Shown here: piece after piece, positions 1 through 64,000 of the stretch
Position numbering within the stretch: position 1 is the first letter of the stretch
Layout of the letters: every line of letters starts with the position of its first letter
Source of the DNA: Flagellimonas maritima
GTDB lineage: Bacteria; Bacteroidota; Bacteroidia; Flavobacteriales; Flavobacteriaceae
DNA: 64,000 nt
Direction: 5' to 3'
Assembly (NCBI RefSeq): GCF_003269425.1
Contig: NZ_CP030104.1
Location: 3,133,001 to 3,197,000, forward strand
The notes under the pieces: generated by a model
What the model was told of the DNA's origin: nothing
The model's database searches: none
What the model saw: the letters and a program-made list of their open reading frames with translations, nothing else
Translations under genes and position numbers: made by a program

Positions 1-1208
1 GCAACGGCAATTCCAATACCGCCATAATTGCCAGCAAGATATACACCAAGAATTACACTTATTACTGCAAAAGCCGCATTGACCTGAATTTTCCTCGCAT
101 GAATATTATAAGCTTCTGTCAACGAATTACCAACATTTTGAATAGAAGGAATGGTTAGAGGAATCATAATGATTACCGCTATCATCCATGAATCTTGATA
201 CCCATCACCAACCCACAATAGCAAGAACTGTTGACCAAAGAACAAGAACCCAAAAAGCATTAAAGAAATGACAAACCATTGAATCCTTCCCACTTTAATC
301 ATTAAGTCCGCCAATTCTTTACGAGTAGCTTTGTTGACATACATTCGTGTTGCCTGAGGCAAGAATAGCCCAGAAATAGCTGAGGAAAGGGTCATATAAT
401 AACTTATAAATAACAGGCCTATGGCATAGACAGCAATCTGCTCAGTAGTAGATTTGATTCCCAATATTGTATGGCCAGAACGCCAATAAAGTTGATCCAT
501 TAAAGCACCTAAAAAAATCCAGATAGAATAGGAAAAAATCTTTTTGATAAATCCCTTATTGAACTTTGATAGTTTAAATCTGATTTTAAGCTTAGAACGG
601 ATAAATATAAAATAAGTTAACAGGACAGCTAGGTTAAAAATGGTATCAACTAAAACGATACCTATTGCTTTACCCCCAGATGACAAAACTATAAATATTG
701 TAACTGCTCTTAATAGGATTCGTAGATAGTTTAATGCTTTTGGAAATATAAATCGTTCATACGCAATAATGATACCTAAGAAAGAACCACTAACAATCAC
801 CCATACAACGTTTAATAACATAAATAGATACATGACCTTAAAAGAGTAGAGTTCTTGGTCCGTAAATTTCTCTAGGAAGAAATAGTCTATGGAAGTAAAC
901 CCTGCCAAACCAAACAATACTATGACTATAGCAATAACAAAATAGACTCTTAGATTTGTCGCAATGAAAACTTCTTCTTTCTCTTTGTTTCCTTCATGCC
1001 TGTATTTTGAGACAAATCTTATTGTTGTTTTATTGAATCCAAAATCAAAAAGTGCTAAATAGCTTATTATAGAACCTACAAGCATATACAGCCCATACTC
1101 TGATTTACCTAAGCTTTTCAAAATGAAAGGAGTCAACATTAAACCAACAAGGATATTAGTAATTATGGTCACATAAGAAACAAGGGAAGCAGTTTTGATT
1201 TGACTCAT
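1..1208 (-). CDS. Wzx-type polysaccharide flippase (partial, runs off left edge)
   Basis: About 402 N-terminal residues of a polytopic inner-membrane protein. The reverse strand reads from ATG at 1208 (MSQIKTASLVSYVTIITN) through regularly spaced hydrophobic helices with short charged loops. Near the N-terminus ILKSLGKSEYGLYM resembles the start of MOP-superfamily O-antigen/capsule flippases, which turn undecaprenyl-diphosphate-linked repeat units to the periplasmic face. The C-terminal part lies outside the window. The neighbouring glycosyltransferases, EpsG-like polymerase and Wza/Wzc genes fit a Wzx/Wzy-dependent locus. A related lipid exporter of the same superfamily cannot be excluded from the sequence alone. 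Confidence 0.85.
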   Translation of the reverse strand, partial: MSQIKTASLVSYVTIITNILVGLMLTPFILKSLGKSEYGLYMLVGSIISYLALFDFGFNKTTIRFVSKYRHEGNKEKEEVFIATNLRVYFVIAIVIVLFGLAGFTSIDYFFLEKFTDQELYSFKVMYLFMLLNVVWVIVSGSFLGIIIAYERFIFPKALNYLRILLRAVTIFIVLSSGGKAIGIVLVDTIFNLAVLLTYFIFIRSKLKIRFKLSKFNKGFIKKIFSYSIWIFLGALMDQLYWRSGHTILGIKSTTEQIAVYAIGLLFISYYMTLSSAISGLFLPQATRMYVNKATRKELADLMIKVGRIQWFVISLMLFGFLFFGQQFLLLWVGDGYQDSWMIAVIIMIPLTIPSIQNVGNSLTEAYNIHARKIQVNAAFAVISVILGVYLAGNYGGIGIAV

Positions 1209-1719
1209 TTAAAAATTATAATTTCGTGGCTTTTGTAGATGTATAGATTAACGTTAGAGTTATGTCTTTTTTATTCTATTTTATATAAGGTTATAGTATG
1301 TCAAATTTTTAAGCCAATTCGCTTAAATCTATCATATGTTTGTTAAAATCAATATTTTTATAAAAATCTTTAGCTATTGTCACGAAAATTATAGACCAAA
1401 ATAAATGTAAAGGTAGACCAACTTATGGTAAACATGGCATTTTTTTTTATTTATAAGATTTCAAATGGGTAAGCCTGTTCAATACTAATAATATCTTCGA
1501 AAAATTATTCTAAATTTTCGATGAATGATGTAGTTTTTGGTATCATTGGTTCAATAAATATGTTGGATTTTAAAAAGTGGCTTCATTTCAAATAAGAAAT
1601 TTAAATCACTTAAAAATATGCATACACTATAATATATTGCAATTATGCACTATTGTACATAGAGCCATAAATATTTATGGCTCTATTAAATGATTTATAA
1701 ATAGGCTAAGGGTATTAAC
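1209..1719. other. AT-rich intergenic gap
   Basis: About 510 nt with no credible reading frame on either strand. It holds the 28-bp palindrome listed separately and a T-run near 1440. It must also carry the promoter of the leftward flippase gene, but I see no convincing promoter match. Confidence 0.6.
1659..1686 (-). terminator. 28-bp perfect palindrome downstream of the beta-helix lipoprotein gene
   Basis: The two arms meet without a spacer (central AAATATTT, flanked by AGAGCC and GGCTCT). It begins 33 nt past the stop of the leftward gene ending at 1720, which suits a terminator hairpin. No T-run follows on the minus strand, so an operator or a processing site is also possible. Confidence 0.45.
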
Positions 1720-3645
1720 CTATTGCCTGCTCACATTATTAATCAATATAGGCTGACAATCGGTAATACTTATATTATTATAGGAAGAATTTTTAATTGT
1801 AATGCCGTGAGCATTTCTTAAGGAAATATTATTATCAAAATTAAGATTATCTATAAGAATTTCACCACTTTCACCCTCGTTATCATTACTAAAAAATAAG
1901 CCAAAATATTCAACGTCAACATTGCTATTTTTGATTGTGATATCTTTTAAGGAATTATTTGAGGAAAAAGTAAAATAACCATAAGAATTTGGTAGCGAAC
2001 TAGACACATCATTATTCTCAAATCTATTGCTCACGGAGTTCAATAAAATAATTCCTCTCTGGTTATTAGTCAGTATATTGTTGTGTACATAATTATCTTG
2101 TCCTCCAAGCACAATTCCAAATTGGTAACCCTCTATACTGTTGTTATATATTTCAAAGTTCGTGGTTCGGTGTTCACCATTTGCCCAATATCTAGGTTCA
2201 AAACTGATGGCTTTGGTTCCAGAAAGTTCCTGATCATTAATAAAAGTATTGTCATAAATTTTACAATTGAAAGAATATGCAGATGAAATTGTACCATGAA
2301 AAGTGTTTTCATAAACATAAGTTTTTTCATTGTTAAACAATGCCACATCCGCTCCGTAATTATCAGAAAAATTATTATTTCTAATGTGAACATCCTCAGT
2401 TTTCTCTGTATGGCCTAAGGAATTGCCGTCAGGATAATTATACTTTCTAGACTCAATGTCAATACCCGCCCTCGGTGAAGTACCATTTGAGCTAGGAAAT
2501 CCTTGATCAGGAACTCCACTACCTGCATTTCGAATAGTATTTTGCTCTATATAAATCTTGGTTCCATCTACAATAGCTATATTATTACGCCTATTATTAT
2601 CAAATAGACTATTCTTTATAATGACATTATAAGATTCTTGCCCACCATCAACTAATGATCCATCCCGATTTCGATCCCTTACTCCCTCGATTACGAGACC
2701 ATCAGAAGCTCCCTCTCTCATTTCAACACCATCGACAGTGATATTATGTACCCCGTCGATGACCATAGTATGACCCCAATCATGAGCACCACCTGACGAA
2801 TAATCATGGGAAAATCTATCACCGACTAGTTTACCACCTGATATTACCACGTTTTTTCTTTTTTTAATATACAATAAAGCGTAACCAGGTTCTTCATTGG
2901 GTTGTACCCTCAGCGTACAACTACTCCCCATTTTAAAGTGAAAATCTGATGGTATAGCTATAGATGCCTTTTCCTCATGCCATTTTTCTTTTCTGGAAAC
3001 GTCAAAATAGGCATCAATTTCATCAATTTCAAATGTATCGCCGTTTAGACGTTCAACCAAAGCAATCGCGTCTTTAATGGAGTTCAAGTTATTGAAGGCG
3101 GTATCGTCGGAAACCTTTCCTTCTTTAATGTTCCACTTATTCTTATCAAATGTAAATTCGGAATTTTCCAAACTTACTTGGCCATCAATCTCTAAGTCTG
3201 TATTAAGTAATTCACCTGAAATAACACCTCCATTAAAGGTTAAGGCGCCATTGTAAATAGACCCTCCTTCAAATAATAAGCTGATATTCGTTGGTAATTT
3301 TATATGTGCTCCCTTTAAATCAAAGTTACAATTAACTAAAAGTGTGGAATTAGCCTCAATATCAAAGAAAGTCGAATCACAATCTACCACTTCTGTGTCT
3401 GGTTTAAAAGAATCCCGGTTCTCATCTTCACTATTTGTATCCTCATCATTTTCATCATTGCCCGAATCTTCCTGATCTTCAGAAGATTTTTCCAGGATTG
3501 CATCTAAAAAAACATCTTCTGCAGAACACGAGGAAAAGATAAATACATTTAAAAATAAAATACAAAACGTTGTTTTGTAATTTAAAGTGAGTTTAGGTAT
3601 TGACAAAAGGATTTTTGAAGTAGGTTTAAATCGGTAAAAATTCAT
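1720..3645 (-). CDS. Lipoprotein with right-handed parallel beta-helix domain
   Basis: 641 residues. A long basic N-region and hydrophobic stretch end in a lipobox (FIFSSC, Cys40), followed by a very acidic, low-complexity linker (about residues 43-80), so the protein is predicted to be lipid-anchored and probably surface-exposed. From about residue 265 onward there are repeated Asn/Gly-rich turns with beta strands (NNFSDNYGADVALFNN, NNSIEGYQFGIVLGG), the signature of PbH1 repeats in polysaccharide lyases, epimerases and depolymerases. I see no diagnostic catalytic set, so the reaction is unknown. Its place between flippase and glycosyltransferases suggests action on the locus polysaccharide, for example trimming, epimerisation or anchoring. 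Confidence 0.75.
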   Translation of the reverse strand: MNFYRFKPTSKILLSIPKLTLNYKTTFCILFLNVFIFSSCSAEDVFLDAILEKSSEDQEDSGNDENDEDTNSEDENRDSFKPDTEVVDCDSTFFDIEANSTLLVNCNFDLKGAHIKLPTNISLLFEGGSIYNGALTFNGGVISGELLNTDLEIDGQVSLENSEFTFDKNKWNIKEGKVSDDTAFNNLNSIKDAIALVERLNGDTFEIDEIDAYFDVSRKEKWHEEKASIAIPSDFHFKMGSSCTLRVQPNEEPGYALLYIKKRKNVVISGGKLVGDRFSHDYSSGGAHDWGHTMVIDGVHNITVDGVEMREGASDGLVIEGVRDRNRDGSLVDGGQESYNVIIKNSLFDNNRRNNIAIVDGTKIYIEQNTIRNAGSGVPDQGFPSSNGTSPRAGIDIESRKYNYPDGNSLGHTEKTEDVHIRNNNFSDNYGADVALFNNEKTYVYENTFHGTISSAYSFNCKIYDNTFINDQELSGTKAISFEPRYWANGEHRTTNFEIYNNSIEGYQFGIVLGGQDNYVHNNILTNNQRGIILLNSVSNRFENNDVSSSLPNSYGYFTFSSNNSLKDITIKNSNVDVEYFGLFFSNDNEGESGEILIDNLNFDNNISLRNAHGITIKNSSYNNISITDCQPILINNVSRQ

Positions 3646-3970
3646 AGTTTGGGGTTTTGTGCAATTTAAAATTTATTATTTTTTTAATCGGTAAAGCGCA
3701 TACTTTTTCGATGAACTACAGTTGTTTTACGGATTGTATATTTTTTTAGACTTCTTAGTTAACAGTTTTTAACAAAAAAATCGATGAAATGCACAAGAAA
3801 GTATTATTTTAAAAGATTTTGGTTTTATCGATAAATTTCATTCCCTATCGAATAAGTTTTTATTATGCCAAATATTAGTTTTACTTCGTATTTCAATCGC
3901 AAATACAATTTTGTGTTTATGACGAATCGGACAGACTTTTAATATATTTTCCATTTACTTATTAATTTTG
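3646..3970. other. Divergent intergenic gap
   Basis: About 325 very AT-rich nt between the start of the leftward lipoprotein gene and the rightward glycosyltransferase gene. It should hold both promoters. I see no coding signal. Confidence 0.5.
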
Positions 3971-5092
3971 ATGAATAGAATTTTACACGTAGTTGGCGGA
4001 ATGAATCGTGCGGGTGCTGAAACCATGATCATGAATCTTTATAGAAAGATAAATCGGGAAAAATACCAATTTGATTTCTTGTATTTTACTGAAGAAAAAT
4101 GTGATTATGATCAAGAAATAGAACAGCTTGGAGGACGTATTTTTAGAATAAGTGAAAAAAATTCTAAAAATCCAATAAGCAGAACCATTAAAATTAAAAG
4201 GCTAATTAAAAAAGAACATCCATTTTATGCTATTCATTGTCATCAGTTATTCAGCAATTTTTTTCACTTATTAGCTGGTTACTTGGCTGGAATTGATTTT
4301 AGAATTGCACATTCCCATAACACAAGTGATGTGAATAGTAAAAAATGGAGTGGAAGAGTATATCAAAGAGTTTCTCGGCTTCTTATATCAAAACTTGCCA
4401 CACATTTTATAGCATGTGGAAAACAAGCTGGCGAGTTTTTATTTCCGTACTCAAAAAATATAATTTTACTGCCAAATGCAGTTGATTTAAAAAAATTTTC
4501 GACTCAAACAACTATTGTACCTGACTTGAGAGAGTTATATAAGCTGAACAGCAATACAATTATTGTATGTCAAGTTGGTAGATTAAATCCTGTTAAAAAT
4601 CACATTTTTACAATTGATTTTGCCAAATATTTAAAAGATAAAAATGTAGATATACATTTTTTCATTGTTGGTGATGGACCTTTAAAAGGAGATTTAATAA
4701 AAAAAATTAATAGTTTAGATGTAAGTGGACTCGTCACGCTCCTTGGAGTACGAGAAGATATTCAACAAATAATGTCGAATTCCGATTTGATGATCATGCC
4801 ATCTATCCATGAGGGCTTTCCAGTCGTACTTGTAGAATCGCAAGCTACTGGAATGCCAGCTTTAATATCTTCTAATATCTCTAAAGAAGTAGATTTGAAT
4901 TTGGGTCTAGTACAGTTCTCTGACTTAGAAGATAATTTTAATACTTGGTTTGAAAAAATTGTGCAACTTACAGAGTCGAAAAAACCAACTCAAGATGAAA
5001 TTAGACAAACCTTTATTGCTGAGGGCTTTGATATTAATGTTAGCGTTGAAAGATTAGAGAACTTGTATGGTCAAGGTGATAAATTTTTTTGA
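3971..5092 (+). CDS. Glycosyltransferase, GT4 family (GT-B fold)
   Basis: 373 residues from ATG at 3971; a TTG lies one codon upstream but the ATG is preferred. The N-terminal domain starts with the GGMNRAGAE motif seen in capsule GT4 enzymes, and the C-terminal domain has GRLNPVKNH and the retaining GT4 donor-site block EGFPVVLVE near residue 280 (E-x7-E). It should transfer a hexose-type residue from a nucleotide sugar onto the lipid-linked repeat unit at the cytoplasmic membrane. It is the only rightward gene in this left part of the locus and sits between two AT-rich gaps, which suggests separate acquisition. The exact sugar cannot be read from sequence. Confidence 0.9.
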   Translation: MNRILHVVGGMNRAGAETMIMNLYRKINREKYQFDFLYFTEEKCDYDQEIEQLGGRIFRISEKNSKNPISRTIKIKRLIKKEHPFYAIHCHQLFSNFFHLLAGYLAGIDFRIAHSHNTSDVNSKKWSGRVYQRVSRLLISKLATHFIACGKQAGEFLFPYSKNIILLPNAVDLKKFSTQTTIVPDLRELYKLNSNTIIVCQVGRLNPVKNHIFTIDFAKYLKDKNVDIHFFIVGDGPLKGDLIKKINSLDVSGLVTLLGVREDIQQIMSNSDLMIMPSIHEGFPVVLVESQATGMPALISSNISKEVDLNLGLVQFSDLEDNFNTWFEKIVQLTESKKPTQDEIRQTFIAEGFDINVSVERLENLYGQGDKFF

Positions 5093-5549
5093 ATTGAATA
5101 AAAAAAAGATTTAGCTATATTTTATTAAATCTTCAGTTATCAGGATTTTATTTACTTTTATAATTAGAAGTTTAAAATTAGCCTCTTCTCTGATTACTAT
5201 ATTTTTTCTGATTGTAGCCTCTTTATAAATTAAATTTTCTTTATTAACATTGAAAGTATGAATCAATTATTTTGGTGATTTTTACAAATTAAGTGATTGA
5301 TAAATTGTATTATATTTTTTTTATGATCCTTTCATGTATCAATTAAACAAATCTCATTAATAAAGTATAATTTTAAGCTACACAGTTAATAATGGTCAAA
5401 ACATTTGAAACGTGAAACTTGACCAATTTTGACTCATTTTGTATGGATAATGGTAGCTTTTTAACTATTCGAAAACTGTGGAAATATGAAATTTAGTAGA
5501 AAGCTCGATAATTACACCATTTTTTTCTAATATTGAGTTCAATCAATTA
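5093..5549. other. Convergent intergenic gap with a small hairpin
   Basis: About 457 AT-rich nt between two converging genes. An 8-bp inverted repeat (5106-5113 with 5126-5133) has an A-run on its left side. On the minus strand it would be a hairpin followed by T's, but it lies over 400 nt past the leftward gene's stop. Nothing else is recognisable. Confidence 0.4.
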
Positions 5550-6659
5550 TCAAGAAAACAAAATAAAATGATTTAGGATACAATAGAATAGAGCTGCCAA
5601 ACTCGAGTAATACAATTGTTTTTTAGGAAATGAATTCTTAATTGTGTTAAAAAGTAAAATAGGAATTATAATCCAACTGTAAAGCCCAATTCTATCTGAA
5701 AAAGGAATATTAAAATTCATGAAAAAAACAATAGAAGCAAGTATGTAAAATCTTATGAAGAAAAGGTCCGTTCTATTTTTTAAGTCACTGAATTTTATAA
5801 ATAGAAAAAGAAAAAAAGAATTATACAACACAAAATCATAACGAAATCCAATCCTATATGTCGTTTCACCTTGAAAAGCCAATCTTTTAAAATCTTCTCC
5901 GCTAATACTTGATAAAATTGAAATTTTATCAAATCCAAAACCAACGAATGACAAACCTATAAACAATAGATAAAGTGCCAAATAATACTTGAGCTGTACT
6001 TTCCAGCCAAAATATGCGCTAAATGCTATAAATATGGGAATTACAGCAGTTCTATGGAACAAATACCCGATTATAAAGAAGATAATACATTTTTTGAAAA
6101 ATTTCTTATCCAAATAATACAGGCCTAAAAGAACGAATCCAATAGAAAGACCATTTCTAATAATGTTGATTTCAATAGATAAGAAAGAAAATGAACTTGC
6201 TATTGTTAAAAAAAACAATAAGCTGCTGCCCGCATTACCAAAGTCTGTAAACTTTCTCACAAACATATACAAACATCCATTGATAATGATTGAAACAGCC
6301 ATTAAAAAAACGGTATAGTTTTTAAATTGAAAGGTTATATATGCGAGAACCTCGAATAAGAAATCCGATTTGAAATATGATAAAAAAGTGAAAATATTAG
6401 TGATACCCAAACCTTTAATGTAATAAAACATATAGTAGTTATAAGTATCTGTTCCAATTCTATAGCCTCGGGTGCCAGAAAAGATAATTATAAAAACACA
6501 GAATATTATTAATAAATTACGATCATTTCTTAAAAAAACAAGTTTCTTGTATTCTAAGCTCCTTAGTATTAGTGACCCCACGACAATAAGGAAAACAAGT
6601 ATGTACTTAAAAAGCAAAACATAGTGCTGCTCAGTGAATCCTTCAAAAAGAAATTTCAT
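5550..6659 (-). CDS. EpsG-like (Wzy-type) polysaccharide polymerase
   Basis: 369 residues, almost entirely hydrophobic, with about ten predicted membrane segments. The motif GTRGYRIGTDTYNYY at residues 62-76, after the second helix, is the hallmark of the EpsG family, which takes the place of Wzy in many capsule and exopolysaccharide loci. It would polymerise the repeat units exported by the flippase, at the periplasmic face of the inner membrane. It is followed 33 nt upstream by the GT2 gene in the same orientation, probably one transcript. The family assignment is fairly secure; the polymerase role is inferred from family and context. Confidence 0.85.
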   Translation of the reverse strand: MKFLFEGFTEQHYVLLFKYILVFLIVVGSLILRSLEYKKLVFLRNDRNLLIIFCVFIIIFSGTRGYRIGTDTYNYYMFYYIKGLGITNIFTFLSYFKSDFLFEVLAYITFQFKNYTVFLMAVSIIINGCLYMFVRKFTDFGNAGSSLLFFLTIASSFSFLSIEINIIRNGLSIGFVLLGLYYLDKKFFKKCIIFFIIGYLFHRTAVIPIFIAFSAYFGWKVQLKYYLALYLLFIGLSFVGFGFDKISILSSISGEDFKRLAFQGETTYRIGFRYDFVLYNSFFLFLFIKFSDLKNRTDLFFIRFYILASIVFFMNFNIPFSDRIGLYSWIIIPILLFNTIKNSFPKKQLYYSSLAALFYCILNHFILFS

Positions 6660-6692
6660 ATAAGGATGGAGTTTATTAAAATAAAAACTTCA

Positions 6693-7565
6693 CTATAATG
6701 TTATAATTTTTTTTAATATTTTTTGATGTATATATAGTTGGTCAGGATTCAAAGAAACAGATCTTTTTTTGATAAGTCCATTAGTTTGACCAAGAAGCCA
6801 ATAAAATATATACACTAAAACCTTCAACATACTTTTAATAGATAGAGCAAAACTTGTCCACTGACCTAATATGCGTTTGTTTTTATAGAAAATTTTTAAT
6901 TTATAAAGTGTTGCTTTGCAATACTTCTTGAGCGTAGGGGTACTAGCTTCCCTATAGTATAGATAAGGATTTTCTAAATTTATAAAGTTACTTTTTATTA
7001 CAGTTCTTATCCACAAATCATAGTCCTGTGATCTTTTTAAGGATACGTCATATTTATTATCTTTAAACCAACTTGTTTTGCCTATAATAGTAGGATGGGC
7101 ACACCATCCACTATGAGCAACATGGTTTAAAGTGTATTTTTTTTTGGTCAATCCTTTTCTCAGACCTATAATTTTATTCTCATTGTCGATAGCAATTACT
7201 TTAGTTCCAAGTAAATCGATTTTCGGATTTTCCAATAGATGATTTACTTGAACCTCTATTCTTTTGGGATGCATGATGTCATCCGCATCCATTCGACAAT
7301 AATATTGTCCATTTGCTAGTTCGGAAAGTTGATTAAGTCGTGCAGGCAATCCTTTGTTACGGGTATCGTTAATCAAGGTAATACGAGCATCCTCCTGCTC
7401 AAAAGAAGATGCTATGTTGACAGAATTGTCAGTGCTTCCATCATTTAATAAAAATAATTCCCAATTAGAATACGTTTGCATAATAACTGAATTAATCGCA
7501 AACTTTAAATACGAATCTGAATTATAAAATGGTATTCCAATAGAAACTAATGGTGCTTTATTCAT
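6693..7565 (-). CDS. Glycosyltransferase, GT2 family (GT-A fold)
   Basis: 290 residues. The N-terminal GT-A domain begins PLVSIGIPFYNS, has the nucleotide-binding NDGSTDNS at residues 41-48 and the metal-binding DADD at 93-96. A short C-terminal hydrophobic patch (VLVYIFYWLLG) may give membrane association. It transfers one sugar onto the growing lipid-linked unit; inverting mechanism is expected for GT2. It lies upstream of the EpsG-like gene with a 33-nt gap. Donor and linkage are unknown. Confidence 0.9.
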   Translation of the reverse strand: MNKAPLVSIGIPFYNSDSYLKFAINSVIMQTYSNWELFLLNDGSTDNSVNIASSFEQEDARITLINDTRNKGLPARLNQLSELANGQYYCRMDADDIMHPKRIEVQVNHLLENPKIDLLGTKVIAIDNENKIIGLRKGLTKKKYTLNHVAHSGWCAHPTIIGKTSWFKDNKYDVSLKRSQDYDLWIRTVIKSNFINLENPYLYYREASTPTLKKYCKATLYKLKIFYKNKRILGQWTSFALSIKSMLKVLVYIFYWLLGQTNGLIKKRSVSLNPDQLYIHQKILKKIITL

Positions 7566-7966
7566 TACATCAAATTATATCAAATTACTCAAGATATTCT
7601 AAGAGCTTGATCTATTAACGTTGTCCAATTACTTATGTGTACATTTTGGACTTACTCCCAACCACTGAATCACATCACATAATTGTTCAGTTTTTAAAGA
7701 TATTTGTTGTCATATAGTAAAATGATTACAACCAATCTAAGATTTAATCAACATAATGGAAAAACCATCTGTAGATTACTAAGTCCAAAAAATATTAATT
7801 CATCTCATCTTGAATTAACTGATGAAATAAATACTACAAATATTATCACTTAAAGTTTTGTTCATACAAAGAAACGGATATACAGAACTAGTTGACAATT
7901 ATATAGAATGCTGATTCATCAGTATGAAAAGGATAATTCACTAATTAAGAGTTCACGATATACAAT
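7566..7966. other. AT-rich intergenic gap
   Basis: About 400 nt between two same-strand genes. No coding remnant, clear hairpin or promoter was recognised. The size suggests that the glycosyltransferase genes and the nucleotide-sugar genes are separate transcripts. Confidence 0.4.
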
Positions 7967-9247
7967 CTAAAGCCGTTGAGCAATTTTCTCAGTAAGCACA
8001 CCTTTTACATCATAGATTACCCCATCGGAATTTAAATAGGACCCAAGTTCCAATTTTTCATATGCCTTGTGCGCAACGGTTAGGACAATGGCATCAAATT
8101 TTTCATTGGGAACATCTTGTACAATGTCAAGCCTATATTCATGGGTAACTTCTTTAGGGTTTGCCCACGGATCGTAAACCGTAACATCCGTACCATAGTC
8201 TTTAAGTTGACGTATTACATCTATTGCTCGGGTATTGCGAACATCGGGACAGTTCTCCTTAAAAGTGATGCCCAGAACCAACACTTTCGCAGCTTTAATT
8301 TTTAAGTCGTTCTGAACCATAAGCTTAATGACTTCGGAGGCCACATATTTGCCCATGCTGTCATTTAATCTTCTTCCAGCCAAAATAATTTCTGGATGGT
8401 ACCCAAACTCTTGCGCCCTTTGTGCTAAATAGTAGGGGTCCACACCAATACAATGACCGCCTACGAGTCCTGGCTTAAATGGAAGAAAATTCCACTTAGT
8501 ACCGGCAGCTTCAAGCACGGCATGGGTATCGATTTCCATAAGGTTAAAAATCTTTGCCAACTCGTTGACGAAAGCAATGTTTATATCACGCTGCGAATTT
8601 TCAATGACCTTTGCAGCCTCAGCAACTTTAATGGTTGGCGCCAAATGTGTCCCTGCGGTAATAACCGATGCGTATAATTCATCAACTTTTTTTCCTATTT
8701 CAGGGGTTGACCCCGAGGTAACCTTTAGTATTTTCTCTACGGTATGTTCTTTGTCACCGGGATTTATTCTTTCTGGGGAGTAACCGGCATAAAAATCCTC
8801 ATTAAACTTTAAGCCGCTTACTTTCTCCAATACAGGGATACATTCCTCTTCCGTAACACCTGGGTACACAGTAGATTCGTAGATAACAATATCCCCCTTT
8901 TTAAGAACCTTGCCAACGGTTTCGCTAGACTTGTAGAGCGGGGTCAAATCCGGTCTGTTGTTTTTATCGACCGGTGTTGGAACGGTAACAACATAATAAT
9001 TGCAATCCGCGATCAAATTCAAGTCATCTGTACAAAACAGCCCTATTTCCATATGAGGTGAATCGCGAAGAACTTCTTGTAAAACTGAATCATCAACCTC
9101 AAGCGTGCTATCTGTTCCGGACTGTAACTCATTTATTCTATGTTGATTGATATCGAAACCTATTACGGGATATTTGGTGGCAAACAACCGGGCTAACGGC
9201 AAGCCAACATAGCCAAGGCCTATTACTGCAATTTTATCTGGATTCAT
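7967..9247 (-). CDS. tviB: UDP-N-acetylglucosamine 6-dehydrogenase (TviB/WbpA type)
   Basis: 426 residues. It oxidises C6 of a UDP-HexNAc to the uronic acid in two NAD-dependent steps. The Rossmann motif GLGYVGLP is at residues 10-17; the central and C-terminal UDPGDH domains contain the catalytic Cys266 in GGHCIGVDPYYL. Blocks such as DFYAGYSPERINPGD and ITFKENCPDVRNTR match the Vi-antigen TviB subgroup rather than UDP-glucose dehydrogenase. It precedes ugd by 2 nt and a TviC-like epimerase gene follows in the same run, so UDP-GlcNAcA/GalNAcA is the probable product. Start ATG at 9247. Substrate is inferred from subgroup resemblance. Confidence 0.88.
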   Translation of the reverse strand: MNPDKIAVIGLGYVGLPLARLFATKYPVIGFDINQHRINELQSGTDSTLEVDDSVLQEVLRDSPHMEIGLFCTDDLNLIADCNYYVVTVPTPVDKNNRPDLTPLYKSSETVGKVLKKGDIVIYESTVYPGVTEEECIPVLEKVSGLKFNEDFYAGYSPERINPGDKEHTVEKILKVTSGSTPEIGKKVDELYASVITAGTHLAPTIKVAEAAKVIENSQRDINIAFVNELAKIFNLMEIDTHAVLEAAGTKWNFLPFKPGLVGGHCIGVDPYYLAQRAQEFGYHPEIILAGRRLNDSMGKYVASEVIKLMVQNDLKIKAAKVLVLGITFKENCPDVRNTRAIDVIRQLKDYGTDVTVYDPWANPKEVTHEYRLDIVQDVPNEKFDAIVLTVAHKAYEKLELGSYLNSDGVIYDVKGVLTEKIAQRL

Positions 9248-9249
9248 AA

Positions 9250-10578
9250 TTATTTTTTGCCAATTTGGAAATATTCAAAACCATTTTTGAGCATACGTGA
9301 ATGATTGTACTGGTTTCGTCCATCAAAAACTATGGGCTTATTTAATTGTTTTTTAAGCTCTTCAAAATCAGGCGACCTGAACTCTTTCCATTCGGTCAAT
9401 AGAATTAAGGCATCGGCATTTTGAAGTACATCGTACTTTGAATTATGATATGAAACATCATTCATATCTTTTAAATAGAAGTGTTGGGCCTCTTCCATGG
9501 CTTTTGGGTCATAAGCTTGAACTTTTGCTCCTCTTTTCACCAATTCTTTTATGATATATATTGCTGGAGCTTCACGCATATCATCTGTTTCCGGTTTAAA
9601 TGCCAATCCCCAAACTGCAAAGACTTTACCAGAGAGATCTTCACCATATTTGGCTATTACTTTATTGGCAATAACCAATTTTTGTTTATCGTTAACATCC
9701 TCAACGGCTTTGATCAAGTTTGGAATATACCCATTCTCCTCGGCAGTTTTCTTTAAGGCCTTTACGTCTTTTGGGAAACATGAACCACCATAACCACTAC
9801 CTGGATAAATAAAACTATAGCCAATTCTACTATCGGAACCAATTCCAATTCTCACCTTGTTCACATCCGCACCAACAAGTTCACAGATATTGGCTACCTC
9901 GTTCATAAATGATATTTTAGTTGCCAGCATAGCGTTTGCAACGTATTTTGTCATTTCCGCGGAGCGAACATCCATGGTAATCAACCTGTCAAGACTGCTC
10001 CTAAAAAATGGCGCGTACAACGTTCTCATTTTTTCAGTGGCCTCTTCATCATCAGAACCAATGACCACACGGTCCGGTTTCATAAAATCACTGATGGCAT
10101 CTCCTTCTTTTAAGAATTCTGGATTGGAAACTACATTGAATTGAATCTTGGCATCGCGATTGTCCAATTGCGATTGTATAGCCTCCTTTACCTTATCTGC
10201 GGTGCCAACAGGAACTGTGGATTTATCTACAATAATTAAAGGGTGGGACATGTTTTCGCCAATTTCCTTGGCAACCTGTAGCACATATTGTAAATCTGCA
10301 GACCCATCCTCGCCCATTGGGGTACCTACTGCGATAAAGGCAATATCGCATTTGTCCAAATGTTTGGAAAGATCCGTGCTAAAACGAAGTGTATCATTTT
10401 CCACATTACGTTTTACCATTTGTTCCAAACCTGGCTCATAAATAGGTATTATCCCTTTTTTAAGACTTTCTATTTTTGCCTTGTCTATATCTATACAGGT
10501 AACCGTGTTGCCCATTTCAGCAAAACACGTACCACTTACTAGACCTACATAACCTGTCCCTATTACGGTTAAATTCAT
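9250..10578 (-). CDS. ugd: UDP-glucose 6-dehydrogenase
   Basis: 442 residues, full length for the family. It converts UDP-glucose to UDP-glucuronate with two NAD. Seen are the N-terminal Rossmann motif VIGTGYVGLVSG (residues 5-16), the KSTVPVGTA block near 119-127 and the catalytic Cys267 in GSGYGGSCFPKD. It lies 2 nt from the TviB-like gene and 7 nt from the TviC-like gene, so the three should be co-transcribed. UDP-glucuronate made here is the substrate of the 4-epimerase encoded just beyond, giving UDP-galacturonate. Confidence 0.95.
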   Translation of the reverse strand: MNLTVIGTGYVGLVSGTCFAEMGNTVTCIDIDKAKIESLKKGIIPIYEPGLEQMVKRNVENDTLRFSTDLSKHLDKCDIAFIAVGTPMGEDGSADLQYVLQVAKEIGENMSHPLIIVDKSTVPVGTADKVKEAIQSQLDNRDAKIQFNVVSNPEFLKEGDAISDFMKPDRVVIGSDDEEATEKMRTLYAPFFRSSLDRLITMDVRSAEMTKYVANAMLATKISFMNEVANICELVGADVNKVRIGIGSDSRIGYSFIYPGSGYGGSCFPKDVKALKKTAEENGYIPNLIKAVEDVNDKQKLVIANKVIAKYGEDLSGKVFAVWGLAFKPETDDMREAPAIYIIKELVKRGAKVQAYDPKAMEEAQHFYLKDMNDVSYHNSKYDVLQNADALILLTEWKEFRSPDFEELKKQLNKPIVFDGRNQYNHSRMLKNGFEYFQIGKK

Positions 10579-10585
10579 TATTAGT

Positions 10586-11584
10586 TTATTTTAGATTTTT
10601 CCAATACCAGTTTACGGCTTCCTGTAATCCACTTTTAATATCGTATTTTGGATTATAGCCTAATAAGTTTTTGGCTTTCTCAACGGATGCCAGTGAATGT
10701 GGTACATCACCTTTTCTGTTTGGGCCATACTCTGGGTTTATGGTATTAATTTTATGATCAAAAGTACTTAAATATTGTTTCAAGATTGATACTAGTTCAT
10801 TTAGATCCGTGCGTTCACCATAGGCCACATTGTATACTGTATTCACTGCTTCTTTAGAAGTGCAGCATATAGCTCTCACGTTCATTTCAATAACATTGTC
10901 TATATACGTAAAATCGCGTGAAAAGGATCCATCACCATTTATTACGGGAGCTTTATGGTTCATTAACTGCATAACAAATTTGGGAATGACGGCAGCATAA
11001 GCTCCATTTGGGTCTTGCTTTCTGCCAAACACATTAAAATAGCGCAAACCTATTGTTTCCAAACCATAGGTCTTGGCAAAAATGTCAGCATAGAGTTCAT
11101 TAACGTATTTGGTAATTGCATACGGGGAAAGTGGTTTCCCTATGTTACTCTCGACTTTGGGCATGCTTTCGGAATCTCCATACGTTGATGAGCTTGCTGC
11201 ATAAATAAACCGTTTGACGTTTGCATCTCTAGCTGCTACCAACATATTTAGGAATCCAGAAACATTTACATCGTTACTGGTTATTGGGTCATTGATCGAT
11301 CTTGGAACCGAACCCAAAGCGGCTTGATGCAATACATAATCTATATTCTCACATGCTTTTTTACAGTCTTCCAATTTTCTTATATCACCTTCTAATAAGG
11401 TAAAGTTCCCATTGGAAAGTAAATGGGATATATTAGACCTTTTTCCTGTAGCAAAGTTATCCAAGCAACTTACGCTATTTCCATTTTCCAATAAGGATTC
11501 ACATAGATTAGATCCTATAAATCCTGCACCTCCGGTAACTAAAATTTTATAATTGGGATTTAGACCTAAAGCATTTATTTTCAT
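10586..11584 (-). CDS. tviC: UDP-HexNAc/HexNAcA 4-epimerase (TviC/WbpP type, extended SDR)
   Basis: 332 residues from ATG at 11584; a TTG seven codons upstream is possible but the ATG gives the usual family N-terminus. An extended short-chain dehydrogenase with NAD motif GGAGFIG at residues 18-24, the SSS patch at 131-133 and the catalytic pair Tyr156/Lys160 (YAITK). HQAALGSVPRS and FNVFGRKQDPNGAYAAV are typical of the WbpP/TviC group, which interconverts UDP-GlcNAc(A) and UDP-GalNAc(A). First gene of the epimerase-ugd-tviB run. Specificity is inferred from subgroup and neighbours. Confidence 0.88.
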   Translation of the reverse strand: MKINALGLNPNYKILVTGGAGFIGSNLCESLLENGNSVSCLDNFATGKRSNISHLLSNGNFTLLEGDIRKLEDCKKACENIDYVLHQAALGSVPRSINDPITSNDVNVSGFLNMLVAARDANVKRFIYAASSSTYGDSESMPKVESNIGKPLSPYAITKYVNELYADIFAKTYGLETIGLRYFNVFGRKQDPNGAYAAVIPKFVMQLMNHKAPVINGDGSFSRDFTYIDNVIEMNVRAICCTSKEAVNTVYNVAYGERTDLNELVSILKQYLSTFDHKINTINPEYGPNRKGDVPHSLASVEKAKNLLGYNPKYDIKSGLQEAVNWYWKNLK

Positions 11585-11802
11585 GGATTGATTTTTCTCG
11601 CGCAAAGATGAATAAAAGTTATGAAAACGGACTTAATTTTATATCAAGTTCCTTTAAATCCGATGAAACGAACATCTGGGTTAAATTTTAGTTTCTGTTC
11701 ACATTTTACGGCACTAAATTTCATTATGAATCCAAGACCAAAAAGATTTTTTTAATTTGTTCGTATATAGTCCCATTAAGTAGAAAGCAGTATTCTTGAA
11801 CT

Positions 11803-12819
11803 CTATATATCGTAGTAAGAAAGATACCATTTTATAAAGGCTTTCACGCCTTTTGATATTGGCGTATTTGGGCGATATTCATAGTCTTTCATAAGTTCGT
11901 CCACATTGGCCCAGGTTTTTTTTACATCCCCTGGTTGCATGGGCAATAATTGTTTTGTTGCTTTCGTTCCAAGTTCGTTCTCGATGTTAGCGATAAAATC
12001 CAAAAGCGGTACAGAATTGTTATTGCCAATATTGTAAACTTTGTATCTAGGCCGGTGTTCAATATTTTTTTCTATAATTCTGACTACACCTTCGGCAATA
12101 TCATTTATATAGGTAAAATCCCTTTCCATTTTACCTTCGTTAAAAACCTTTATTGGATCACCCTTGACTATTGCCTCGGTAAATAAAAACATGGCCATAT
12201 CTGGACGGCCCCATGGCCCATATACCGTAAAAAAGCGAAGTCCCGTAGTAGTAAAACCATACAAGTGGCTGTAGGTGTGTGCCATGAGTTCATTGCTCTT
12301 TTTTGTTGCAGCATAAAGGCTAATTGGATTATCTACATTGTCAGTAGTCTCAAAAGGAATTTTTTCATTGAGTCCGTATACACTGGAACTACTGGCATAT
12401 ACTAAATGTTTTATTTTGTAGTTTCTGACGCATTCCAAAATATTTAAAAAACCAACTATATTACTGTCAACGTATGCTTCTGGATTTTCAAGACTATATC
12501 TCACGCCAGCTTGTGCAGCAAGATTACAAACTACATCAAATTTTTCAGATTTGAATAATTTAGGGAGTTCAACCCTGTCTTCCAGCTGCAAGCGGATAAA
12601 TTTGAAAGACGCTCCAAAAACATCACTAGCAATGATATTTTTGAACAATTCAGCCTTTTTTTTATCGATGCCAAGCTCTTTTAAGCGAGCGTACTTTAGG
12701 TCTGTGTCATAATAATCATTAATGGAATCAAGACCAACGACCGTGTGTCCCTTTTCCGCTAGATTTTTAGCAACATAAAATCCTATAAAACCAGCAGCAC
12801 CTGTAACCAGTATTTTCAT
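11803..12819 (-). CDS. UDP-glucuronate 4-epimerase (extended SDR)
   Basis: 338 residues. NAD motif GAAGFIG at residues 7-13, AAQAGVRYSLENP at 101-113 and catalytic Tyr169/Lys173 (YAATK). The longer insert after strand 2 (NDYYDTDLKYARLKEL) and the AQAGVRYS block mark the CapI/LpsL group, which inverts C4 of UDP-glucuronate to give UDP-galacturonate. Its substrate is supplied by the ugd gene of the next transcript. A gap of about 220 nt separates it from the tviC-like gene, so it may have its own promoter. Confidence 0.88.
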   Translation of the reverse strand: MKILVTGAAGFIGFYVAKNLAEKGHTVVGLDSINDYYDTDLKYARLKELGIDKKKAELFKNIIASDVFGASFKFIRLQLEDRVELPKLFKSEKFDVVCNLAAQAGVRYSLENPEAYVDSNIVGFLNILECVRNYKIKHLVYASSSSVYGLNEKIPFETTDNVDNPISLYAATKKSNELMAHTYSHLYGFTTTGLRFFTVYGPWGRPDMAMFLFTEAIVKGDPIKVFNEGKMERDFTYINDIAEGVVRIIEKNIEHRPRYKVYNIGNNNSVPLLDFIANIENELGTKATKQLLPMQPGDVKKTWANVDELMKDYEYRPNTPISKGVKAFIKWYLSYYDI

Positions 12820-13325
12820 ATTTCAAATTTCAACAAAACTTTTTTTGCGATGCGAAAAAACAATAAAAATTTTTAAATATACTTTTGGAATTTTGATTTA
12901 CTAACAAATAATAATAGTAGAAGAGCACTATTCTTTAAAGATTGTTTTCTTAAATTGAGTGCCAAAGTTTGATTGCTTAATTAGTATTTCAATATATTGA
13001 ATATGAAGTATTTAAATGGACTTGTACATTTTGAAAATATAATCTAACGAGTAATTGGAAGCTATTTTTTGAGGCATCAGAATACCAGCTAAAACTTCAT
13101 ATTTTCTGTATTTTAGCCGAGTATTGATTTTAGTAGGGCAGTTGACCGATTATTTAATGCATTGAGCGAAATATACATTTCTCCAACTGTTTTAGAACTA
13201 ATTTTACATGAATTACTTATTTACCAAACCTAATTGAAATAACCATTTAACTAAATATACACAATAGCTGACCCAACTAGAACTTAAAGTATAAAACTAA
13301 AACTACTATAATAAATACCTCCAAA
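12820..13325. other. Divergent intergenic gap
   Basis: About 506 AT-rich nt between the leftward epimerase gene and the rightward aminotransferase gene. It must contain the promoters of both transcription units. I recognise no coding remnant and no convincing paired promoter boxes. Confidence 0.45.
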
Positions 13326-14456
13326 TTGAAAATTTCAACCCACCAAAAAATATGGCTTTCATCACCACATATGGGTGAAAGTGAACAGCAATACGTAAAG
13401 GAAGCTTTTGATACCAACTGGATAGCTCCCCTTGGCCCTTTTGTAAATCGTTTTGAAAATACTATAGGTGAGTATATTGGTGATGGTGCACAAGTTGCGG
13501 CATTAAGTTCTGGTACAGCAGCAATCCATTTGGCACTCAAGTTGCTCGGTGTCTCCCATGGCGATGAGGTCATTTGCCAAAGTTTCACATTTTCAGCTTC
13601 GGCGAACCCGATTCTTTATTTGGGTGCAACACCAGTATTTGTAGATAGCGAAAACCTTACCTGGAATATATCCCCTGAGTTGTTGGAGAAAGCAATTGTT
13701 GATAGGACAGCGTTGGGGAAAAAACCAAAAGCCATTATTGCGGTTCACTTATATGGTATGCCATATATGGTAGATGAGATAACCAAAATTTCCAAAAAAT
13801 ATGAAATACCTGTCATAGAGGACAGTGCTGAAGCATTAGGTAGCTCGTACAAAAATAAAAAATGTGGAAATTTTGGTGATATCGGAATTCTATCATTCAA
13901 CGGAAATAAGATTATTACGACCTCGGGTGGTGGTGCTTTGATTACAAATGATATTAATGTAAAGAAGAAAGCAGTTTTCTTTGCTACACAATCAAGAGAC
14001 GACGCACCTCATTATCAGCATTCAGAAGTGGGATTCAATTACAGAATGAGCAACGTTTTAGCTGGCATAGGTTGCGGACAAATGGAAGTACTGGACAATC
14101 GAGTAAGTGCTAGAAGAAATAATTTTGATTTTTATAGAAACAATCTTGGTCATTTACAGGAATTAAAGTTTCTGGAAGAGCCTAACGGTTTCTATTCCAA
14201 TAGATGGCTCAGTTGTATCTTGACCCCTTCTTTTGAAATACGGGAAAAAATACGTTTAGGTTTACTTGAGGAAGATATAGAATCAAGACCACTTTGGAAA
14301 CCTCTACATTTACAACCGATTTTTAAAAATTCCCCAAATTTTACGAATGGTACTTCAGAAGAATTATTTGAGCGAGGACTTTGTCTTCCGAGCGGTTCCA
14401 ATTTAAATTCTGAAGATTTAGACAGAATAGTCTATACCTTAAAAAAAGCCCTATAA
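13326..14456 (+). CDS. DegT/DnrJ/EryC1-family sugar aminotransferase (PglE-like)
   Basis: 376 residues, PLP-dependent. It should transfer an amino group, usually from glutamate, to a UDP-4-keto-6-deoxy sugar. The fold markers are SSGTAAIHLA (residues 61-70), EDSAEALGS with Asp166 contacting the pyridine nitrogen, and the Schiff-base Lys195 in SFNGNKIIT; SSPHMG near the start matches the PglE/bacillosamine group. No in-frame ATG lies upstream of SSPHMG, so the start is taken as TTG at 13326. It overlaps the next gene by 1 nt, and that gene encodes the 4,6-dehydratase expected to make its substrate, which supports the pairing. Confidence 0.88.
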   Translation: MKISTHQKIWLSSPHMGESEQQYVKEAFDTNWIAPLGPFVNRFENTIGEYIGDGAQVAALSSGTAAIHLALKLLGVSHGDEVICQSFTFSASANPILYLGATPVFVDSENLTWNISPELLEKAIVDRTALGKKPKAIIAVHLYGMPYMVDEITKISKKYEIPVIEDSAEALGSSYKNKKCGNFGDIGILSFNGNKIITTSGGGALITNDINVKKKAVFFATQSRDDAPHYQHSEVGFNYRMSNVLAGIGCGQMEVLDNRVSARRNNFDFYRNNLGHLQELKFLEEPNGFYSNRWLSCILTPSFEIREKIRLGLLEEDIESRPLWKPLHLQPIFKNSPNFTNGTSEELFERGLCLPSGSNLNSEDLDRIVYTLKKAL

Positions 14457-16393
14457 TGTTAGAAAAATACTTGACCAAAACAATCTTTAGACATTCGTCA
14501 AAATGGATCGTGCTGTGCATTGATCTTTTAATTGTCGGTATTGCCTTTGTGCTATCTTATTTTATCAGATTCAACTTAACCCTGAATTTTGATGTAAATA
14601 AGTTGTTTGTACAACTTCCCTTCATAATAGGGATGGCTTTTATTTCCTTTCTCGTTACAGGATCATATAAGGGTGTGGTCAGGCATACTGGGGTAAGGGA
14701 CGTATATAATCTATTCAACGCTATTTGTCTATCAAGTGTCCTATCAATTTTTATGGTCATTATCAACAGGCAAATGAATTTTTTGGACGATTTTACTATT
14801 CCCTTGTCAATAATTATAATCCATAGTTTGATTGGATTTGTATCGCTTACCGCTTCAAGGTTCTTGTTTAAAAGTCTTTATTACAATTTGATAAATAAAT
14901 TCAAGGCCTCTAAAAACGTCATTATTTATGGTGCCGGTGAATCCGGAATACTAACCTATAGCGCTATTACCAACCATACTACCAAAAGCGTTAAGGTCGT
15001 GGGCTATGTTGATGGCGATAAACAAAAGGTAGGTAAACATATTAATGGTGTAAAAGTATTTGGGAGCGAAATACTTACTAAAAGCTTTATACAGAGCAAA
15101 GATATATCCGAAGTAATATTTTCAATTCAAAATATTGATCATAAAGAGTTAAGGAAATTGGTGGAAAGCCTCGTCGATTTTCCAGTATTGGTAAAAATTG
15201 TTCCCCCAGTTGAAGATTGGATAAATGGCGAATTGAAAATTTCCCAAATCAAGCAAATTCAAATTGAAGATCTTTTGGATAGGGCCACAATAAATATCGA
15301 TAACTCTAAAATACCTACCGAGCTTGATGACAAGGTAATTTTGGTCAGTGGCGGAGCAGGATCTATTGGTAGTGAGCTGGTAAGACAAATTTGCAAATAC
15401 AGTTACAAATCGTTAATTGTGGTAGACCAGGCTGAATCTGCGTTGTACGATTTACAACAAGAACTGAAACAAAATGGGTTCCATAATTTTGTTGCCATTG
15501 TCGGAGATATTCGGGATAAAAATAGAATGAACCATATTTTTCAGGAATATCGCCCCAATCTGGTTTTTCATGCTGCTGCATATAAGCACGTTCCTTTAAT
15601 GGAATACAATTCATATGAAGCTATAAAAATAAATGTTGCGGGAACCAAGGCTTTAGCTGATTTGTCCTCAAACTATAACGTTGACAAATTTGTATTTGTG
15701 TCTACTGATAAGGCTGTTAATCCTACCAATGTTATGGGAGCCACCAAACGTATTGCAGAAATGTACATCAGTTGCATGCAACAGAAAAGCAAGACCAAGT
15801 TTATAACAACGCGTTTTGGAAATGTTCTAGGTTCAAACGGCTCAGTAATACCGTTGTTTAAAAAACAAATAGAAAAAGGAGGACCGCTTACCGTTACGGA
15901 TAAAAATGTTACGCGTTTTTTCATGACGATTCCAGAAGCTTCACAATTAGTTTTGGAGGCTGGTGCCATGGGGGATGGCGGTGAGATATTTTTATTTGAT
16001 ATGGGAGAATCTGTAAAGATTTTTAATTTGGCCAAGAATATGATTAAATTATCTGGTCTACGCTATCCTGAAGATATTGATATCAAAATTACAGGTTTAC
16101 GACCTGGCGAAAAACTATACGAAGAGCTTTTGGCCAATGGCGAGAACACATTGCCAACATATCATAAGAAAATAATGATAAGCAAGGTAAGAGAGCTAAA
16201 TTATGCACAAGTACAGTCTTATATAGATGAACTTTGTGTCGCGAATATGTTCTTTAAGGAAAATACGGTTCCTTTGATGAAGAAAATTGTGCCGGAATAT
16301 ATCTCGAATAATTCTGAGCTTTGTAAATTGGACGAGGATAAGAGCGTCAAAATCGTTCACAAACGTCAGAACGATGAAATTTTGCATTCTTAA
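14456..16393 (+). CDS. Membrane-bound UDP-GlcNAc 4,6-dehydratase (CapD/PglF/FlaA1 family)
   Basis: 645 residues. Four membrane helices lie in the first about 140 residues, followed by a CoA-binding-like nucleotide domain and a C-terminal SDR domain with GGAGSIGSELV near residue 300, HAAAYKHVPLME and VMGATKR near 426-431. The Met in place of the usual SDR Tyr is normal for long-form PglF/CapD enzymes. It converts UDP-GlcNAc to the UDP-4-keto-6-deoxy sugar used by the aminotransferase just upstream (TAATG overlap of 1 nt). The following Wza/Wzc-like genes lie 28 and 47 nt apart, so this is the start region of an export operon. Confidence 0.92.
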   Translation: MLEKYLTKTIFRHSSKWIVLCIDLLIVGIAFVLSYFIRFNLTLNFDVNKLFVQLPFIIGMAFISFLVTGSYKGVVRHTGVRDVYNLFNAICLSSVLSIFMVIINRQMNFLDDFTIPLSIIIIHSLIGFVSLTASRFLFKSLYYNLINKFKASKNVIIYGAGESGILTYSAITNHTTKSVKVVGYVDGDKQKVGKHINGVKVFGSEILTKSFIQSKDISEVIFSIQNIDHKELRKLVESLVDFPVLVKIVPPVEDWINGELKISQIKQIQIEDLLDRATINIDNSKIPTELDDKVILVSGGAGSIGSELVRQICKYSYKSLIVVDQAESALYDLQQELKQNGFHNFVAIVGDIRDKNRMNHIFQEYRPNLVFHAAAYKHVPLMEYNSYEAIKINVAGTKALADLSSNYNVDKFVFVSTDKAVNPTNVMGATKRIAEMYISCMQQKSKTKFITTRFGNVLGSNGSVIPLFKKQIEKGGPLTVTDKNVTRFFMTIPEASQLVLEAGAMGDGGEIFLFDMGESVKIFNLAKNMIKLSGLRYPEDIDIKITGLRPGEKLYEELLANGENTLPTYHKKIMISKVRELNYAQVQSYIDELCVANMFFKENTVPLMKKIVPEYISNNSELCKLDEDKSVKIVHKRQNDEILHS

Positions 16394-16421
16394 ACGTTAC
16401 TCAAGCAATTAAACTAAACAC

Positions 16422-17213
16422 ATGCGTAAAAAAAACAGTAATAGTTGGATATTTCCATTAGTAACAGTCATAATGTTATTGTCTTCTTGTGCTTCACGAC
16501 AAGACATAATTTATTTTCAAGATGCGGGTAATTTTGAAACTTTGGTAAGTGATAATGCATTCTCTCCTAAATTTAAAGTGGATGATTTGATAAGTATTCA
16601 TGTTTCTACATTGAATCCAGAAGCAAGTGCTCCATTTAATCTTGTGGTAGGTGTTTCCCAAGATGCAGGTTCCAACCCTGGTATAGGTGGGGGACAGCAA
16701 GTAAGTTACCTAGTGGACAAAGACGGAGAAATCGATTTTCCCGTTTTGGGCAAGGTCAAGGTAGAAGGTCTTTCTCAAGAAGAATTACGTGTAAAATTAA
16801 GAAATTTACTCTCTGAATACTTAAAGGATCCCATAATCAATATTCGAATATTGAATTTTACGGTAACCGTTCTAGGGGAGGTTCAGCGCCCCGGCACCTA
16901 TCCGGTTACAGGCGAACAGATTACTATTTTGGAAGCTTTGGGACTTGCAGGAGATTTGACAATCAGGGGTCTTAGGGGAAACATTCTGGTCATTAGGGAT
17001 TTTGATGGGACCAAGGTCTACAACAGAATTGATTTGACAAGTAAAAATGCTATGAAATCCCCGGTCTATTATCTTACTCAAAATGATGTTGTATATGTTG
17101 AGCCCAATAATTCTGCTGTTTCATCTTCCAGCTTGGACAGTAGGGTAACAATTGCGATATCGATAGTTTCTCTACTTGTAACTACAAGTGTTATTCTAAT
17201 TACAAGAAACTAA
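16422..17213 (+). CDS. Wza-type polysaccharide export lipoprotein (SLBB domain)
   Basis: 263 residues. Lipobox LLSSC with Cys23, then a Poly_export domain (KVDDLISIHVSTLN onward, VDKDGEIDFPVLGKVKVEGL) and one SLBB/soluble ligand-binding block (GEVQRPGTYPVTGEQITILEAL). A C-terminal hydrophobic helix at about 241-260 (ISIVSLLVTTSVILI) is typical of the short Bacteroidota Wza homologues. It should form the periplasmic/outer-membrane part of the export channel and partner the Wzc-like kinase encoded 47 nt downstream. Confidence 0.9.
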   Translation: MRKKNSNSWIFPLVTVIMLLSSCASRQDIIYFQDAGNFETLVSDNAFSPKFKVDDLISIHVSTLNPEASAPFNLVVGVSQDAGSNPGIGGGQQVSYLVDKDGEIDFPVLGKVKVEGLSQEELRVKLRNLLSEYLKDPIINIRILNFTVTVLGEVQRPGTYPVTGEQITILEALGLAGDLTIRGLRGNILVIRDFDGTKVYNRIDLTSKNAMKSPVYYLTQNDVVYVEPNNSAVSSSSLDSRVTIAISIVSLLVTTSVILITRN

Positions 17214-17260
17214 GCTAAAACTTAAAGACCTCTATCTTATATTCAGATTAACGTAATAAT

Positions 17261-19627
17261 ATGGAAAACAATTCGTCTAAAGGAATTGATTTAAAAAGCT
17301 TATTAAGCAATTATACAAAACAATGGAAATGGTTTATACTCTCTTTGTTTATAACCTTAGGAATTGCTTTTATGATTATAAGATATTCAACGCCTCAATA
17401 TTCTGCACAAGCAAAGGTACAAATACTTGACAGCCAAAGCTCAACTCCTGAGCTTAGTGTATTTCAAGATTTAGATGTATTTGCCGGTAGTTCCAATCCA
17501 GTAGAGGATGAGATACAAACGGTAAAATCAAGATCTAACTTCATTGAAATAGTTAAATCACTTAAATTGAATGTCAAAATAGTTCTTTTAGGCAATTTAT
17601 TGGATTCTGAAATTTATGGGGTTACGCCATTTAATCTTAATTTCATAGAACCGGATTCTGTAATACATAATTCAAATGCACAATTCTATATAACTATTAA
17701 TTCAGAAAACTCGTTATCATTCTCAGATAGTGAGGAAGGACCTGATCGGGCATTTTCATTTGGAAAAAAAATAAACACCAAGCTTGGGGGACTAGTAATT
17801 ACCCCTAACTTGGAACGGATAGACGACTATATAGGAAGAAAATTTAGAATAAGCATAACTCCAATTCATTATGTAGCCCAGGATTATCTAAAAAGAATTA
17901 ATATTTTTCCTGCGGAAAATGCTTCTACTATAATTGATATTACATTACAAGATAACATTCAGCAGAAAGCACAGGATATAATTAATAGTTTAATATTTCT
18001 ATATAATCAAAACGCTGTAGAGGATAAAAGGACAATAGCTAATAGGACATCGGATTTTATAAACAATAGAATTACGGATATTTCTTCCAGTCTTTCAAAT
18101 GTAGACCAGTCGGCAGAGGATTTTAAAACGGATAGGGGCCTTACCGATATTGCTTCAGAATCCAATATAAACTTGACCGTTGGTGCTACAAACCAACAGG
18201 AATTGCAAAATACGAATACGCAGCTCAATATTGCCTCCTCTATGAAAGATATTGTGGACAATCAGCAGGGTTATGAGGTATTACCGTCCAATATTGGATT
18301 ATCTGACCCAACAATTGGTAATATATCAGCCAAGTACAACGAGTTGGTTCTTGAGCGCAAACGCTTACTAAAAAGTTCCAACGAGAAAAATCCAATCATT
18401 GTAAATTTAGATGAACAGCTGGATGGATTAAAACGAAATATGCAATCCAGTCTTAGTAGTATGACCAATAATTTGGGATTGCAATTGAATAATCTCAATG
18501 TTCGAAGATCTCAGATTAATTCTAGAATTTATTCCGCACCGGGCAATGAGCGTGCTTTAAGGGATATCACCAGAAAACAGCAGACAACAGAACAATTATA
18601 CCTTTATTTGCTCCAAAAACGTGAAGAATCACAAATTGCATTTGCTTCAGCAGCTCCTAAATCCAGAGTTATAGATAGTGCATACAGCGAAAGTTCCGCG
18701 CCTGTATCTCCAGAAAAAAGTATAATTTATTCTGTAGCTTTTTTAGTCGGTCTTTTTGTTCCTTTTGTAGTTATTTATGCTGGGGAATTATTGGATGATA
18801 AGGTCCATAATAAATTGGATGTAGAGAAATTGGTAGGTGATGTACCCGTCCTTGCAGAGCTACCGAAATTGTCCAAAAAAGAAAATAAGTTGATATACAA
18901 TAAGGATAGGTCTGTATTGGCAGAATCTTTACGCATTCTGAGAACCAACTTGGATTATATAATCGCTTCAAACAAAAAAATTGATAAAAAGAACTTGATT
19001 TTTGTCACATCAAGTATATCCGGTGAAGGTAAAACCTTTCTTTCTTCCAATTTATCCATGGTACTCGCCAGTACAAATAAAAAGGTGCTTTTAATCGGTG
19101 CTGATATAAGAAATCCAAAATTATACAAATTTTTCTCTGGTGTTGAATCAGATGCAATTAACAAACCTAGAAGGATTAAAGAAGTTGGTCTCACCGAATA
19201 TCTTATTAACGATGAACTCACCTCTAAGGATGTAATTACTCCTATGCTTGTACATGAAAATACCATAGACATTATTTATTCAGGTAAAATACCACCAAAT
19301 CCTGCAGAACTCCTTATGAGCGATCGTGTCGGCAAACTCTTGGACGAGGTATCAAAAATTTACGATTACGTGATTGTGGATACTGCACCATTAATGGTAG
19401 TTACCGATACTTTATTGATAAGTGAGCATGCAAGCCAGATTATTTATGTAACTAAAGCAGGTGTTACAGAGAATAGAGTATTGGAATTTCCATTAAAGCT
19501 CAAAAATGAAGGAAAGCTTAATAATCTTTCATTCGTAGTTAATAATGTAAAAGCTTCTGATCTGGGTTATGGGGGCAAGTATGGGTACGGGTACAGTAAA
19601 CAACTTAAAAAATGGTGGAAATTTTAA
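17261..19627 (+). CDS. Wzc-type chain-length regulator and BY-kinase
   Basis: 788 residues. An N-terminal Wzz domain (first membrane helix about residues 20-40), a long coiled-coil periplasmic region, a second helix near 490-510, and a cytoplasmic tyrosine-kinase domain. The kinase has Walker A SGEGKT near 586-591, Walker A' LLIGADIRNP and Walker B YVIVDTAP. A short Gly/Tyr cluster close to the C-terminus (GYGGKYGYGYS) supplies autophosphorylation sites. It controls polymer length and export through cycles of phosphorylation. The PHP-type phosphatase that would reverse this is encoded convergently 54 nt downstream. Confidence 0.93.
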   Translation: MENNSSKGIDLKSLLSNYTKQWKWFILSLFITLGIAFMIIRYSTPQYSAQAKVQILDSQSSTPELSVFQDLDVFAGSSNPVEDEIQTVKSRSNFIEIVKSLKLNVKIVLLGNLLDSEIYGVTPFNLNFIEPDSVIHNSNAQFYITINSENSLSFSDSEEGPDRAFSFGKKINTKLGGLVITPNLERIDDYIGRKFRISITPIHYVAQDYLKRINIFPAENASTIIDITLQDNIQQKAQDIINSLIFLYNQNAVEDKRTIANRTSDFINNRITDISSSLSNVDQSAEDFKTDRGLTDIASESNINLTVGATNQQELQNTNTQLNIASSMKDIVDNQQGYEVLPSNIGLSDPTIGNISAKYNELVLERKRLLKSSNEKNPIIVNLDEQLDGLKRNMQSSLSSMTNNLGLQLNNLNVRRSQINSRIYSAPGNERALRDITRKQQTTEQLYLYLLQKREESQIAFASAAPKSRVIDSAYSESSAPVSPEKSIIYSVAFLVGLFVPFVVIYAGELLDDKVHNKLDVEKLVGDVPVLAELPKLSKKENKLIYNKDRSVLAESLRILRTNLDYIIASNKKIDKKNLIFVTSSISGEGKTFLSSNLSMVLASTNKKVLLIGADIRNPKLYKFFSGVESDAINKPRRIKEVGLTEYLINDELTSKDVITPMLVHENTIDIIYSGKIPPNPAELLMSDRVGKLLDEVSKIYDYVIVDTAPLMVVTDTLLISEHASQIIYVTKAGVTENRVLEFPLKLKNEGKLNNLSFVVNNVKASDLGYGGKYGYGYSKQLKKWWKF

Positions 19628-19681
19628 AAGTATTCATAACACTATGAACAAAAGACCAATGCTATTGTAAAAATTATGTTA

Positions 19682-20425
19682 TTAAGCAAATGTGATTATC
19701 GTATTGTTTATTAAATGTAAAATAGTATCAAGTCTTTTCTTGTCCAGATTTATTGATTTTATATATTCCAGATGTTTAAGGTTATGGACATCGCTGGAGA
19801 TAAAATCGTAAAGGCCTTCATCCAAAAGCTTAAGCGCCGTTTTTTTAATTTGCTTCCCATAATAATTACTCAAAGACAACATATTTAACTGAAAAAATAT
19901 ATTGGCATTCTTTTTATAATCGTAATACCTATCCATTTTTTTGTGCAGGTAGGCATAGCGCTCTGGATGTGCCAAAACAGGATGAATTCCCTTTGATTTT
20001 GTCTTTTCTATTGAAGTTTCAAAATTGATGGGTGGTTGCAGATAGGACATTTCAACAAGTAAAAAATCTTTTTTCAGTCTCATTGTATTGCCCTCTTCGA
20101 GAATTTTCTCAAAATTATCGTCAATCATATGTTCCGCAGCGGTATCAATTGATATTTCATCCAAATTTTGATGCAACAATTCCTTTTTTAAAAGTGTATA
20201 TGATTTCTCAATGCTTACAGGGGTGTTCGGATAATAGTGATGCATAATATGGGGGGTACAGATAAAATTTGTGACCCCAAATCCTGAAAATCCTTTAATT
20301 AATTTTATTGAATCCTCAACATTTTTAGCCCCATCATCAATACCTGGGAGAATATGATTGTGCATATCCACTAGACCATGAATGTGGTCTACCAAAAAAA
20401 TTTTTTTATGGAAAAAACTGAACAT
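19682..20425 (-). CDS. CpsB/YwqE-type PHP-family protein-tyrosine phosphatase
   Basis: 247 residues. PHP-domain metal ligands are visible at the N-terminus (MHNHILPGIDDGAKN, residues 21-35), followed by CTPHIMHHYYPN, LVEMSY and VLAHPERYAYL, and SSDVHNL near the C-terminus. Proteins of this group dephosphorylate the tyrosine tail of Wzc/CpsD kinases and need Mn or a similar metal. Its position tail-to-tail with the Wzc-like gene supports that role. Cytoplasmic, no signal peptide. Confidence 0.9.
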   Translation of the reverse strand: MFSFFHKKIFLVDHIHGLVDMHNHILPGIDDGAKNVEDSIKLIKGFSGFGVTNFICTPHIMHHYYPNTPVSIEKSYTLLKKELLHQNLDEISIDTAAEHMIDDNFEKILEEGNTMRLKKDFLLVEMSYLQPPINFETSIEKTKSKGIHPVLAHPERYAYLHKKMDRYYDYKKNANIFFQLNMLSLSNYYGKQIKKTALKLLDEGLYDFISSDVHNLKHLEYIKSINLDKKRLDTILHLINNTIITFA

Positions 20426-20474
20426 ATTAAATGTTTGGTTTGCAAAGATATGCCATAGCGTTCTTTGAGAATAC

Positions 20475-21044
20475 TTAAGATTTTATTTTGATTTTTTTAA
20501 AGAGGTTTGCAAAGAGCCCGCCAAAAAATATACCTAAAACAATTCCTGTTAAAACATCAAGTGGAAAATGAACGCCCAGATAGATACGGCTATAACTAAC
20601 CAATAGCGCCCATGTAATTAAGAAAAATCCCATCCATTTATTTTTTTTCATAAAAATTACACTAAAAAAGCTGGCTAAAGCAAATGAATTTGCTGCATGC
20701 GCCGAAAAAAAACCAAACCTCCCACCACAATGATTATTCACTAATCGAACTACACTATTGATATCTTCATCATGGCAAGGTCTTAATCTACCAATACCGC
20801 TTTTAAAAAATATAGATAATTGCTCCGTACAAATAAGGGCCAGTGCTATTGCAGCTATCATCACTGCCATCTTTTTCAATCCAAAAGCTCTGAAGGAACA
20901 AAAGAGTACAAAGGCATAAATTGGAATTGTAATAAGACTCAGGGTACGGGAAAGATATGCCCAAAAACCGTCCCAGAAAGGTCTCCCCAATCCGTTTAAG
21001 AACAAAAAAAGTTCTTTATCGATTCTTATAATTTCTTCAAGCAT
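20475..21044 (-). CDS. PAP2-family membrane phosphatase (undecaprenyl-diphosphate phosphatase-like)
   Basis: 189 residues from ATG at 21044; an upstream GTG would add ten residues, but the ATG gives the usual MLEEIIRIDKELFLFLN start. About five membrane helices carry the three acid-phosphatase motifs: K-SGIGRLRP, SAHAANS (in place of PSGH, with the His kept) and SRIYLGVHFPLDV. It probably dephosphorylates a lipid phosphate such as undecaprenyl diphosphate, recycling carrier for the neighbouring polysaccharide pathway. Substrate not provable here. It lies 49 nt upstream of the CpsB-like gene on the same strand. Confidence 0.85.
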   Translation of the reverse strand: MLEEIIRIDKELFLFLNGLGRPFWDGFWAYLSRTLSLITIPIYAFVLFCSFRAFGLKKMAVMIAAIALALICTEQLSIFFKSGIGRLRPCHDEDINSVVRLVNNHCGGRFGFFSAHAANSFALASFFSVIFMKKNKWMGFFLITWALLVSYSRIYLGVHFPLDVLTGIVLGIFFGGLFANLFKKIKIKS

Positions 21045-21131
21045 AATCCCATATTGATTATGTATTATTTTCACTCCGAAAACGAAAACAAAAGTATCAT
21101 CTTTAATATAATCAACAGAAAAATGGCATTA

Positions 21132-21998
21132 CTAAAAATGTGCCGTAAACCCTATTTGGCCAGGTCCAAAATTCATGCTCCAACTGACCTTTTTTAATTG
21201 GTCATTGTATTTCTCATTATAGCGCTTATCAAGGTAGCGGTCTATGGATTCTACCGTAAAAATACTTATGGCAACTCCCAATGCAACATCGGTAAGCCAA
21301 TGTTGTCCATCCCATAGTCTTGATACGCCGGGCACAAGACCAACAACATAAATACCCGTCTTAAGCCAGGGATCCTTGAATTGCTTAGCAATCGCATATG
21401 CATTTGTGAAAGCCAATATGGCATGCCCTGAAGGAAATGAATGAAAATTTCTGCTTGGATTAAAGGGATCAAAAGTATCTTTACCTTTTCCGCTAACGGG
21501 GCGTGCCCTCCCAACAAAAGATTTGGTCACTTGTTGTAGAAAGCCAGCTGAAGAAGCTGAAGCGAGCAAAAGAACACCTGTACGTCTCAGCTTTTCATTT
21601 TTGGTAAACAATCCCGTCAGATAAACACCACTGGTAAGTATATAGTTATTTTCGGGTTTGCCAATTTCAGAACCGTACTTACGAATAAAAAGTGGAATTC
21701 CCTCTTTTTGATTTCTTGCAAATTCAGAAGTTTGCTCATCAAACAAATAAAGTAAGCCCGTCCCGGCCGAAACTGCTCCAAATGTTTTCCATTGTTCACC
21801 TTTCCAATGCAATGGTCTGGAATATGAGTATCCTATACCTCCAAAAACGCTTTCTATATCGTGTTTGAATAGCTGCCAGGTAGTTTTCTTAAATGAATCC
21901 AAACCATTTTTCTCTTGTCCATGAATTTGAAGCGAAAAAAAAATGATGAAAAAAACCAAAAATGAATTTTTAACAATAATAGAAAGGCTTGAAATCAA
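21132..21998 (-). CDS. Secreted/outer-membrane-associated PAP2-family phosphatase
   Basis: 288 residues. No in-frame ATG precedes the signal peptide, so the start is TTG at 21998. A hydrophobic signal segment ends near LQIHGQ. The PAP2 motifs are all present: KSFVGRARP, PSGHA and SRLWDGQHWLTD. The C-terminus ends GFTAHF in an aromatic residue, and the surrounding YSRPLHWKGEQWK and MNFGPGQIGFTAHF segments look more like a periplasmic/outer-membrane version than the plain inner-membrane enzyme encoded next door. Lipid-A or lipid-carrier phosphate removal are both possible. Confidence 0.82.
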   Translation of the reverse strand: MISSLSIIVKNSFLVFFIIFFSLQIHGQEKNGLDSFKKTTWQLFKHDIESVFGGIGYSYSRPLHWKGEQWKTFGAVSAGTGLLYLFDEQTSEFARNQKEGIPLFIRKYGSEIGKPENNYILTSGVYLTGLFTKNEKLRRTGVLLLASASSAGFLQQVTKSFVGRARPVSGKGKDTFDPFNPSRNFHSFPSGHAILAFTNAYAIAKQFKDPWLKTGIYVVGLVPGVSRLWDGQHWLTDVALGVAISIFTVESIDRYLDKRYNEKYNDQLKKVSWSMNFGPGQIGFTAHF

Positions 21999-22416
21999 TG
22001 TTTATTTTTTAATTGACAAATATAATTGACTTCACATATTTTTATCTGGAAAATACACTTAAACTTCTTGCTATAATTTGAAAATTGCAGATTTTGTGCT
22101 CACCTAAAAAATCTTAAGTTTTCTAGTGGGCTATAAAAACAAGAGATGAAAATTTAACCAAAGAGAGGCAGTCTGTAAATAAATGGGAAAAATATATGAG
22201 TCCTTATATGTTTGGGTAAAAAAGAACTTGCACGTGATGTATTATTCGTATAAAAACAACCTTATATGAACATCAACATACATTTACGTTAAATTATCAA
22301 GCTTGATAACAAGACCATATCTGTAAAGCGCATGTATGCTTTACTATTTATTTTTTCTATGTGTATTCACCAAAAAAATGTATGCTTGTTAATTAATTCA
22401 ATATCTTTAAAATAAT
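21999..22416. other. Intergenic gap with a 16-bp palindrome
   Basis: About 418 nt between divergent genes. A perfect 16-bp palindrome (22294-22309, centre AAGCTT) and a 10-bp direct repeat ATGTATGCTT (22332-22341 and 22378-22387) lie upstream of the MscS-like gene and could be regulatory. A short open stretch around 22107-22173 has coding-like residues but no start. Confidence 0.35.
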
Positions 22417-23214
22417 ATGATGCAAGAAATCAATATAATTTTAAGCAAATTAAAGAATCATTTTTTAGAGCTTGCCCCAAACATTATTATTTCACTCTTG
22501 GTTTTGGGCAGTGGGTATTTAATTGCACGATTGGTCAAATATATTGTAATTCGATTTGTTAATTATATAGCGGTTATTGTAAGCCGCAGATTTAAGACTG
22601 TTAATTTTAAACAAGCAGGTTCTTTCATAGGCGTAGCTTTCTTCTGGCTCATTATTTTTTCAAGTATTCTCTTGATTACCGATATTTTAGGACTGACAGT
22701 TTTGACAAATTGGCTGGAAAGCGTAATTAAGTATGTTCCAAATTTACTTGCGGCCATCCTCATTATTTTTGCCTCAATCATTATCGGAAACCTTTTATCC
22801 GATCTCATAATATCCGTTAGCAAGCGTTTAGGGTTGGAATATGGTACTACCTTGGGGAGAATTGCAAGATTCTTACTCCTTGCCATGGCAATCGTTATTG
22901 CCATGGATCAAATCGGGATTGAAATATCTTTTCTAGTTAATATTATTGATATTGTCTTGGCCGCTCTTCTATTTGGAGCTGCTTTGGCATTTGGTTTAGG
23001 TGCGAGGACCTCAATAAGCAATATTTTAGCGTCTTTCTATGTTCGTAAGAGATATAAAGAGGGAGATGAAGTACAAATTGGAGAAATAAAAGGTACAATC
23101 GTAAAAATCGATGCTACAAGCGTTATTCTCGATAGTGAAATAGGGCAAGCGACCGTACCTGCAAAAAATTTCAATGAAACCAAATCCTTTTTAATAACAA
23201 AAGTTGATCAATGA
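22417..23214 (+). CDS. MscS-family small-conductance mechanosensitive channel
   Basis: 265 residues. Conserved TM-helix repeats (VPNLLAAILIIFASIIIGN) and four to five membrane segments are followed by the pore-lining helix GAALAFGLGARTSISNILA and a short beta domain (GDEVQIGEIKGTIVKIDATSVIL). That order is typical of small MscS-like channels in Bacteroidota. It should gate ion flow on membrane tension at the inner membrane. Its stop overlaps the next start by 4 nt (ATGA), so it is translationally coupled to the MgtE-like pair, which suggests a joint role in ion or osmotic homeostasis. Confidence 0.88.
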   Translation: MMQEINIILSKLKNHFLELAPNIIISLLVLGSGYLIARLVKYIVIRFVNYIAVIVSRRFKTVNFKQAGSFIGVAFFWLIIFSSILLITDILGLTVLTNWLESVIKYVPNLLAAILIIFASIIIGNLLSDLIISVSKRLGLEYGTTLGRIARFLLLAMAIVIAMDQIGIEISFLVNIIDIVLAALLFGAALAFGLGARTSISNILASFYVRKRYKEGDEVQIGEIKGTIVKIDATSVILDSEIGQATVPAKNFNETKSFLITKVDQ

Positions 23215-24023
23215 ATCCGAACCAGATTGTCTTAGAAGATTTTATAAAGAATCATCCATCTGCCGCAGCTCGAACATTGGATATGTTGGATGAATCGGAG
23301 GTAGCGGAATTCATTCAAGAATTGCCCGTTGAGCAAAGTGTACAATTACTCAACTTAATGAAGGTGGACAAAGTAGCTAAATGCATTGTTATGTTACCAC
23401 CACAGCTTACTAAAAGATTGATTGAGGATACCAGCGACTCCATGGCTGAATCCTTGTGCAGGCATTTTGAGGAACCGTTCCGTAAAAATCTATTGGATGC
23501 TATGTCCCCTAAAAAATCTACAATTATTAAACTGAAATTAGAGCAGATTCCCAATACTGTTGGAACGTTAATGGTCCCTGCCGTTGGAGCCGATAAAAAA
23601 ACGACCGTTGCTGATGCTATTGAACAGATACGGAGAAACGAGGGAGATTTGGAGTCCAACCTATATGTTGTGGATTTGGAAGGCGTTTTGAAAGGCGTGG
23701 TAAGACTAAAACAACTTTTGCTCGCAGATAAGAACAGTAAACTTGAAGAATTAAATATAAGACCAACACCAAATTTTTTTACAGATACCCCCATAAAAAA
23801 AATTTTCAACCATAATGCTTGGTATGAAAATCGACATGTTCCAGTTATCAATAGATCAAAAAAACTTCTTGGAACGCTTTCGTATAAAGCGATAATGAAT
23901 ATTAGATCAAAGGACACCGATAATTCAACCAGGGGAATCCTGCAAACGGGCAGTGCCCTTGGCGAATTGTATTTAATAGGACTTACAGGCTTGCTGCAAA
24001 GTGCAGGTAAACAATCATCATAA
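23211..24023 (+). CDS. MgtE N-domain plus CBS-pair protein without membrane domain
   Basis: 270 residues, soluble. Residues about 5-130 resemble the MgtE intracellular N-domain (superhelix with EFIQELPVEQSVQLL and CIVMLPPQLTKRL), followed by a CBS pair (PNTVGTLMVPAV, VVDLEGVLKGVVRLKQLL, HVPVINRSKKLLG). The five-helix channel domain of MgtE is absent, and the gene ends with a proper stop, so this looks like a regulatory paralogue rather than a truncation. It could sense cytoplasmic Mg or nucleotides and act on the MscS-like channel (4-nt overlap upstream) or on the full MgtE encoded 10 nt downstream; that partnership is inference. Confidence 0.8.
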   Translation: MNPNQIVLEDFIKNHPSAAARTLDMLDESEVAEFIQELPVEQSVQLLNLMKVDKVAKCIVMLPPQLTKRLIEDTSDSMAESLCRHFEEPFRKNLLDAMSPKKSTIIKLKLEQIPNTVGTLMVPAVGADKKTTVADAIEQIRRNEGDLESNLYVVDLEGVLKGVVRLKQLLLADKNSKLEELNIRPTPNFFTDTPIKKIFNHNAWYENRHVPVINRSKKLLGTLSYKAIMNIRSKDTDNSTRGILQTGSALGELYLIGLTGLLQSAGKQSS

Positions 24024-24033
24024 AAAAATTTAA

Positions 24034-25347
24034 ATGATACCAAAAGCTGAAACAGTTGAAAATGCGCTACGCATTGAATATTTTACCAAATATCCAAGAG
24101 ATGCGGCACATACATTGGAATCAGTACCTCAACATGCAATACTGGAATACTTAAAAGATTTACCCTTCGATACTGCACGGGCTATTTTGTTCAACCTTAA
24201 TCCCGATACGATTACCGATTTAATCTCAATGATGGACGAATCCCTTTTTATTGGATTGTTCGCCAATGTAAATACACATTTGGGCGCTCGATTACTTTCT
24301 AGGCTCAACAAGGAAGAAGTTGATAAAAAACTTGGCCTATTGCCAAATTTGGTTTCAAGGGAAATAAAGGACTTTTTAAATTATCGACCAGATACCGCGG
24401 GACATCTCATGGAAACATCGGTTATCACTTTTTTCAGTATGGATACCGTCGAAGATGTGCTACGAAGAATCCGCAAACTTGGCGACCGTAAAATCGCCGT
24501 TGTCTATATAATTGATAACGAAGGAATTTTGTTGGGAAAAGTTCCCGTGCAACTGATCGCTATTTCCGAACCCACTAAAATATTGATTGACCTAATGGAA
24601 CGGGCCCCTTCTATTAATGCCATGGCCTCAAGGGAAGAAGTATTAAAAGTTATGGATAAAGAAGACATTTTACAGATTCCCGTCATAGATATCCATAATA
24701 ATCTTTTAGGTGTAATTAGGAACGATACTTTAATAAGTGAAACTAAAAAAGAAATTACTGAAGACTTACAGGCAATGTTCGGTGCTGGTAGGGAAGAACA
24801 GGCAATGTCCAAGATTTCCTTTGCGGTACGCAAACGGCTTCCTTGGTTACAAGTCAACCTTGCGACTGCATTTTTAGCTTCCATGGTGGTCGGACTTTTT
24901 GAAGATACCATTGCAAAAATTACAATATTGGCCATCTTTTTACCAGTGGTCGCAGGTCAGTCAGGTAACACGGGATCACAGGCTTTGGCAGTAACCATGC
25001 GTGGGCTCGCATTAAAGGAAATTAGAATATCACAATGGTTTAAAGTAGCCAGAAAAGAAATTATGGTCGGATTTATAAATGGAGTTGCTGTTGCGCTGAC
25101 CACAGGTATCATTGTTTACTTTTGGGCATCCTCAACTGGAATTGCAATAGTAATAGGAATCTCCATGATAGTATCCATGGTCATAGCAGGTTTTGCTGGC
25201 GCCATAATTCCCATAGGGCTAAAAGCAATAGGACAGGACCCGGCCACCTCATCTTCCATAATCCTTACAACTGTTACGGATATCTGTGGTTTTCTTAGCT
25301 TTTTGGGATTGGCAACGGCTTTATCTTCTATTTTGGGAATTGTCTAA
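24034..25347 (+). CDS. mgtE: MgtE-family magnesium transporter
   Basis: 437 residues. N-domain (residues about 5-120), CBS pair (DTAGHLMETSVITFFSMD; IPVIDIHNNLLGVIRND) and a C-terminal five-helix channel domain from about residue 265. The signature PVVAGQSGNTGSQALAVTMR and a terminal TDICGFLSFLGLA, with the Asp that binds Mg in the pore, are both present. It mediates Mg-gated Mg2+ influx at the inner membrane. It is the last gene of the MscS / MgtE-N-CBS / MgtE run. Length is normal for the family. Confidence 0.93.
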   Translation: MIPKAETVENALRIEYFTKYPRDAAHTLESVPQHAILEYLKDLPFDTARAILFNLNPDTITDLISMMDESLFIGLFANVNTHLGARLLSRLNKEEVDKKLGLLPNLVSREIKDFLNYRPDTAGHLMETSVITFFSMDTVEDVLRRIRKLGDRKIAVVYIIDNEGILLGKVPVQLIAISEPTKILIDLMERAPSINAMASREEVLKVMDKEDILQIPVIDIHNNLLGVIRNDTLISETKKEITEDLQAMFGAGREEQAMSKISFAVRKRLPWLQVNLATAFLASMVVGLFEDTIAKITILAIFLPVVAGQSGNTGSQALAVTMRGLALKEIRISQWFKVARKEIMVGFINGVAVALTTGIIVYFWASSTGIAIVIGISMIVSMVIAGFAGAIIPIGLKAIGQDPATSSSIILTTVTDICGFLSFLGLATALSSILGIV

Positions 25348-25532
25348 TGTTATATACCATTCGGAAAATTAAAACCAATAGCGAAACATTAAAATAATTT
25401 ATGGGACTTTTAGTTTTATGACTTTACTTATTAACGGTCTTGATATTGATGCATAGTCCATTAGAGTATAATTTTATATATACCAATACCTTTTACTTAA
25501 AGCAATATTGAAGTTAAGTTTTGATAAGGATA

Positions 25533-26510
25533 CTATTGCTTTGAAATATGAAAAATAGCGTCACCTTGATTTACGATGGGCGATTGATTGATACAGATAA
25601 CATAGCCGGGGAATTGAGCTTTTATATTCCTTTCAAAGTATCCGAACGGGTCGGAAATACTTCCAATAATATCTCCTTTGTTCACCTTGCTGCCCAATCG
25701 TATAAAACAATGGAACATACCCGAATATTTGGCACGCACCCAACTAGATTTGGTTATGATTCTGGTATTAAAAACTTTACCCTCTATTGATTCAAGTTCC
25801 TTGCTAAAATCCCTCATGCCCAAATTTTCCATAATTCGTAATGCTCCAACAACTCCTGCATTGGTAACCTTATCGTCAATATGTAAAGACTTTCCTCCTT
25901 CAAACAACAAAACTTTTTTATTAAGCTTTTGAAGAGTGTGCCTAAAAGATTTATCCCGATGTTCAGTTTGGATCACGAAACGTGGTGCGAATATTTTTGC
26001 CAAATTTAAAATCTCATCATCATTTTCACTAATTCGTATTTGGGGAACATTGAAACGTCCATCACCACCAGTATGATAGTCTATACAATAATCGATCAAC
26101 GGTACAATTTCCTTTACGATGTGATAGGCAAATCTACTTGCCAGTGAACCTCTGGGACTTCCTGGAAAAACCCTGTTCAGGTCACGACCATCTGGAAACT
26201 GTCGTTTTTGATTTAAGAACCCGAAAACATTTACAACGGGAATACAAATAACCATTCCGCGTTCAGGCTTATTGAACTTTTTGGATATTAACTTTCGGAC
26301 AATTTCAATACCGTTTATTTCGTTTCCATGTATACCTGCCGTAATCAATAAGGTAGGACCGTCCTTTTTGGCACGTTCCACAATAATGGGCACTTGGATT
26401 TTAGTTCTGGTATGTAACTTCGCAATATCCAGGTTAAGTTGTACTCCTTTTCCGTTGGAAATGGCATGACCGAGAACTTCAATTTTTTCACTCTGCATTA
26501 CGCTCAACAT
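25533..26510 (-). CDS. Succinylglutamate desuccinylase/aspartoacylase-family metalloprotein
   Basis: 325 residues. Zn-carboxypeptidase-like fold with the ligand motif GIHGNE (His61, Glu64), a second His in DYHTGGDG near 149, and DLNRVFPG substrate-binding residues. The C-terminal part forms a beta domain. Members remove acyl or amino-acid groups from small molecules; the substrate here is unknown. The gene overlaps rimK by 23 nt if ATG 26510 is used, or 11 nt with ATG 26498. Because RimK adds glutamates, a deglutamylating or poly-amino-acid-trimming role is an attractive inference, not shown by sequence. Confidence 0.85.
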
Positions 26511-27363
26511 ATTTTATGACCATACTGGCAATATCTTTCCCCGTAGCCGATTCGATACCTTCCAGTCCTGGTGAGGAATTTACTTCCAATATCAATGGAC
26601 CTCTTGCCGATTGCAATATATCAACACCTGCAACACCCAGGCCCATAGCTCTTGCAGCCTTAATTGCAGCATTTTCCTCCTCATCACTAAGTTCTATGAT
26701 ATTTGCGGAACCTCCACGGTGCAGGTTAGACCTAAACTCGCCTTCTTTTCCCTGTCGTTTCATTGCCCCTACAACAACACCATCTACAACAAATGCCCTT
26801 AAGTCTGCACCTTTGGCTTCCTTTATAAATTCCTGAACAATTACCCGTGCCTGTAATCCATTAAAGGCCTCAAGAATGGATTCTGCCGAGTTTCGATTGT
26901 CCGCAAGTACCACCCCCAGACCTTGCGTACCTTCCAAAAGCTTTATGACAACGGGCGCACCACCAGCTTTATCAATAATGGCTCCTACATTTTTTGAGTA
27001 GTTGCTGAATACGGTTTTTGGTAGTCCCAATCCTGCTCGCGATAAAATCTGAAGACTTCTCAACTTGTCTCGAGAGCGCACAAGGGCCTGCGACTCGACC
27101 GCGGTAAAAACCTTCATCATTTCAAATTGGCGGACCACGGCAGTTCCATAAAAAGTAATCGATGATCCAATACGCGGAATAACACCATCTACACCCTCTA
27201 TTTCTTCTCCCTTATAAATAAGACCAGGTCTTTTTCGTTCGATGACAAGGTCACATTTAGCATGATCTATAACATGCATTTCATGACCCTTGCCCTTACC
27301 TGCTTCGATAAGACGTTTGGTAGAATAAAGGTTGGCGTTTTGGGAGAGGATGACTATTTTCAT
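26488..27363 (-). CDS. rimK: RimK alpha-L-glutamate ligase
   Basis: 291 residues, full length. An ATP-grasp ligase with the N-terminal [21 protein letters not shown]-binding [26 protein letters not shown] and the Mg-binding [12 protein letters not shown] near the C-terminus. RimK adds glutamate residues to the C-terminus of ribosomal protein S6 and can make poly-alpha-glutamate. It is transcribed first, with the aspartoacylase-like gene overlapping its 3' end, so the two products are probably functionally linked. Cytoplasmic. Confidence 0.92.
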
Positions 27364-27485
27364 ACTTGTTTTAAGATTTTAGATTAAAAAGAAGAAGTTG
27401 GTATTATCAAGATGATTCTAAATGAAAAAGAATATTCTCTACAACAATCACAAGATACTCATTAATTGACCGCAATCAATAATTT

Positions 27486-27635
27486 TCACGAATGGGATAG
27501 CCTTTTTTTTGCCCTAGTATCACCAAGTTCGATTTTACGTTTTAGGCCAGTTAGGTTCAAACTAAAAGAACCAAGGGTGAACCCGCTGAAGCAGCCAGAT
27601 AAAATCGCTAAAATCATAACAAAAATATACTCCAT
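27486..27635 (-). pseudogene. Remnant of a CNNM (DUF21)-type transporter gene
   Basis: From ATG at 27635 the reverse strand reads 49 codons: a first membrane helix (VMILAILSGCFSGFTLG) then SLNLTGLKRKIELGDTRAKK, the N-terminus of a CNNM/DUF21 membrane protein. At an 8-nt T-run (27503-27510; A's on the coding strand) the frame slips; one frame over, the expected continuation GYPIRENY appears and ends at a stop. The rest of the gene is gone. It is therefore a dead 5' remnant with a homopolymer frameshift. Confidence 0.65.
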
Positions 27636-27733
27636 TATATATTCACGATCAATAACATTTTAAATCGATAATATCTTCGCGTGCCAAACTTTGAATTTAA
27701 TGAAGCAGAGTCCAGGAAACCATTGATTAAAAA

Positions 27734-28005
27734 CTGGTAGAACCATCATTTACCGTTGAAGATTTTAGCAAGTCCATGCATATGAGCCGAATGCAGTTGC
27801 ACAGAAAATTGAAAACCCTTACCAGTTTGTCTGCATCGTAATTCATTGGTTTACAACGACTTAAATTGGCAACACAATTATTTCGGAAATACGGTACAGT
27901 GTTGGCTTTAATGATGCCGCTTACTTCACAAAGTATTTCAGAGAAGCCTACAAATGCCCCCGACGTAACATTCTAAAAAAATCTACCACTTTGGAATCCC
28001 AGTAA
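27734..28005 (+). pseudogene. Remnant of an AraC-type HTH regulator (C-terminal domain)
   Basis: The frame at 27734 reads FTVEDFSKSMHMSRMQLHRK, the first helix-turn-helix of an AraC domain, up to a nonsense TAA at 27839-27841. The same frame then continues FIGLQRLKLATQLFRKY. After a frameshift near 27898 another frame gives the second HTH, VGFNDAAYFTKYFREAYKCP, ending at TAA 28003-28005. So one stop and one frameshift interrupt a recognisable DNA-binding domain of the kind found in hybrid two-component or AraC regulators. Upstream parts are lost. Confidence 0.75.
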
Positions 28006-28024
28006 AAATAGGCGTCCCCAGCTC

Positions 28025-28061
28025 TGTTACATACGTCATACCCTTTGTTACATATTTCATA
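28025..28061 (+). promoter_or_regulatory. Two 9-bp direct repeats with 12-bp spacer upstream of the OmpA operon
   Basis: TGTTACATA occurs perfectly at 28025-28033 and 28046-28054, each followed after 2 nt by TCATA. The 21-bp period, two helical turns, is the geometry of tandem response-regulator sites, including LytTR-type sites. The base sequence is not a clear match to known LytTR consensus, so the binding factor is open. Confidence 0.4.
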
Positions 28062-28138
28062 GGCCTTTCTCCAAGTCTCCCCTACTTTAGTAAAGAAATA
28101 AGGGCAGAATTTCATTTGTCTCCAATTTCAATAAGGAA

Positions 28139-28294
28139 ATGAAGAGGCAAAAATCTTTGGAAGGAAACCTTGAGAATATCCCCCTAAACCAGATTTATTT
28201 AAACATCAATTATTTAGAAGATGGCACCTATGTCTTGAAAATAATGCATGGGAATAGGATTATTAAGGAAATCACATTCAACAAGAAAAAATGA
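28139..28294 (+). CDS. Small 51-residue protein or C-terminal gene remnant
   Basis: ATG at 28139 opens 51 codons ending at TGA 28292-28294. The sequence LNINYLEDGTYVLKIMHGN and then RIIKEITFNKKK alternates hydrophobic and polar residues as in a small beta domain, and resembles the last strands of secreted Bacteroidota proteins such as a sorting domain. It may be a genuine small gene just before the lipoprotein gene, or the tail of a decayed larger gene, as other relics lie directly upstream. Function unknown. Confidence 0.4.
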   Translation: MKRQKSLEGNLENIPLNQIYLNINYLEDGTYVLKIMHGNRIIKEITFNKKK

Positions 28295-28320
28295 CAATGA
28301 CCAATTTTAAACAAATAGCA

Positions 28321-28944
28321 ATGAAAAAAAGTATAGCAATACTCGTATTGGGGCTTTGTATGGCCTGTAATACCGCTACAAAAAAAGAGTCGGCAGCTAC
28401 GGAATCGCAAGCCACTACAACCAAGACAAAAAAAGAGGGAGCTAAGCCCATGAAGTCTGGTGATTATAGCACACTCCTTATCAATTATAGTTGTGATATG
28501 GACATTCCAGAATTAGCAAAGGTATTGCAAGTTCTGGAAGCTGACTTAAGTCTTTCAGAATACCAAACCCCTGGAAAATGCACCTTTAATCTCAATGGTT
28601 TTGGCAAAAACAGATTGGGAGGTGGCACACGACTCTACTGGGGCCCCTTTCCAAGCTCCAAAGGGCAAAACAGGAAGGAAATAGCAAACTATCTAAAATA
28701 TAAAAAAGAAGGTACGCAATTTATGGGCATGGATATAGCTCTCGCTGAAACGGGGGACTGCTATCTGGCCTACCAACCGGCCCAAGGAAGGATGATCATC
28801 TACAATGAGAATTACGATCAGGCATTTTTGATCAATTATGATAAAAAAAATGCAAATACCGATCGAACAGAAGAACAGCACGAAGCACTACGCCTTAAAA
28901 TGACCGATCTGGCCAATTATCTTTTAAAGAAACATAGAAAATAA
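28321..28944 (+). CDS. Uncharacterised lipoprotein, first gene of the OmpA-type operon
   Basis: 207 residues from ATG at 28321; an upstream in-frame ATG at 28291 would put ten polar residues before the signal peptide and is unlikely. Lipobox LCMAC with Cys16, then a Thr/Glu/Lys-rich linker to about residue 45 and a globular domain with Trp/Gly/Pro-rich patches (GGGTRLYWGPFPSS) and TGDCYLAYQPAQGRMIIYN. I do not recognise the family. It lies 7 nt before the next gene and is predicted to be anchored in the inner or outer membrane, acting in the periplasm with the two following gene products. Confidence 0.75.
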   Translation: MKKSIAILVLGLCMACNTATKKESAATESQATTTKTKKEGAKPMKSGDYSTLLINYSCDMDIPELAKVLQVLEADLSLSEYQTPGKCTFNLNGFGKNRLGGGTRLYWGPFPSSKGQNRKEIANYLKYKKEGTQFMGMDIALAETGDCYLAYQPAQGRMIIYNENYDQAFLINYDKKNANTDRTEEQHEALRLKMTDLANYLLKKHRK

Positions 28945-28951
28945 ATTTGAC

Positions 28952-30934
28952 ATGAGAATATCAGCTACCATACTCATCTTTGTTTTAGCAGCACTTGGTT
29001 TCGGCCAAGAAGACTTCAAAATGCCCGAGCTTGATGCCGAAAATGATGTTTACACATTAGAATTTAGCCCAGACTCTAAAAACGAGAAAGTGATTTCAAC
29101 CTATATGAAGGGAAATACCGTGAAGGACTCACTACGATTTTGGGCTGAGGGTACCATTTTAATTCAAAATGTAATGGTAACCGTACTTTCTACTGATATA
29201 ACTGCAAAAATCAAGGTAGACATTGTTAAAGATCACTGGGAGGATAGCAAAATAAATGGCTATTTAAAAGATGGTGCTTTTCAGGAGCGCTTTGATACTG
29301 CTGGAAGATTTGGAGTAGTAGTAACCAGTGATGTACCTGGTAAACCTTTTTATTTGGCGGTATGGACAAGTGGTGCATTAGTTCCAGATATGGGAACACT
29401 TTATTATCCCGCTTCGGAAGAAAATACGGCCTTAAATCAAAATACCAATGGCTATGGCGTAACTACCGTTGGAAAAAATGGTGACAATTCAAATGACAAT
29501 TCCGATACAAATTATTTGACTTTAGCTTTAATCGCCATTCTGGTCATAATAGCAGTACTTCTAGGGGTAATGGTCTTTAGAAAGAAAAAAGGCGCTATGT
29601 TATTGATTTTCGTGCTCTTTTTCGGGGGAAATGAAGTCATACAAGCCCAAGCACAATCAATGAGCGAGGTCGTACTTAATGGTCTTCTTGAAGAATACAC
29701 AGGCGTAAAAGATTTGGGAACCTATGCACGTAATCTTCAAGATGCAGGCTACTTGGGTAGAAGACGACCCCTTGACCCTATAGCAGACGCGGATGCTGAA
29801 GCGGATGTAAGCACTGGTGGCGGCCCTAGATTACCCTCTTCTTGTCTTCCTCCCAGATATGGCACTTCTACCTTAGGAGGCAGTATAGTATCTGGAAATT
29901 TTGAAGATACTTCTATGACAAGTGGTTCTTCGAACCCAAATTCCGAAGATAGTTCTGCTGATGCTGAATCTGACAGCAGCAGTTCTAAAGGTTTGAATGA
30001 GGACTTCGAATCTCCAATGTCCGATGAAAAAGCCCAAGATTACGAAGCAGAAAAAAATCAATTAAGAAATGAACACCAAAATCGCAACCAACAAGCCCAG
30101 GAAACATTGGATGAACAATTGGAATATGAAAATAAAGTTCACGAGCAAGTAATGGATAATGCCAGGACAACCTTTAATGCCCAATTAACCGCAGCGGAGG
30201 GAAACGCCGAATTGGTAGCAACATTGACCACTGCATACGCCAATCAAACCGCATCCTTTTCCAGGTCTCATATAAATCGAATACAACAAATGCAGACAAG
30301 ATTTCAGGAACAAAGAAATCGAAATGATATGGAGCTAGAACGTGGTCTTAAAAAATTGCGCGAACGATATGAAGATGAAAAAGAAGATGAGGATGCAAAA
30401 AAAGAAGAACAAAATGACGATTCACAAGGCAAAGGGCTAGGGAATAGAAGTAATGGTTCAAATGCTGGGAATAGATCAAATGACAACTCGAACTCTCCAT
30501 CATCTTCACAATCCCAAAATAATGCAGATTCATCTAACCGTAATAGCGGTAGCGCAAATGAAGAGGCATGCAATTGTTTGGATAGGGCCTATATAGAATT
30601 GGACAAAAGAAGGCTTAACCTTGAACGACTACGGATAATCTATGCCCACTCCATGAAAAAAATCAATGCTGGTATTGCCTTTGGTGACAACGTATCAGGA
30701 GTTCATGGAGTTTCGGGTTTGGCATGGCAAAGTCAAAAAATGATTATTCTTAAAGAATCGATTCCGACACTCAATAAGGCATATGATGATAAATATGCTG
30801 AAATGATTGAAGCTTTAGAAGAGAATCTATTAGAGATTGATCGCTGTGAGAGACTGCTAGGTTATGAAAATTGGTACAACCATGCCGGTTTTATCTATTA
30901 CCAATTTATGGCCGATAAATACAAAAGAAACTAA
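28952..30934 (+). CDS. Uncharacterised exported protein with central membrane helix and coiled coil
   Basis: 660 residues; family not recognised. A signal peptide (residues 1-18, cleavage after GFG) leads to a domain of about 165 residues. A membrane helix at 187-209 follows with a KKK stop-transfer motif at 211-213, and directly after it a second hydrophobic stretch (216-227) ends AQAQ like a second signal peptide. Next come an Asp/Ala/Ser-rich low-complexity part, a long Glu/Gln/Arg coiled coil (about 355-490), a Ser/Asn-rich linker, and a C-terminal helical domain with a CNC motif (EEACNCLDRAY). The layout suggests a fusion of two exported proteins or two products from one gene. It sits 7 nt and 2 nt from its neighbours. 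Confidence 0.75.
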   Translation: MRISATILIFVLAALGFGQEDFKMPELDAENDVYTLEFSPDSKNEKVISTYMKGNTVKDSLRFWAEGTILIQNVMVTVLSTDITAKIKVDIVKDHWEDSKINGYLKDGAFQERFDTAGRFGVVVTSDVPGKPFYLAVWTSGALVPDMGTLYYPASEENTALNQNTNGYGVTTVGKNGDNSNDNSDTNYLTLALIAILVIIAVLLGVMVFRKKKGAMLLIFVLFFGGNEVIQAQAQSMSEVVLNGLLEEYTGVKDLGTYARNLQDAGYLGRRRPLDPIADADAEADVSTGGGPRLPSSCLPPRYGTSTLGGSIVSGNFEDTSMTSGSSNPNSEDSSADAESDSSSSKGLNEDFESPMSDEKAQDYEAEKNQLRNEHQNRNQQAQETLDEQLEYENKVHEQVMDNARTTFNAQLTAAEGNAELVATLTTAYANQTASFSRSHINRIQQMQTRFQEQRNRNDMELERGLKKLRERYEDEKEDEDAKKEEQNDDSQGKGLGNRSNGSNAGNRSNDNSNSPSSSQSQNNADSSNRNSGSANEEACNCLDRAYIELDKRRLNLERLRIIYAHSMKKINAGIAFGDNVSGVHGVSGLAWQSQKMIILKESIPTLNKAYDDKYAEMIEALEENLLEIDRCERLLGYENWYNHAGFIYYQFMADKYKRN

Positions 30935-30936
30935 CT

Positions 30937-32754
30937 ATGAAACATTTTAGAACTCTTATTGCTTTGCTTATACTATTTGTTTCCTGTAATGAAATCCCCA
31001 GCAAAGAACCCACAAATACACTAGGGGAAATTGAGAGTGACAAAACTGAAAATAGCACCGATGTTTCTTCCGAAGATGTAGAGGCATCCATAGAACAATT
31101 GGGTGGCCTTTTCAATACAGGCGAGGATGGCAAAGGCGACAATGCTACCCTACCCGAAGTGGAAGCTCTACAAAAGCTTTTAGAGATGAGCGGTATGGAT
31201 GACCAAGGCGCTTCAGAGGCATTTCAGGAGCTATTGACCAAGGATATGTCTTCATCTGATATGCTTACGACCGAAGCCATTTTGGACATGCTCGAAAAAA
31301 GTGGGGTCAATCGCGAAGAGATGGAAAAATTGATCAGCAATCCCGATAGTTTGGCCATTCTGGCAGCGGAGGCCAGAAAGCAAAGAGAAATGGATATTAA
31401 AGAAAAAGCTACCCTCGCCAACAAAGGCAAAATCTCGAAACAACAGCTTAAAGACAAAAATACCCCTACAGGAGTGTCTTTGGAAGAAGCCATTCTTTTG
31501 GTTCAGGCCGAATCTGGTCCGGATGCCACTATGGAAAAGCTAAAGTTGATAGATTCCCTGGCCGGCACCAATGTTATGGAGCAAATGGATCTTGATGATG
31601 CCCAATACGTATTCAATGATGTTGAACGAAAGAACGAACCCAAGGCCAGCCCGGAAGAGGTTAATCAAATAGAGCAGCTTCGAAAGCTTTCCGGGCAGTT
31701 GCATAGCAAGAAAGAAGGCAGGGAGCTACTGGCAAAACTCGAAAAGACCGAAAGGGATATTACCTCGGGGAAGTTAAAAGCAAGTCCTAGGTACCAAAGA
31801 GCCATAACCCACAGCAAAAAGACGACCAAGATTTTCCATTCCGATATTGCCCGAAAATCGAAGGCGGCCATGAAAAAATTTAAGCAGTTGAACCCTGATC
31901 TATATTTCGGGGAAGAGGCCGGAGACACCTACATTGGTAGTGGTTTTACAAAAAAAGCAGTGTATCTTCCGCTTGGTAAATTGGCATTTGCCGATAAATT
32001 GATTGAAGTGAACCACCCAAAACTTCTGACCAAGGACAGTAAGAATGTTCTGGGCGAACCTGATGTCATAGCTGGCTTTGATGCTGAAGATATTACTGGT
32101 ATCTATAGTCTTGGGCTGGCAGGAGATTTGACCGTACAATTTTTAGACAATGCCTTGACTGATGTAAATGGACCCGACCTCTACATTTTTGAAATCGGCG
32201 CAATAGAGCCTACCAGTCTTGAAATCTCAAAAGATGGTAAAAAATGGATCAAGGTGGGCAAAATTGATGGTGGTGTGGCCGAGGTGGATATTGCAGCCTT
32301 CGTAGAACCGGGCGAACTATTCTATTATGTTCGGCTTAAAGATTTGAAGGAACAAAGCGCATTGCCAGGAGCAGATGTAGATGCAATAGCAGCTATTGGG
32401 GCTGCCATGCGCTTGAATTTGGATAGCAAGGTACTGTTTGGAACAGGTAAATCTGAACTAAAGCCCGAAGGTATTGAAGCGTTGAAAGAATTAGCCAAAA
32501 GCATCTCAGTACTCAAGAGAGGCAATGTTATTATCGAGGGTCATACGGACGATGTGGGCAGTGATGAAACCAATCGAAAATTATCATTGGCAAGGGCTAA
32601 AAGTGTCTCTGCGCAACTTAAGATATTGATTCCCTCCAGCAATTTTAGGTGGAAAGAAATTGGATTGGGGGAGTCAAAACCCTTGGTCAAAAACAATAGT
32701 GACGTAAATCGGGCAAAAAATAGAAGAGTCGAGGTTTTGGTACTACCCAATTAA
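30937..32754 (+). CDS. OmpA-family lipoprotein
   Basis: 605 residues. Lipobox FVSC with Cys17, an acidic helical region rich in short Leu/Glu/Met repeats (about residues 40-300), a middle beta domain (about 330-480) and a C-terminal OmpA-like peptidoglycan-binding domain (about 495-605). That domain shows VLFGTGKSELKPEG, IIEGHTDDVGSDETNR and SDVNRAKNRRVEV with the Asp and Arg that contact diaminopimelate. It should tether an outer-membrane complex to the cell wall. It follows the preceding gene by 2 nt, so the three gene products likely form one envelope assembly of unknown function. Confidence 0.88.
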   Translation: MKHFRTLIALLILFVSCNEIPSKEPTNTLGEIESDKTENSTDVSSEDVEASIEQLGGLFNTGEDGKGDNATLPEVEALQKLLEMSGMDDQGASEAFQELLTKDMSSSDMLTTEAILDMLEKSGVNREEMEKLISNPDSLAILAAEARKQREMDIKEKATLANKGKISKQQLKDKNTPTGVSLEEAILLVQAESGPDATMEKLKLIDSLAGTNVMEQMDLDDAQYVFNDVERKNEPKASPEEVNQIEQLRKLSGQLHSKKEGRELLAKLEKTERDITSGKLKASPRYQRAITHSKKTTKIFHSDIARKSKAAMKKFKQLNPDLYFGEEAGDTYIGSGFTKKAVYLPLGKLAFADKLIEVNHPKLLTKDSKNVLGEPDVIAGFDAEDITGIYSLGLAGDLTVQFLDNALTDVNGPDLYIFEIGAIEPTSLEISKDGKKWIKVGKIDGGVAEVDIAAFVEPGELFYYVRLKDLKEQSALPGADVDAIAAIGAAMRLNLDSKVLFGTGKSELKPEGIEALKELAKSISVLKRGNVIIEGHTDDVGSDETNRKLSLARAKSVSAQLKILIPSSNFRWKEIGLGESKPLVKNNSDVNRAKNRRVEVLVLPN

Positions 32755-32763
32755 AAGACAATT

Positions 32764-32913
32764 ATAAAAACCATACATATTATAGCGGTCATTATTCTAA
32801 CTCTTGATGTTGGTAGTAACTATGGTCAAGATTTGGCTCAAACAGAAGCATTGGGGTTAGAAGATCTACTGAACAACACAAATCAAAAATTGAAAGAGAT
32901 GGTATGTCCGTAA
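32764..32913 (+). pseudogene. Remnant of a small exported protein gene
   Basis: In frame from 32764 without an ATG: ATT-ATA-AAA then TIHIIAVIILTLDVGSNYGQ, a signal-peptide-like start, and DLAQTEALGLEDLLNNTNQK up to TAA at 32911-32913. One frame over, GMSVSEIETTFYPS continues to a second stop. The start codon looks mutated and the body truncated. I do not recognise the original family. Confidence 0.4.
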
Positions 32914-33404
32914 GTGAAATCGAAACAACTTTCTACCCTTCATGAAGATATATAGGTCATGTCTATCAGAAATATGATTTTGCGACCTACCTTTTTAGAG
33001 TAGTTCTTTCAAAAAATCATTTTATGAGGACGTTTTTAAAAACCAGACTACTTTCTCTGAGAATGTCCCATTTGTGATTTATTTTAGTAATTTTCTAACG
33101 TACCTTTTATGGAACTCATTTCATATTAAAATCTAGATTTCCGTAGTACGAATTTCTAGATATCCTAAATGGTCGATTAGAGTTAATGAATTTGTTGGGA
33201 AATTGACTTTAAGTAATTCGTAAAACTCCCTAAAGCTCGGACATCTAATTTGAAATATACTTTAGATTCAAGAGCATTTCAATCTTATTTAAATAACCTT
33301 TCGCTAGAAGGTGATTCTATTATAATAGCTCTTATCAACTCAATAATCAATGATAGGCGAAGATACCTATGCGGAGCATTTTTTATAGAATTCAAACACC
33401 TGCA
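32914..33404. other. Intergenic gap with an unassigned open stretch
   Basis: The plus strand is open from 33217 to a stop at 33406-33408 (63 codons, no start) with coding-like residues (LDSRAFQSYLNNLSLEGDSI). It may be a further gene remnant. It is convergent with, and slightly overlaps, the end of the leftward NTF2-like gene. Nothing else is seen. Confidence 0.3.
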
Positions 33405-33881
33405 CTAATCAATAATCGGTGAACTGTGTGTGGATATTGCCCTGATTTTTCCATCAATTTTCTGGTAAACGTCAGTAAAACGAAGTCTCAATTTAGTAGT
33501 GTCCTCACCTGAGCTTCCCACAATCACCATACTTTCTTTACCCCTTACAATTGCGATGTCACCGTATATATGGGTACTCAAATCGTCATAAGATATGTTA
33601 TGAAATGTATAGTCGGCATTGGAGAATTCTTCAATTGTAGTTGTTTTATCCGACACTTTCCCGTCTGCAGAACCGGAGTATGCCCAAGAATTATCCAGAA
33701 CCTCATTTAGAGAGTTGACGTCTCCAGCCAGATATGCATTCGTCCAAGTATGCAATAAATTCAAGGCCTCCTCCTCTGTAATCTTGACAACATCCCCCTT
33801 TTGTTCCTGATGAATGCCATTCTTGTTTTTGCATGAAACACTTAGAATTGCCATTAATAATAAAATTGTTGTTTTTTTCAT
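33405..33881 (-). CDS. NTF2-fold (DUF4440-like) lipoprotein
   Basis: 158 residues. Lipobox SVSC with Cys17, then an NTF2/SnoaL-like domain: helix EEEALNLLHTWTNAYLAGDV, LDNSWAYSGSADGKV, and beta strands with GDIAIVRGKESMVIVG and LRLRFTDVYQKIDGKIRAI. The fold forms a cone-shaped pocket used as an enzyme or ligand-binding site; no specific reaction can be inferred. The gene ends a leftward run with another NTF2-like gene 10 nt upstream and a Tat-exported aminotransferase-like gene before that. Confidence 0.8.
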   Translation of the reverse strand: MKKTTILLLMAILSVSCKNKNGIHQEQKGDVVKITEEEALNLLHTWTNAYLAGDVNSLNEVLDNSWAYSGSADGKVSDKTTTIEEFSNADYTFHNISYDDLSTHIYGDIAIVRGKESMVIVGSSGEDTTKLRLRFTDVYQKIDGKIRAISTHSSPIID

Positions 33882-33891
33882 TTGATGAGCT

Positions 33892-34356
33892 TTATGGTTT
33901 GTTCAATAGTACTTTCTTGAAAAAAATCTTACTAACAATTTTCCATTGGCCATCCACTTTTAGAAGATTCATGTAATCGGTGATTATGGCATCGGAATAT
34001 ATAAGTTCCAAACGCGCATTGGCCGTTGTACCTGTTTGGGATATATGTACTATATAGGTCTCCCTATTCGATTTTGGTCCCGGCTTCATGGCATTACCAA
34101 AAAACTCCAGGGCATTTACCTCTTGGTATGCATCATCGCCAATAGAACTCATAATAGCATTGTCATGAAATGCTTTTTTCAAGGTACTGAAGTCGTTATT
34201 AGTACCCCCATCCAGATAATAATTGAGCGTTTCGACGATTGCGTGATATTCTTCTTTACCGGACTGCCCATATCCGCTATAAGAAAATATACATAGTAAA
34301 GAAATACCGATGGTCAACTTAATTGTTCTCATTCTTCTCATTAATTTTAATTCCAT
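33892..34356 (-). CDS. Exported NTF2-fold protein (lumazine-binding-like family)
   Basis: 154 residues from ATG 34356, or shorter by 5 or 8 codons from ATGs at 34341 and 34332, which would avoid the 10-nt overlap with the preceding gene. A signal peptide (TIGISLLCIFSYSGYGQ) precedes an NTF2 domain: EEYHAIVETLNYYLDGGTN, LKKAFHDNAIMSSIGDD, ARLELIYSDAIITDYMNLL and VDGQWKIVSKIFF. This matches the putative lumazine-binding subgroup of SnoaL-like proteins, often secreted in Bacteroidota. Role unknown; context suggests it works with the adjacent exported aminotransferase-like protein. Confidence 0.8.
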   Translation of the reverse strand: MELKLMRRMRTIKLTIGISLLCIFSYSGYGQSGKEEYHAIVETLNYYLDGGTNNDFSTLKKAFHDNAIMSSIGDDAYQEVNALEFFGNAMKPGPKSNRETYIVHISQTGTTANARLELIYSDAIITDYMNLLKVDGQWKIVSKIFFKKVLLNKP

Positions 34357-35450
34357 ATTAATTTTGTAACCTCAATAAAACGAAGCATTGCTTCTTTTTT
34401 GCCAATAGTTACTCGTATCCAAGTAGCATCGTCTATTTCTTTTACCCCGACTATAATACTGTACTTGGCATAAATTTTATTTAAATCCCCTTCGATTGGT
34501 TTGCCTCTAAACCAAATAAAATTGGCGTGCGGTTCTACGCAGTACAGCTTTAATTTTTGTAATTCATTAAGCGTGTAGTGAAGATTTTCGGTGTTTCTTG
34601 ACCTTGATGTTTTAACAAAAGTTGGGTCGTTTAAGCTTGCAATAGCAGCCGCAATTCCTAAACTGTTCAGGTTTGAGGCTGTCCATATTTGATACGCCCT
34701 TAACACACCGGCTATTCTGGCATCTGTCAATGCATAACCGACGCGTAAACCGGCAAGTCCATAAATTTTCGAAAATGTGCGTACAACTATAATTTTCGGA
34801 TTTTTCTTTATAAGAGGCACCATACTTTCATCTCTTATAAGGTACTCTATATAGGCCTCATCTACAATGATGTAAGAATGCTTGGAGACCCGTTCGCAGA
34901 AACTCGACAACTCAGTATAATCAACTTTTGACCCAGTTGGGTTATTGGGGTTTACCAAATAGACAACTCCAGGGTTTTTCTCGGATATGGTTTCGATGGC
35001 ATTTAGGTCAAAACCTTTTTCGTGTGTTGGTTCAGTTTCTAAAACCTTTCCACCAAATCTTTTGATGTAATTGGGAAGAATATCAAAAGTAAGTTTTGAA
35101 GTGGTTATGTTATGTTTTTCGCTGACACACCAACAGGCTAAAAGCTGTAGTATATCCGAAGATCCAGCACCTAAAATAACCGACTCTGCGCTTAGATCGA
35201 ATTTATTGGAGATACTATATATCAATCGTTCCCTTATTTCGTTTGGATACCGATTGCCGTTTATGATTCCTTTTTCGATGGCTTCACGGGCTTTTTTGGA
35301 TGGGCCATGCGGATTTTCATTCGAATTTAACTTGATTACTCCCGTAGGCTTATTGGTCCCATATTGTTCTGCCCCAATTACATCCGTTGGGGCCAAAATT
35401 GCCGTTGAACCAAGTATCAGCGATGAAGAAATCCAATTTCTTCGATTCAT
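34347..35450 (-). CDS. Tat-exported HisC-like PLP aminotransferase
   Basis: 367 residues from ATG at 35450; a TTG at 35477 is less likely. The start MNRRNWISSSLILGSTAIL is a twin-arginine signal, so the folded, cofactor-loaded enzyme is predicted to go to the periplasm. The body is a class I/II aminotransferase of the histidinol-phosphate aminotransferase type: LNSNENPHGPS, YLVNPNNPTGS, VDEAYIEY and the Schiff-base Lys in TFSKIYGLAGLRVGYA. The reaction is probably transamination or a related PLP chemistry on an unknown periplasmic substrate. Two exported NTF2-fold genes follow. Confidence 0.85.
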   Translation of the reverse strand: MNRRNWISSSLILGSTAILAPTDVIGAEQYGTNKPTGVIKLNSNENPHGPSKKAREAIEKGIINGNRYPNEIRERLIYSISNKFDLSAESVILGAGSSDILQLLACWCVSEKHNITTSKLTFDILPNYIKRFGGKVLETEPTHEKGFDLNAIETISEKNPGVVYLVNPNNPTGSKVDYTELSSFCERVSKHSYIIVDEAYIEYLIRDESMVPLIKKNPKIIVVRTFSKIYGLAGLRVGYALTDARIAGVLRAYQIWTASNLNSLGIAAAIASLNDPTFVKTSRSRNTENLHYTLNELQKLKLYCVEPHANFIWFRGKPIEGDLNKIYAKYSIIVGVKEIDDATWIRVTIGKKEAMLRFIEVTKLIWN

Positions 35451-35626
35451 ACATTTGGAATTTAGTTTCAAGAGCAAGAAATAGAATATAATTCAAGACT
35501 CATGAGGCAACCTTCTCAACTGTCAATTGAACATTTAAAAAGTTTGTTAGAGCGGGTACGGCGAAATTTCAAGAGGTGGTGTGATTAACGAATTAACCAT
35601 CACAGTTCTTGGGCATTGATTTGTAT

Positions 35627-36337
35627 TTAGGCCGAAGAAGCCTTATTGATTAACTTTTTACGCATGGTTCTGCTAATCGGGACAATGCTACCCGATTTCA
35701 ACTCAACAACAAACGTATTGGATTTTCTTTGGGAAATGGATTTTATGTGCCCAGTGGGAATTACAAAAGACTTATGAATTCTTTCAAAGTCCTCAGGCAA
35801 TAGCTTCAATAACTGGTTCATAGGCTTATCATAAATTTTTACCGTCGAATCTTTTAGGATTAGTTCAGAGTATATGCCCGAGGCCTTTATATAATCAACA
35901 TCCTCAACGGAAATGAACTCCACTCCTTTTCTGCCTTTTATCGCAATATATCTTAAACTATGGACTTTTGTTGTATCATCTTTTTTGAAGCGATCAATCG
36001 CTATCTTCAACCTATCCATTGTAAATGGTTTGCCTACAAAATCCAAAACGCCATACTCAAAGGCTTCGATGGCCCTATCGGTATAGGCAGACACAATAAT
36101 GGTGTGAAACGATTCAGAAGCCAGTTTTTTGAGAATCTCAAAACCGTTCCTTCCATGCAGGTTAAGATCAAGAAAAAGCAGGTCTATTCTATTTTTAGAG
36201 AGAAACTCAAAAGCCCGATCTAGGGTGGGCACCAGCTCGATCTGAGCGGGAAAGTCGATTGTATTCTCCACAAATCGCTTCAATCTATTGGCAACCAGCT
36301 TTTCATCCTCACATATAAGTATTTTTTTTAACTCCAT
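35627..36337 (-). CDS. LytTR-family response regulator
   Basis: 236 residues from ATG at 36337 (MELKKILICEDEK); an ATG seven codons upstream would lengthen the overlap with the kinase gene from 10 to 31 nt. The receiver domain has the acidic pair ED near residue 11, the phospho-acceptor Asp in LLFLDLNLHGRNG, and Lys in VGKPFTMDRL. The C-terminal LytTR DNA-binding domain (about 135-236) shows VEDVDYIKASGIYSEL and FERIHKSFVIPTGHIKSI. It should be activated by the sensor kinase encoded immediately upstream and bind direct-repeat sites. Targets unknown; the neighbouring operons are candidates. Confidence 0.9.
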   Translation of the reverse strand: MELKKILICEDEKLVANRLKRFVENTIDFPAQIELVPTLDRAFEFLSKNRIDLLFLDLNLHGRNGFEILKKLASESFHTIIVSAYTDRAIEAFEYGVLDFVGKPFTMDRLKIAIDRFKKDDTTKVHSLRYIAIKGRKGVEFISVEDVDYIKASGIYSELILKDSTVKIYDKPMNQLLKLLPEDFERIHKSFVIPTGHIKSISQRKSNTFVVELKSGSIVPISRTMRKKLINKASSA

Positions 36338-37491
36338 ATGTTTATTGTTGATTGCCATCCAAACGACACGGCAGAAGATTCGAATTTAAAATTTTCTCCA
36401 TAGGATTCCTTTAGCCTGGCCAAAACATAGTTCAGCCCAATACCTGAATTATTGAACTCTCCGCTAACATCACCATCGTTAGAAACGCGATAAACTATAG
36501 AATTACCATTTTCAAACTTTGAAATTCTAAAAGTTCCCTTCGTTCTATTCTCATAGCCATGGGAAATACCGTTCTCTATTAAGGTAAGGAATACTCCAGG
36601 AGGAATATCGTCCGAATCTGAGAGATTTTCTGTTTTTAGTTCAAACCGTACACTTTTTCGAACACTCATGATTCCTATATATGAGTTAATGAGTGCGATT
36701 TCATCCATGACAGGGATCAAATTTCTATCACTGATTTTTGCAAAAAGCTCAAATTCCTTTGAAAGGTCGTGAACAAAGTTCGAGGCCTTTTGAGGATCAT
36801 GTTCGATTAGTTCTTGTAGTGAAGTTAACGAGTTCAATATAAAATGAGGTTGAATGGTAGTCTTTAATAACTGATTCTCTAGGCGTGCTGAGCGCAGTAA
36901 TGCATTCTGATATTCCTTGTTTTGCGCCGCTAATTCTATACTTGAGGACAATACCATGCATAATATCAAGAAGATGACTCCAACAAAATAGCCCCAGTTC
37001 AGGACACCGGCCAAAGCAGGGCCTTCACAAATTGCAAAGCCTACGAGACCAACTAAAATGAGCATCGCATTCTTGTTGGCACGTAAGGCATAAATCGATT
37101 GAATCATGGCAATTCCAAGACTAAAAAAGATATAATGTAGCTCTTCAATAAAGAAAAAGAAGCACAGTGAAACCATAATGTAGGCAGGGATCAAAAGACT
37201 TTTATACGGTTGCTCAAAGCGAAGAGCCAAAAAAGCACTCAATGAAATCATGCCCATAAGTACCGACAGATAAACCAGATCGAACGCAGTTAAACTAAAT
37301 AGAGGAATTAGAATTTCGTTGTCTTGGTATGTTTTGAGGTAAATTTTGAAACAATGGAAAAAACAATAAAAAGCAAAGAATAAATAAGCCAATTTTCTAT
37401 GGTACCCAAAGTATAGCGCTACATTAAAACATCCTGATGTCACAAGAATGGAAACAATGACCAGAATACTTTCATTTAGGGTAAAATTCAA
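36328..37491 (-). CDS. LytS-type sensor histidine kinase
   Basis: 387 residues. Start is TTG at 37491, as no in-frame ATG precedes the first membrane helix. Seven to eight membrane helices (residues about 5-210) carry no recognisable extracellular domain, followed by a His_kinase region with the phospho-acceptor motif IQPHFILNSLTSL and an ATPase domain with LIENGISHGY and GIGLNYVLARL. It passes phosphate to the overlapping LytTR regulator. The unusual wholly membrane-embedded sensor suggests detection of a membrane or lipid signal, which is inference. Confidence 0.88.
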   Translation of the reverse strand: MNFTLNESILVIVSILVTSGCFNVALYFGYHRKLAYLFFAFYCFFHCFKIYLKTYQDNEILIPLFSLTAFDLVYLSVLMGMISLSAFLALRFEQPYKSLLIPAYIMVSLCFFFFIEELHYIFFSLGIAMIQSIYALRANKNAMLILVGLVGFAICEGPALAGVLNWGYFVGVIFLILCMVLSSSIELAAQNKEYQNALLRSARLENQLLKTTIQPHFILNSLTSLQELIEHDPQKASNFVHDLSKEFELFAKISDRNLIPVMDEIALINSYIGIMSVRKSVRFELKTENLSDSDDIPPGVFLTLIENGISHGYENRTKGTFRISKFENGNSIVYRVSNDGDVSGEFNNSGIGLNYVLARLKESYGENFKFESSAVSFGWQSTINIWS

Positions 37492-37693
37492 AACTATTGG
37501 GTATTTTCTAAACCGTTAACAAAATACAATTCTTTTAAAAGAACCTATTATTTCTTCTAAAATGTATAATATCCTTCAGAAAGGTTGTTTGACAAAAGAT
37601 ATAAAATTCTCATCAAAAGAATTATTCCAGATTACGGCCATAGATTTAACTTTCATTTGTAATTAGAGATTATTGAACATTGAAGAAAAATAA

Positions 37694-37918
37694 ATATGGA
37701 ATGGTCAAATCTCCTTTTCCATTCCTTTATCATACAAACCCGAGTTACCGACAAACAAGGATTTTCCTATAAATCTTGCCGGCCAATTTTTTTTAAAAAT
37801 AGACAATAGGAGGATTTTGAGTTATCAACAATTTAAGATAACTAAATATGAAAATTCTGGTTTAATAATAGTCGATTATATTGTTTCAGGAGAAGTCACT
37901 TATATAATTGTTATTTAA
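37694..37918 (+). pseudogene. Remnant of an unidentified gene, copy 1 (related copy at 62.4-62.6 kb)
   Basis: An open stretch of 74 codons without a start, from just after TAA 37691-37693 to TAA 37916-37918. It reads ...LPTNKDFPINLAGQFFLKID, ...ILSYQQFKITKYENSGL, VDYIVSGEVTYIIVI. The last part is shared with the copy near the right edge, including the position of the stop, and in both copies it reads as the C-terminus of a protein. I do not recognise the family. It lies within a 624-nt gap before the TonB-dependent receptor gene; the remainder of that gap shows nothing clear. Confidence 0.45.
37814..37918 (+). repeat. About 105-nt dispersed direct repeat, copy 1
   Basis: By hand alignment it matches 62451-62556 at roughly 80% with one 1-nt indel. 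Longest shared runs are ATTTTGAGTTATCAACAATT plus one base, and GTCGATTATATTGTTT. The two copies lie about 24.6 kb apart in the same orientation. Confidence 0.7.
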
Positions 37919-38115
37919 AAAAATTTCCAATATTATAATGAATTTTGTCTAATTAAAAGTTCCTTTTAGAAGACAACAAAATATAACATAAAACCTGCCT
38001 GTAAACTAAAAATATAGTGGTTTTCAGCTGTCATTTACAGACCAAACCCACACACTAACAGAATAAAATTTTCTTTAAAATAGCATTCTATCACATTTGC
38101 TGTAAAGTAAAGCAA

Positions 38116-40434
38116 ATGCGATTCTTAATTCTATTACCGTTTTTTGGATTGGCTTGTTGTTTTGTAAACGCACAAAACGACACCTATCAAGGAGTAGTTG
38201 AAGATTATAATTCTAAAGAAACTGTACCATTTGCAACAGTGGCTGTTTATAACGCCGATGTTCTGGTGAACGGTACAACAACAGATGAAAACGGGCAATT
38301 CAAATTAAAAATAGCAGAAGACTTCACCCATTTTGAAGTCAGTTTTATTGGGTATGAAAATACCACAGTTCAATTTACAGAAATACAAAATCTTAAAAAT
38401 ATTAGGTTTGTCCTCACACCATCTATTACAGCTCTGGACGAAGTAGTCGTGCAGGGAGAACAAACTACTTCGCAACTAAAAATTGACCGAAAAATCATTA
38501 ATCTAGGGGCCGACTTACAACAGGCAGGAGCTACCACACTTGATGCCTTTGACCAAATTACAGAAATACAGACCGATTTGGGTACTGGAAGTTTATCGCT
38601 AAGAGGAAGCGGTAATGTTCGCCTTCTTATTAACGGGAAACCATCCAGCATGAACCCCACAGAACTGTTAGAACAGTTACCTGCATCATCAGTGCAGCGC
38701 GTAGAAATTATTACCTCACCTTCGGCTAAAAATCAGGCCGATGGGCTTTCGGGCATTATTAATGTAATTCTTAAAAAGAATGGTGCAAAGGGCCTAAATA
38801 CGAACTTAAATGCAGGAGCTGGAACTATGCGTTATAGTTATGGGGTCGACGGTAACTACAATGTTTCTTGGATTAATTTTAGATGGAACCTTTCACAAAC
38901 CGGCAGGGGTATGAACAGTAAGCAATCTATTTCTCAATTATATGATAACGGGAATACTCGAGATTTTTTTGCCCCTCATGATTTTTATGGCCTGTCAAGA
39001 AGATTGGATACTGGGTTGGATTTTTTCATCAACGAGAATAATGAACTCTCCGTTGGGTTAGATTATACAAGGGATTTTCATGGATTTTTTAACGATACCT
39101 TTTACAGCAATGTGACTGATAGGGAGGATTATGTATATACCCGTAATTCTTCGCACGACCATGAAACCACCAATTTTAACGTCAATTATAGGACAAAGTT
39201 TACTAGAAAGAATCACTTTTTAGAGTTTGATTATCAGTTTTCCAACAACGATAATCTTTTACCCGCTATTGATTTTGAAGAAGATGTTTTCCTTTTCAAC
39301 GAGGAGCGCAGAAACGATAATATTCTCAATGCTATTGCATTGGACTATTCCTTACCACTAACAGAAAAAATTTTGGTAGAAGCAGGAGGTTCTTGGAACG
39401 GTAGAAACTTAACCAGCTCTCTTTTTACTAATCTCGCTGGAGCTTCAGAATCATTCGATGTTTTTAAATATGATGAATCATTATTGGGAATTTACGGATT
39501 AACCAATATTACTTCTGGAAAATTAACCTATCAGGTGGGGCTTAGATATGAAAACCTTATATCTAATTCTATTAATCTTTCCAATAGCCAAACCACAGAT
39601 TTAAAGTTTTCAAACTTTTTCCCCTCCCTTCATGTATCCTATAGTATTAATGAAGCAAACACATTAAATATGGGATACAGCCGAAGGGTATCGCGACCAA
39701 ATTTTAGGAACATTAATCCTTTTCAAGCTCGGAATCAATATTTTGAATGGGTTGCCAATCCTGGTCTTCGTCCAGAATTCAGCAATAACCTAGAAACCAA
39801 TTACCAGTACAATGGAGAGAAGTTAAGTGCATCTGCTGCTTTCTTTTATCGATACAGAACTGACGTCATAGAGCGTTTGCAGAATATTGATGCCGAAGGA
39901 GTTCTGCGCAACGTTTTTGATAACATAGGTGAAAAACATTCTTACGGGGTGGAGGCAAGTGTGAGTTATAAACTCATGGATTTCTGGAACAGTCAACTCT
40001 CCGCCAACTATTATCACACCACAGTAGACCAAGATATATTTCTGAGTTGGGACGAGCTGTATTCATCTAACCTGATTTTTAAAAACACCTTTAAAATAAG
40101 TAAGGCCTTAAGTGCGGATATCTCTTACAGACAGAATTTTAAAACACAAAACGCCTTCGATTTTATTGAACCTAGAAATCGAATAGACGTCGCGGTTAGG
40201 CTAAAGCTCCTAGAAAATAGGTTGGCTATGAACTTGCGTATTGTTGACCTTCTGGATAATAATTTAATGTATAGAACTGCTGTTACCCAAAACGTAAAAC
40301 AGAATGAGGTATGGCGTTTTCAATCACAGACCTTTGGCTTTCTTTTAAGCGCGAGCTACAAGCTATTTCAAAATAAAGGAAAAACAAGAAACAGAAAGAA
40401 CAGAAACTACCAATACGGTGGTACAACAGACTAA
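38116..40434 (+). CDS. TonB-dependent outer-membrane receptor (OMP_b-brl_3 type)
   Basis: 772 residues. A signal peptide ending VNAQ, a carboxypeptidase-regulatory-like beta domain (about 22-110, TTDENGQFKLKI), a plug region (TSQLKIDRKIINLG, LRGSGNVRLLINGKPSSM, VEIITSPSAKNQADGLSGII) and a C-terminal beta barrel of about 500 residues. It resembles the second receptor in this window at 43284-45689. Such receptors take up an unknown ligand using TonB energy. It is followed 18 nt downstream by a lipoprotein gene and then a LytS/LytTR pair, apparently one operon, so the kinase may sense the ligand or uptake state. Confidence 0.9.
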   Translation: MRFLILLPFFGLACCFVNAQNDTYQGVVEDYNSKETVPFATVAVYNADVLVNGTTTDENGQFKLKIAEDFTHFEVSFIGYENTTVQFTEIQNLKNIRFVLTPSITALDEVVVQGEQTTSQLKIDRKIINLGADLQQAGATTLDAFDQITEIQTDLGTGSLSLRGSGNVRLLINGKPSSMNPTELLEQLPASSVQRVEIITSPSAKNQADGLSGIINVILKKNGAKGLNTNLNAGAGTMRYSYGVDGNYNVSWINFRWNLSQTGRGMNSKQSISQLYDNGNTRDFFAPHDFYGLSRRLDTGLDFFINENNELSVGLDYTRDFHGFFNDTFYSNVTDREDYVYTRNSSHDHETTNFNVNYRTKFTRKNHFLEFDYQFSNNDNLLPAIDFEEDVFLFNEERRNDNILNAIALDYSLPLTEKILVEAGGSWNGRNLTSSLFTNLAGASESFDVFKYDESLLGIYGLTNITSGKLTYQVGLRYENLISNSINLSNSQTTDLKFSNFFPSLHVSYSINEANTLNMGYSRRVSRPNFRNINPFQARNQYFEWVANPGLRPEFSNNLETNYQYNGEKLSASAAFFYRYRTDVIERLQNIDAEGVLRNVFDNIGEKHSYGVEASVSYKLMDFWNSQLSANYYHTTVDQDIFLSWDELYSSNLIFKNTFKISKALSADISYRQNFKTQNAFDFIEPRNRIDVAVRLKLLENRLAMNLRIVDLLDNNLMYRTAVTQNVKQNEVWRFQSQTFGFLLSASYKLFQNKGKTRNRKNRNYQYGGTTD

Positions 40435-40452
40435 TTTTTTAAACTACTATTT

Positions 40453-41136
40453 ATGAAAACAAGATTACAAATAGCACTTATTGCAATGTTAATCGCTACG
40501 GCTTTTAGCTGCGGGCAAAAAAAAGAACGAATAACACCTGAGGAATTGGCTACATGGCAAACTTTTGATAAAGGTAAAACTACCGTAGAGGATGATATGC
40601 TAATTGTTGAGGAAACCGAAGGCTCAGATGGGTATTTTTTAATAAGCCCTAAAGAATATGAGACTGATTTTACACTTACGTATAAAGTAAAGGCACTATC
40701 GGAATCAACCGTGTTGATTACCTTGTTTTCGGTCTTGCAAGAAGGTAATTACGGCACTTTTTCAGTCCCTCCGATTTCGGCTACCCCGCGAGAGGTATGG
40801 GACTGGCGAAGTAATATGAAACAGTACAACTTAACCATAAATAATCGCTCGCACGGTATTACACCTTTCTTTTTCAAGAATATACCACCCAGTTCCAGAG
40901 GTTTTAATGAAAGACTGGAGGTAAATATCATGGAAATTGGCCAATGGTACGATATCGAAATTGGAAAAAAAGAAAACCGATTATGGTTCAAGATGAATGG
41001 AAAAACTTTTTTTGATGTAGAAGATACTGACCCCTATCAAAAAGGCAGATTGATTTTTAGAATAAGCGGTACTACTGGAGAAAAAGTCATTTTTGCCAAG
41101 GCCGCTTTTAAAGATATTGTTATTTCATACGAATAG
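40453..41136 (+). CDS. Lipoprotein with concanavalin-like (DUF1961-type) fold
   Basis: 227 residues. Lipobox TAFSC with Cys20. The body is beta-rich, with YFLISPKEYETDFTLTYKVK, VWDWRSNMKQYNLTINN, WYDIEIGKKENRLWFKMNG and GRLIFRISGTTGEK, as in DUF1961/laminin-G-like jelly-roll proteins that bind or act on carbohydrates. It sits between the TonB-dependent receptor gene and the sensor kinase gene, so it may be a surface ligand-binding partner of the receptor. No catalytic residues are identified. Confidence 0.78.
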   Translation: MKTRLQIALIAMLIATAFSCGQKKERITPEELATWQTFDKGKTTVEDDMLIVEETEGSDGYFLISPKEYETDFTLTYKVKALSESTVLITLFSVLQEGNYGTFSVPPISATPREVWDWRSNMKQYNLTINNRSHGITPFFFKNIPPSSRGFNERLEVNIMEIGQWYDIEIGKKENRLWFKMNGKTFFDVEDTDPYQKGRLIFRISGTTGEKVIFAKAAFKDIVISYE

Positions 41137-41189
41137 GGCGTTATTTGTAACTCTTGGAAAACCAAAATACCTATCAGAAGTTCATTAAA

Positions 41190-42173
41190 ATGGAACCCTA
41201 TTTTCATGGGCTTCTCTGGTGCGTGGTATTATTTTATCCTTATATGAAGTATATGGGGAGAGAAGGTGGATATCCTATGTCTTTTTTGCATGAGCTGAAT
41301 TCGTTATTCTTTAAGATGACCATCTCATATTTTTTATATGTATGGTATTTCCCTAAGAAGAAGCAACTTAAATATCTACCAATTTTGCTTATTGTCTTTG
41401 TGCTTAATGTCTTGGGATATGAGTATATCGATAACTATTTTCATCCGCAATTACATGATTTTTGGTTAGATTTTGTTTCCCAATCATTAACCTACATTGC
41501 ATTCGGCTTCGTATTTTTTACCATTTTCATCATTAAAAGAAGTTATAAAAAACAGCTAGAAATACATCAACTTACGCAAGAAAAACAACAAGCCGAAATA
41601 CGAGCGCTTAAGGCGCAGGTGAATCCGCATTTTTTGTTCAATACGCTAAACACCATCTATGCGAATGCGCTTAGAAAAGATGATAAAACACCTGAATTGA
41701 TTTTAAAGCTTTCTGATGGATTTAGATATATGCTGCATGAGGGCCAAAAGGAGTTTGTTACTATTGAACAGGAGATACAACACTTAAAGGATTATGTGCA
41801 TCTACAAAAAGAACGATTGGCGAAGAAAGTGATTGTAAATTTTTCCACTAACATAGATGATGAAACACAGCAAATCGCACCTTTGTTATGTATCGGTTTT
41901 GTAGAAAATGCCTTCAAATACACGAGTATCTTAAAAGGAGAAGGGCACAAAATTGATATGAACATAAAGCTGCAAAACAAAAAGCTAAGTTTTCTTTGCA
42001 ACAATCCATTTAATGATAAAGCAGTTGAAGAAATTAATGTGGATTGGAAGGAAAGTGGTGTCGGGATAAAGAACACCGAGAATAGATTACAGCTATTATA
42101 TCCTGAAAATCACACATTGGAAGTAAGAGAAGAAAAACAGGTATTTAATGTGAAATTAGAAATGCAGTTATGA
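41190..42173 (+). CDS. LytS-type sensor histidine kinase
   Basis: 327 residues from ATG at 41190; a TTG at 41154, 12 codons upstream in frame, is a real alternative because it lies only 17 nt after the previous stop. Four membrane helices (about residues 5-130) are followed by a coiled segment and a His_kinase domain with NPHFLFNTLN (phospho-His) and VENAFKYTS plus SGVGIKNTENRLQLLYP of the ATPase domain. It overlaps the LytTR gene by 4 nt (ATGA). It probably responds to a membrane or uptake signal from the receptor encoded upstream. Confidence 0.88.
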   Translation: MEPYFHGLLWCVVLFYPYMKYMGREGGYPMSFLHELNSLFFKMTISYFLYVWYFPKKKQLKYLPILLIVFVLNVLGYEYIDNYFHPQLHDFWLDFVSQSLTYIAFGFVFFTIFIIKRSYKKQLEIHQLTQEKQQAEIRALKAQVNPHFLFNTLNTIYANALRKDDKTPELILKLSDGFRYMLHEGQKEFVTIEQEIQHLKDYVHLQKERLAKKVIVNFSTNIDDETQQIAPLLCIGFVENAFKYTSILKGEGHKIDMNIKLQNKKLSFLCNNPFNDKAVEEINVDWKESGVGIKNTENRLQLLYPENHTLEVREEKQVFNVKLEMQL

Positions 42174-42859
42174 TTCAATGTGTGATTTTAGAGGACGAGC
42201 CGTCCGCTGTGGAAATATTGGAAGCCTTTATTGCAAAAACACCCTTTTTACATTGTTTAGGTGTTTATGAAAGCGGATTGGATGTTCCTCCAAAACAATT
42301 GCAAGAAGCAGACATACTGTTTTTAGATATTCAGTTACCAGAGTTAAATGGGCTATCCTTTTTAAAAACTTTGCAAAACCCTCCAATGGTTATCGTTACA
42401 ACGGCCTATCCAAATTATGCCATTGAAGCTTTTGAAGAAGCGGTTACCGATTATTTGGTTAAACCATTTTCTTATGAACGCTTTTATAAATCCCTTGCTA
42501 GGGCTCGTTCTCTGTTGGAACAACACAAAAAAGACAAGAAAAATCAGGTGTTTCTCTATGCTGATAAAACCATATACAAAACTGCCATTGAGGATATTCT
42601 TTATTTGAAAGCCGAGATAGACTACGTCAACGTTGTGACGCAAGAAAGGGAAGTGTTGGTTTTAGATAGCTTGAATAATTGGGTCGAGAAATTGAATCCG
42701 TTTAGTTTTAGAAGAATACACCGTTCCTATATGGTTAACCTAGACCAGATAGAAAAGGTGTTTGGAAATCAAGTTTTCGTAAAGGGTAATACTCTTCCCA
42801 TTGGCAGAACCTATAAACAAGATTTTTTAGAGGCTTTACAAAAAACAGGGCTTTTTTAA
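42170..42859 (+). CDS. LytTR-family response regulator
   Basis: 229 residues. Receiver domain with EDEP at residues 6-9, phospho-Asp in ILFLDIQLPELNGL and Lys in YLVKPFSYERF; LytTR DNA-binding domain from about residue 125 with IEDILYLKAEIDYVNV and FRRIHRSYMVNLDQIE. Translationally coupled to its kinase by an ATGA overlap. It likely controls this receptor operon or its divergent neighbours; no target site has been identified with confidence. Confidence 0.9.
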   Translation: MIQCVILEDEPSAVEILEAFIAKTPFLHCLGVYESGLDVPPKQLQEADILFLDIQLPELNGLSFLKTLQNPPMVIVTTAYPNYAIEAFEEAVTDYLVKPFSYERFYKSLARARSLLEQHKKDKKNQVFLYADKTIYKTAIEDILYLKAEIDYVNVVTQEREVLVLDSLNNWVEKLNPFSFRRIHRSYMVNLDQIEKVFGNQVFVKGNTLPIGRTYKQDFLEALQKTGLF

Positions 42860-43283
42860 GATCGTCTACAGTTGTCAACTTTCTAGCAACACTTACGGCG
42901 TACATTGCCACTTAAACCATACCGATTAAGCAATTGTCCTATTTTTCATGTTTAATTTAATTGCAAATCAATTTTGTGTCAACTTATTTCAGGGCGGGAC
43001 TTACGATACAAACCTACTTTCACAGTCCTCAAGGTAGCGGATTCATAAAAGAAAGACTAAAGAAACATACTGCCAATTTTCTGGAATTTGGAGATGAAAA
43101 CTATAGTAGCAGGTATGAAAAAGTAGACATCCCTAAAGAATTTTAAATCTATACCCCAAATTGGTAGGGCCTTTGAGGCACCTTAGTTAAAAAGCATAAC
43201 TATAAAAAACTCCCTACCCATGACACATGGCCATAGATAGGGAGAATTTAAAACACTAATCCAAATTTTTGTAAATAGAAATG
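42860..43283. other. Convergent gap with a possible gene fragment
   Basis: Between converging genes. The plus strand is open for 61 codons at 42961-43146 from a TTG (FIKERLKKHTANFLEFGDEN, ending VDIPKEF) and may be the tail of a decayed gene; I do not recognise it. The terminator at 43204-43244 is listed separately. Confidence 0.3.
43204..43244 (-). terminator. Rho-independent terminator of the second TonB-dependent receptor gene
   Basis: On the minus strand CTCCCTA pairs with TAGGGAG (43238-43244 with 43210-43216), with an inner CCAT/ATGG stem, followed by six T's (43204-43209). It begins 40 nt after the stop at 43284. Confidence 0.8.
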
Positions 43284-45689
43284 CTACAGAAGCTTATCTG
43301 CCTTCTCGTTTTTATCCCTATTTTTCCTTTTCACACTTTTATTCTTTCCACTTCCAAAGCGGTATGCTAAGCCTAAGTAAACAGAACGTGAATCTGTTTT
43401 AAACTGTCCCTCCTGAATGATGGTTCTAAAGGTTTCAAAAGCAAAGCGTTGTGTTCTAAAAATATCATTGAAGTTTAGACTAAGTGTTCCCTTGCCTTTG
43501 GCAAAATTGTAGCGGGCACCGGCATTCATAAAGAAGTTATCTTTTAAATCATATTGTAAAACACTTTGCCTTCCACTATAAAACGTAAATAATTGAAAGG
43601 TGAGGTCCTTTGTGGCTTTAAAACTGTTATTCAGCTTCGTATTCATTAACGTATTGTTCACTTCCACGCTTTCTCCCTCGATAAAACCTTTTTGGGTTCT
43701 TGAGTACACATCAAAACTTCCGTTAAGGCTCCACCAATGGGTAGGCCGATAAGTAGCGGATAATTCAACTCCGTAGGCGTCATTGCTATCAAAGTTATCG
43801 TAATCAACGATTAAGACCGTAGGATTGTCTTCATCGAAAAACCCTCTTCTATTGATTTCGTCATTGATTCTTCTATAAAAACCGCCAAACGTAAAATTGC
43901 CTTTTTCAAGTCTTCTGCTATAATTGAGTTCTACCGAATTGGTGAATTGAGGTACCAAACTTGGATTTCCCGTAAGGATTAACTGTGGTGTACTTAACTG
44001 CCTGATAGGATTGATCTGATTTAAAGAAGGGCGGTCAATTCTTCGGCTAAAACTCAACTGATACGAGTTTTTGCTCTCCTCGCTAGGACTATATTTTAAG
44101 AAACCTGATGGGTAAATATTAAAAAGCTTATCGGTAAAATTAAATGGCGCTTCCGAAACTTCGTTGAATTGGGTATCCACATTGTAATCTTCTAATCTAA
44201 TTCCAAGATTATATTGCCATTTACCTAAACTTTGGCTAAAAGTGGTGTAAAAGGAATGTATATCACGATCATATCTAAAATCTGAATTCCTAAAATCGGA
44301 ACGGTCAGTGATATAAGTATTTTCCGTGCGTCGTAAACGAGTTTCCAGACCAATTTCTAGAGTTGCATTTTCGGAGAGCGGATTTACATAATCCAAGTTT
44401 ATGGTGGTGTTGGTTCGGGTGTCATCAATAAATTCATCATAGTTTGCTAGGGGCGTATTTCCAGTAAAATCCAAATCATTATTGGTGTCACTTTTTAAGG
44501 TGTTATAATCAACTTCCAGTTCTACGAAATGTCCTTCGTTTGAAAAATCATGCTTAAAATCTACATTGTAGGAGGCATTGGTATTATCCCGATTGATCAA
44601 ATCGAACTGATTAAAATCTGAACCTGGATCGTCTAAAAATGTAATGTTTCGTTCTGCATTCGATATAGCATCAAATATATTCTGATTGGTGTAAACAGAT
44701 AATGTGTTTTTGTCATTGATATAGTAGTCGACCCCAAATTTGAACAAGTGCGAAGTGCGGTCGGCAACACTTAAAATATCTTGGCCCGTGCGTTCCACGG
44801 TTCTATTGATGAATCCGTTGGTAACTCCCTCTCCCAATCTGTTGCCGTAGCTACCGTAGAAATTGGCTTTTCCGTTTCTATAATTTAAGCTCAGGGAATT
44901 ATTGTAGCGAGCACGTTCCCCATAGGTAAAACCGGTATTTATAGAACCGTTGAACCCTAGGCTGGTATTCTTTTTCAGAGTGATATTAATGATACCGCTC
45001 ATCCCTTCAGGATTGTATTTTGCAGATGGGTTCGTAATCAGTTCAATGGTTTTAATAGATGTGGAGGGTATCTGTTGTAAAAGCTCTCGAGAACTAATAT
45101 TTGTAGGTTTACCGTCTACAAGCACACGTACATTCTCATTGCCACGTAGAGATAAATCCCCATCTTGGGTAATACTCACCGATGGAATATTGCCCATTAT
45201 ATCACTTGCGGAAGCACCGGCGGTGGTAAGGTCCTTCCCAACGTTGATGACCTTTCTATCAATTTTCTGCTCTATCGTAGAACGTTCTGCAGAGACCTCG
45301 ACAGCTTCCAATGCCACAGCATCTTCTTCTATAAAAATAGCTCCCAAGCTCAATTTTTTAAGATCGGTATCGAGAGTTAGTGTTTTAACGTGTGTTTTAT
45401 AGCCGATATATTGGACCTCAAAATTGTAGTTTCCGAATAAAATATTATCTAGGTCAAAACTACCGTTCTCCCCTGTGATGCCCCCTGTAACAATAGAATC
45501 GCCCGATTTCAGAATCACATTGGCATATGGGATAGGTTCTTGTGTACCAGTATCGAACACCGAGCCTGAAATAACTCCTTTTTGACCAAAACTAAAAAAG
45601 GAAAACAATATGAAAATCGATATAAAAAGGAACTTTAAACTCTTTTGAGCGACTACTAAAAAATAAGAATTTGGAAAATGCTTCATCAT
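43284..45689 (-). CDS. TonB-dependent outer-membrane receptor (OMP_b-brl_3 type)
   Basis: 801 residues. Signal peptide ending SFGQ, carboxypeptidase-like domain (GSVFDTGTQEPIPYANVIL), plug (SLRGNENVRVLVDGKPTN, ITNPSAKYNPEGMSGIINI) and a long C-terminal barrel ending in a basic tail (KNKSVKRKNRDKNEKADKLL). Start ATG at 45689 or the next codon. It is a paralogue of the receptor at 38116. Its promoter region of about 195 nt is shared, divergently, with a LytS/LytTR operon, so that pair is its likely regulator. Ligand unknown. Confidence 0.9.
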   Translation of the reverse strand: MMKHFPNSYFLVVAQKSLKFLFISIFILFSFFSFGQKGVISGSVFDTGTQEPIPYANVILKSGDSIVTGGITGENGSFDLDNILFGNYNFEVQYIGYKTHVKTLTLDTDLKKLSLGAIFIEEDAVALEAVEVSAERSTIEQKIDRKVINVGKDLTTAGASASDIMGNIPSVSITQDGDLSLRGNENVRVLVDGKPTNISSRELLQQIPSTSIKTIELITNPSAKYNPEGMSGIINITLKKNTSLGFNGSINTGFTYGERARYNNSLSLNYRNGKANFYGSYGNRLGEGVTNGFINRTVERTGQDILSVADRTSHLFKFGVDYYINDKNTLSVYTNQNIFDAISNAERNITFLDDPGSDFNQFDLINRDNTNASYNVDFKHDFSNEGHFVELEVDYNTLKSDTNNDLDFTGNTPLANYDEFIDDTRTNTTINLDYVNPLSENATLEIGLETRLRRTENTYITDRSDFRNSDFRYDRDIHSFYTTFSQSLGKWQYNLGIRLEDYNVDTQFNEVSEAPFNFTDKLFNIYPSGFLKYSPSEESKNSYQLSFSRRIDRPSLNQINPIRQLSTPQLILTGNPSLVPQFTNSVELNYSRRLEKGNFTFGGFYRRINDEINRRGFFDEDNPTVLIVDYDNFDSNDAYGVELSATYRPTHWWSLNGSFDVYSRTQKGFIEGESVEVNNTLMNTKLNNSFKATKDLTFQLFTFYSGRQSVLQYDLKDNFFMNAGARYNFAKGKGTLSLNFNDIFRTQRFAFETFRTIIQEGQFKTDSRSVYLGLAYRFGSGKNKSVKRKNRDKNEKADKLL

Positions 45690-45883
45690 GAAAAATTAAA
45701 TTTTAGACGAAACTAGAAGTAGAAATGGCACCTTTTTACCTGTGAGGTTACATAGCCAGTTAAGGATGTTAAATACCACACAAATGGGGCTGAATATTTT
45801 GGTCTACAAAAGGGAAGTTTCTGGCATCGCTAATACGCTATTGGTCGGTTATTTAAAGAGCCCTACTTTAGATTTGTATCTTT

Positions 45884-46963
45884 ATGACAAAAGCAATAAA
45901 TATGTGGCAAAGAATGCAGCATTTTTTAGAAGTTTCAAAGTACAAATACCTGGTATTTGCGCTTTTGATTTTTGCTTTCTCCGCATCAACTTCAAGTTGG
46001 TACTATACAAGCACCTATGAATTAGTGGTGACTTTTGGTGTTAGGGTGTCACTTCAAATTGCAATGGCTTTCATTATTGTTGAGGTTTTAATTCCAAAAC
46101 TTTTAAGTAGAGGGAAAACAAGTGCATTTATAGTAGGCGTTACATTGGTGCTCTTTTCATTTTATGCCATTTGCAACCTTATTTTCATTCACTTCTTTGA
46201 ACCAATGTTTCCGTCAACTTATGTGAACTATATCAAGCGGTTTGAAGACCCCTCATTTACTGGACGCTTTTTAAATTTTGGTGAATTCGTTTCCAAATCA
46301 TTGTATTTGCTTTATCCCACCTTTTTAATCTTAGTACTAAAGTTATATACCGAAAAGCAGCAATTGCTAAAATTGAACGAACAGAAGAAAACTGCCGAAC
46401 TTGCCGCATTGAAAAACCAATTAAATCCACACTTTTTGTTCAATACATTGAATAATCTATATGCATTGGCATTGAAGAAATCGGAAGACACCCCAAAAGT
46501 CATTCGCAAATTATCGGAAATATTGGATTACATACTGTACCGCTGCAATGAATCCTATGTTTCGCTGGAAAAGGAAATCGAGCTTATTGAAAACTACCTC
46601 TCCTTAGAAAAAATACGCTATGCGGATAGAGTGAAAATCGAGTTCAGTAAAAATATAACTGGCCAGGAAAAAATTGCACCTTTACTTTTGCTGACCTTTG
46701 TGGAAAATGCCTTTAAGCATGGTGTTGCCAATGAGATAAATCAGGCCCATATAAATATTACCATTTCTAAAAAAGGAGAAGATTTGCTTTTTAAAGTTGA
46801 AAACAGCAAGCCCGCGGTATCCGAAAAATTGGAAAATAAAGAATCAATTGGACTTCAAAACATAAAAAAGCAATTAGAGCTTTTATACCCTAAGGCTTAC
46901 GACCTTATTATAGAAAATGGGAAAAGTACATTTTCCGCCAATCTTAAACTAGCCATGGCATGA
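45884..46963 (+). CDS. LytS-type sensor histidine kinase
   Basis: 359 residues. Four membrane helices (about residues 18-150), a coiled connector and a His_kinase domain with NPHFLFNTLNNLYAL, VENAFKHGV and SIGLQNIKKQLELLYP. Divergent from the second receptor gene and overlapping its own regulator gene by 4 nt. The catalytic half is close to that of the 41190 kinase, so the two pairs look like duplicated modules. A TAGATTTG -7-like box lies at 45869-45876, only 8 nt before the ATG, which would imply an almost leaderless message. Confidence 0.88.
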   Translation: MTKAINMWQRMQHFLEVSKYKYLVFALLIFAFSASTSSWYYTSTYELVVTFGVRVSLQIAMAFIIVEVLIPKLLSRGKTSAFIVGVTLVLFSFYAICNLIFIHFFEPMFPSTYVNYIKRFEDPSFTGRFLNFGEFVSKSLYLLYPTFLILVLKLYTEKQQLLKLNEQKKTAELAALKNQLNPHFLFNTLNNLYALALKKSEDTPKVIRKLSEILDYILYRCNESYVSLEKEIELIENYLSLEKIRYADRVKIEFSKNITGQEKIAPLLLLTFVENAFKHGVANEINQAHINITISKKGEDLLFKVENSKPAVSEKLENKESIGLQNIKKQLELLYPKAYDLIIENGKSTFSANLKLAMA

Positions 46964-47670
46964 GTTACCAATGTGTAATTATAGATGATGAACCATTGGC
47001 AAGGGAGTTACTTGAAGGCTACCTCGAGAAGATTCCGGATTTTGAACTCGTGGCTTCTTGCCCAAGTGCTATCGATGCAAGTACTATTTTAAGCAAAAAC
47101 AAGGTTGACCTCTTATTCCTAGATATTGAAATGCCAGTATTAAAGGGCACAGATTTCTTTAAAAATTTGGTTCATAAACCCGAGGTAATTTTCACCACGG
47201 CTTATAGAGATTATGCGGTCGACGGTTTTGAACTGAACGCGCTAGATTACTTATTGAAGCCGATTTTCTTTGAACGCTTTTTTCAGGCAATTCAGAAATT
47301 TTTAAAACAGGTAGAAAAGACTGAAGTAAGTAACTCAAATAATACTACCTCCAATGCAAGTGACTACCTCTTTGTAAACAAGGCCAAAAAACAGATTAAG
47401 GTTGTTTTTGATACTATTTTGTATGCCGAGAGTCTTAAGGATTATATTAAAATACACTTTCAAGAAGAAGATCCATTAACCGTAAAAGAAAGTATCTCTG
47501 CTTTTGAAAAGCGATTGGATAATCGGTTTATTCGTTTGCACCGTTCCTATATTGTGAACAGCGAAAAAATTACCGCCTACACCAAAAATGATGTTGAAAT
47601 CGGAAGGATGGAAATCCCGATTGGAAACAATTACAAAGACAATCTACTCCCCTTTTTAAAATCGATTTAA
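46960..47670 (+). CDS. LytTR-family response regulator
   Basis: 236 residues. Receiver domain with DDEP near residue 9, phospho-Asp in LLFLDIEMPVLKG and Lys in YLLKPIFFERF; LytTR domain from about residue 130 with FDTILYAESLKDYIKI and FIRLHRSYIVNSEKI. Translationally coupled to the kinase gene (ATGA). Expected to act on the intergenic region shared with the divergent receptor gene. Confidence 0.9.
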   Translation: MSYQCVIIDDEPLARELLEGYLEKIPDFELVASCPSAIDASTILSKNKVDLLFLDIEMPVLKGTDFFKNLVHKPEVIFTTAYRDYAVDGFELNALDYLLKPIFFERFFQAIQKFLKQVEKTEVSNSNNTTSNASDYLFVNKAKKQIKVVFDTILYAESLKDYIKIHFQEEDPLTVKESISAFEKRLDNRFIRLHRSYIVNSEKITAYTKNDVEIGRMEIPIGNNYKDNLLPFLKSI

Positions 47671-47874
47671 TCTCAAGATCACACTTGATTTTTTCTCAGG
47701 TGAACGTGATTTTGTATTCATGCTAGACATGTACATATTTGGTCGAAAATCGCTGAAACACCCTTAAAACAAGAACGTATACCGTATGCGCACCCATCTC
47801 AACCTATTTTCTTTTGTCAGCTAATGAGCTCATTTTACATTAGCCACATGAATTTAAAAATTAAAATTTTCAGT

Positions 47875-48573
47875 ATGAAACAAACAAAATTAGTTCTTGT
47901 ATTTACCGTAATTTTTCTTGGTGGATTGTTGGTAAACGCACAATCAAAAACCAAAAAATGGGATTTTAAAAAGGGAGAGGTCTTGGATATTCTGCTTTTT
48001 AATGGAAAACCTGAATTACCTAAGCTTTTCCCAAGGTATAAGGAAACCGCTTTTGCTTTTGCACTTGAAAAAGGATATCAACCGCAACCATTGCTCGCAG
48101 TTGCAGAAACTACGCAAGGAGGATATCAACCAGATACTTATGTAATTGGAAAATGGACGAATTTGGCTGGTAGAAAAGCATTTGTTAATGAAGTAGTAAA
48201 TAGAGTTCCAGATTTTCACCAGCAAAGAAGAGGAATGTGGTCTTCTTTCAACTTGGCATATTATGAAGTAACAAAAGACATTTCATTTGAGGCTAATCCT
48301 GATAAGATATTAGTCGCTACATCTTACTGGAAGGACGATACTAACACTTTTATGAACTTTAAAAAAGAATGGCTTAAAACAGCTAAGAATAACGGAGGAA
48401 AAGTACTGTTGGAATTAAATGACCCAATGTCTACAGTTGGTTACATGTACAAACCAGATTTTATAGTATTAACGGAGTGGAATGATAGAGCGGCCTTTGA
48501 TGCTTTTTCTAAAGAAAGCATGAAAATGGGCGAAAAGGGAATCCAGAACGTGAACCAATTTATAATCAAATAA
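47875..48573 (+). CDS. Uncharacterised secreted protein
   Basis: 232 residues from ATG at 47875, which gives a clean signal peptide (MKQTKLVLVFTVIFLGG, cleavage after NAQ). Upstream in-frame ATGs at 47824 and 47848 would bury the signal and are rejected. The mature part has two similar halves, each with a strand-helix-helix pattern (KGEVLDILLFN; KILVATSYWKDD), which suggests a ferredoxin-like (DUF1330/antibiotic-monooxygenase-like) fold, but I cannot name the family. A strong hairpin terminator follows. Confidence 0.65.
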   Translation: MKQTKLVLVFTVIFLGGLLVNAQSKTKKWDFKKGEVLDILLFNGKPELPKLFPRYKETAFAFALEKGYQPQPLLAVAETTQGGYQPDTYVIGKWTNLAGRKAFVNEVVNRVPDFHQQRRGMWSSFNLAYYEVTKDISFEANPDKILVATSYWKDDTNTFMNFKKEWLKTAKNNGGKVLLELNDPMSTVGYMYKPDFIVLTEWNDRAAFDAFSKESMKMGEKGIQNVNQFIIK

Positions 48574-48580
48574 GCAATAA

Positions 48581-48609
48581 AGCTGGCAAGTTAACTATGC
48601 TTGCCAGCT
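48581..48609 (+). terminator. Hairpin terminator after the secreted-protein gene
   Basis: A perfect 10-bp stem AGCTGGCAAG / CTTGCCAGCT (48581-48590, 48600-48609) with a 9-nt loop, followed by CATTTTAAAAT. It starts 8 nt after the stop codon at 48573 and ends 11 nt before the next start, so it may also attenuate the downstream regulator gene. Confidence 0.75.
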
Positions 48610-48620
48610 CATTTTAAAAT

Positions 48621-49727
48621 ATGCAAACACTTTTAAATCAGTTGGTCTATTTTGGCTTTTTTCAAAGCCTATTCTTGTTAGGTGTGTATCTGTTTTCCGC
48701 TAAGAATCGTAAAAACGTGAATGGATACATCGCTTTTTTAATTTTTGTGCTATTTATCGGATTAAGTGGCCGTGTGTTGCACATGTCTAAAGTATTTGGA
48801 GATAATTTTCGTTTAATTGCCATCTCTGAATTTGCTATTCTTCTTTTTGGAGCAACCGTTTTTCTTTTTACCAAATCATCTCTAACCAATCAACGTTTTA
48901 TTGCAAGGGATTTAGTCCATTATATTCCGGCTATTGGCTACATTTTATTTGTGGTCTTTTACTTTATGATACCTTCGGATGAAGTGATTGTTGCCAGAAT
49001 ACAACGAGGAGAATTATACGCCGTAGTTAATGTTTTAGTAGGGATTGGGCTTACGTTTAATTGTACCTATTGGTTTTTAAGTTTAAGACAGTTTTTAAAA
49101 TTTAGGAACAGCCTTAAAAATGAACTTAGTTATACGATAAAAACACAATTCTTTTTGAATTTTTTGATTGCTATAGGGGCTTGTCTTTTGGTTTGGATAA
49201 GTATGTATTTCATCAGTCTTTTTGGGCTGGAAACCATAGAAAGAGAGGCGCGAAAATTCATTTGGTTAGGAATCGCTTTTATCATTCTTTTCATTGCATA
49301 TTATGGAATGATAGCACCAGATTTATTCCGAATACAATCGTTAAACCTTTCTCAAAAATATAGTCAGTCAAAATTGAGTCATAAGGACTTAGATATATTG
49401 AAGACACAGCTGGAGCAGATGATGACTGCCAAAAAACCCTATTTGAACACCAAGTTGATGAAGGCCGAACTTGCATCTATGTTAGGAATAAGCAACCCAG
49501 AATTGGCACGTCTTTTAAACGAACGTATTGGTATGAATTTCTTTGATTTTGTGAACTATTATCGGATTAAGGAGTTTATAGTACTGGCTAAAACGGATAA
49601 GGCAAAAGAACTTACTTTTTTTGGTTTGGCACAAGAGGCCGGGTTTAATTCAAAAACAACATTCAACAAGGCGTTTAGGAGTTTAATGGGCACTTCTCCT
49701 TCTGCCTATTTCAATGAAAAACTATAA
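48621..49727 (+). CDS. Membrane-bound AraC-family transcriptional regulator
   Basis: 368 residues. Seven membrane helices (about residues 5-235) followed by a cytoplasmic AraC-type DNA-binding domain (about 270-368) with two HTH units: MKAELASMLGISNPELARLL and FFGLAQEAGFNSKTTFNKAF, ending GTSPSAYF. This architecture, a membrane sensor fused to AraC, is common in Bacteroidota. Its target is unknown; the secreted-protein gene 47 nt upstream is a candidate partner. Confidence 0.88.
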   Translation: MQTLLNQLVYFGFFQSLFLLGVYLFSAKNRKNVNGYIAFLIFVLFIGLSGRVLHMSKVFGDNFRLIAISEFAILLFGATVFLFTKSSLTNQRFIARDLVHYIPAIGYILFVVFYFMIPSDEVIVARIQRGELYAVVNVLVGIGLTFNCTYWFLSLRQFLKFRNSLKNELSYTIKTQFFLNFLIAIGACLLVWISMYFISLFGLETIEREARKFIWLGIAFIILFIAYYGMIAPDLFRIQSLNLSQKYSQSKLSHKDLDILKTQLEQMMTAKKPYLNTKLMKAELASMLGISNPELARLLNERIGMNFFDFVNYYRIKEFIVLAKTDKAKELTFFGLAQEAGFNSKTTFNKAFRSLMGTSPSAYFNEKL

Positions 49728-49873
49728 TCTTTGTATTATAAAATGCCCTATTTACAAAGCTTATTAGAAGTCGTGCAGAATCTATTCAATACGGTTTCAT
49801 TTTCCGTATTTTTTAATAGTCTCGTGAAGTTGACTTTTATGAAACTCTATTAGAATCAATTGCGGGGCTATTT

Positions 49874-50080
49874 TTATACTGCAATTTTCATTTCCAATTC
49901 AGGAATCATGTTTGCCGCTGCTTTTATTTTTTCATCAATGATTTTGGTATGGATTTCTCTGGTGCGAATTTTACGGTGCCCGAGGTGTTTTGAAATGATA
50001 TAAATATCTACTCCGTTTAAAAAGGATATTTTCAATGCACTTTGGCAAAGCCTGTCATTCGGAATGCGTAAGATATTCAC
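49874..50080 (-). pseudogene. C-terminal remnant of a tyrosine recombinase/integrase
   Basis: About 68 codons remain. FLNGVDIYIISKHLGHRKIR and the following TREIHTKIIDEKIKAAAN match the C-terminal catalytic end of phage-type integrases (LGH motif, then T-x-x-Y). The nucleophilic Tyr is replaced by His (REIHTK), and the preceding R-H-x-x-R box is not recognisable, so the product cannot be active. The 5' part of the gene is missing or decayed in the next about 100 nt. Confidence 0.75.
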
Positions 50081-50515
50081 TTACCGATTTCACCATATCA
50101 TGCTGGATTAAACTTTTATTATAGGCTTCACAAAGAGCAGCCCCAAATGTATTGGAATAGAGTTGCTAAAAGTCGGAATAGGGGGTAAGTGAGAAATTAA
50201 ACGAAAATAATTTTTATAACTATTTGATTTTCAATAAAATGAAACCAAATGAGACAAAATAAACTAGCGGTTACTTCCCGATGCAGTAACTAACTAACCC
50301 TTGTGGCATCGGGTCTCGGAAGGGAAAGGTGTACCCGAGGTGTACTTATTTTTTAATGTTTTCCTGCAACTATTCGAAAATATTCCCGCGCAAAACTTTA
50401 ACATTTTAAAGGTATAAAAATTGTGCGATTTTGAGCTAAAAATACCCCTTATTTGAAATTGTAAATTTTGAATTTGATGGATTGGTCAATGTTGGAAATT
50501 GTAAATTCAAATCAA
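50081..50515. other. Non-coding gap beside the integrase remnant
   Basis: About 435 nt without a credible frame apart from decayed integrase sequence near its left end. An 8-bp inverted repeat CCCGATGC / GCATCGGG lies at 50277-50284 and 50306-50313, followed by a short tandem of GGTGTAC (50328-50345). An attachment site would be expected here but is not recognised. Confidence 0.35.
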
Positions 50516-50875
50516 TTATTGCAGAATAATATCGCCATCAATGTTCAATTCTTTATGAATTATTTTGGCTTGCTTAAAAGTTATTTCGCTTTCGCTTTTC
50601 AAATACCCACTTATTTTAGATTCGCTTGTGTTTAAAAGAGCGGCTAAATCTTTTCTTTTCAGGTTCATTTCCAGCATTCGCAACTCGATTACTTCTCGCA
50701 AACTGGGTAAGCCGATAGGGTAGTGGACTTCTTCATATCGTTCAACGATATTGCTGACTTCTATAAACTCTTTGGATAATGGGTTTTCCAATGGAGTGCT
50801 ATCATCTACAACTTTTATCAATTCCTCTAAGCGAAGACAGGCTTTGACGTATTCTTTATGTGATACTGTAGTCAT
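50516..50875 (-). CDS. HigA-like XRE-family antitoxin
   Basis: 119 residues. An N-terminal helical part with PLENPLSKEFIEVSNIVERY and a C-terminal helix-turn-helix (LKRKDLAALLNTSESKISGYL), the layout of HigA antitoxins that repress their own operon and neutralise a RelE-fold mRNA interferase. No HigB toxin gene lies next to it; its upstream neighbour, 6 nt away on the same strand, is a ParD-like antitoxin gene. It is therefore an orphan antitoxin, possibly acting as a plain repressor or protecting the host from toxins of other elements. Confidence 0.8.
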   Translation of the reverse strand: MTTVSHKEYVKACLRLEELIKVVDDSTPLENPLSKEFIEVSNIVERYEEVHYPIGLPSLREVIELRMLEMNLKRKDLAALLNTSESKISGYLKSESEITFKQAKIIHKELNIDGDIILQ

Positions 50876-50881
50876 AGAAGA

Positions 50882-51106
50882 TTAAGATTTTTTCTTGGAA
50901 GCAATAATATCTTTTATGGTCCTACTGCTAATAGGGCCTTCCCAACCTTTTCTGATTTCTTCTCTTAAATCTTTGATTATTGTTTCACGGTAAATGCGGT
51001 GTAAATTGATAGCATCCCTTACCACTTCACTATTATTTTGATATTCGCCAGACTTAACTAGTTTGGTTATATAATCCTGTTGTCTTTTATTAATAGTGAT
51101 ATTCAT
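50882..51106 (-). CDS. ParD-like (CC2985-type) antitoxin
   Basis: 74 residues. An N-terminal ribbon-helix-helix unit (MNITINKRQQDYITKLVKSG, then NNSEVVRDAI) and a basic C-terminal tail (GWEGPISSRTIKDIIASKKK) match ParD antitoxins, which bind DNA as dimers and block a ParE gyrase-poisoning toxin through the tail. No ParE gene follows; a HigA-like gene does, 6 nt downstream. Both genes form one short leftward operon. Start ATG at 51106. Confidence 0.8.
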   Translation of the reverse strand: MNITINKRQQDYITKLVKSGEYQNNSEVVRDAINLHRIYRETIIKDLREEIRKGWEGPISSRTIKDIIASKKKS

Positions 51107-51206
51107 TGCTATAGCTTTGAGTCATAAAGATACAATCTAATTCAATTTCCGATTTCAGATCCAAAATGTTTATTGATTATAATCATTGAGCGTGGGAAAG
51201 ATAAGG

Positions 51207-51234
51207 GCATGGAGCGTTTTTTCGCGCTCCATGC
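51207..51234. repeat. Inverted repeat, 10-bp perfect stem
   Basis: GCATGGAGCG (51207-51216) and CGCTCCATGC (51225-51234) with an 8-nt loop TTTTTTCG. It lies 100 nt upstream of the ParD-like gene start. Confidence 0.8.
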
Positions 51235-51256
51235 GGTTATGCGCGGTGCCGAGGGT

Positions 51257-51282
51257 GTTGGAAAACCCGTAGGTTTTTCAAC
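51257..51282. repeat. Inverted repeat, 11-bp arms
   Basis: GTTGGAAAACC (51257-51267) pairs with GGTTTTTCAAC (51272-51282) across a CGTA tetraloop, with one G-U pair. Confidence 0.7.
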
Positions 51283-51457
51283 TTCCGAAGGAACATGGAG
51301 TTATAAGACGGAAACCGCAATAAACCGATAATTACCTTAATCATCAAATAACGGTCAAATAAGCTGTTGCCTATGTTTATAGGGTTCATCAGTATTGTCA
51401 ATCATTATGATAGAATAGCTGTCAAATAAGATTAAGAATTATGTCGGCATTTTTAAT

Positions 51458-51485
51458 GTCAAGTTTTTTGCGCAAAAAACTTGAC
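51458..51485. repeat. 28-bp perfect palindrome
   Basis: No spacer; the centre is TTTTTTGCGCAAAAAA and the ends are GTCAAG and CTTGAC. Such uninterrupted symmetry suits a dimeric repressor site as well as a hairpin. Confidence 0.8.
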
Positions 51486-51558
51486 TTGTTGCCTTTAGTT
51501 ACTTTTCGGAAGAAAAAATTGAATGGGTAGTTTGTGAATAAACTAAGCGATACTATAC

Positions 51559-51613
51559 TGTAACCCTTTTACCTTGCGGGCAGTTAAGAAGCCCGCAAGG
51601 TAAAAGGGTTACA
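51559..51613. repeat. Inverted repeat with 23-bp perfect arms
   Basis: Arms 51559-51581 and 51591-51613 are exact reverse complements (TGTAACCCTTTTACC then TTGCGGGC on the left arm) around a 9-nt loop AGTTAAGAA. It is 100 nt upstream of abiEi and reads toward neither flanking gene end, so it is not an obvious terminator. It could be an operator, a recombination site or an RNA stem. Confidence 0.85.
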
Positions 51614-51651
51614 TGCAAAATGCAACTAAAGTTATCAGTACTTATTAAAAT

Positions 51652-51683
51652 ATGTCCAGTTTTTTAACAAATAAACTGGACAT
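51652..51683 (+). promoter_or_regulatory. Putative AbiEi operator (11-bp inverted repeat)
   Basis: ATGTCCAGTTT (51652-51662) and AAACTGGACAT (51673-51683) flank a 10-nt spacer. The site ends 6 nt before the -7 box and 29 nt before abiEi. AbiEi antitoxins are known to repress their own promoter by binding inverted repeats there, so this is the best operator candidate. Confidence 0.6.
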
Positions 51684-51689
51684 TTTAAA

Positions 51690-51697
51690 TACCTTTG
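51690..51697 (+). promoter_or_regulatory. -7 promoter box of the abiE operon
   Basis: TACCTTTG matches the Bacteroidota -7 consensus TAnnTTTG exactly and lies 15 nt before the ATG at 51713. No clear -33 TTTG is seen at the expected distance; the right half of the operator occupies that space. Confidence 0.55.
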
Positions 51698-51712
51698 TAT
51701 AAATAGTTTCCA

Positions 51713-52444
51713 ATGAAAACCTCTGAATACATTGAAGATAAGATTAATAAGTTGCCCAAAGGGTATGTATTCACCTATATGGATTTTATGAATGAGGTGA
51801 CTAGGAGGGAAGCCATCATTAAACATCTGAATAGAATGGCTGCTTCTCGTAAGATAAACAAGCTATCCAAGGGGAAATACTTCAAGCCGCAAGAAACCGT
51901 ATTTGGTACGTTGTTGCCAGACCAACACCAGATTGTAAAAGACTTATTGGAAGAAGATGGCAAACTTGTCGGATATATTACGGGGTATAGCGTTTATAAT
52001 TCCCTCGGACTTACCACACAAGTAAGTAGCACGATACAGATAGGCAAACGGGAGATACGCCCCTCTTTTAAAAGAGGGCGTTTTAGAATTTCGTTCATCA
52101 AACAGAAGAATACCATAAATAAGGAAAATATTCCTTTACTACGATTGTTGGATGCCATACGCTACATCAAGAAAATACCCGATACCACCATTGAGAAAAG
52201 CTGTATTCGATTGATGGCATTATTGCACGAATTGAAAACCAGCGAAAAAATAAAGCTAATAAAATTGGCTTTTAAATATTCTCCAGCAACCAGAGCTTTA
52301 TTAGGTGCATTGCTAAGCGAGATGGGTTGCAAGGCAGTGCCTGAACTGAGAGACCTTCAAGATAGTTTAAACCCAATAACAGTTTATAACCTTGAAATTC
52401 CTGAAAAGGTGTTGTCAAATGCTAAATACTGGAATATAAAATGA
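51713..52444 (+). CDS. abiEi: AbiEi-family type IV antitoxin
   Basis: 243 residues. The N-terminal winged-helix part (GYVFTYMDFMNEVTRREAII, SRKINKLSKGKYFKP) is the DNA-binding antitoxin domain that mediates autoregulation; the C-terminal domain is expected to carry antitoxin activity. The family counters its toxin without a stable complex (type IV). The stop overlaps the toxin start by 4 nt (ATGA). An inverted repeat and -7 box immediately upstream fit negative autoregulation. Gene symbol by family. Confidence 0.85.
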   Translation: MKTSEYIEDKINKLPKGYVFTYMDFMNEVTRREAIIKHLNRMAASRKINKLSKGKYFKPQETVFGTLLPDQHQIVKDLLEEDGKLVGYITGYSVYNSLGLTTQVSSTIQIGKREIRPSFKRGRFRISFIKQKNTINKENIPLLRLLDAIRYIKKIPDTTIEKSCIRLMALLHELKTSEKIKLIKLAFKYSPATRALLGALLSEMGCKAVPELRDLQDSLNPITVYNLEIPEKVLSNAKYWNIK

Positions 52445-53421
52445 AGCTGCACGAGAACGAACAACTTTTCAGGCAAGCGGTACAAGCAACCGCACAACGG
52501 ATGGGTATTTTAGATATCTACATCGAAAAGGACTATTGGGTATGCTATGCCTTAAAACTGATCTTTGATAGTGCAATCAAAGATGAAGTCATATTTAAGG
52601 GCGGCACGGCCTTGTCAAAGTGTTATAAATTCATCGAACGTTTTTCCGAGGATATTGATCTAGTCGTATTGCGCAGGGAAGAAGAAACAGGGAACCAACT
52701 AAAGACGAAGCTCAAAAAAATTACTAAGGAAATAACCGCGCCATTCGTAGAGGTAGAAATGGAAGGGATTACCAACAAAATGGGAATGATTCGAAAGATA
52801 GCATATAACTACCCCAAAATTTTTAAAGGAAATTACGGACAGGTACGAGATGCCATTATCATAGAAGCAACATGGTTGGGCCATTTTGAACCATTCACTA
52901 AGCGAGTCCTGAATACCTATATCTATGATATGATGAATGCCACCAACCAAATGACATTGGCGGAAGAATATAACCTACTGCCTTTTGAAGTACTTGTATT
53001 GGATTCTCGTAGGACGCTTTGTGAAAAGATAATGAGTTTAGTTCGGTTTTCATATACTGAAAAACCAATTATCGACTTGAATGCTAAAATCAGGCATGTG
53101 TATGATATTCATCAATTATTAAAGGATGAAACGGTGCAAGGGTTTTTTACTTCGGATGCCTTTGATACGATGCTTTTAAAAGTAGCTCATGATGACGTAC
53201 AAAGTTTTAAGAACAACAACGATTGGTTAAAACACCACCCAAAAAAAGCGTTGATTTTTAAAGAACTTGAAGAAACGTGGAACCAACTTAAAGACACCTA
53301 TCAGAATGACTTTAAGTTTTTGGTTTATGGGGAGTTGCCAAAAGAGGAAAGCGTATTGAAAGTAATTATTAAGGTTTCTGAGAGATTGGAAAAAGTAAAA
53401 TGGTCAATATTGCTAAAATAA
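52441..53421 (+). CDS. abiEii: AbiEii-family nucleotidyltransferase toxin
   Basis: 326 residues. A DNA-polymerase-beta-type nucleotidyltransferase with the motif GGTALSK (residues 54-60) and SEDIDLVV (Asp71, Asp73), plus EKDYWV at 29-34, all typical of AbiEii. Family members transfer nucleotides to tRNA or other targets and arrest growth, giving abortive infection against phage. Coupled to the antitoxin gene by an ATGA overlap. The catalytic residues look intact, so an active toxin is expected. Confidence 0.9.
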   Translation: MKLHENEQLFRQAVQATAQRMGILDIYIEKDYWVCYALKLIFDSAIKDEVIFKGGTALSKCYKFIERFSEDIDLVVLRREEETGNQLKTKLKKITKEITAPFVEVEMEGITNKMGMIRKIAYNYPKIFKGNYGQVRDAIIIEATWLGHFEPFTKRVLNTYIYDMMNATNQMTLAEEYNLLPFEVLVLDSRRTLCEKIMSLVRFSYTEKPIIDLNAKIRHVYDIHQLLKDETVQGFFTSDAFDTMLLKVAHDDVQSFKNNNDWLKHHPKKALIFKELEETWNQLKDTYQNDFKFLVYGELPKEESVLKVIIKVSERLEKVKWSILLK

Positions 53422-53479
53422 AACAATGAACTTTCAACTCTAATGGTTTTATTCTCGTACTTGTATTTACTTTAATATT

Positions 53480-55432
53480 ATGACCAAACCACGCTACCTA
53501 ACCAAATCAAGATTTAAATTGGCACTGAGCTGCCCTACCAAACTGTTTTATGCAAATAAGACAGATTATGAAAATACAAGTAAAACCGATACTTTTTTGG
53601 AGGCTTTGGCCCAAGGTGGTTTCCAAGTAGAAGAATTAGCACGAATGGAATACCCCAAAGGTGTTGCCATTCTAGGAAGGGATTGGGATTATGATACATT
53701 AGTAGCTAGAACAAATGAATTACTAAAACAAGAAAATGTTGTCATTTTTGAACCAGCTTTTCTAGTAAACGGACTATTCATCCGGGTTGATATTTTAGTA
53801 AAACATGGTTCTGAAATTCAGCTAATTGAAGTCAAATCAAAATCAGTTGATAGTACTTTACATCAGAGCTTTATTACAAAAAGAGGTGGATTAAGTTGGC
53901 TAGAATATTTGTACGATGTGGCCTTCCAAAAATATGTAATACAAAAATGTTATCCCGCTTGGAATGTAACGCCATATCTTAACCTAGTTGATAAATCTAA
54001 ATTAACTTCTGTTGATGGCTTAAATCAAAAGTTTAAGATTGTTCAGAACTCGGAAATGAGAACAGGAATATTAAAAGCTGAGGGACTTACCAAAATGGAT
54101 ATTGGCAATCCAATTTTGTGTTTGATAAATGTTTCTCAAGAGATTCAATTGATATTTGATGAGAACCCAGCATTTAATAGTGAATCTTTTGAAGATAGTA
54201 TTACTAATTTCAAAGAACATTACGCAAACGATATAAAAATACAAACACCTATTGGTAAGCATTGTGATGGTTGTGAGTTTCATTGCGATGGTATCGATAA
54301 AAATTTAAAAAGTGGTTTTCACGAGTGCTGGATGTCTCAGCTTTCAATTTCAAAAACCCGTGTCGATGCACCAAAAGTGTATGAAGTTTGGAATTTTCGT
54401 GGAAGTAAAAAACTTATGGATGAGGGTGTCTATTTTATGGATGAAATTCAAGAATATCAAATAGAGATAGAACCAGAAGCTGGTATTATAAGTAATTCAG
54501 AACGACGATGGTTACAGATTGAAAAGACAAAACAAAATAGCAGCGAGCCATTTGTAGAATTGGATGGGTTAAAAATTGAAATGGCGAAATGGATTTATCC
54601 ATTGAATTTTATTGATTTTGAAACTACAGCGGTAGCTATTCCGTTTACGGCGGGCAGACACCCCTATGAACAGCTAGCATTTCAGTTTAGTCATCATATT
54701 TTTTTTGAAGATGGTCGAATCGAACATTTCAATGAGTATCTTGATACAACCGTAGGCCACTTCCCAAATTTTGATTTCATAAGAGCTCTAAAGAAAACAC
54801 TGTCTATAAATGAGGGTAGTATTTTTCGATATCACAACCATGAAAATATTATTTTAAATAAGATTCATGAACAACTTTTGGCAAGTTCAGAGTCAGATAA
54901 AGAAGAACTAATCGACTTTATTGAAAATATAAGCCATAATACCGATAGTTCGAGCAAAAAGTGGTGTGGCGATAGAGATATGATCGATTTGTATCAAGTA
55001 ATTAAAAACTACTATTTTAACCCCGCGATGAATGGTAGTTTGTCCATAAAGGCGGTTCTACCTGCTATTTTAAATACAAGTCATTTTATTAAGAAAAAGT
55101 GCCAAAACGATATAGGCTCTATTAACATTACCTCTAAAAACTTTCCGCCTGATTACATATTTCTACACTTGGAAAATGGAAATGCAATAAACCCATATGC
55201 AGCACTTCCTCCAGTTTACGAAGACTGGACGCAGGACCAATTAGAAAATGCTTTAACAGGCGTTGGTATAATTTCCGATGGTGGGGCGGCTCTTACGGCC
55301 TATGCAAAATTGCAATTTGAAGATGTTTCTGTTGAAGAAAGAGGTGTCTTGGAAAATGCTCTCCTTCGTTATTGTGAACTCGACACCCTAGCTATGGTTA
55401 TGATTTTTGAGCATTTTAAGGAGCTGGTCTAG
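53480..55432 (+). CDS. DUF2779-type protein: Cas4-like nuclease plus DEDD exonuclease
   Basis: 650 residues. The N-terminal half looks like a Cas4/AddB-type PD-(D/E)XK nuclease: Cys18 in SCPTKLFYAN, Asp104 in FIRVDILV, Glu117-Val-Lys119 in LIEVKSKS, and a cysteine set Cys262, Cys265, Cys269, Cys283 able to hold an Fe-S cluster with Cys18. The C-terminal half starts with FIDFET (Asp379, Glu381), the first DEDD exonuclease motif, continues with RYHNHENIIL near 450 and ends with CELDT (Asp635), as in DUF2779 proteins. It should degrade DNA or RNA. It sits 58 nt after abiEii and before the reverse transcriptases, so a defence role is likely but not shown. Confidence 0.75.
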   Translation: MTKPRYLTKSRFKLALSCPTKLFYANKTDYENTSKTDTFLEALAQGGFQVEELARMEYPKGVAILGRDWDYDTLVARTNELLKQENVVIFEPAFLVNGLFIRVDILVKHGSEIQLIEVKSKSVDSTLHQSFITKRGGLSWLEYLYDVAFQKYVIQKCYPAWNVTPYLNLVDKSKLTSVDGLNQKFKIVQNSEMRTGILKAEGLTKMDIGNPILCLINVSQEIQLIFDENPAFNSESFEDSITNFKEHYANDIKIQTPIGKHCDGCEFHCDGIDKNLKSGFHECWMSQLSISKTRVDAPKVYEVWNFRGSKKLMDEGVYFMDEIQEYQIEIEPEAGIISNSERRWLQIEKTKQNSSEPFVELDGLKIEMAKWIYPLNFIDFETTAVAIPFTAGRHPYEQLAFQFSHHIFFEDGRIEHFNEYLDTTVGHFPNFDFIRALKKTLSINEGSIFRYHNHENIILNKIHEQLLASSESDKEELIDFIENISHNTDSSSKKWCGDRDMIDLYQVIKNYYFNPAMNGSLSIKAVLPAILNTSHFIKKKCQNDIGSINITSKNFPPDYIFLHLENGNAINPYAALPPVYEDWTQDQLENALTGVGIISDGGAALTAYAKLQFEDVSVEERGVLENALLRYCELDTLAMVMIFEHFKELV

Positions 55433-55642
55433 AGTAGTTGCTATTTTCATGGATTAATTCCGCAGTCATTTGATTGATTTTTCCTTCAATCAGAAAAATA
55501 CTTTATTTTTAGAGACCTAAACAATCCTAACCAATCAGATGATTCTACTACAAGATTTAGTACTTAAGAAGTGCCTCATACATCCAGGCCAACAATCTTT
55601 CAGAAAGGTTTACAATGAATGTGCTAATAGCTTTTTAAGCTT
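55433..55642 (+). promoter_or_regulatory. Leader/promoter region of the reverse-transcriptase operon
   Basis: 210 nt between the nuclease gene and drt3a. TGATTGA / TCAATCA (7 bp) forms a small hairpin near 55470-55491, and an AT-rich TACTTTATTTTT follows that could contain the -7 box. No CA-repeat is present. It is the alternative place for the system's ncRNA, but I see less structure here than downstream of the second RT. Confidence 0.35.
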
Positions 55643-56971
55643 ATGTTAGACCAATCATTTTCAGCGAAGAACTTTAGAATCATATTTGACATCTCAAATA
55701 GAAACGGCTTTTTTGTAGAAGATAAATTGAGTTTAAGTTCAATAAGAAAAGTAACCGAGGAGATTAAGGTTTATGGCAACCTAGCAAAAAGCTATAATAA
55801 ATCTGGAAATAAAGTACTTGCTCATTTTTTTAATGAAGTAAAGGAGCAGTTGAGAGAAGTAAGGAATGTTGAAATTGATAATGTACTTGAAGAAATCAGC
55901 TTAATAATATCACAGAGCGATTTTAAAATCGAATTGAAACAAATTAAAATCCCTGGAGGAAAAGATTTGTATACCATTACAAATAAGCCTGAGTATTTCT
56001 TTGCAATAAAGCAGGCTCAATTTAACATTTCAAGACTGTTTGGAGTAAAACAATCTAATCGTCATAGCATAGTTGAACAGCTATTCACATTACTTAATGA
56101 CAAGTTTCCCAAGACTGTTATTAGAACAGACATATCTAGCTTTTACGAATCCATAGACCATGAATCTTTAGCAAAGCATATAAATCATGATAATTTGCTA
56201 TCCCCAAAATCTAGAAAGATAATAAACAGTATTCTTAGGAGCTACAAGGTTCTCTCCGGCTCAAATAAAGGCGTACCTCGTGGGATAGGGGTAAGCGCAT
56301 ATTTATCAGAATTATTTATGCGTAGAATTGATCAAACCATTAGAAGTATTCCGGGTGTTACATATTATGCCAGATTTGTTGATGACATTGTGGTAATTTT
56401 TACTCCAAATCCAAATGAACCAGGCAGAGTATATCTAAATGAAGTGAAATATGCTATCGAAAAAAATAGTTCCATAAGAACGAATCCTGCTAAAACTTTT
56501 CCACTTTCCATTGTTGATTTAAGCATCAAACACAATTTTGAATTTTTAGGATACGAATTTATCATACAACATGGCAAAGTAAAGACCAAGCTGACATCAG
56601 CCAAGTTTGATAAACTGGAAAAAAGAACTGAACTGGCATTTGACCACTATGTAAATTTTTCAAAAGTTAACAAAAAGGAAGCAAGAAAAATACTTGTGAA
56701 ACGGATTAGGTTTTTAACTGGCAATACTAGATTGGCCAACAATAAGGCAAAAATTTTAATTGGTATTTATTATTCAAATAGTTCTCTTACAGAAATGGGG
56801 CAAATCAAAAGGTTAAATGCAAGACTAAAAAGGCAAATAAATACACGAATTACATCTGTATCGCTCAAAAAAAGACTAAATAGGTATGATTTCATAGACA
56901 GTTTTGAGAACAGGAATTTCTCTTCTTTCAGTTCCGATGAACTAAAAGCAATAATGCAAATTTGGAAATAA
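55643..56971 (+). CDS. drt3a: Reverse transcriptase, Drt3a-like (first RT of a DRT3 pair)
   Basis: 442 residues. RT palm motifs are intact: Asp163 in RTDISSFYESID (motif A), GVPRGIGVSAYLSELF at 210-225, FVDD at 245-248 inside YYARFVDDIVVIF (motif C) and FLGYEF at 301-306. N-terminal about 140 and C-terminal about 130 residues are helical and without a maturase, HNH or integrase domain, which argues against group II introns and retroelements. It abuts a second, larger RT gene (TAA directly followed by ATG). Of the known defence RTs, a tandem of a shorter and a longer RT with an ncRNA is DRT type 3, so I assign Drt3a. From memory, Drt3a uses an ACACAC template in the ncRNA to make poly(GT) DNA. 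Confidence 0.82.
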   Translation: MLDQSFSAKNFRIIFDISNRNGFFVEDKLSLSSIRKVTEEIKVYGNLAKSYNKSGNKVLAHFFNEVKEQLREVRNVEIDNVLEEISLIISQSDFKIELKQIKIPGGKDLYTITNKPEYFFAIKQAQFNISRLFGVKQSNRHSIVEQLFTLLNDKFPKTVIRTDISSFYESIDHESLAKHINHDNLLSPKSRKIINSILRSYKVLSGSNKGVPRGIGVSAYLSELFMRRIDQTIRSIPGVTYYARFVDDIVVIFTPNPNEPGRVYLNEVKYAIEKNSSIRTNPAKTFPLSIVDLSIKHNFEFLGYEFIIQHGKVKTKLTSAKFDKLEKRTELAFDHYVNFSKVNKKEARKILVKRIRFLTGNTRLANNKAKILIGIYYSNSSLTEMGQIKRLNARLKRQINTRITSVSLKKRLNRYDFIDSFENRNFSSFSSDELKAIMQIWK

Positions 56972-59011
56972 ATGCCAAAGAGTAAAAAGAATATTACAAA
57001 CAAAAAGGAAAGAGCGGTATTATCCGATATTTTACCCTTTGAAACACCTGCAACATTTTCAAATCGATATTTTTATGACTTTTTGATATCAAATGGTATC
57101 GAACTGAGGGGGAATGTGTTGACTTGGAGAAGTGGAAATCAGACTTTAAATAAAATCGTCAAATTAATATTTGCTCTTGGTCCTAAAGAGATTGCGAATG
57201 AAACGGATGGAAAAATAACTTTGTCCCCAGGCGCACTTAAAGCAATACCTTTTCACTACAAAATTTCACATAAACAAAAGGAATTTCGGGAGCTTACCGT
57301 TGTTCATCCAAAAAATCAACTAGCGGTTATTGAGTTTTATGACTTATGCAAGGAGTTAATTCTTTACTATTGCGATGAGAGCAAATTCTCTATAAGGAAA
57401 CCATTTAAAACGGCTAAATTCACTTATTTCAAGGATAGACTTCACTACGATAAATTGGCTCAAGATCACGAAGTGGTTGGGGTCGAGGAGTTTGACAAGG
57501 AATACGAAAATTTGAAAACATTTTTTTCGTACAAAGAAATTAGTAACATTCATAAATTTTATGAATCCTATAAATATCATCGGTGCGAGAAAAAGTATAA
57601 AAACCTCTTCAAGTTTGACATATCAAAATGTTTCGATAGTATATATTCTCACTCTATTACTTGGGCATTGCTAGATAAGGATATGGTTAAAGATGAAATA
57701 CCAATTTCAAAGCTAACATTTGGGGGCAAATTTGACAGGTTAATGCAAGATTTAAATTATGGAGAGACAAACGGTATTGTCATTGGCCCTGAGTTTTCTA
57801 GAATTTTTGCTGAAATTATACTACAGAAAATTGATAAAACGGTTCAGTTAAAGCTTTCGAATAGAAACGAACCAATAATTTTCAGAAAGGATTATGAAGT
57901 TTTCAGATATGTTGACGACTACTTTATTTTTTATAATGATGTATACGTTAAAGAAGAGGTACTTGGGCTTTTTAGATTACATCTAAGAGATTACAAATTA
58001 GGACTGAATGAGGGAAAATCGGAAGAGTACAAAAAGCCAATACTAACAGGAATAACCGCTGCCAAGGTCGGAATAGTCAAGCTTCTAGATAAAAAAATGT
58101 CTTTTAAGTCTAAACAAGAGACAAGTTCCCTTGCCAATGATTCTGACGATAATATTCTAACTTTTTATGTCAGTTCTAGTACTTTAATTACTGAGTTTAA
58201 AATTATTTTAAAGTCAGCAGACATTAATTACAAGGATATTCAAAACTTTACACTTGGCTGTATTGACAACAAAGTAATAAGCTTTATTCATCTTTGCTCC
58301 GATACTGTTCAAAACGAGAAACAATTAGGAAAGGTCTTTTTGGAAATTCTAGATTTTGCATTCTTCGTTTATGCGGTCACTCCACGAGTAAACAGCACAA
58401 TTAAATTGTGTTCAATATTGAGTAAGGTTATTCAATTTGCGAAACTTAATTTAAACTCGGATTTAAAGAACCGAATATTTAAGAAAATTTATGATGAGAT
58501 ATTTTTGGTGCTCAAAAAATCAAGAATTCAAGAGCATGTTCAAATTGAGACATTATATCTTCTTATTACACTTAATGATTTAGGTAGAGATTATCGACTG
58601 GAAGAAGAGGTTCTGTGTTTTTATTTTTGCATCGATTTGTCAAAGAAAAAGTGCAATTATGAATTGCACTACTTTACAATCACGGTATTGCTATTTTATT
58701 TAGGTAACAAAGCCAGATATGTGAAAACGAAAAAGATTTTAGAAAATTATATTTTGGAACTAATGTCCAATGTCTCAAAAGAAAATAGATTTAGAAAAAC
58801 AGAACTGATCTTATTGTTTTTCGATTTGTTAAGCTGTCCCTATATTGATAGAGTATTTAAAAACAAGCTATTTTTACTTTTTGGGATTCCGTCTACTCAG
58901 GGAAGGCTCAGGACTAGTATTATTAATTATAGAAAGTATTGGTTTACTAAATGGGATAACTTTAATTTTGGGAAAGAGTTAGAGGCTAAAAAAAGCCAAG
59001 AAGTGTACTAA
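56972..59011 (+). CDS. drt3b: Reverse transcriptase, Drt3b-like (second RT of a DRT3 pair)
   Basis: 679 residues. Palm motifs: Asp216 in KFDISKCFDSIYSHS (motif A), TNGIVIGPEFSRIFAEI near 266-282, and YVDD at 313-316 in FRYVDDYFIFY (motif C). An about 200-residue N-terminal part has no recognised domain, and a 280-residue C-terminal part is alpha-helical, as in UG8/Abi-type RTs. The start codon directly follows the drt3a stop, so the two are translated together and probably form one complex. From memory, Drt3b makes the complementary poly(AC) strand without a nucleic-acid template. A structured 118-nt region with a terminator follows. Confidence 0.82.
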   Translation: MPKSKKNITNKKERAVLSDILPFETPATFSNRYFYDFLISNGIELRGNVLTWRSGNQTLNKIVKLIFALGPKEIANETDGKITLSPGALKAIPFHYKISHKQKEFRELTVVHPKNQLAVIEFYDLCKELILYYCDESKFSIRKPFKTAKFTYFKDRLHYDKLAQDHEVVGVEEFDKEYENLKTFFSYKEISNIHKFYESYKYHRCEKKYKNLFKFDISKCFDSIYSHSITWALLDKDMVKDEIPISKLTFGGKFDRLMQDLNYGETNGIVIGPEFSRIFAEIILQKIDKTVQLKLSNRNEPIIFRKDYEVFRYVDDYFIFYNDVYVKEEVLGLFRLHLRDYKLGLNEGKSEEYKKPILTGITAAKVGIVKLLDKKMSFKSKQETSSLANDSDDNILTFYVSSSTLITEFKIILKSADINYKDIQNFTLGCIDNKVISFIHLCSDTVQNEKQLGKVFLEILDFAFFVYAVTPRVNSTIKLCSILSKVIQFAKLNLNSDLKNRIFKKIYDEIFLVLKKSRIQEHVQIETLYLLITLNDLGRDYRLEEEVLCFYFCIDLSKKKCNYELHYFTITVLLFYLGNKARYVKTKKILENYILELMSNVSKENRFRKTELILLFFDLLSCPYIDRVFKNKLFLLFGIPSTQGRLRTSIINYRKYWFTKWDNFNFGKELEAKKSQEVY

Positions 59012-59019
59012 AAATATAC

Positions 59020-59129
59020 GCTCCGCTCAAATAAATGACTCTTTCGAGGGTTCACACACAAGCGTTCTATTTGACCTTCGATAAAAGAAGATTAAATATA
59101 AAGAAGCAGCCTGAGCGGGCTGTTTTTTT
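59020..59129 (+). ncRNA. Candidate DRT3 non-coding RNA with CACACACA template loop
   Basis: Region between the drt3b stop (59011) and a T-run. The stem 59022-59029 (TCCGCTCA) pairs with 59112-59119 (TGAGCGGG, one G-U) and encloses a hairpin: 59044-59051 (TCGAGGGT) pairs with 59074-59081 (ACCTTCGA, one G-U). The 22-nt loop contains CACACACA at 59053-59060. A (CA)n tract displayed in a loop is what a poly(GT)-making RT would need as template. The 3' end is set by the terminator at 59106-59129, which competes with the closing stem. The 5' end is unknown; it may be processed from the drt3 mRNA or have its own promoter. Inferred from sequence only. Confidence 0.62.
59106..59129 (+). terminator. 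Rho-independent terminator of the drt3 operon/ncRNA
   Basis: CAGCC (59107-59111) pairs with GGCTG (59118-59122) around TGAGCG, followed by seven T's (59123-59129). Confidence 0.8.
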
Positions 59130-59216
59130 ATGGTTATTTATAGTGACGGAATTAAAGGTTGTAATTGCCTAGATAATTTCAGTCCCAAATCTTACCCCAA
59201 AACTTTGCGCGTGGAT

Positions 59217-59273
59217 CCTGTCCGGTTTTTGTAGTGATTCCGGCAGATTAGCGTGAAGCAAAAACCGGATAGG
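59217..59273. repeat. Inverted repeat with 15-bp arms downstream of the mob operon
   Basis: CCTGTCCGGTTTTTG (59217-59231) and CAAAAACCGGATAGG (59259-59273) pair over 15 bp with one G-U. It lies 8 nt after the stop of the last leftward mob-region gene (59281). It may terminate that operon, though no T-run follows, or be part of a transfer or replication site. Confidence 0.6.
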
Positions 59274-59280
59274 GCGCACC

Positions 59281-59736
59281 CTACTTTTTGCTTTGGGGTT
59301 TTAGCCATTCTTTATAGAGTTCGCTGGCCTCTGGGCTTGCCTCGAAGAAAGCCCTGAAATGCCCGACCGCCTTTTCTTCTCCCTGTCCATAAGCTTCCTG
59401 CTTTATTTCAGGGATTCGGGAGACTTTATAAATGGAGAATCCTAGCACCAAAATTACGCAAACCATTAACCCCACGAACAATTTGACTGCCCATTTCGGA
59501 AAAGTCATGGACTTTTTTATATAGTAGACCACGTTACCCATTAGTTTGTGTTGGTCATCAATGGCTTTCTTTTGGTCGTCATTGTAACGTCGTAGGATAA
59601 AGTCAATGTCCGTGGTGTCGGGCTTGATTTTATAGTTTCTCAAAAAAGCTTGCATCTCTTCTAAGCGACTTATCGAGTTTTCGAATTCCTTGATTTCCTC
59701 TGTTAGCAATTCTGCTATTTCGTCTAGTTTTGCCAT
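59281..59736 (-). CDS. Mobilization-linked single-pass membrane protein
   Basis: 151 residues. An N-terminal coiled coil (about 1-40, LTEEIKEFENSISRLEEMQA), a middle helical part, one membrane helix at about 85-107 (WAVKLFVGLMVCVILVLGF) and a soluble Gly/Glu-rich C-terminal tail. I do not know a function, but small membrane proteins of this build regularly follow the relaxase gene in Bacteroidota mobilizable elements. The gene lies 4 nt after mobA and is certainly co-transcribed. A role in docking the relaxosome to a helper conjugation channel is inference. Confidence 0.7.
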   Translation of the reverse strand: MAKLDEIAELLTEEIKEFENSISRLEEMQAFLRNYKIKPDTTDIDFILRRYNDDQKKAIDDQHKLMGNVVYYIKKSMTFPKWAVKLFVGLMVCVILVLGFSIYKVSRIPEIKQEAYGQGEEKAVGHFRAFFEASPEASELYKEWLKPQSKK

Positions 59737-59740
59737 AATA

Positions 59741-60610
59741 TTAAATTTCCATTCCTAATCCAATTGTTTTCTTAACAGCCAATTTGAGTGCCTTTTTTGT
59801 GATGCTCGTTGCCAAGTTGGGCGTTATCTCTACAGTTTTTCCGAGCATTGATAGGGAGTTTTCCTTGGCTATCTTTTGGGCAACATTTCTATCAAAACCA
59901 ATCCGTTCGGCAATTCGCCCCATTGACATTGAACGATGTACTTCACTTCCTTTAAGGTTTTGGCCTTTGTATTCAAAACGGAAACCCCGCAACTGATTCG
60001 ATTTATTGATGCTTGGAATGACTTCTACATTCCTTTGTTTCATGTATTTGATGTATTGGTCAAAATCCTTGGGCTTCATATCCGCAATAACCTTTTCGTG
60101 GACTTGCTTTATTTCCAGGCGTACATAATTAATTTCGTTCAACTTTTCCTGTTGCACTTGTTTTACCGTTGTCAAACCCATTTGTTGAGCCACTTTTTCT
60201 GCCGCCTGTTGGCTTCGTTTCCCGATATAGTTGTCCTTGAAGGCCTTGCCGTCAAAACCGATGCGGTTCACATATAAATGGATGTGCAAATGACTTTTAT
60301 CTTGATGTACAAAGGCGATGGCCTGTCGTTCTTGTAGTTTCATTTCTTTAATGAATCTTTCTGTAATTTCCTTCAGTTCTTTTTCTTTTAATTTTTGTCC
60401 ATCTTGTATCGTGGGACTAAGGACGAAACTCAACGTATTCTTTTTACAGCGATGGTTTTGTGATTGAATGATTTTGAATTCTTGTGTAATCTCTTTGGGG
60501 TTGTCGCCAGCCAAATGTTCGCGATAAACCACCTTGGCATCTTTCTCTTCGTTCCACCCATAACCCATGGAGGCTCCCGTATGCGATATGGATTTTCCCA
60601 TGCCTATCAT
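59741..60610 (-). CDS. mobA: MobA-type relaxase (mobilization nuclease)
   Basis: 289 residues. The relaxase/mobilization nuclease domain has the three-His metal site HLHIHLYVNRI near residue 116 and FVHQDKSHLH before it; HTGASMGYGWN near residue 10 is typical of Bacteroidota relaxases of the MOBP type. It nicks oriT, becomes joined to the 5' end and pilots the strand. The start overlaps the mobC stop by 4 nt (ATGA). It is short compared with many relaxases and has no primase or helicase fused; the separate primase gene upstream may supply that. Confidence 0.9.
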   Translation of the reverse strand: MIGMGKSISHTGASMGYGWNEEKDAKVVYREHLAGDNPKEITQEFKIIQSQNHRCKKNTLSFVLSPTIQDGQKLKEKELKEITERFIKEMKLQERQAIAFVHQDKSHLHIHLYVNRIGFDGKAFKDNYIGKRSQQAAEKVAQQMGLTTVKQVQQEKLNEINYVRLEIKQVHEKVIADMKPKDFDQYIKYMKQRNVEVIPSINKSNQLRGFRFEYKGQNLKGSEVHRSMSMGRIAERIGFDRNVAQKIAKENSLSMLGKTVEITPNLATSITKKALKLAVKKTIGLGMEI

Positions 60611-60903
60611 TTTTTAAAATTGTAAAGATGTTTGCGTATTTCATTGGCCAGTTGTACCACTTCATCGGCCAATTTCGGATTTCGTTTTCGGTACATATTC
60701 CCTATACGTTTAAAGTTGACTTGATACTGGACCAACAATTTATAAACATCGATTTGTTCATCGGAAAACCGTTCGACAATTCTATGGTCAAAGGCGGCAC
60801 GACGACAGTACTCACTTATGGAAAGTCCGCTCTTTTTGGCCTTAATTTTGAGCAGTTTCTTCTCATAAATGGAACATCGAAATTGTACAAATTCCTTTTT
60901 CAC
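60607..60903 (-). CDS. mobC: MobC-type relaxosome accessory protein
   Basis: 98 residues. Start is GTG at 60903, as no ATG exists between the upstream stop and the conserved KKEFVQFRCSIYEKKLLKIK. The ribbon-helix-helix-like N-terminus and the helical C-terminus (NFKRIGNMYRKRNPKLADEV) match MobC proteins that bind oriT and help the relaxase open the strands. It is followed by mobA with a 4-nt overlap. The inverted repeats just upstream are candidate binding sites. Confidence 0.85.
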   Translation of the reverse strand: MKKEFVQFRCSIYEKKLLKIKAKKSGLSISEYCRRAAFDHRIVERFSDEQIDVYKLLVQYQVNFKRIGNMYRKRNPKLADEVVQLANEIRKHLYNFKK

Positions 60904-60979
60904 TTTAGCCTTTTTATCTTTTAAATCGAAGTACGTTTTTCTAAATCATTAATCAATAACTCAGTTAATAGTTCCTACT

Positions 60980-61034
60980 CTTTTGCGACCAACGGGAGCA
61001 AAAGCAAGATTTGTCATGACAATGACACATCTTG
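60980..61034. other. Candidate oriT: two adjacent inverted repeats upstream of mobC
   Basis: First repeat CTTTTGC / GCAAAAG (60980-60986, 60998-61004, 11-nt spacer). Directly next to it is CAAGATTTGTCA / TGACACATCTTG (61005-61016, 61023-61034, one mismatch). They lie 77-131 nt upstream of the mobC start, between the primase and mob genes, where oriT is usually found. No nic site can be assigned by eye. Confidence 0.45.
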
Positions 61035-61061
61035 AATTCTTACTCAGACGTATTTTTACAG

Positions 61062-61919
61062 CTACGTTCCGTATCCTCCATTCGTCCCTATCCACATCTC
61101 ATTAATATCTTTGTAATCTTTATATAAATAAGATTTATCGATGCATCCTTTATGGTTTTGCATCAACCAATTTGTCGCTTCTTTTCCTGCTTTATCATTG
61201 TCTAGATACAGTTTCACATCCTTGAACATTTCTATGTGTTTCATGGCCTTTTTAAGAAAGGACAGCGAGTTTAAAATGAGAAAGGACATGTTGTCGTGGC
61301 AGAAGTTGGTGACCGTTAAAAAATCGAACATTCCTTCCGTTACCACTAGCTGCATACATCCGTTTGAAAAATAGGTAATGTCCTTTGGGGAGGAAGAACT
61401 CTTGTAGTATATGTTTCGAAGTTCCCAACCGCCCGAATCGTTTTGTAGGCCAATGGCGAAATAGTGGTTTCCTTTTCGGGAGTAATGGACTTCCTTACAG
61501 TATTTATTTGCGGTTTCTAGGGTTATGTTTCGTTTCTTCAAGTAAACTTTCAGTCCGTAGTGCCAAATAGGATTGGCACTTTTTATAATCAATTTATTGT
61601 TGGATGGCGGAATAAACGGTTGCGGGTGAAAAGAAAGAGAGGGCGGTACGTCCGACAAGAAGTCGAGCGCGTCTCGAAGACGGCAGTCGTAAAACCGGAT
61701 GACCAGATCGAGAACGTTTCCCCCAAAACCAGCACCGTGGTCAAACCATAGGTTCTTGATTTTAGACACCTTGAAAGAGGCATGGGTTTCCGGCCGAAAT
61801 GGACTTAGGAACCAAGCTTCTTTCTCCGTCTCCCTTTTCGGAAAGTGTCCGGCTTTGGCCATCGTTTTTACGATGCAAACGGCACGGACTTTTTCCCAGC
61901 ATATCGGCTCCTTTTTCAT
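61062..61919 (-). CDS. DnaG-like primase with Toprim domain
   Basis: 285 residues. The N-terminal part resembles the DnaG zinc-finger/catalytic entry (WFLSPFRPETHASFKV, WFDHGAGFGGNVLDL) but without an obvious full zinc-ligand set. The Toprim domain has the catalytic Glu in LVVTEGMFDFLT and the acidic pair in LYLDNDKAG. It probably primes complementary-strand synthesis after transfer or during element replication. The start overlaps the upstream HTH gene by 4 nt (ATGA). Common in Bacteroidota mobilizable elements. Confidence 0.85.
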   Translation of the reverse strand: MKKEPICWEKVRAVCIVKTMAKAGHFPKRETEKEAWFLSPFRPETHASFKVSKIKNLWFDHGAGFGGNVLDLVIRFYDCRLRDALDFLSDVPPSLSFHPQPFIPPSNNKLIIKSANPIWHYGLKVYLKKRNITLETANKYCKEVHYSRKGNHYFAIGLQNDSGGWELRNIYYKSSSSPKDITYFSNGCMQLVVTEGMFDFLTVTNFCHDNMSFLILNSLSFLKKAMKHIEMFKDVKLYLDNDKAGKEATNWLMQNHKGCIDKSYLYKDYKDINEMWIGTNGGYGT

Positions 61920-62203
61920 CTGCGCTTATTTTTAAAGGTGTAGTTCAGGGCTTCCGTTTCGATTTCCGAGATTGATTTTCGACTGTTCTGTAAAAGCCAC
62001 GTATTGAGTTTGGCCTTTTCAAAGAATATCAGTTTACCGTTGGGTTTTGAGTGTGGGATATTTCCAGATGCTGTCAATTTGTACAGATAGCTTCTCGATA
62101 TTCCGGTATAGTCACAGGTTTCTTCAAAGGTGAGTACTTCCTTATGGGCTGTTAAAAGCCGTTCTAAACGATCAAGTCGTTCAAGGATTAAAAAATTGTC
62201 CAT
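61916..62203 (-). CDS. Excisionase-like helix-turn-helix protein
   Basis: 95 residues. A MerR-like winged helix of the HTH_17/excisionase class: LTFEETCDYTGISRSYLYKL, TASGNIPHSKPNGKLIFFEK, with a basic C-terminus. It starts with a short coiled segment (LERLDRLERLLTAHKEVLTF). It probably acts as recombination directionality factor or as repressor of the mob operon; it is the first gene of that leftward run. A palindrome lies 28 nt upstream of its start. Confidence 0.85.
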   Translation of the reverse strand: MDNFLILERLDRLERLLTAHKEVLTFEETCDYTGISRSYLYKLTASGNIPHSKPNGKLIFFEKAKLNTWLLQNSRKSISEIETEALNYTFKNKRR

Positions 62204-62230
62204 TGGTTTCCTTTTTAGGGTTACGAAATG

Positions 62231-62248
62231 AACAAAAGCGCTTTTGTT
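62231..62248. promoter_or_regulatory. 18-bp perfect palindrome upstream of the excisionase-like gene
   Basis: AACAAAAGCGCTTTTGTT, starting 28 nt before the ATG of the leftward HTH gene. Position and symmetry suit an autoregulatory operator. Confidence 0.5.
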
Positions 62249-62317
62249 TTCTTTTAAATAATTCTTGGGATAAAGGTAAAATAAAGGAAAGGGGGAAGCT
62301 AGATTTTTTGATTTAAG

Positions 62318-62326
62318 TTATCCACA
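62318..62326 (+). other. DnaA-box match
   Basis: TTATCCACA, the perfect consensus 9-mer, in an AT-rich region. One such site is expected by chance about every 130 kb on a given strand at even composition, so it is only suggestive. Confidence 0.25.
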
Positions 62327-62450
62327 AAAAACTGATATACAATGACTTATGTTAAATGAATTCAAATGAAATCATATATAATTTGGAAATTTAGATTTGG
62401 TTTCAAATGGCTTCAAATGCTATCATTTGATTTTTGGCAAAAATCAAAGA

Positions 62451-62556
62451 ATTTTGAGTTATCAACAATTTGAGATAGCTAAATACGAAAATGTTAGTTT
62501 AAAAAAGGGTCGATTATATTGTTTTAGGAGCAGGCCATTACATAGTTGCTATTTGA
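62451..62556 (+). repeat. About 105-nt dispersed direct repeat, copy 2 (decayed gene end)
   Basis: Counterpart of 37814-37918. Reads ILSYQQFEIAKYENV, then after a 1-nt insertion VDYIVLGAGHYIVAI up to TGA at 62554-62556, the same end point as copy 1. The matching reading frame identifies both as remnants of one protein family's C-terminus. Confidence 0.65.
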
Positions 62557-62700
62557 AGAATGTTAACATGCATATGAAGGATGCTGTTCTATTATATTAA
62601 AGGTTTGCTTCTTGAGACCAAAGAAATAAAGAAATTTTCTTTCTAGTCAATACCGATTAATATATCGACTTAATAGCAGGAGTCAAAATCTTTGAATAAA

Positions 62701-62734
62701 CTTCACGAAATGAGCAAAACTCATTGCTGTGAAG
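62701..62734. repeat. Stem-loop
   Basis: CTTCAC / GTGAAG outer arms (62701-62706, 62729-62734) and AATGAG / CTCATT inner arms (62709-62714, 62720-62725) with a CAAAA loop. No T-run follows. Function unclear. Confidence 0.5.
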
Positions 62735-62870
62735 TTAGCTCGAGATTAATTTTATTCCTTGATATATGTTACTATAAAGGGATTTGTTATTTTTAATAAA
62801 GAAGTATATAATTAATGTGAGTTATGCTACAAGCATTAATTATAGGATATTTTAAATTATTGAACATTCT

Positions 62871-64000
62871 ATGATACGTCATAATCTTAAACTTATAATC
62901 AGGAATTTGTGGGCAAATAAAATATATACTTCTATTATTCTATTGAGCCTAGTAGTGGCTTTTGTATGTTGCAATATCCTCATATCATTTCTCGTTTATG
63001 AAACAAATACGGATAAATTTCATTCCAAGCAAGATAGGATATTCCAAGTATTCAGTAATGATCCATTTGGCGAAAGTGGCCGCATTCCCTATATACCCAA
63101 GTTTCTTTATGGCTATTTAACCAACAATTATCCAGAAATTGCCGATGTAAGTCAGATTGGAAATTTAGATAAAGCTTCAATTGAGGTTGAAAAAACCATT
63201 TTTAAAGATTTAAATATTTTGTTGGCCGATGAGTCATTCTTTTCAGTTTTTGATTTCCCTATTGGTCAAGGAAATAAAAGTGGGGGATTGTCACCTGGTA
63301 ATATTGTACTCACACAAGAAAAGGCTGCTATTTTATTTGGGGATTCGGAAGCGGTCGGTAAGTCTGTTTCTTTAATTACTCCCGATACTATCCAGCAAAT
63401 GACCGTTTCGGCTATTGCAAAAAAGTCGAACTCGAATAGTCATTTATCTTTTGATGCCTTAGTGCATCATTCCAATTTTGAAAATAGATGGAATGGCGGA
63501 CCCAGCTATGCTTTAATGACGAGCAATAGTTCTACGGAAGCCTTGCAAAGCAAGATCAAGGCAGATAGTATACGACCAGGATTACTTGGCCCTGGCAAAA
63601 TGGACTACTTCTTTGAGCCCTTAAGTAATTCTTATTTCACCGCTGAAAATAAAATGAAATACATGAAAACAAGAAACCCTACCTTTTTGAAGGTCGGGTA
63701 TATAGTTTGCGGCTTGATTCTCTTTATTGCAAGCTTTAATTTCATAAATCTATTCTTGCTTTTTTGGCAGGATAGAAGAAAGGAAATGGGTATTAAAAAA
63801 ACTCTTGGAATTACTCAAAAAGGATTGTTCTACTTCTCAATAGCAGAAGCAGGATTTTACATTATTACTAGTTTTTTATTATCGCTTATTATAACACTTC
63901 TAACAATTCCTGTATTCAATTCTGTTTTTGAGGCGAACCTATCACCAGAGTATTTGTTGAATATAGAGGTTGCTTCACATATAGCTTTAGTCATTCTTTT
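62871..64000 (+). CDS. MacB/FtsX-type ABC transporter permease (partial, runs off right edge)
   Basis: First about 376 residues from ATG at 62871 (MIRHNLKLIIRNLWANKIY). One N-terminal membrane helix (IILLSLVVAFVCCNILISFL), a large periplasmic MacB_PCD-like domain (about 45-270, VLTQEKAAILFGDSEAVGKS) and the start of the FtsX permease core (about 280 on, LFLLFWQDRRKEMGIKKTLG). Such proteins work with a LolD/MacB-type ATPase in envelope stress, lipoprotein or small-molecule export. The second half, if this is an eight-helix double FtsX protein, lies beyond the window. It is outside the mobile element. Confidence 0.88.
   Translation, partial: MIRHNLKLIIRNLWANKIYTSIILLSLVVAFVCCNILISFLVYETNTDKFHSKQDRIFQVFSNDPFGESGRIPYIPKFLYGYLTNNYPEIADVSQIGNLDKASIEVEKTIFKDLNILLADESFFSVFDFPIGQGNKSGGLSPGNIVLTQEKAAILFGDSEAVGKSVSLITPDTIQQMTVSAIAKKSNSNSHLSFDALVHHSNFENRWNGGPSYALMTSNSSTEALQSKIKADSIRPGLLGPGKMDYFFEPLSNSYFTAENKMKYMKTRNPTFLKVGYIVCGLILFIASFNFINLFLLFWQDRRKEMGIKKTLGITQKGLFYFSIAEAGFYIITSFLLSLIITLLTIPVFNSVFEANLSPEYLLNIEVASHIALVIL

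Follow-up and report, generated by a model that had tools for sequence, protein, structure and literature searches.

The window, that is, the whole 64-kb stretch of DNA that was analysed, very probably carries a complete DRT3 antiphage module, composed of drt3a, drt3b and an ncRNA, that works like the DRT3 system of E. coli (EcoDRT3; UG3 and UG8 RTs plus an ncRNA; PMC13174585; structures 9z6y, 9z6z and 26cz). The sequence establishes the identity of the genes, the catalytic, gate and primer residues, the template, the covarying fold with its pseudoknot and the linked evolution of the two reverse transcriptases (RTs). Because the mechanism of the E. coli system was published in 2026, the locus itself is no new system. 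Whether DRT3 has one architecture or subtypes with different motif outputs is, however, listed as an open question in a 2026 review, which also calls for naturally occurring variants of the active-site positions concerned (PMC13314766, section 7). A partial answer can be given here: the template, the E/R gates and the primer tyrosine are nearly invariant in 98 loci, and the RNA scaffold takes at least two forms.

The loci compared were the best 80 of 310 genome matches and 20 viral ones, so that distant DRT3 systems are under-sampled and the invariance does not extend to them. From 102 entries, L001 (the window itself) and L095, L098 and L099 (Drt3b ORF shorter than 600 aa) were left out, leaving 98 loci: 85 of the window type (the window and L002-L085), 11 E. 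coli-like ones, and L100 and L101. To judge from the record names, these presumably span Bacteroidota, Proteobacteria, Acidobacteria, Verrucomicrobia, Nitrospirota and other phyla.

The two reverse transcriptases

The RT genes and the codons of interest in drt3b are as follows.

55643..56971, + strand: drt3a, UG3/Class 2 reverse transcriptase, 442 aa (FVDD codons at 56375-56386)
56972..59011, + strand: drt3b, UG8/Class 1 reverse transcriptase, 679 aa (YVDD codons at 57908-57919)
57041..57043, + strand: codon of E24, corresponding to E22 of EcoDRT3b (A gate) in the alignment to 26cz
57800..57802, + strand: codon of R277, corresponding to R241 of EcoDRT3b (C gate/alternation switch)
59006..59008, + strand: codon of Y679, the last residue, corresponding to the priming Y666 of EcoDRT3b

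The preliminary description had recognized two abutting ORFs of 442 and 679 aa with intact catalytic motifs, and these are exact: the stop codon of drt3a is followed immediately by the ATG of drt3b, and the motifs lie at residues 245-248 (FVDD) of Drt3a and 313-316 (YVDD) of Drt3b. Its assignment of the pair to DRT3, with UG3 and UG8 RTs, is borne out by the PADLOC and NCBIfam profiles, which identify the proteins as Drt3a (NF041747, 377.6 bits against a cut-off of 200; PADLOC Drt3a profile, 374.2 bits) and Drt3b (NF041748, 732.5 bits against a cut-off of 350); neither falls outside UG3/UG8 by these profiles. A chance match is excluded for the pair because the profile E-values are 1e-112 and 5e-220. 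The closest solved chains by sequence are likewise Drt3a (9z6y_A, E 5.5e-22) for the first protein and Drt3b (26cz_A, E 1.1e-85; 9z6y_H, E 8.7e-69) for the second. The two RTs are also as unlike each other as had been claimed, belonging to different classes, and Pfam finds only RVT_1 in each of them, so that, as the description had it, neither carries a maturase or integrase domain; group II and retron RT models score both far under their cut-offs.

The catalytic aspartate pair is kept in all 88 aligned Drt3a proteins. Among the 98 Drt3b proteins, the position of E24 is occupied by E in 97 and by D in one (L096), that of R277 by R in all, and a tyrosine lies within the last two residues in 97; R106 of the window protein corresponds to a further gate residue, R71 of EcoDRT3b. 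Since E24, R106, R277 and Y679 match the templating and priming residues of EcoDRT3b, the predicted product of this DRT3 is duplex DNA of poly(GT) and poly(AC).

The pair occurs together in related genomes: in 87 of the 88 loci with usable lengths of both genes, the start of drt3b, with start codons assigned mechanically, overlaps drt3a or falls within 60 nt of its end. The distances among Drt3a proteins follow those among Drt3b proteins (r = 0.94, n = 88, permutation maximum 0.22), and the two trees mirror each other. It is therefore extremely improbable that two unrelated single-RT defence genes abut here by accident: the RTs do differ in class and in sequence, but their conserved co-occurrence and linked evolution, as well as the downstream RNA motif common to the loci, speak against such a pairing.

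The template and the predicted compact RNA

The RNA predicted downstream of drt3b comprises the following elements.

59014..59130, + strand: DRT3 ncRNA of compact type, predicted with covariance model R1, directly after drt3b
59053..59060, + strand: template CACACACA, bearing the ACACAC motif downstream of drt3b
59017..59066, + strand: P1, with 59018-59021 facing 59062-59065, enclosing the template loop
59023..59029, + strand: 5′ strand of the pseudoknot (CCGCTCA)
59112..59118, + strand: 3′ strand of the pseudoknot (TGAGCGG), in the loop of P4
59037..59052, + strand: P2 hairpin, immediately 5′ of the template
59069..59097, + strand: P3 hairpin
59097..59132, + strand: P4 hairpin and T-run, terminator-like, its loop taken up by the pseudoknot

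At the sequence level, the locus has a predicted ncRNA with an ACACAC template downstream of drt3b. The terminator noted earlier after the RT genes is the terminator-like hairpin and T-run at 59097-59132; the range of 55643..59129 first given for the system holds both ORFs exactly but stops short of the 3′ end of the RNA, at about 59130-59132.

ACACAC occurs within 220 nt downstream of drt3b in 95 of the 98 loci, as against 1/90, 3/98, 1/87 and 2/83 in four controls. A locus of Gilliamella (L073) has only CACACA and no ACACAC, and L100 and L101 have neither the template motif nor a Drt3a match on either strand. No variant of template or gate with a different predicted product occurs among the 98 loci, the D of L096 at the E24 position included.

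R1 finds its sole match in the 64-kb window at this RNA (100.9 bits), the window itself being among the 30 rows of the model. The R1 search gave 53 matches, ten of them with E between 0.01 and 1 and many of them close relatives of rows in the model; L028, searched separately, matches with 89.3 bits, and none of 14 E. coli-like loci matches. An Rfam scan of the window gave no match at the gathering score. RNAs were parsed in 80 of the 98 loci, the other 18 being L010, L011, L030 and L055 (partial parse, with P1 below the set threshold), L024 (template at least 100 nt from the stop codon), the 11 E. coli-like loci, and L100 and L101.

In the window RNA, all helices of the model can be paired, apart from single mispairs in P1 (T-T at 59017-59066) and P3. 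Conservation of the helices was assessed in an alignment (A2) of 30 rows chosen from 52 non-redundant ones; the 22 rows left out have longer or different loops and are poorly alignable, so that the covariation result describes the better-behaved part of the set. In A2, paired cells amount to 94.0% in P1, 89.7% in the pseudoknot helix, 71.4% in P3, 97.2% in P4 and only 68.1% in P2, and both sides have changed in 3 of 5 pairs of P1, 5 of 7 of the pseudoknot and 10 of 10 of P3. Doubly changed cells number 222, against 83.6 in shuffles, none of 500 of which reached as high. Two of the five measures of the covariation test are not extreme: the number of doubly changed pairs (28 against 24.9, reached by 35 of 500 shuffles) and that of further pair types (78 against 72.9, reached by 33 of 500).

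The pseudoknot was also assessed by permutation in all 52 rows. The fit of the 5′ strands to the P4 loops of their own loci scored 798, compared with 598.7 (sd 17.9) for the loops of other loci (z 11.1), while shifted controls gave z values of 1.3 and 1.0; a locus's own loop came first, alone or tied, in only 12 of the 52. By these comparative measures, the window-type DRT3 RNAs (85 of the 98 loci) share a compact fold in which a covarying pseudoknot links the template domain to the terminator loop. A hairpin at the position of P2 is found in 65 of the 80 parsed loci, against a shuffled expectation of 18.6, and not in the other 15; P2 is a possible boundary of the template. A limited literature search found no published pseudoknot in a DRT3 RNA: the word is absent from the main text of PMC13174585, and of the two papers that surfaced for DRT3 and pseudoknot, PMC12596737 is, to judge from the beginning of its abstract, a paper on DRT2, the other being PMC12632851, which treats DRT10.

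Proposed mechanism and comparison with known systems

By analogy with E. coli, Drt3a would make poly(dTdG) by copying the ACACAC stretch of the ncRNA again and again, with a reset on the repeat, and the P2 hairpin, the pseudoknot or both might keep it from passing the 5′ edge of the template. Drt3b, gated by E24 and R277 and primed by Y679, would synthesize the complementary poly(dCdA) with protein in place of a nucleic-acid template. The two strands would then anneal to duplex DNA, which host dsDNA exonucleases would hold at a low level; when a phage blocks these exonucleases, the duplex would rise and the cell would be arrested. What DNA is made, that it forms a duplex, that nucleases guard it and that infection is abortive are all predictions transferred from the E. 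coli experiments. A guard nuclease is plausible in this host, because it encodes a RecB/AddA-like protein (its RecB match lying below the RecB cut-off) and, nearby, a second protein with PDDEXK_1. Those steps that rely on contacts with the RNA may proceed differently here, since this Drt3b is distant from the E. coli enzymes and R1 matches none of the 14 E. coli-like loci.

The locus resembles EcoDRT3 in the gene order drt3a-drt3b-ncRNA, in both catalytic sites, in the E, R and R gates and the C-terminal priming tyrosine, and in the ACACAC template downstream of drt3b. In contrast, the window Drt3b lies across the deepest split of a midpoint-rooted tree from E. coli-like loci on viral contigs, among which EcoDRT3 is placed by inference from scores and residues. 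The RNA differs as well: that predicted for the window is about 117 nt long, with the template 41 nt after the stop codon and a pseudoknot to the terminator loop, whereas in the E. coli-like loci, which lack an R1 match, the template lies mostly 118-200 nt after the stop codon (L088 has two candidate positions). The hope of telling essential from accidental features with the help of a divergent Bacteroidota example is partly borne out, in that template and gates are near-invariant in the set and the RNA architecture differs from that of E. coli-like loci.

Copying of a short RNA template into tandem repeats, with a structured element at the 5′ edge, recalls DRT10 and telomerase RNA, the template edge of the latter being set by a stem-loop or pseudoknot according to the available part of PMC12632851. 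Templates vary among DRT10 systems in the same account, whereas that of DRT3 is near-invariant, and in DRT3 a second RT makes the other strand; the likeness is one of description. The compact pseudoknotted RNA may serve as a small model for template recycling by Drt3a.

The upstream gene for a predicted exonuclease and the island

The preliminary description placed the RT pair in a defence cluster, and the surroundings agree: AbiEi/AbiEii, a DUF2779 protein and mobilisation genes lie near it.

51713..53421, + strand: AbiEi/AbiEii-type pair (PADLOC AbiEi 181.6 bits, AbiEii 354.3 bits)
53480..55432, + strand: predicted two-domain exonuclease, 650 aa, with an N-terminal Cas4/RecB-like PD-(D/E)XK motif and C-terminal DUF2779
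59741..60903, - strand: mobilisation genes, mobile-element context
59741-60610, - strand: MbpB-like relaxase
60607-60903, - strand: MbpA

The DUF2779 protein (PF11074, 80.5 bits, gathering cut-off 23.3) has PD-(D/E)XK motif residues D104, E117, K119 and Q150 in its N-terminal part, and its C-terminal domain has a predicted PolB-type 3′-5′ exonuclease fold with D379, E381, D503 and D635, to which a structure comparison of residues 370-650 points. Both motifs, including the N-terminal D, ExK and Q, are conserved among relatives, and Pfam Cas_Cas4 is matched only below its cut-off, in three of them. The Foldseek list is headed by exonuclease chains and those of the Argonaute-associated, Cas4-family ACE1. 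The E values of its rows for these chains and for Cas4 run from 3e-3 to 0.07, and none is as low as 0.001, the covered part of the model being unstated; the N-terminal part of the model is absent from the VIA-align rows. In the part of PMC3985635 available, DUF2779 is predicted to be a 3′-5′ exonuclease and occurs with the Cas4-like DUF83.

DUF2779 is the commonest DRT3 neighbour in the fetched set, being immediately adjacent, on either side, in 13 of 101 loci. In all 12 DUF2779-bearing loci among the 100 others, several of which are mutually related, no ORF of at least 100 aa separates it from DRT3, and the arrangements vary (upstream or downstream, both strands). Among 397 genomes of the family, it adjoins 5 of 11 DRT3 loci, and the two co-occur by genome with a Fisher p of 2.4e-4 (1.7e-3 without the window's own genome), clustering in defence islands being uncontrolled; the genome-level figures rest on a count of the 650-aa type in 25 genomes, two with short or split frames, and the samples overlap the 100 loci (L027 = G327, L037 = G218, L044 = G124, L050 = G008).

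There is about an even chance that the DUF2779 gene is a bystander, part of the island in its own right with no more than its location in common with DRT3. It is common without DRT3, occurring in 50 of the 397 genomes, and a WYL-type regulator lies within two genes of the 650-aa type in 11 of 35 fetched loci. Against this stand the unbroken adjacency in the first set and its rank as the most frequent neighbour cluster, although in L211 the gene lies 3 kb from DRT3; AbiE, from the same island, recurs beside no DRT3.

A possible, if somewhat doubtful, reading makes the exonuclease a functional partner that would degrade the poly(AC/GT) duplex and keep the system silent as long as no phage interferes, as a linked counterpart of RecBCD in E. 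coli. The neighbourhood and genome-level association, the conserved motifs and the C-terminal fold are consistent with this role, as is the observation that DRT3 could not be maintained in E. coli strains missing any one of the RecBCD subunits (PMC13174585). However, 88 of the 100 other loci, some with short flanks, have no adjacent DUF2779, the linked copy in L008 is without the last exonuclease motif, and the host has other RecB/AddA-type nucleases; the DRT3-free occurrences, the WYL-type regulators, the uncontrolled clustering and the kinship of the loci weigh on the same side. The six papers found to mention DUF2779 are, to judge by their titles, not concerned with DRT, and a search on DRT3 together with exonucleases and RecBCD gave no paper connecting DUF2779 with DRT3 in its title or the beginning of its abstract.

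It is distinctly unlikely that the exonuclease instead exploits the duplex, as an effector that would be activated by repeat DNA and destroy phage or host DNA. The linkage to DRT3 would fit equally, and the way in which the duplex stops phage is unsettled in E. coli (PMC13314766, section 7), but most DRT3 loci in the set have no adjacent DUF2779, and EcoDRT3 protects E. coli K-12, while PF11074 is found in none of 14 named control genomes.

The DRT3-linked exonuclease bears on the idea that dsDNA exonucleases guard DRT3. In a broader and rather unlikely scheme, DRT3 systems that are not E. coli-like would be telomerase-like minimal RNPs in which the pseudoknot ties the template loop to the terminator, so that only finished, terminated RNA serves as template, and a subset would carry its own leash, a two-domain exonuclease destroying the poly(AC/GT) duplex for as long as no phage disables the enzyme. 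Such a toxin-and-guard circuit would be portable on mobile elements, independently of host RecBCD.

AbiE was considered as a DRT3 partner and rejected, no homologue lying beside the other DRT3 loci examined for it. The window contains no tRNA gene, no direct repeat of at least 11 bases joins the flanks 49600-51712 and 61900-63100, and a sigma-70 promoter scan of 53300-59300 gave 27 matches against 24.4 in shuffles, scarcely richer. The left flank of the island holds what looks, on inspection by eye, like the remnant of a broken integrase, and decay may thus have begun in parts of the island. That the DRT3 genes are themselves a decayed or silent copy on a mobile element, to which this remnant could point, is very unlikely, given that neither RT is truncated, that the catalytic, gate and primer residues examined are in place, and that the RNA can form all helices of the model, save the two mispairs. 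On the other side of the module, the mobilisation genes consist of MbpA, which scores above its NCBIfam cut-off, and the MbpB-like relaxase, which scores below.

Identity of the two reverse transcriptases

The preliminary description had assigned two abutting reverse transcriptase (RT) genes to a probable DRT3 antiphage system, and this assignment is borne out by NCBIfam profiles, which exceed their cut-offs for both the first RT (Drt3a, NF041747; 377.6 bits, cut-off 200) and the second (Drt3b, NF041748; 732.5 bits, cut-off 350), with concordant results from PADLOC. The gene structure described there was likewise recovered: drt3a at 55643-56971 (442 aa) is followed by drt3b at 56972-59011 (679 aa), whose ATG comes directly after the drt3a stop with zero gap, the FVDD (Drt3a) and YVDD (Drt3b) catalytic motifs are intact, and RVT_1 is the only Pfam domain in each protein. 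A sequence search of solved structures with a threshold of E <= 0.001 matched Drt3a to a single chain, the Drt3a chain 9z6y_A, and gave nine relatives for Drt3b, the closest being 26cz_A and the Drt3b chain 9z6y_H. The chain 26cz_A, annotated as a SUMO-fused 'RNA-directed DNA polymerase', is probably EcoDRT3b of the characterised E. coli system (PMC13174585): once a 108-residue tag is subtracted, both its length and the positions of E22 and R241 agree. The window locus is a genuine DRT3 system of a kind already known, and a high-confidence prediction of its mechanism and products is possible.

In that E. coli system (EcoDRT3), Drt3a is reported to synthesise poly(dTdG) on an RNA template, ACACAC, and Drt3b to make poly(dCdA) without a template, gated by E22 and R241 and primed from Y666; the product strands anneal into a duplex that is restricted by RecBCD, and Gam leads to abortive infection (PMC13174585). 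Residues E24, R106, D216, F221, R277, YVDD and Y679 of the window Drt3b align with E22, R71, D182, F187, R241, YVDD and Y666 of EcoDRT3b, and are invariant in all 22 rows of an alignment of the window protein with 21 chosen homologues (51-74% identity). Among 98 full-length Drt3b proteins, taken from the best 80 of 310 genome matches, viral contigs and the window, R106, D216, F221, R277, Y313 and both catalytic Asp residues are invariant, V314 is Val in 95, E24 is Glu in 97 and Asp in one, and a Tyr lies within the last two residues in 97 (five from the end in L100). The single protein with Asp at the E22 gate is that of locus L096; an E22D variant is reported to be partially active (PMC13174585). 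R-[YF]-V-D-D is found in 88 of 88 Drt3a proteins.

Across 88 loci, distances in the Drt3a and Drt3b trees correlate at 0.94 (no permutation exceeded 0.22), and both trees place the window with L002-L005 (Flavobacteriia by title), with support 1.0. Such agreement indicates that the pair has not been shuffled, and it is expected for genes inherited together. Two viral contigs carry Drt3b-class RTs (L100:3962-5983 and L101:3995-5893; PADLOC 398.8 and 378.6 bits) in which Glu and Arg occupy the aligned DRT3b gate positions and a Tyr is close to the C-terminus. No Drt3a match was found on either strand of these two loci, and their RTs may be stand-alone UG8 systems.

A predicted compact RNA downstream of drt3b

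The window template, CACACACA, lies at 59053-59060, directly 3′ of drt3b. In 95 of 98 loci the 220 nt downstream of drt3b contain ACACAC, compared with 1/90 upstream of drt3a, 3/98 on the other strand, and 1/87 and 2/83 farther downstream; it was not found within those 220 nt in L073 (which has CACACA instead), L100 and L101.

Elements of the predicted RNA (59014-59130)
59018-59021 with 59062-59065: P1, enclosing a loop with the pseudoknot strand, P2 and the template
59023-59029 with 59112-59118 (P4 loop): pseudoknot
59037-59052: P2 hairpin, inside the P1 loop
59069-59097: P3, 3′ of P1
59105-59124: P4, a terminator-like hairpin, then a T-run

In 30 aligned RNAs, paired cells (83.0% against 66.7% in shuffles), cells changed on both sides (222 against 83.6) and the covariation score (0.538 against 0.253) were each reached by none of 500 shuffles; less clear were pairs with a double change (28 against 24.9; 35/500) and further pair types (78 against 72.9; 33/500). 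Sliding the partners by 1-3 columns lowered pairing to 35-44%. Pairing per helix was 94.0% for P1, 68.1% for P2, 71.4% for P3 and 97.2% for P4, and 89.7% for the pseudoknot, in which five of seven pairs had changed on both sides. Because the shuffle control ignores relatedness, an alignment-free pseudoknot test was added, covering 52 loci with Drt3b <75% identical. The fit of each P4 loop to its own 5′ strand was 798, against 598.7 (sd 17.9) for loops of other loci and 661 for the best of 5000 permutations; two shifted control segments gave z 1.3 and 1.0. The z value was 9.2 at <60% identity (35 loci), 6.6 at <50% (19 loci) and 4.3 at <45% (7 loci, with the best permutation as high as the observed fit). 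The own loop was best or tied best in just 12 of the 52 loci, because several sequence families recur. The predicted compact pseudoknotted RNA is well supported and, in the literature consulted, undescribed.

The covariance model of this RNA, built without the pseudoknot, matches 53 of 54 further window-type loci (relatives of the window among L002-L085) at E <= 1, L055 being the sole failure, and 43 of 54 at E <= 0.01; a separate search also matched L028, outside the 54. Matches in window-type loci lie on the drt3b strand and start 1-129 nt past its stop. No match was obtained in 14 viral-contig loci (L086-L099), in L100 and L101, or in 20 DUF2779 loci without DRT3. Drt3b of L086-L099 is 27-32% identical to that of the window, and in a midpoint-rooted Drt3b tree, from which EcoDRT3 itself is absent, the deepest split (support 1.0) separates nine of these loci, those in which both genes were usable, from all others. 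The label E. coli-like is given to L086-L099 on the grounds that L086 and 26cz have the same E22 segment and the same score to the window. Ten single-sequence folds of E. coli-like loci, judged by eye, mostly place the template 3′ of a hairpin and inside an outer stem, as in the window RNA, but a terminator-loop pseudoknot was not evident in them. Both the stem that encloses the template and the template itself therefore look essential. Of 80 parsed loci, 65 have a hairpin at the P2 place (18.6 expected from shuffles); because it was not found in the other 15, P2 is dispensable or replaced. Telomerase template boundaries are described as stem-loops or pseudoknots (PMC12632851), and by analogy P2 or the pseudoknot could each serve as a template boundary here. 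The published RNA model was seeded with EcoDRT3 and close relatives and ended with 32 unique hits, 41 homologous systems being given in its figure legend (PMC13174585), and the extent of shared architecture among DRT3 systems is left open in a review (PMC13314766).

The DUF2779 neighbour and other flanking genes

Upstream of the window DRT3, a 650-aa DUF2779 protein, a predicted two-domain exonuclease, is encoded at 53480..55432 (+). Of the clusters formed by the 537 ORFs that neighbour the fetched loci, DUF2779 is the most widespread, with members at 12 of the 100 other loci. This count is a lower bound because flanks are short in some cases (86 of 97 loci extend at least 1 kb upstream of drt3a). 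PF11074 exceeded its cut-off in all eight scanned of these 12 loci. In all 12 the gene is the immediate neighbour of DRT3, separated from it by 107-479 nt that contain no ORF of >=100 aa; it lies downstream in ten and upstream in two, and on the opposite strand in two. Of 397 family genomes, ten carry Drt3b over the cut-off (in an eleventh it is truncated at the end of a contig) and 50 carry DUF2779, which adjoins five of the 11 family DRT3 loci, window included. The 650-aa type, counted by us in 25 genomes, occurs with DRT3 in five (Fisher p 2.4e-4; 1.7e-3 without the window's own genome), and this genome-level co-occurrence favours the linked exonuclease as a DRT3 partner, a role that is statistically supported but unproven. 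Against a dedicated role, however, most DRT3 loci have no copy next door, and a WYL-type regulator, identified from two scanned representatives, is no more than two genes away in 11 of the 35 loci fetched for the 650-aa type (L181, L183, L189, L194, L197, L198, L200, L211, L212, L214 and L215). DRT3 is directly beside none of these 11; in L211, from the same genus, DUF2779 and drt3a are 3 kb apart, with intervening genes. The 650-aa protein and the regulator may form a separate defence unit without DRT3.

Two proteins with PDDEXK_1 matches are encoded ~5 kb apart in the host genome, a single contig of 3.77 Mb: a 1047-aa RecB/AddA-like protein that scores below the RecB cut-off, and a 960-aa protein that may be AddB-like. 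Because both are encoded, a guard of the E. coli type could exist in this host without the linked DUF2779 gene.

AbiEi/AbiEii genes lie upstream of the window DRT3 and mobilisation genes on the other side; AbiE was rejected as a recurrent neighbour, being found beside none of the other loci compared. A second recurrent neighbour lies upstream of drt3a in 11 loci (L018, L024, L025, L028, L029, L053, L057, L069, L071, L081 and L082), overlapping or nearly abutting it in several; the one protein scanned, from L069, is T5orf172/MUG113 in Pfam. In seven of these loci another recurrent protein is encoded as well, and its L028 copy, the only one scanned, has a weak match to a helicase. The island flanks tried share no direct repeat of >=11 bases. 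An apparent C-terminal remnant of a tyrosine integrase, recognised by eye, lies at the island's left edge at 49900-50100 (-). A 119-aa ORF at 50516-50875 (-), which we take to be antitoxin-like from its appearance, resembles the N-terminal part of PADLOC PD-Lambda-2_B (44.5 bits).
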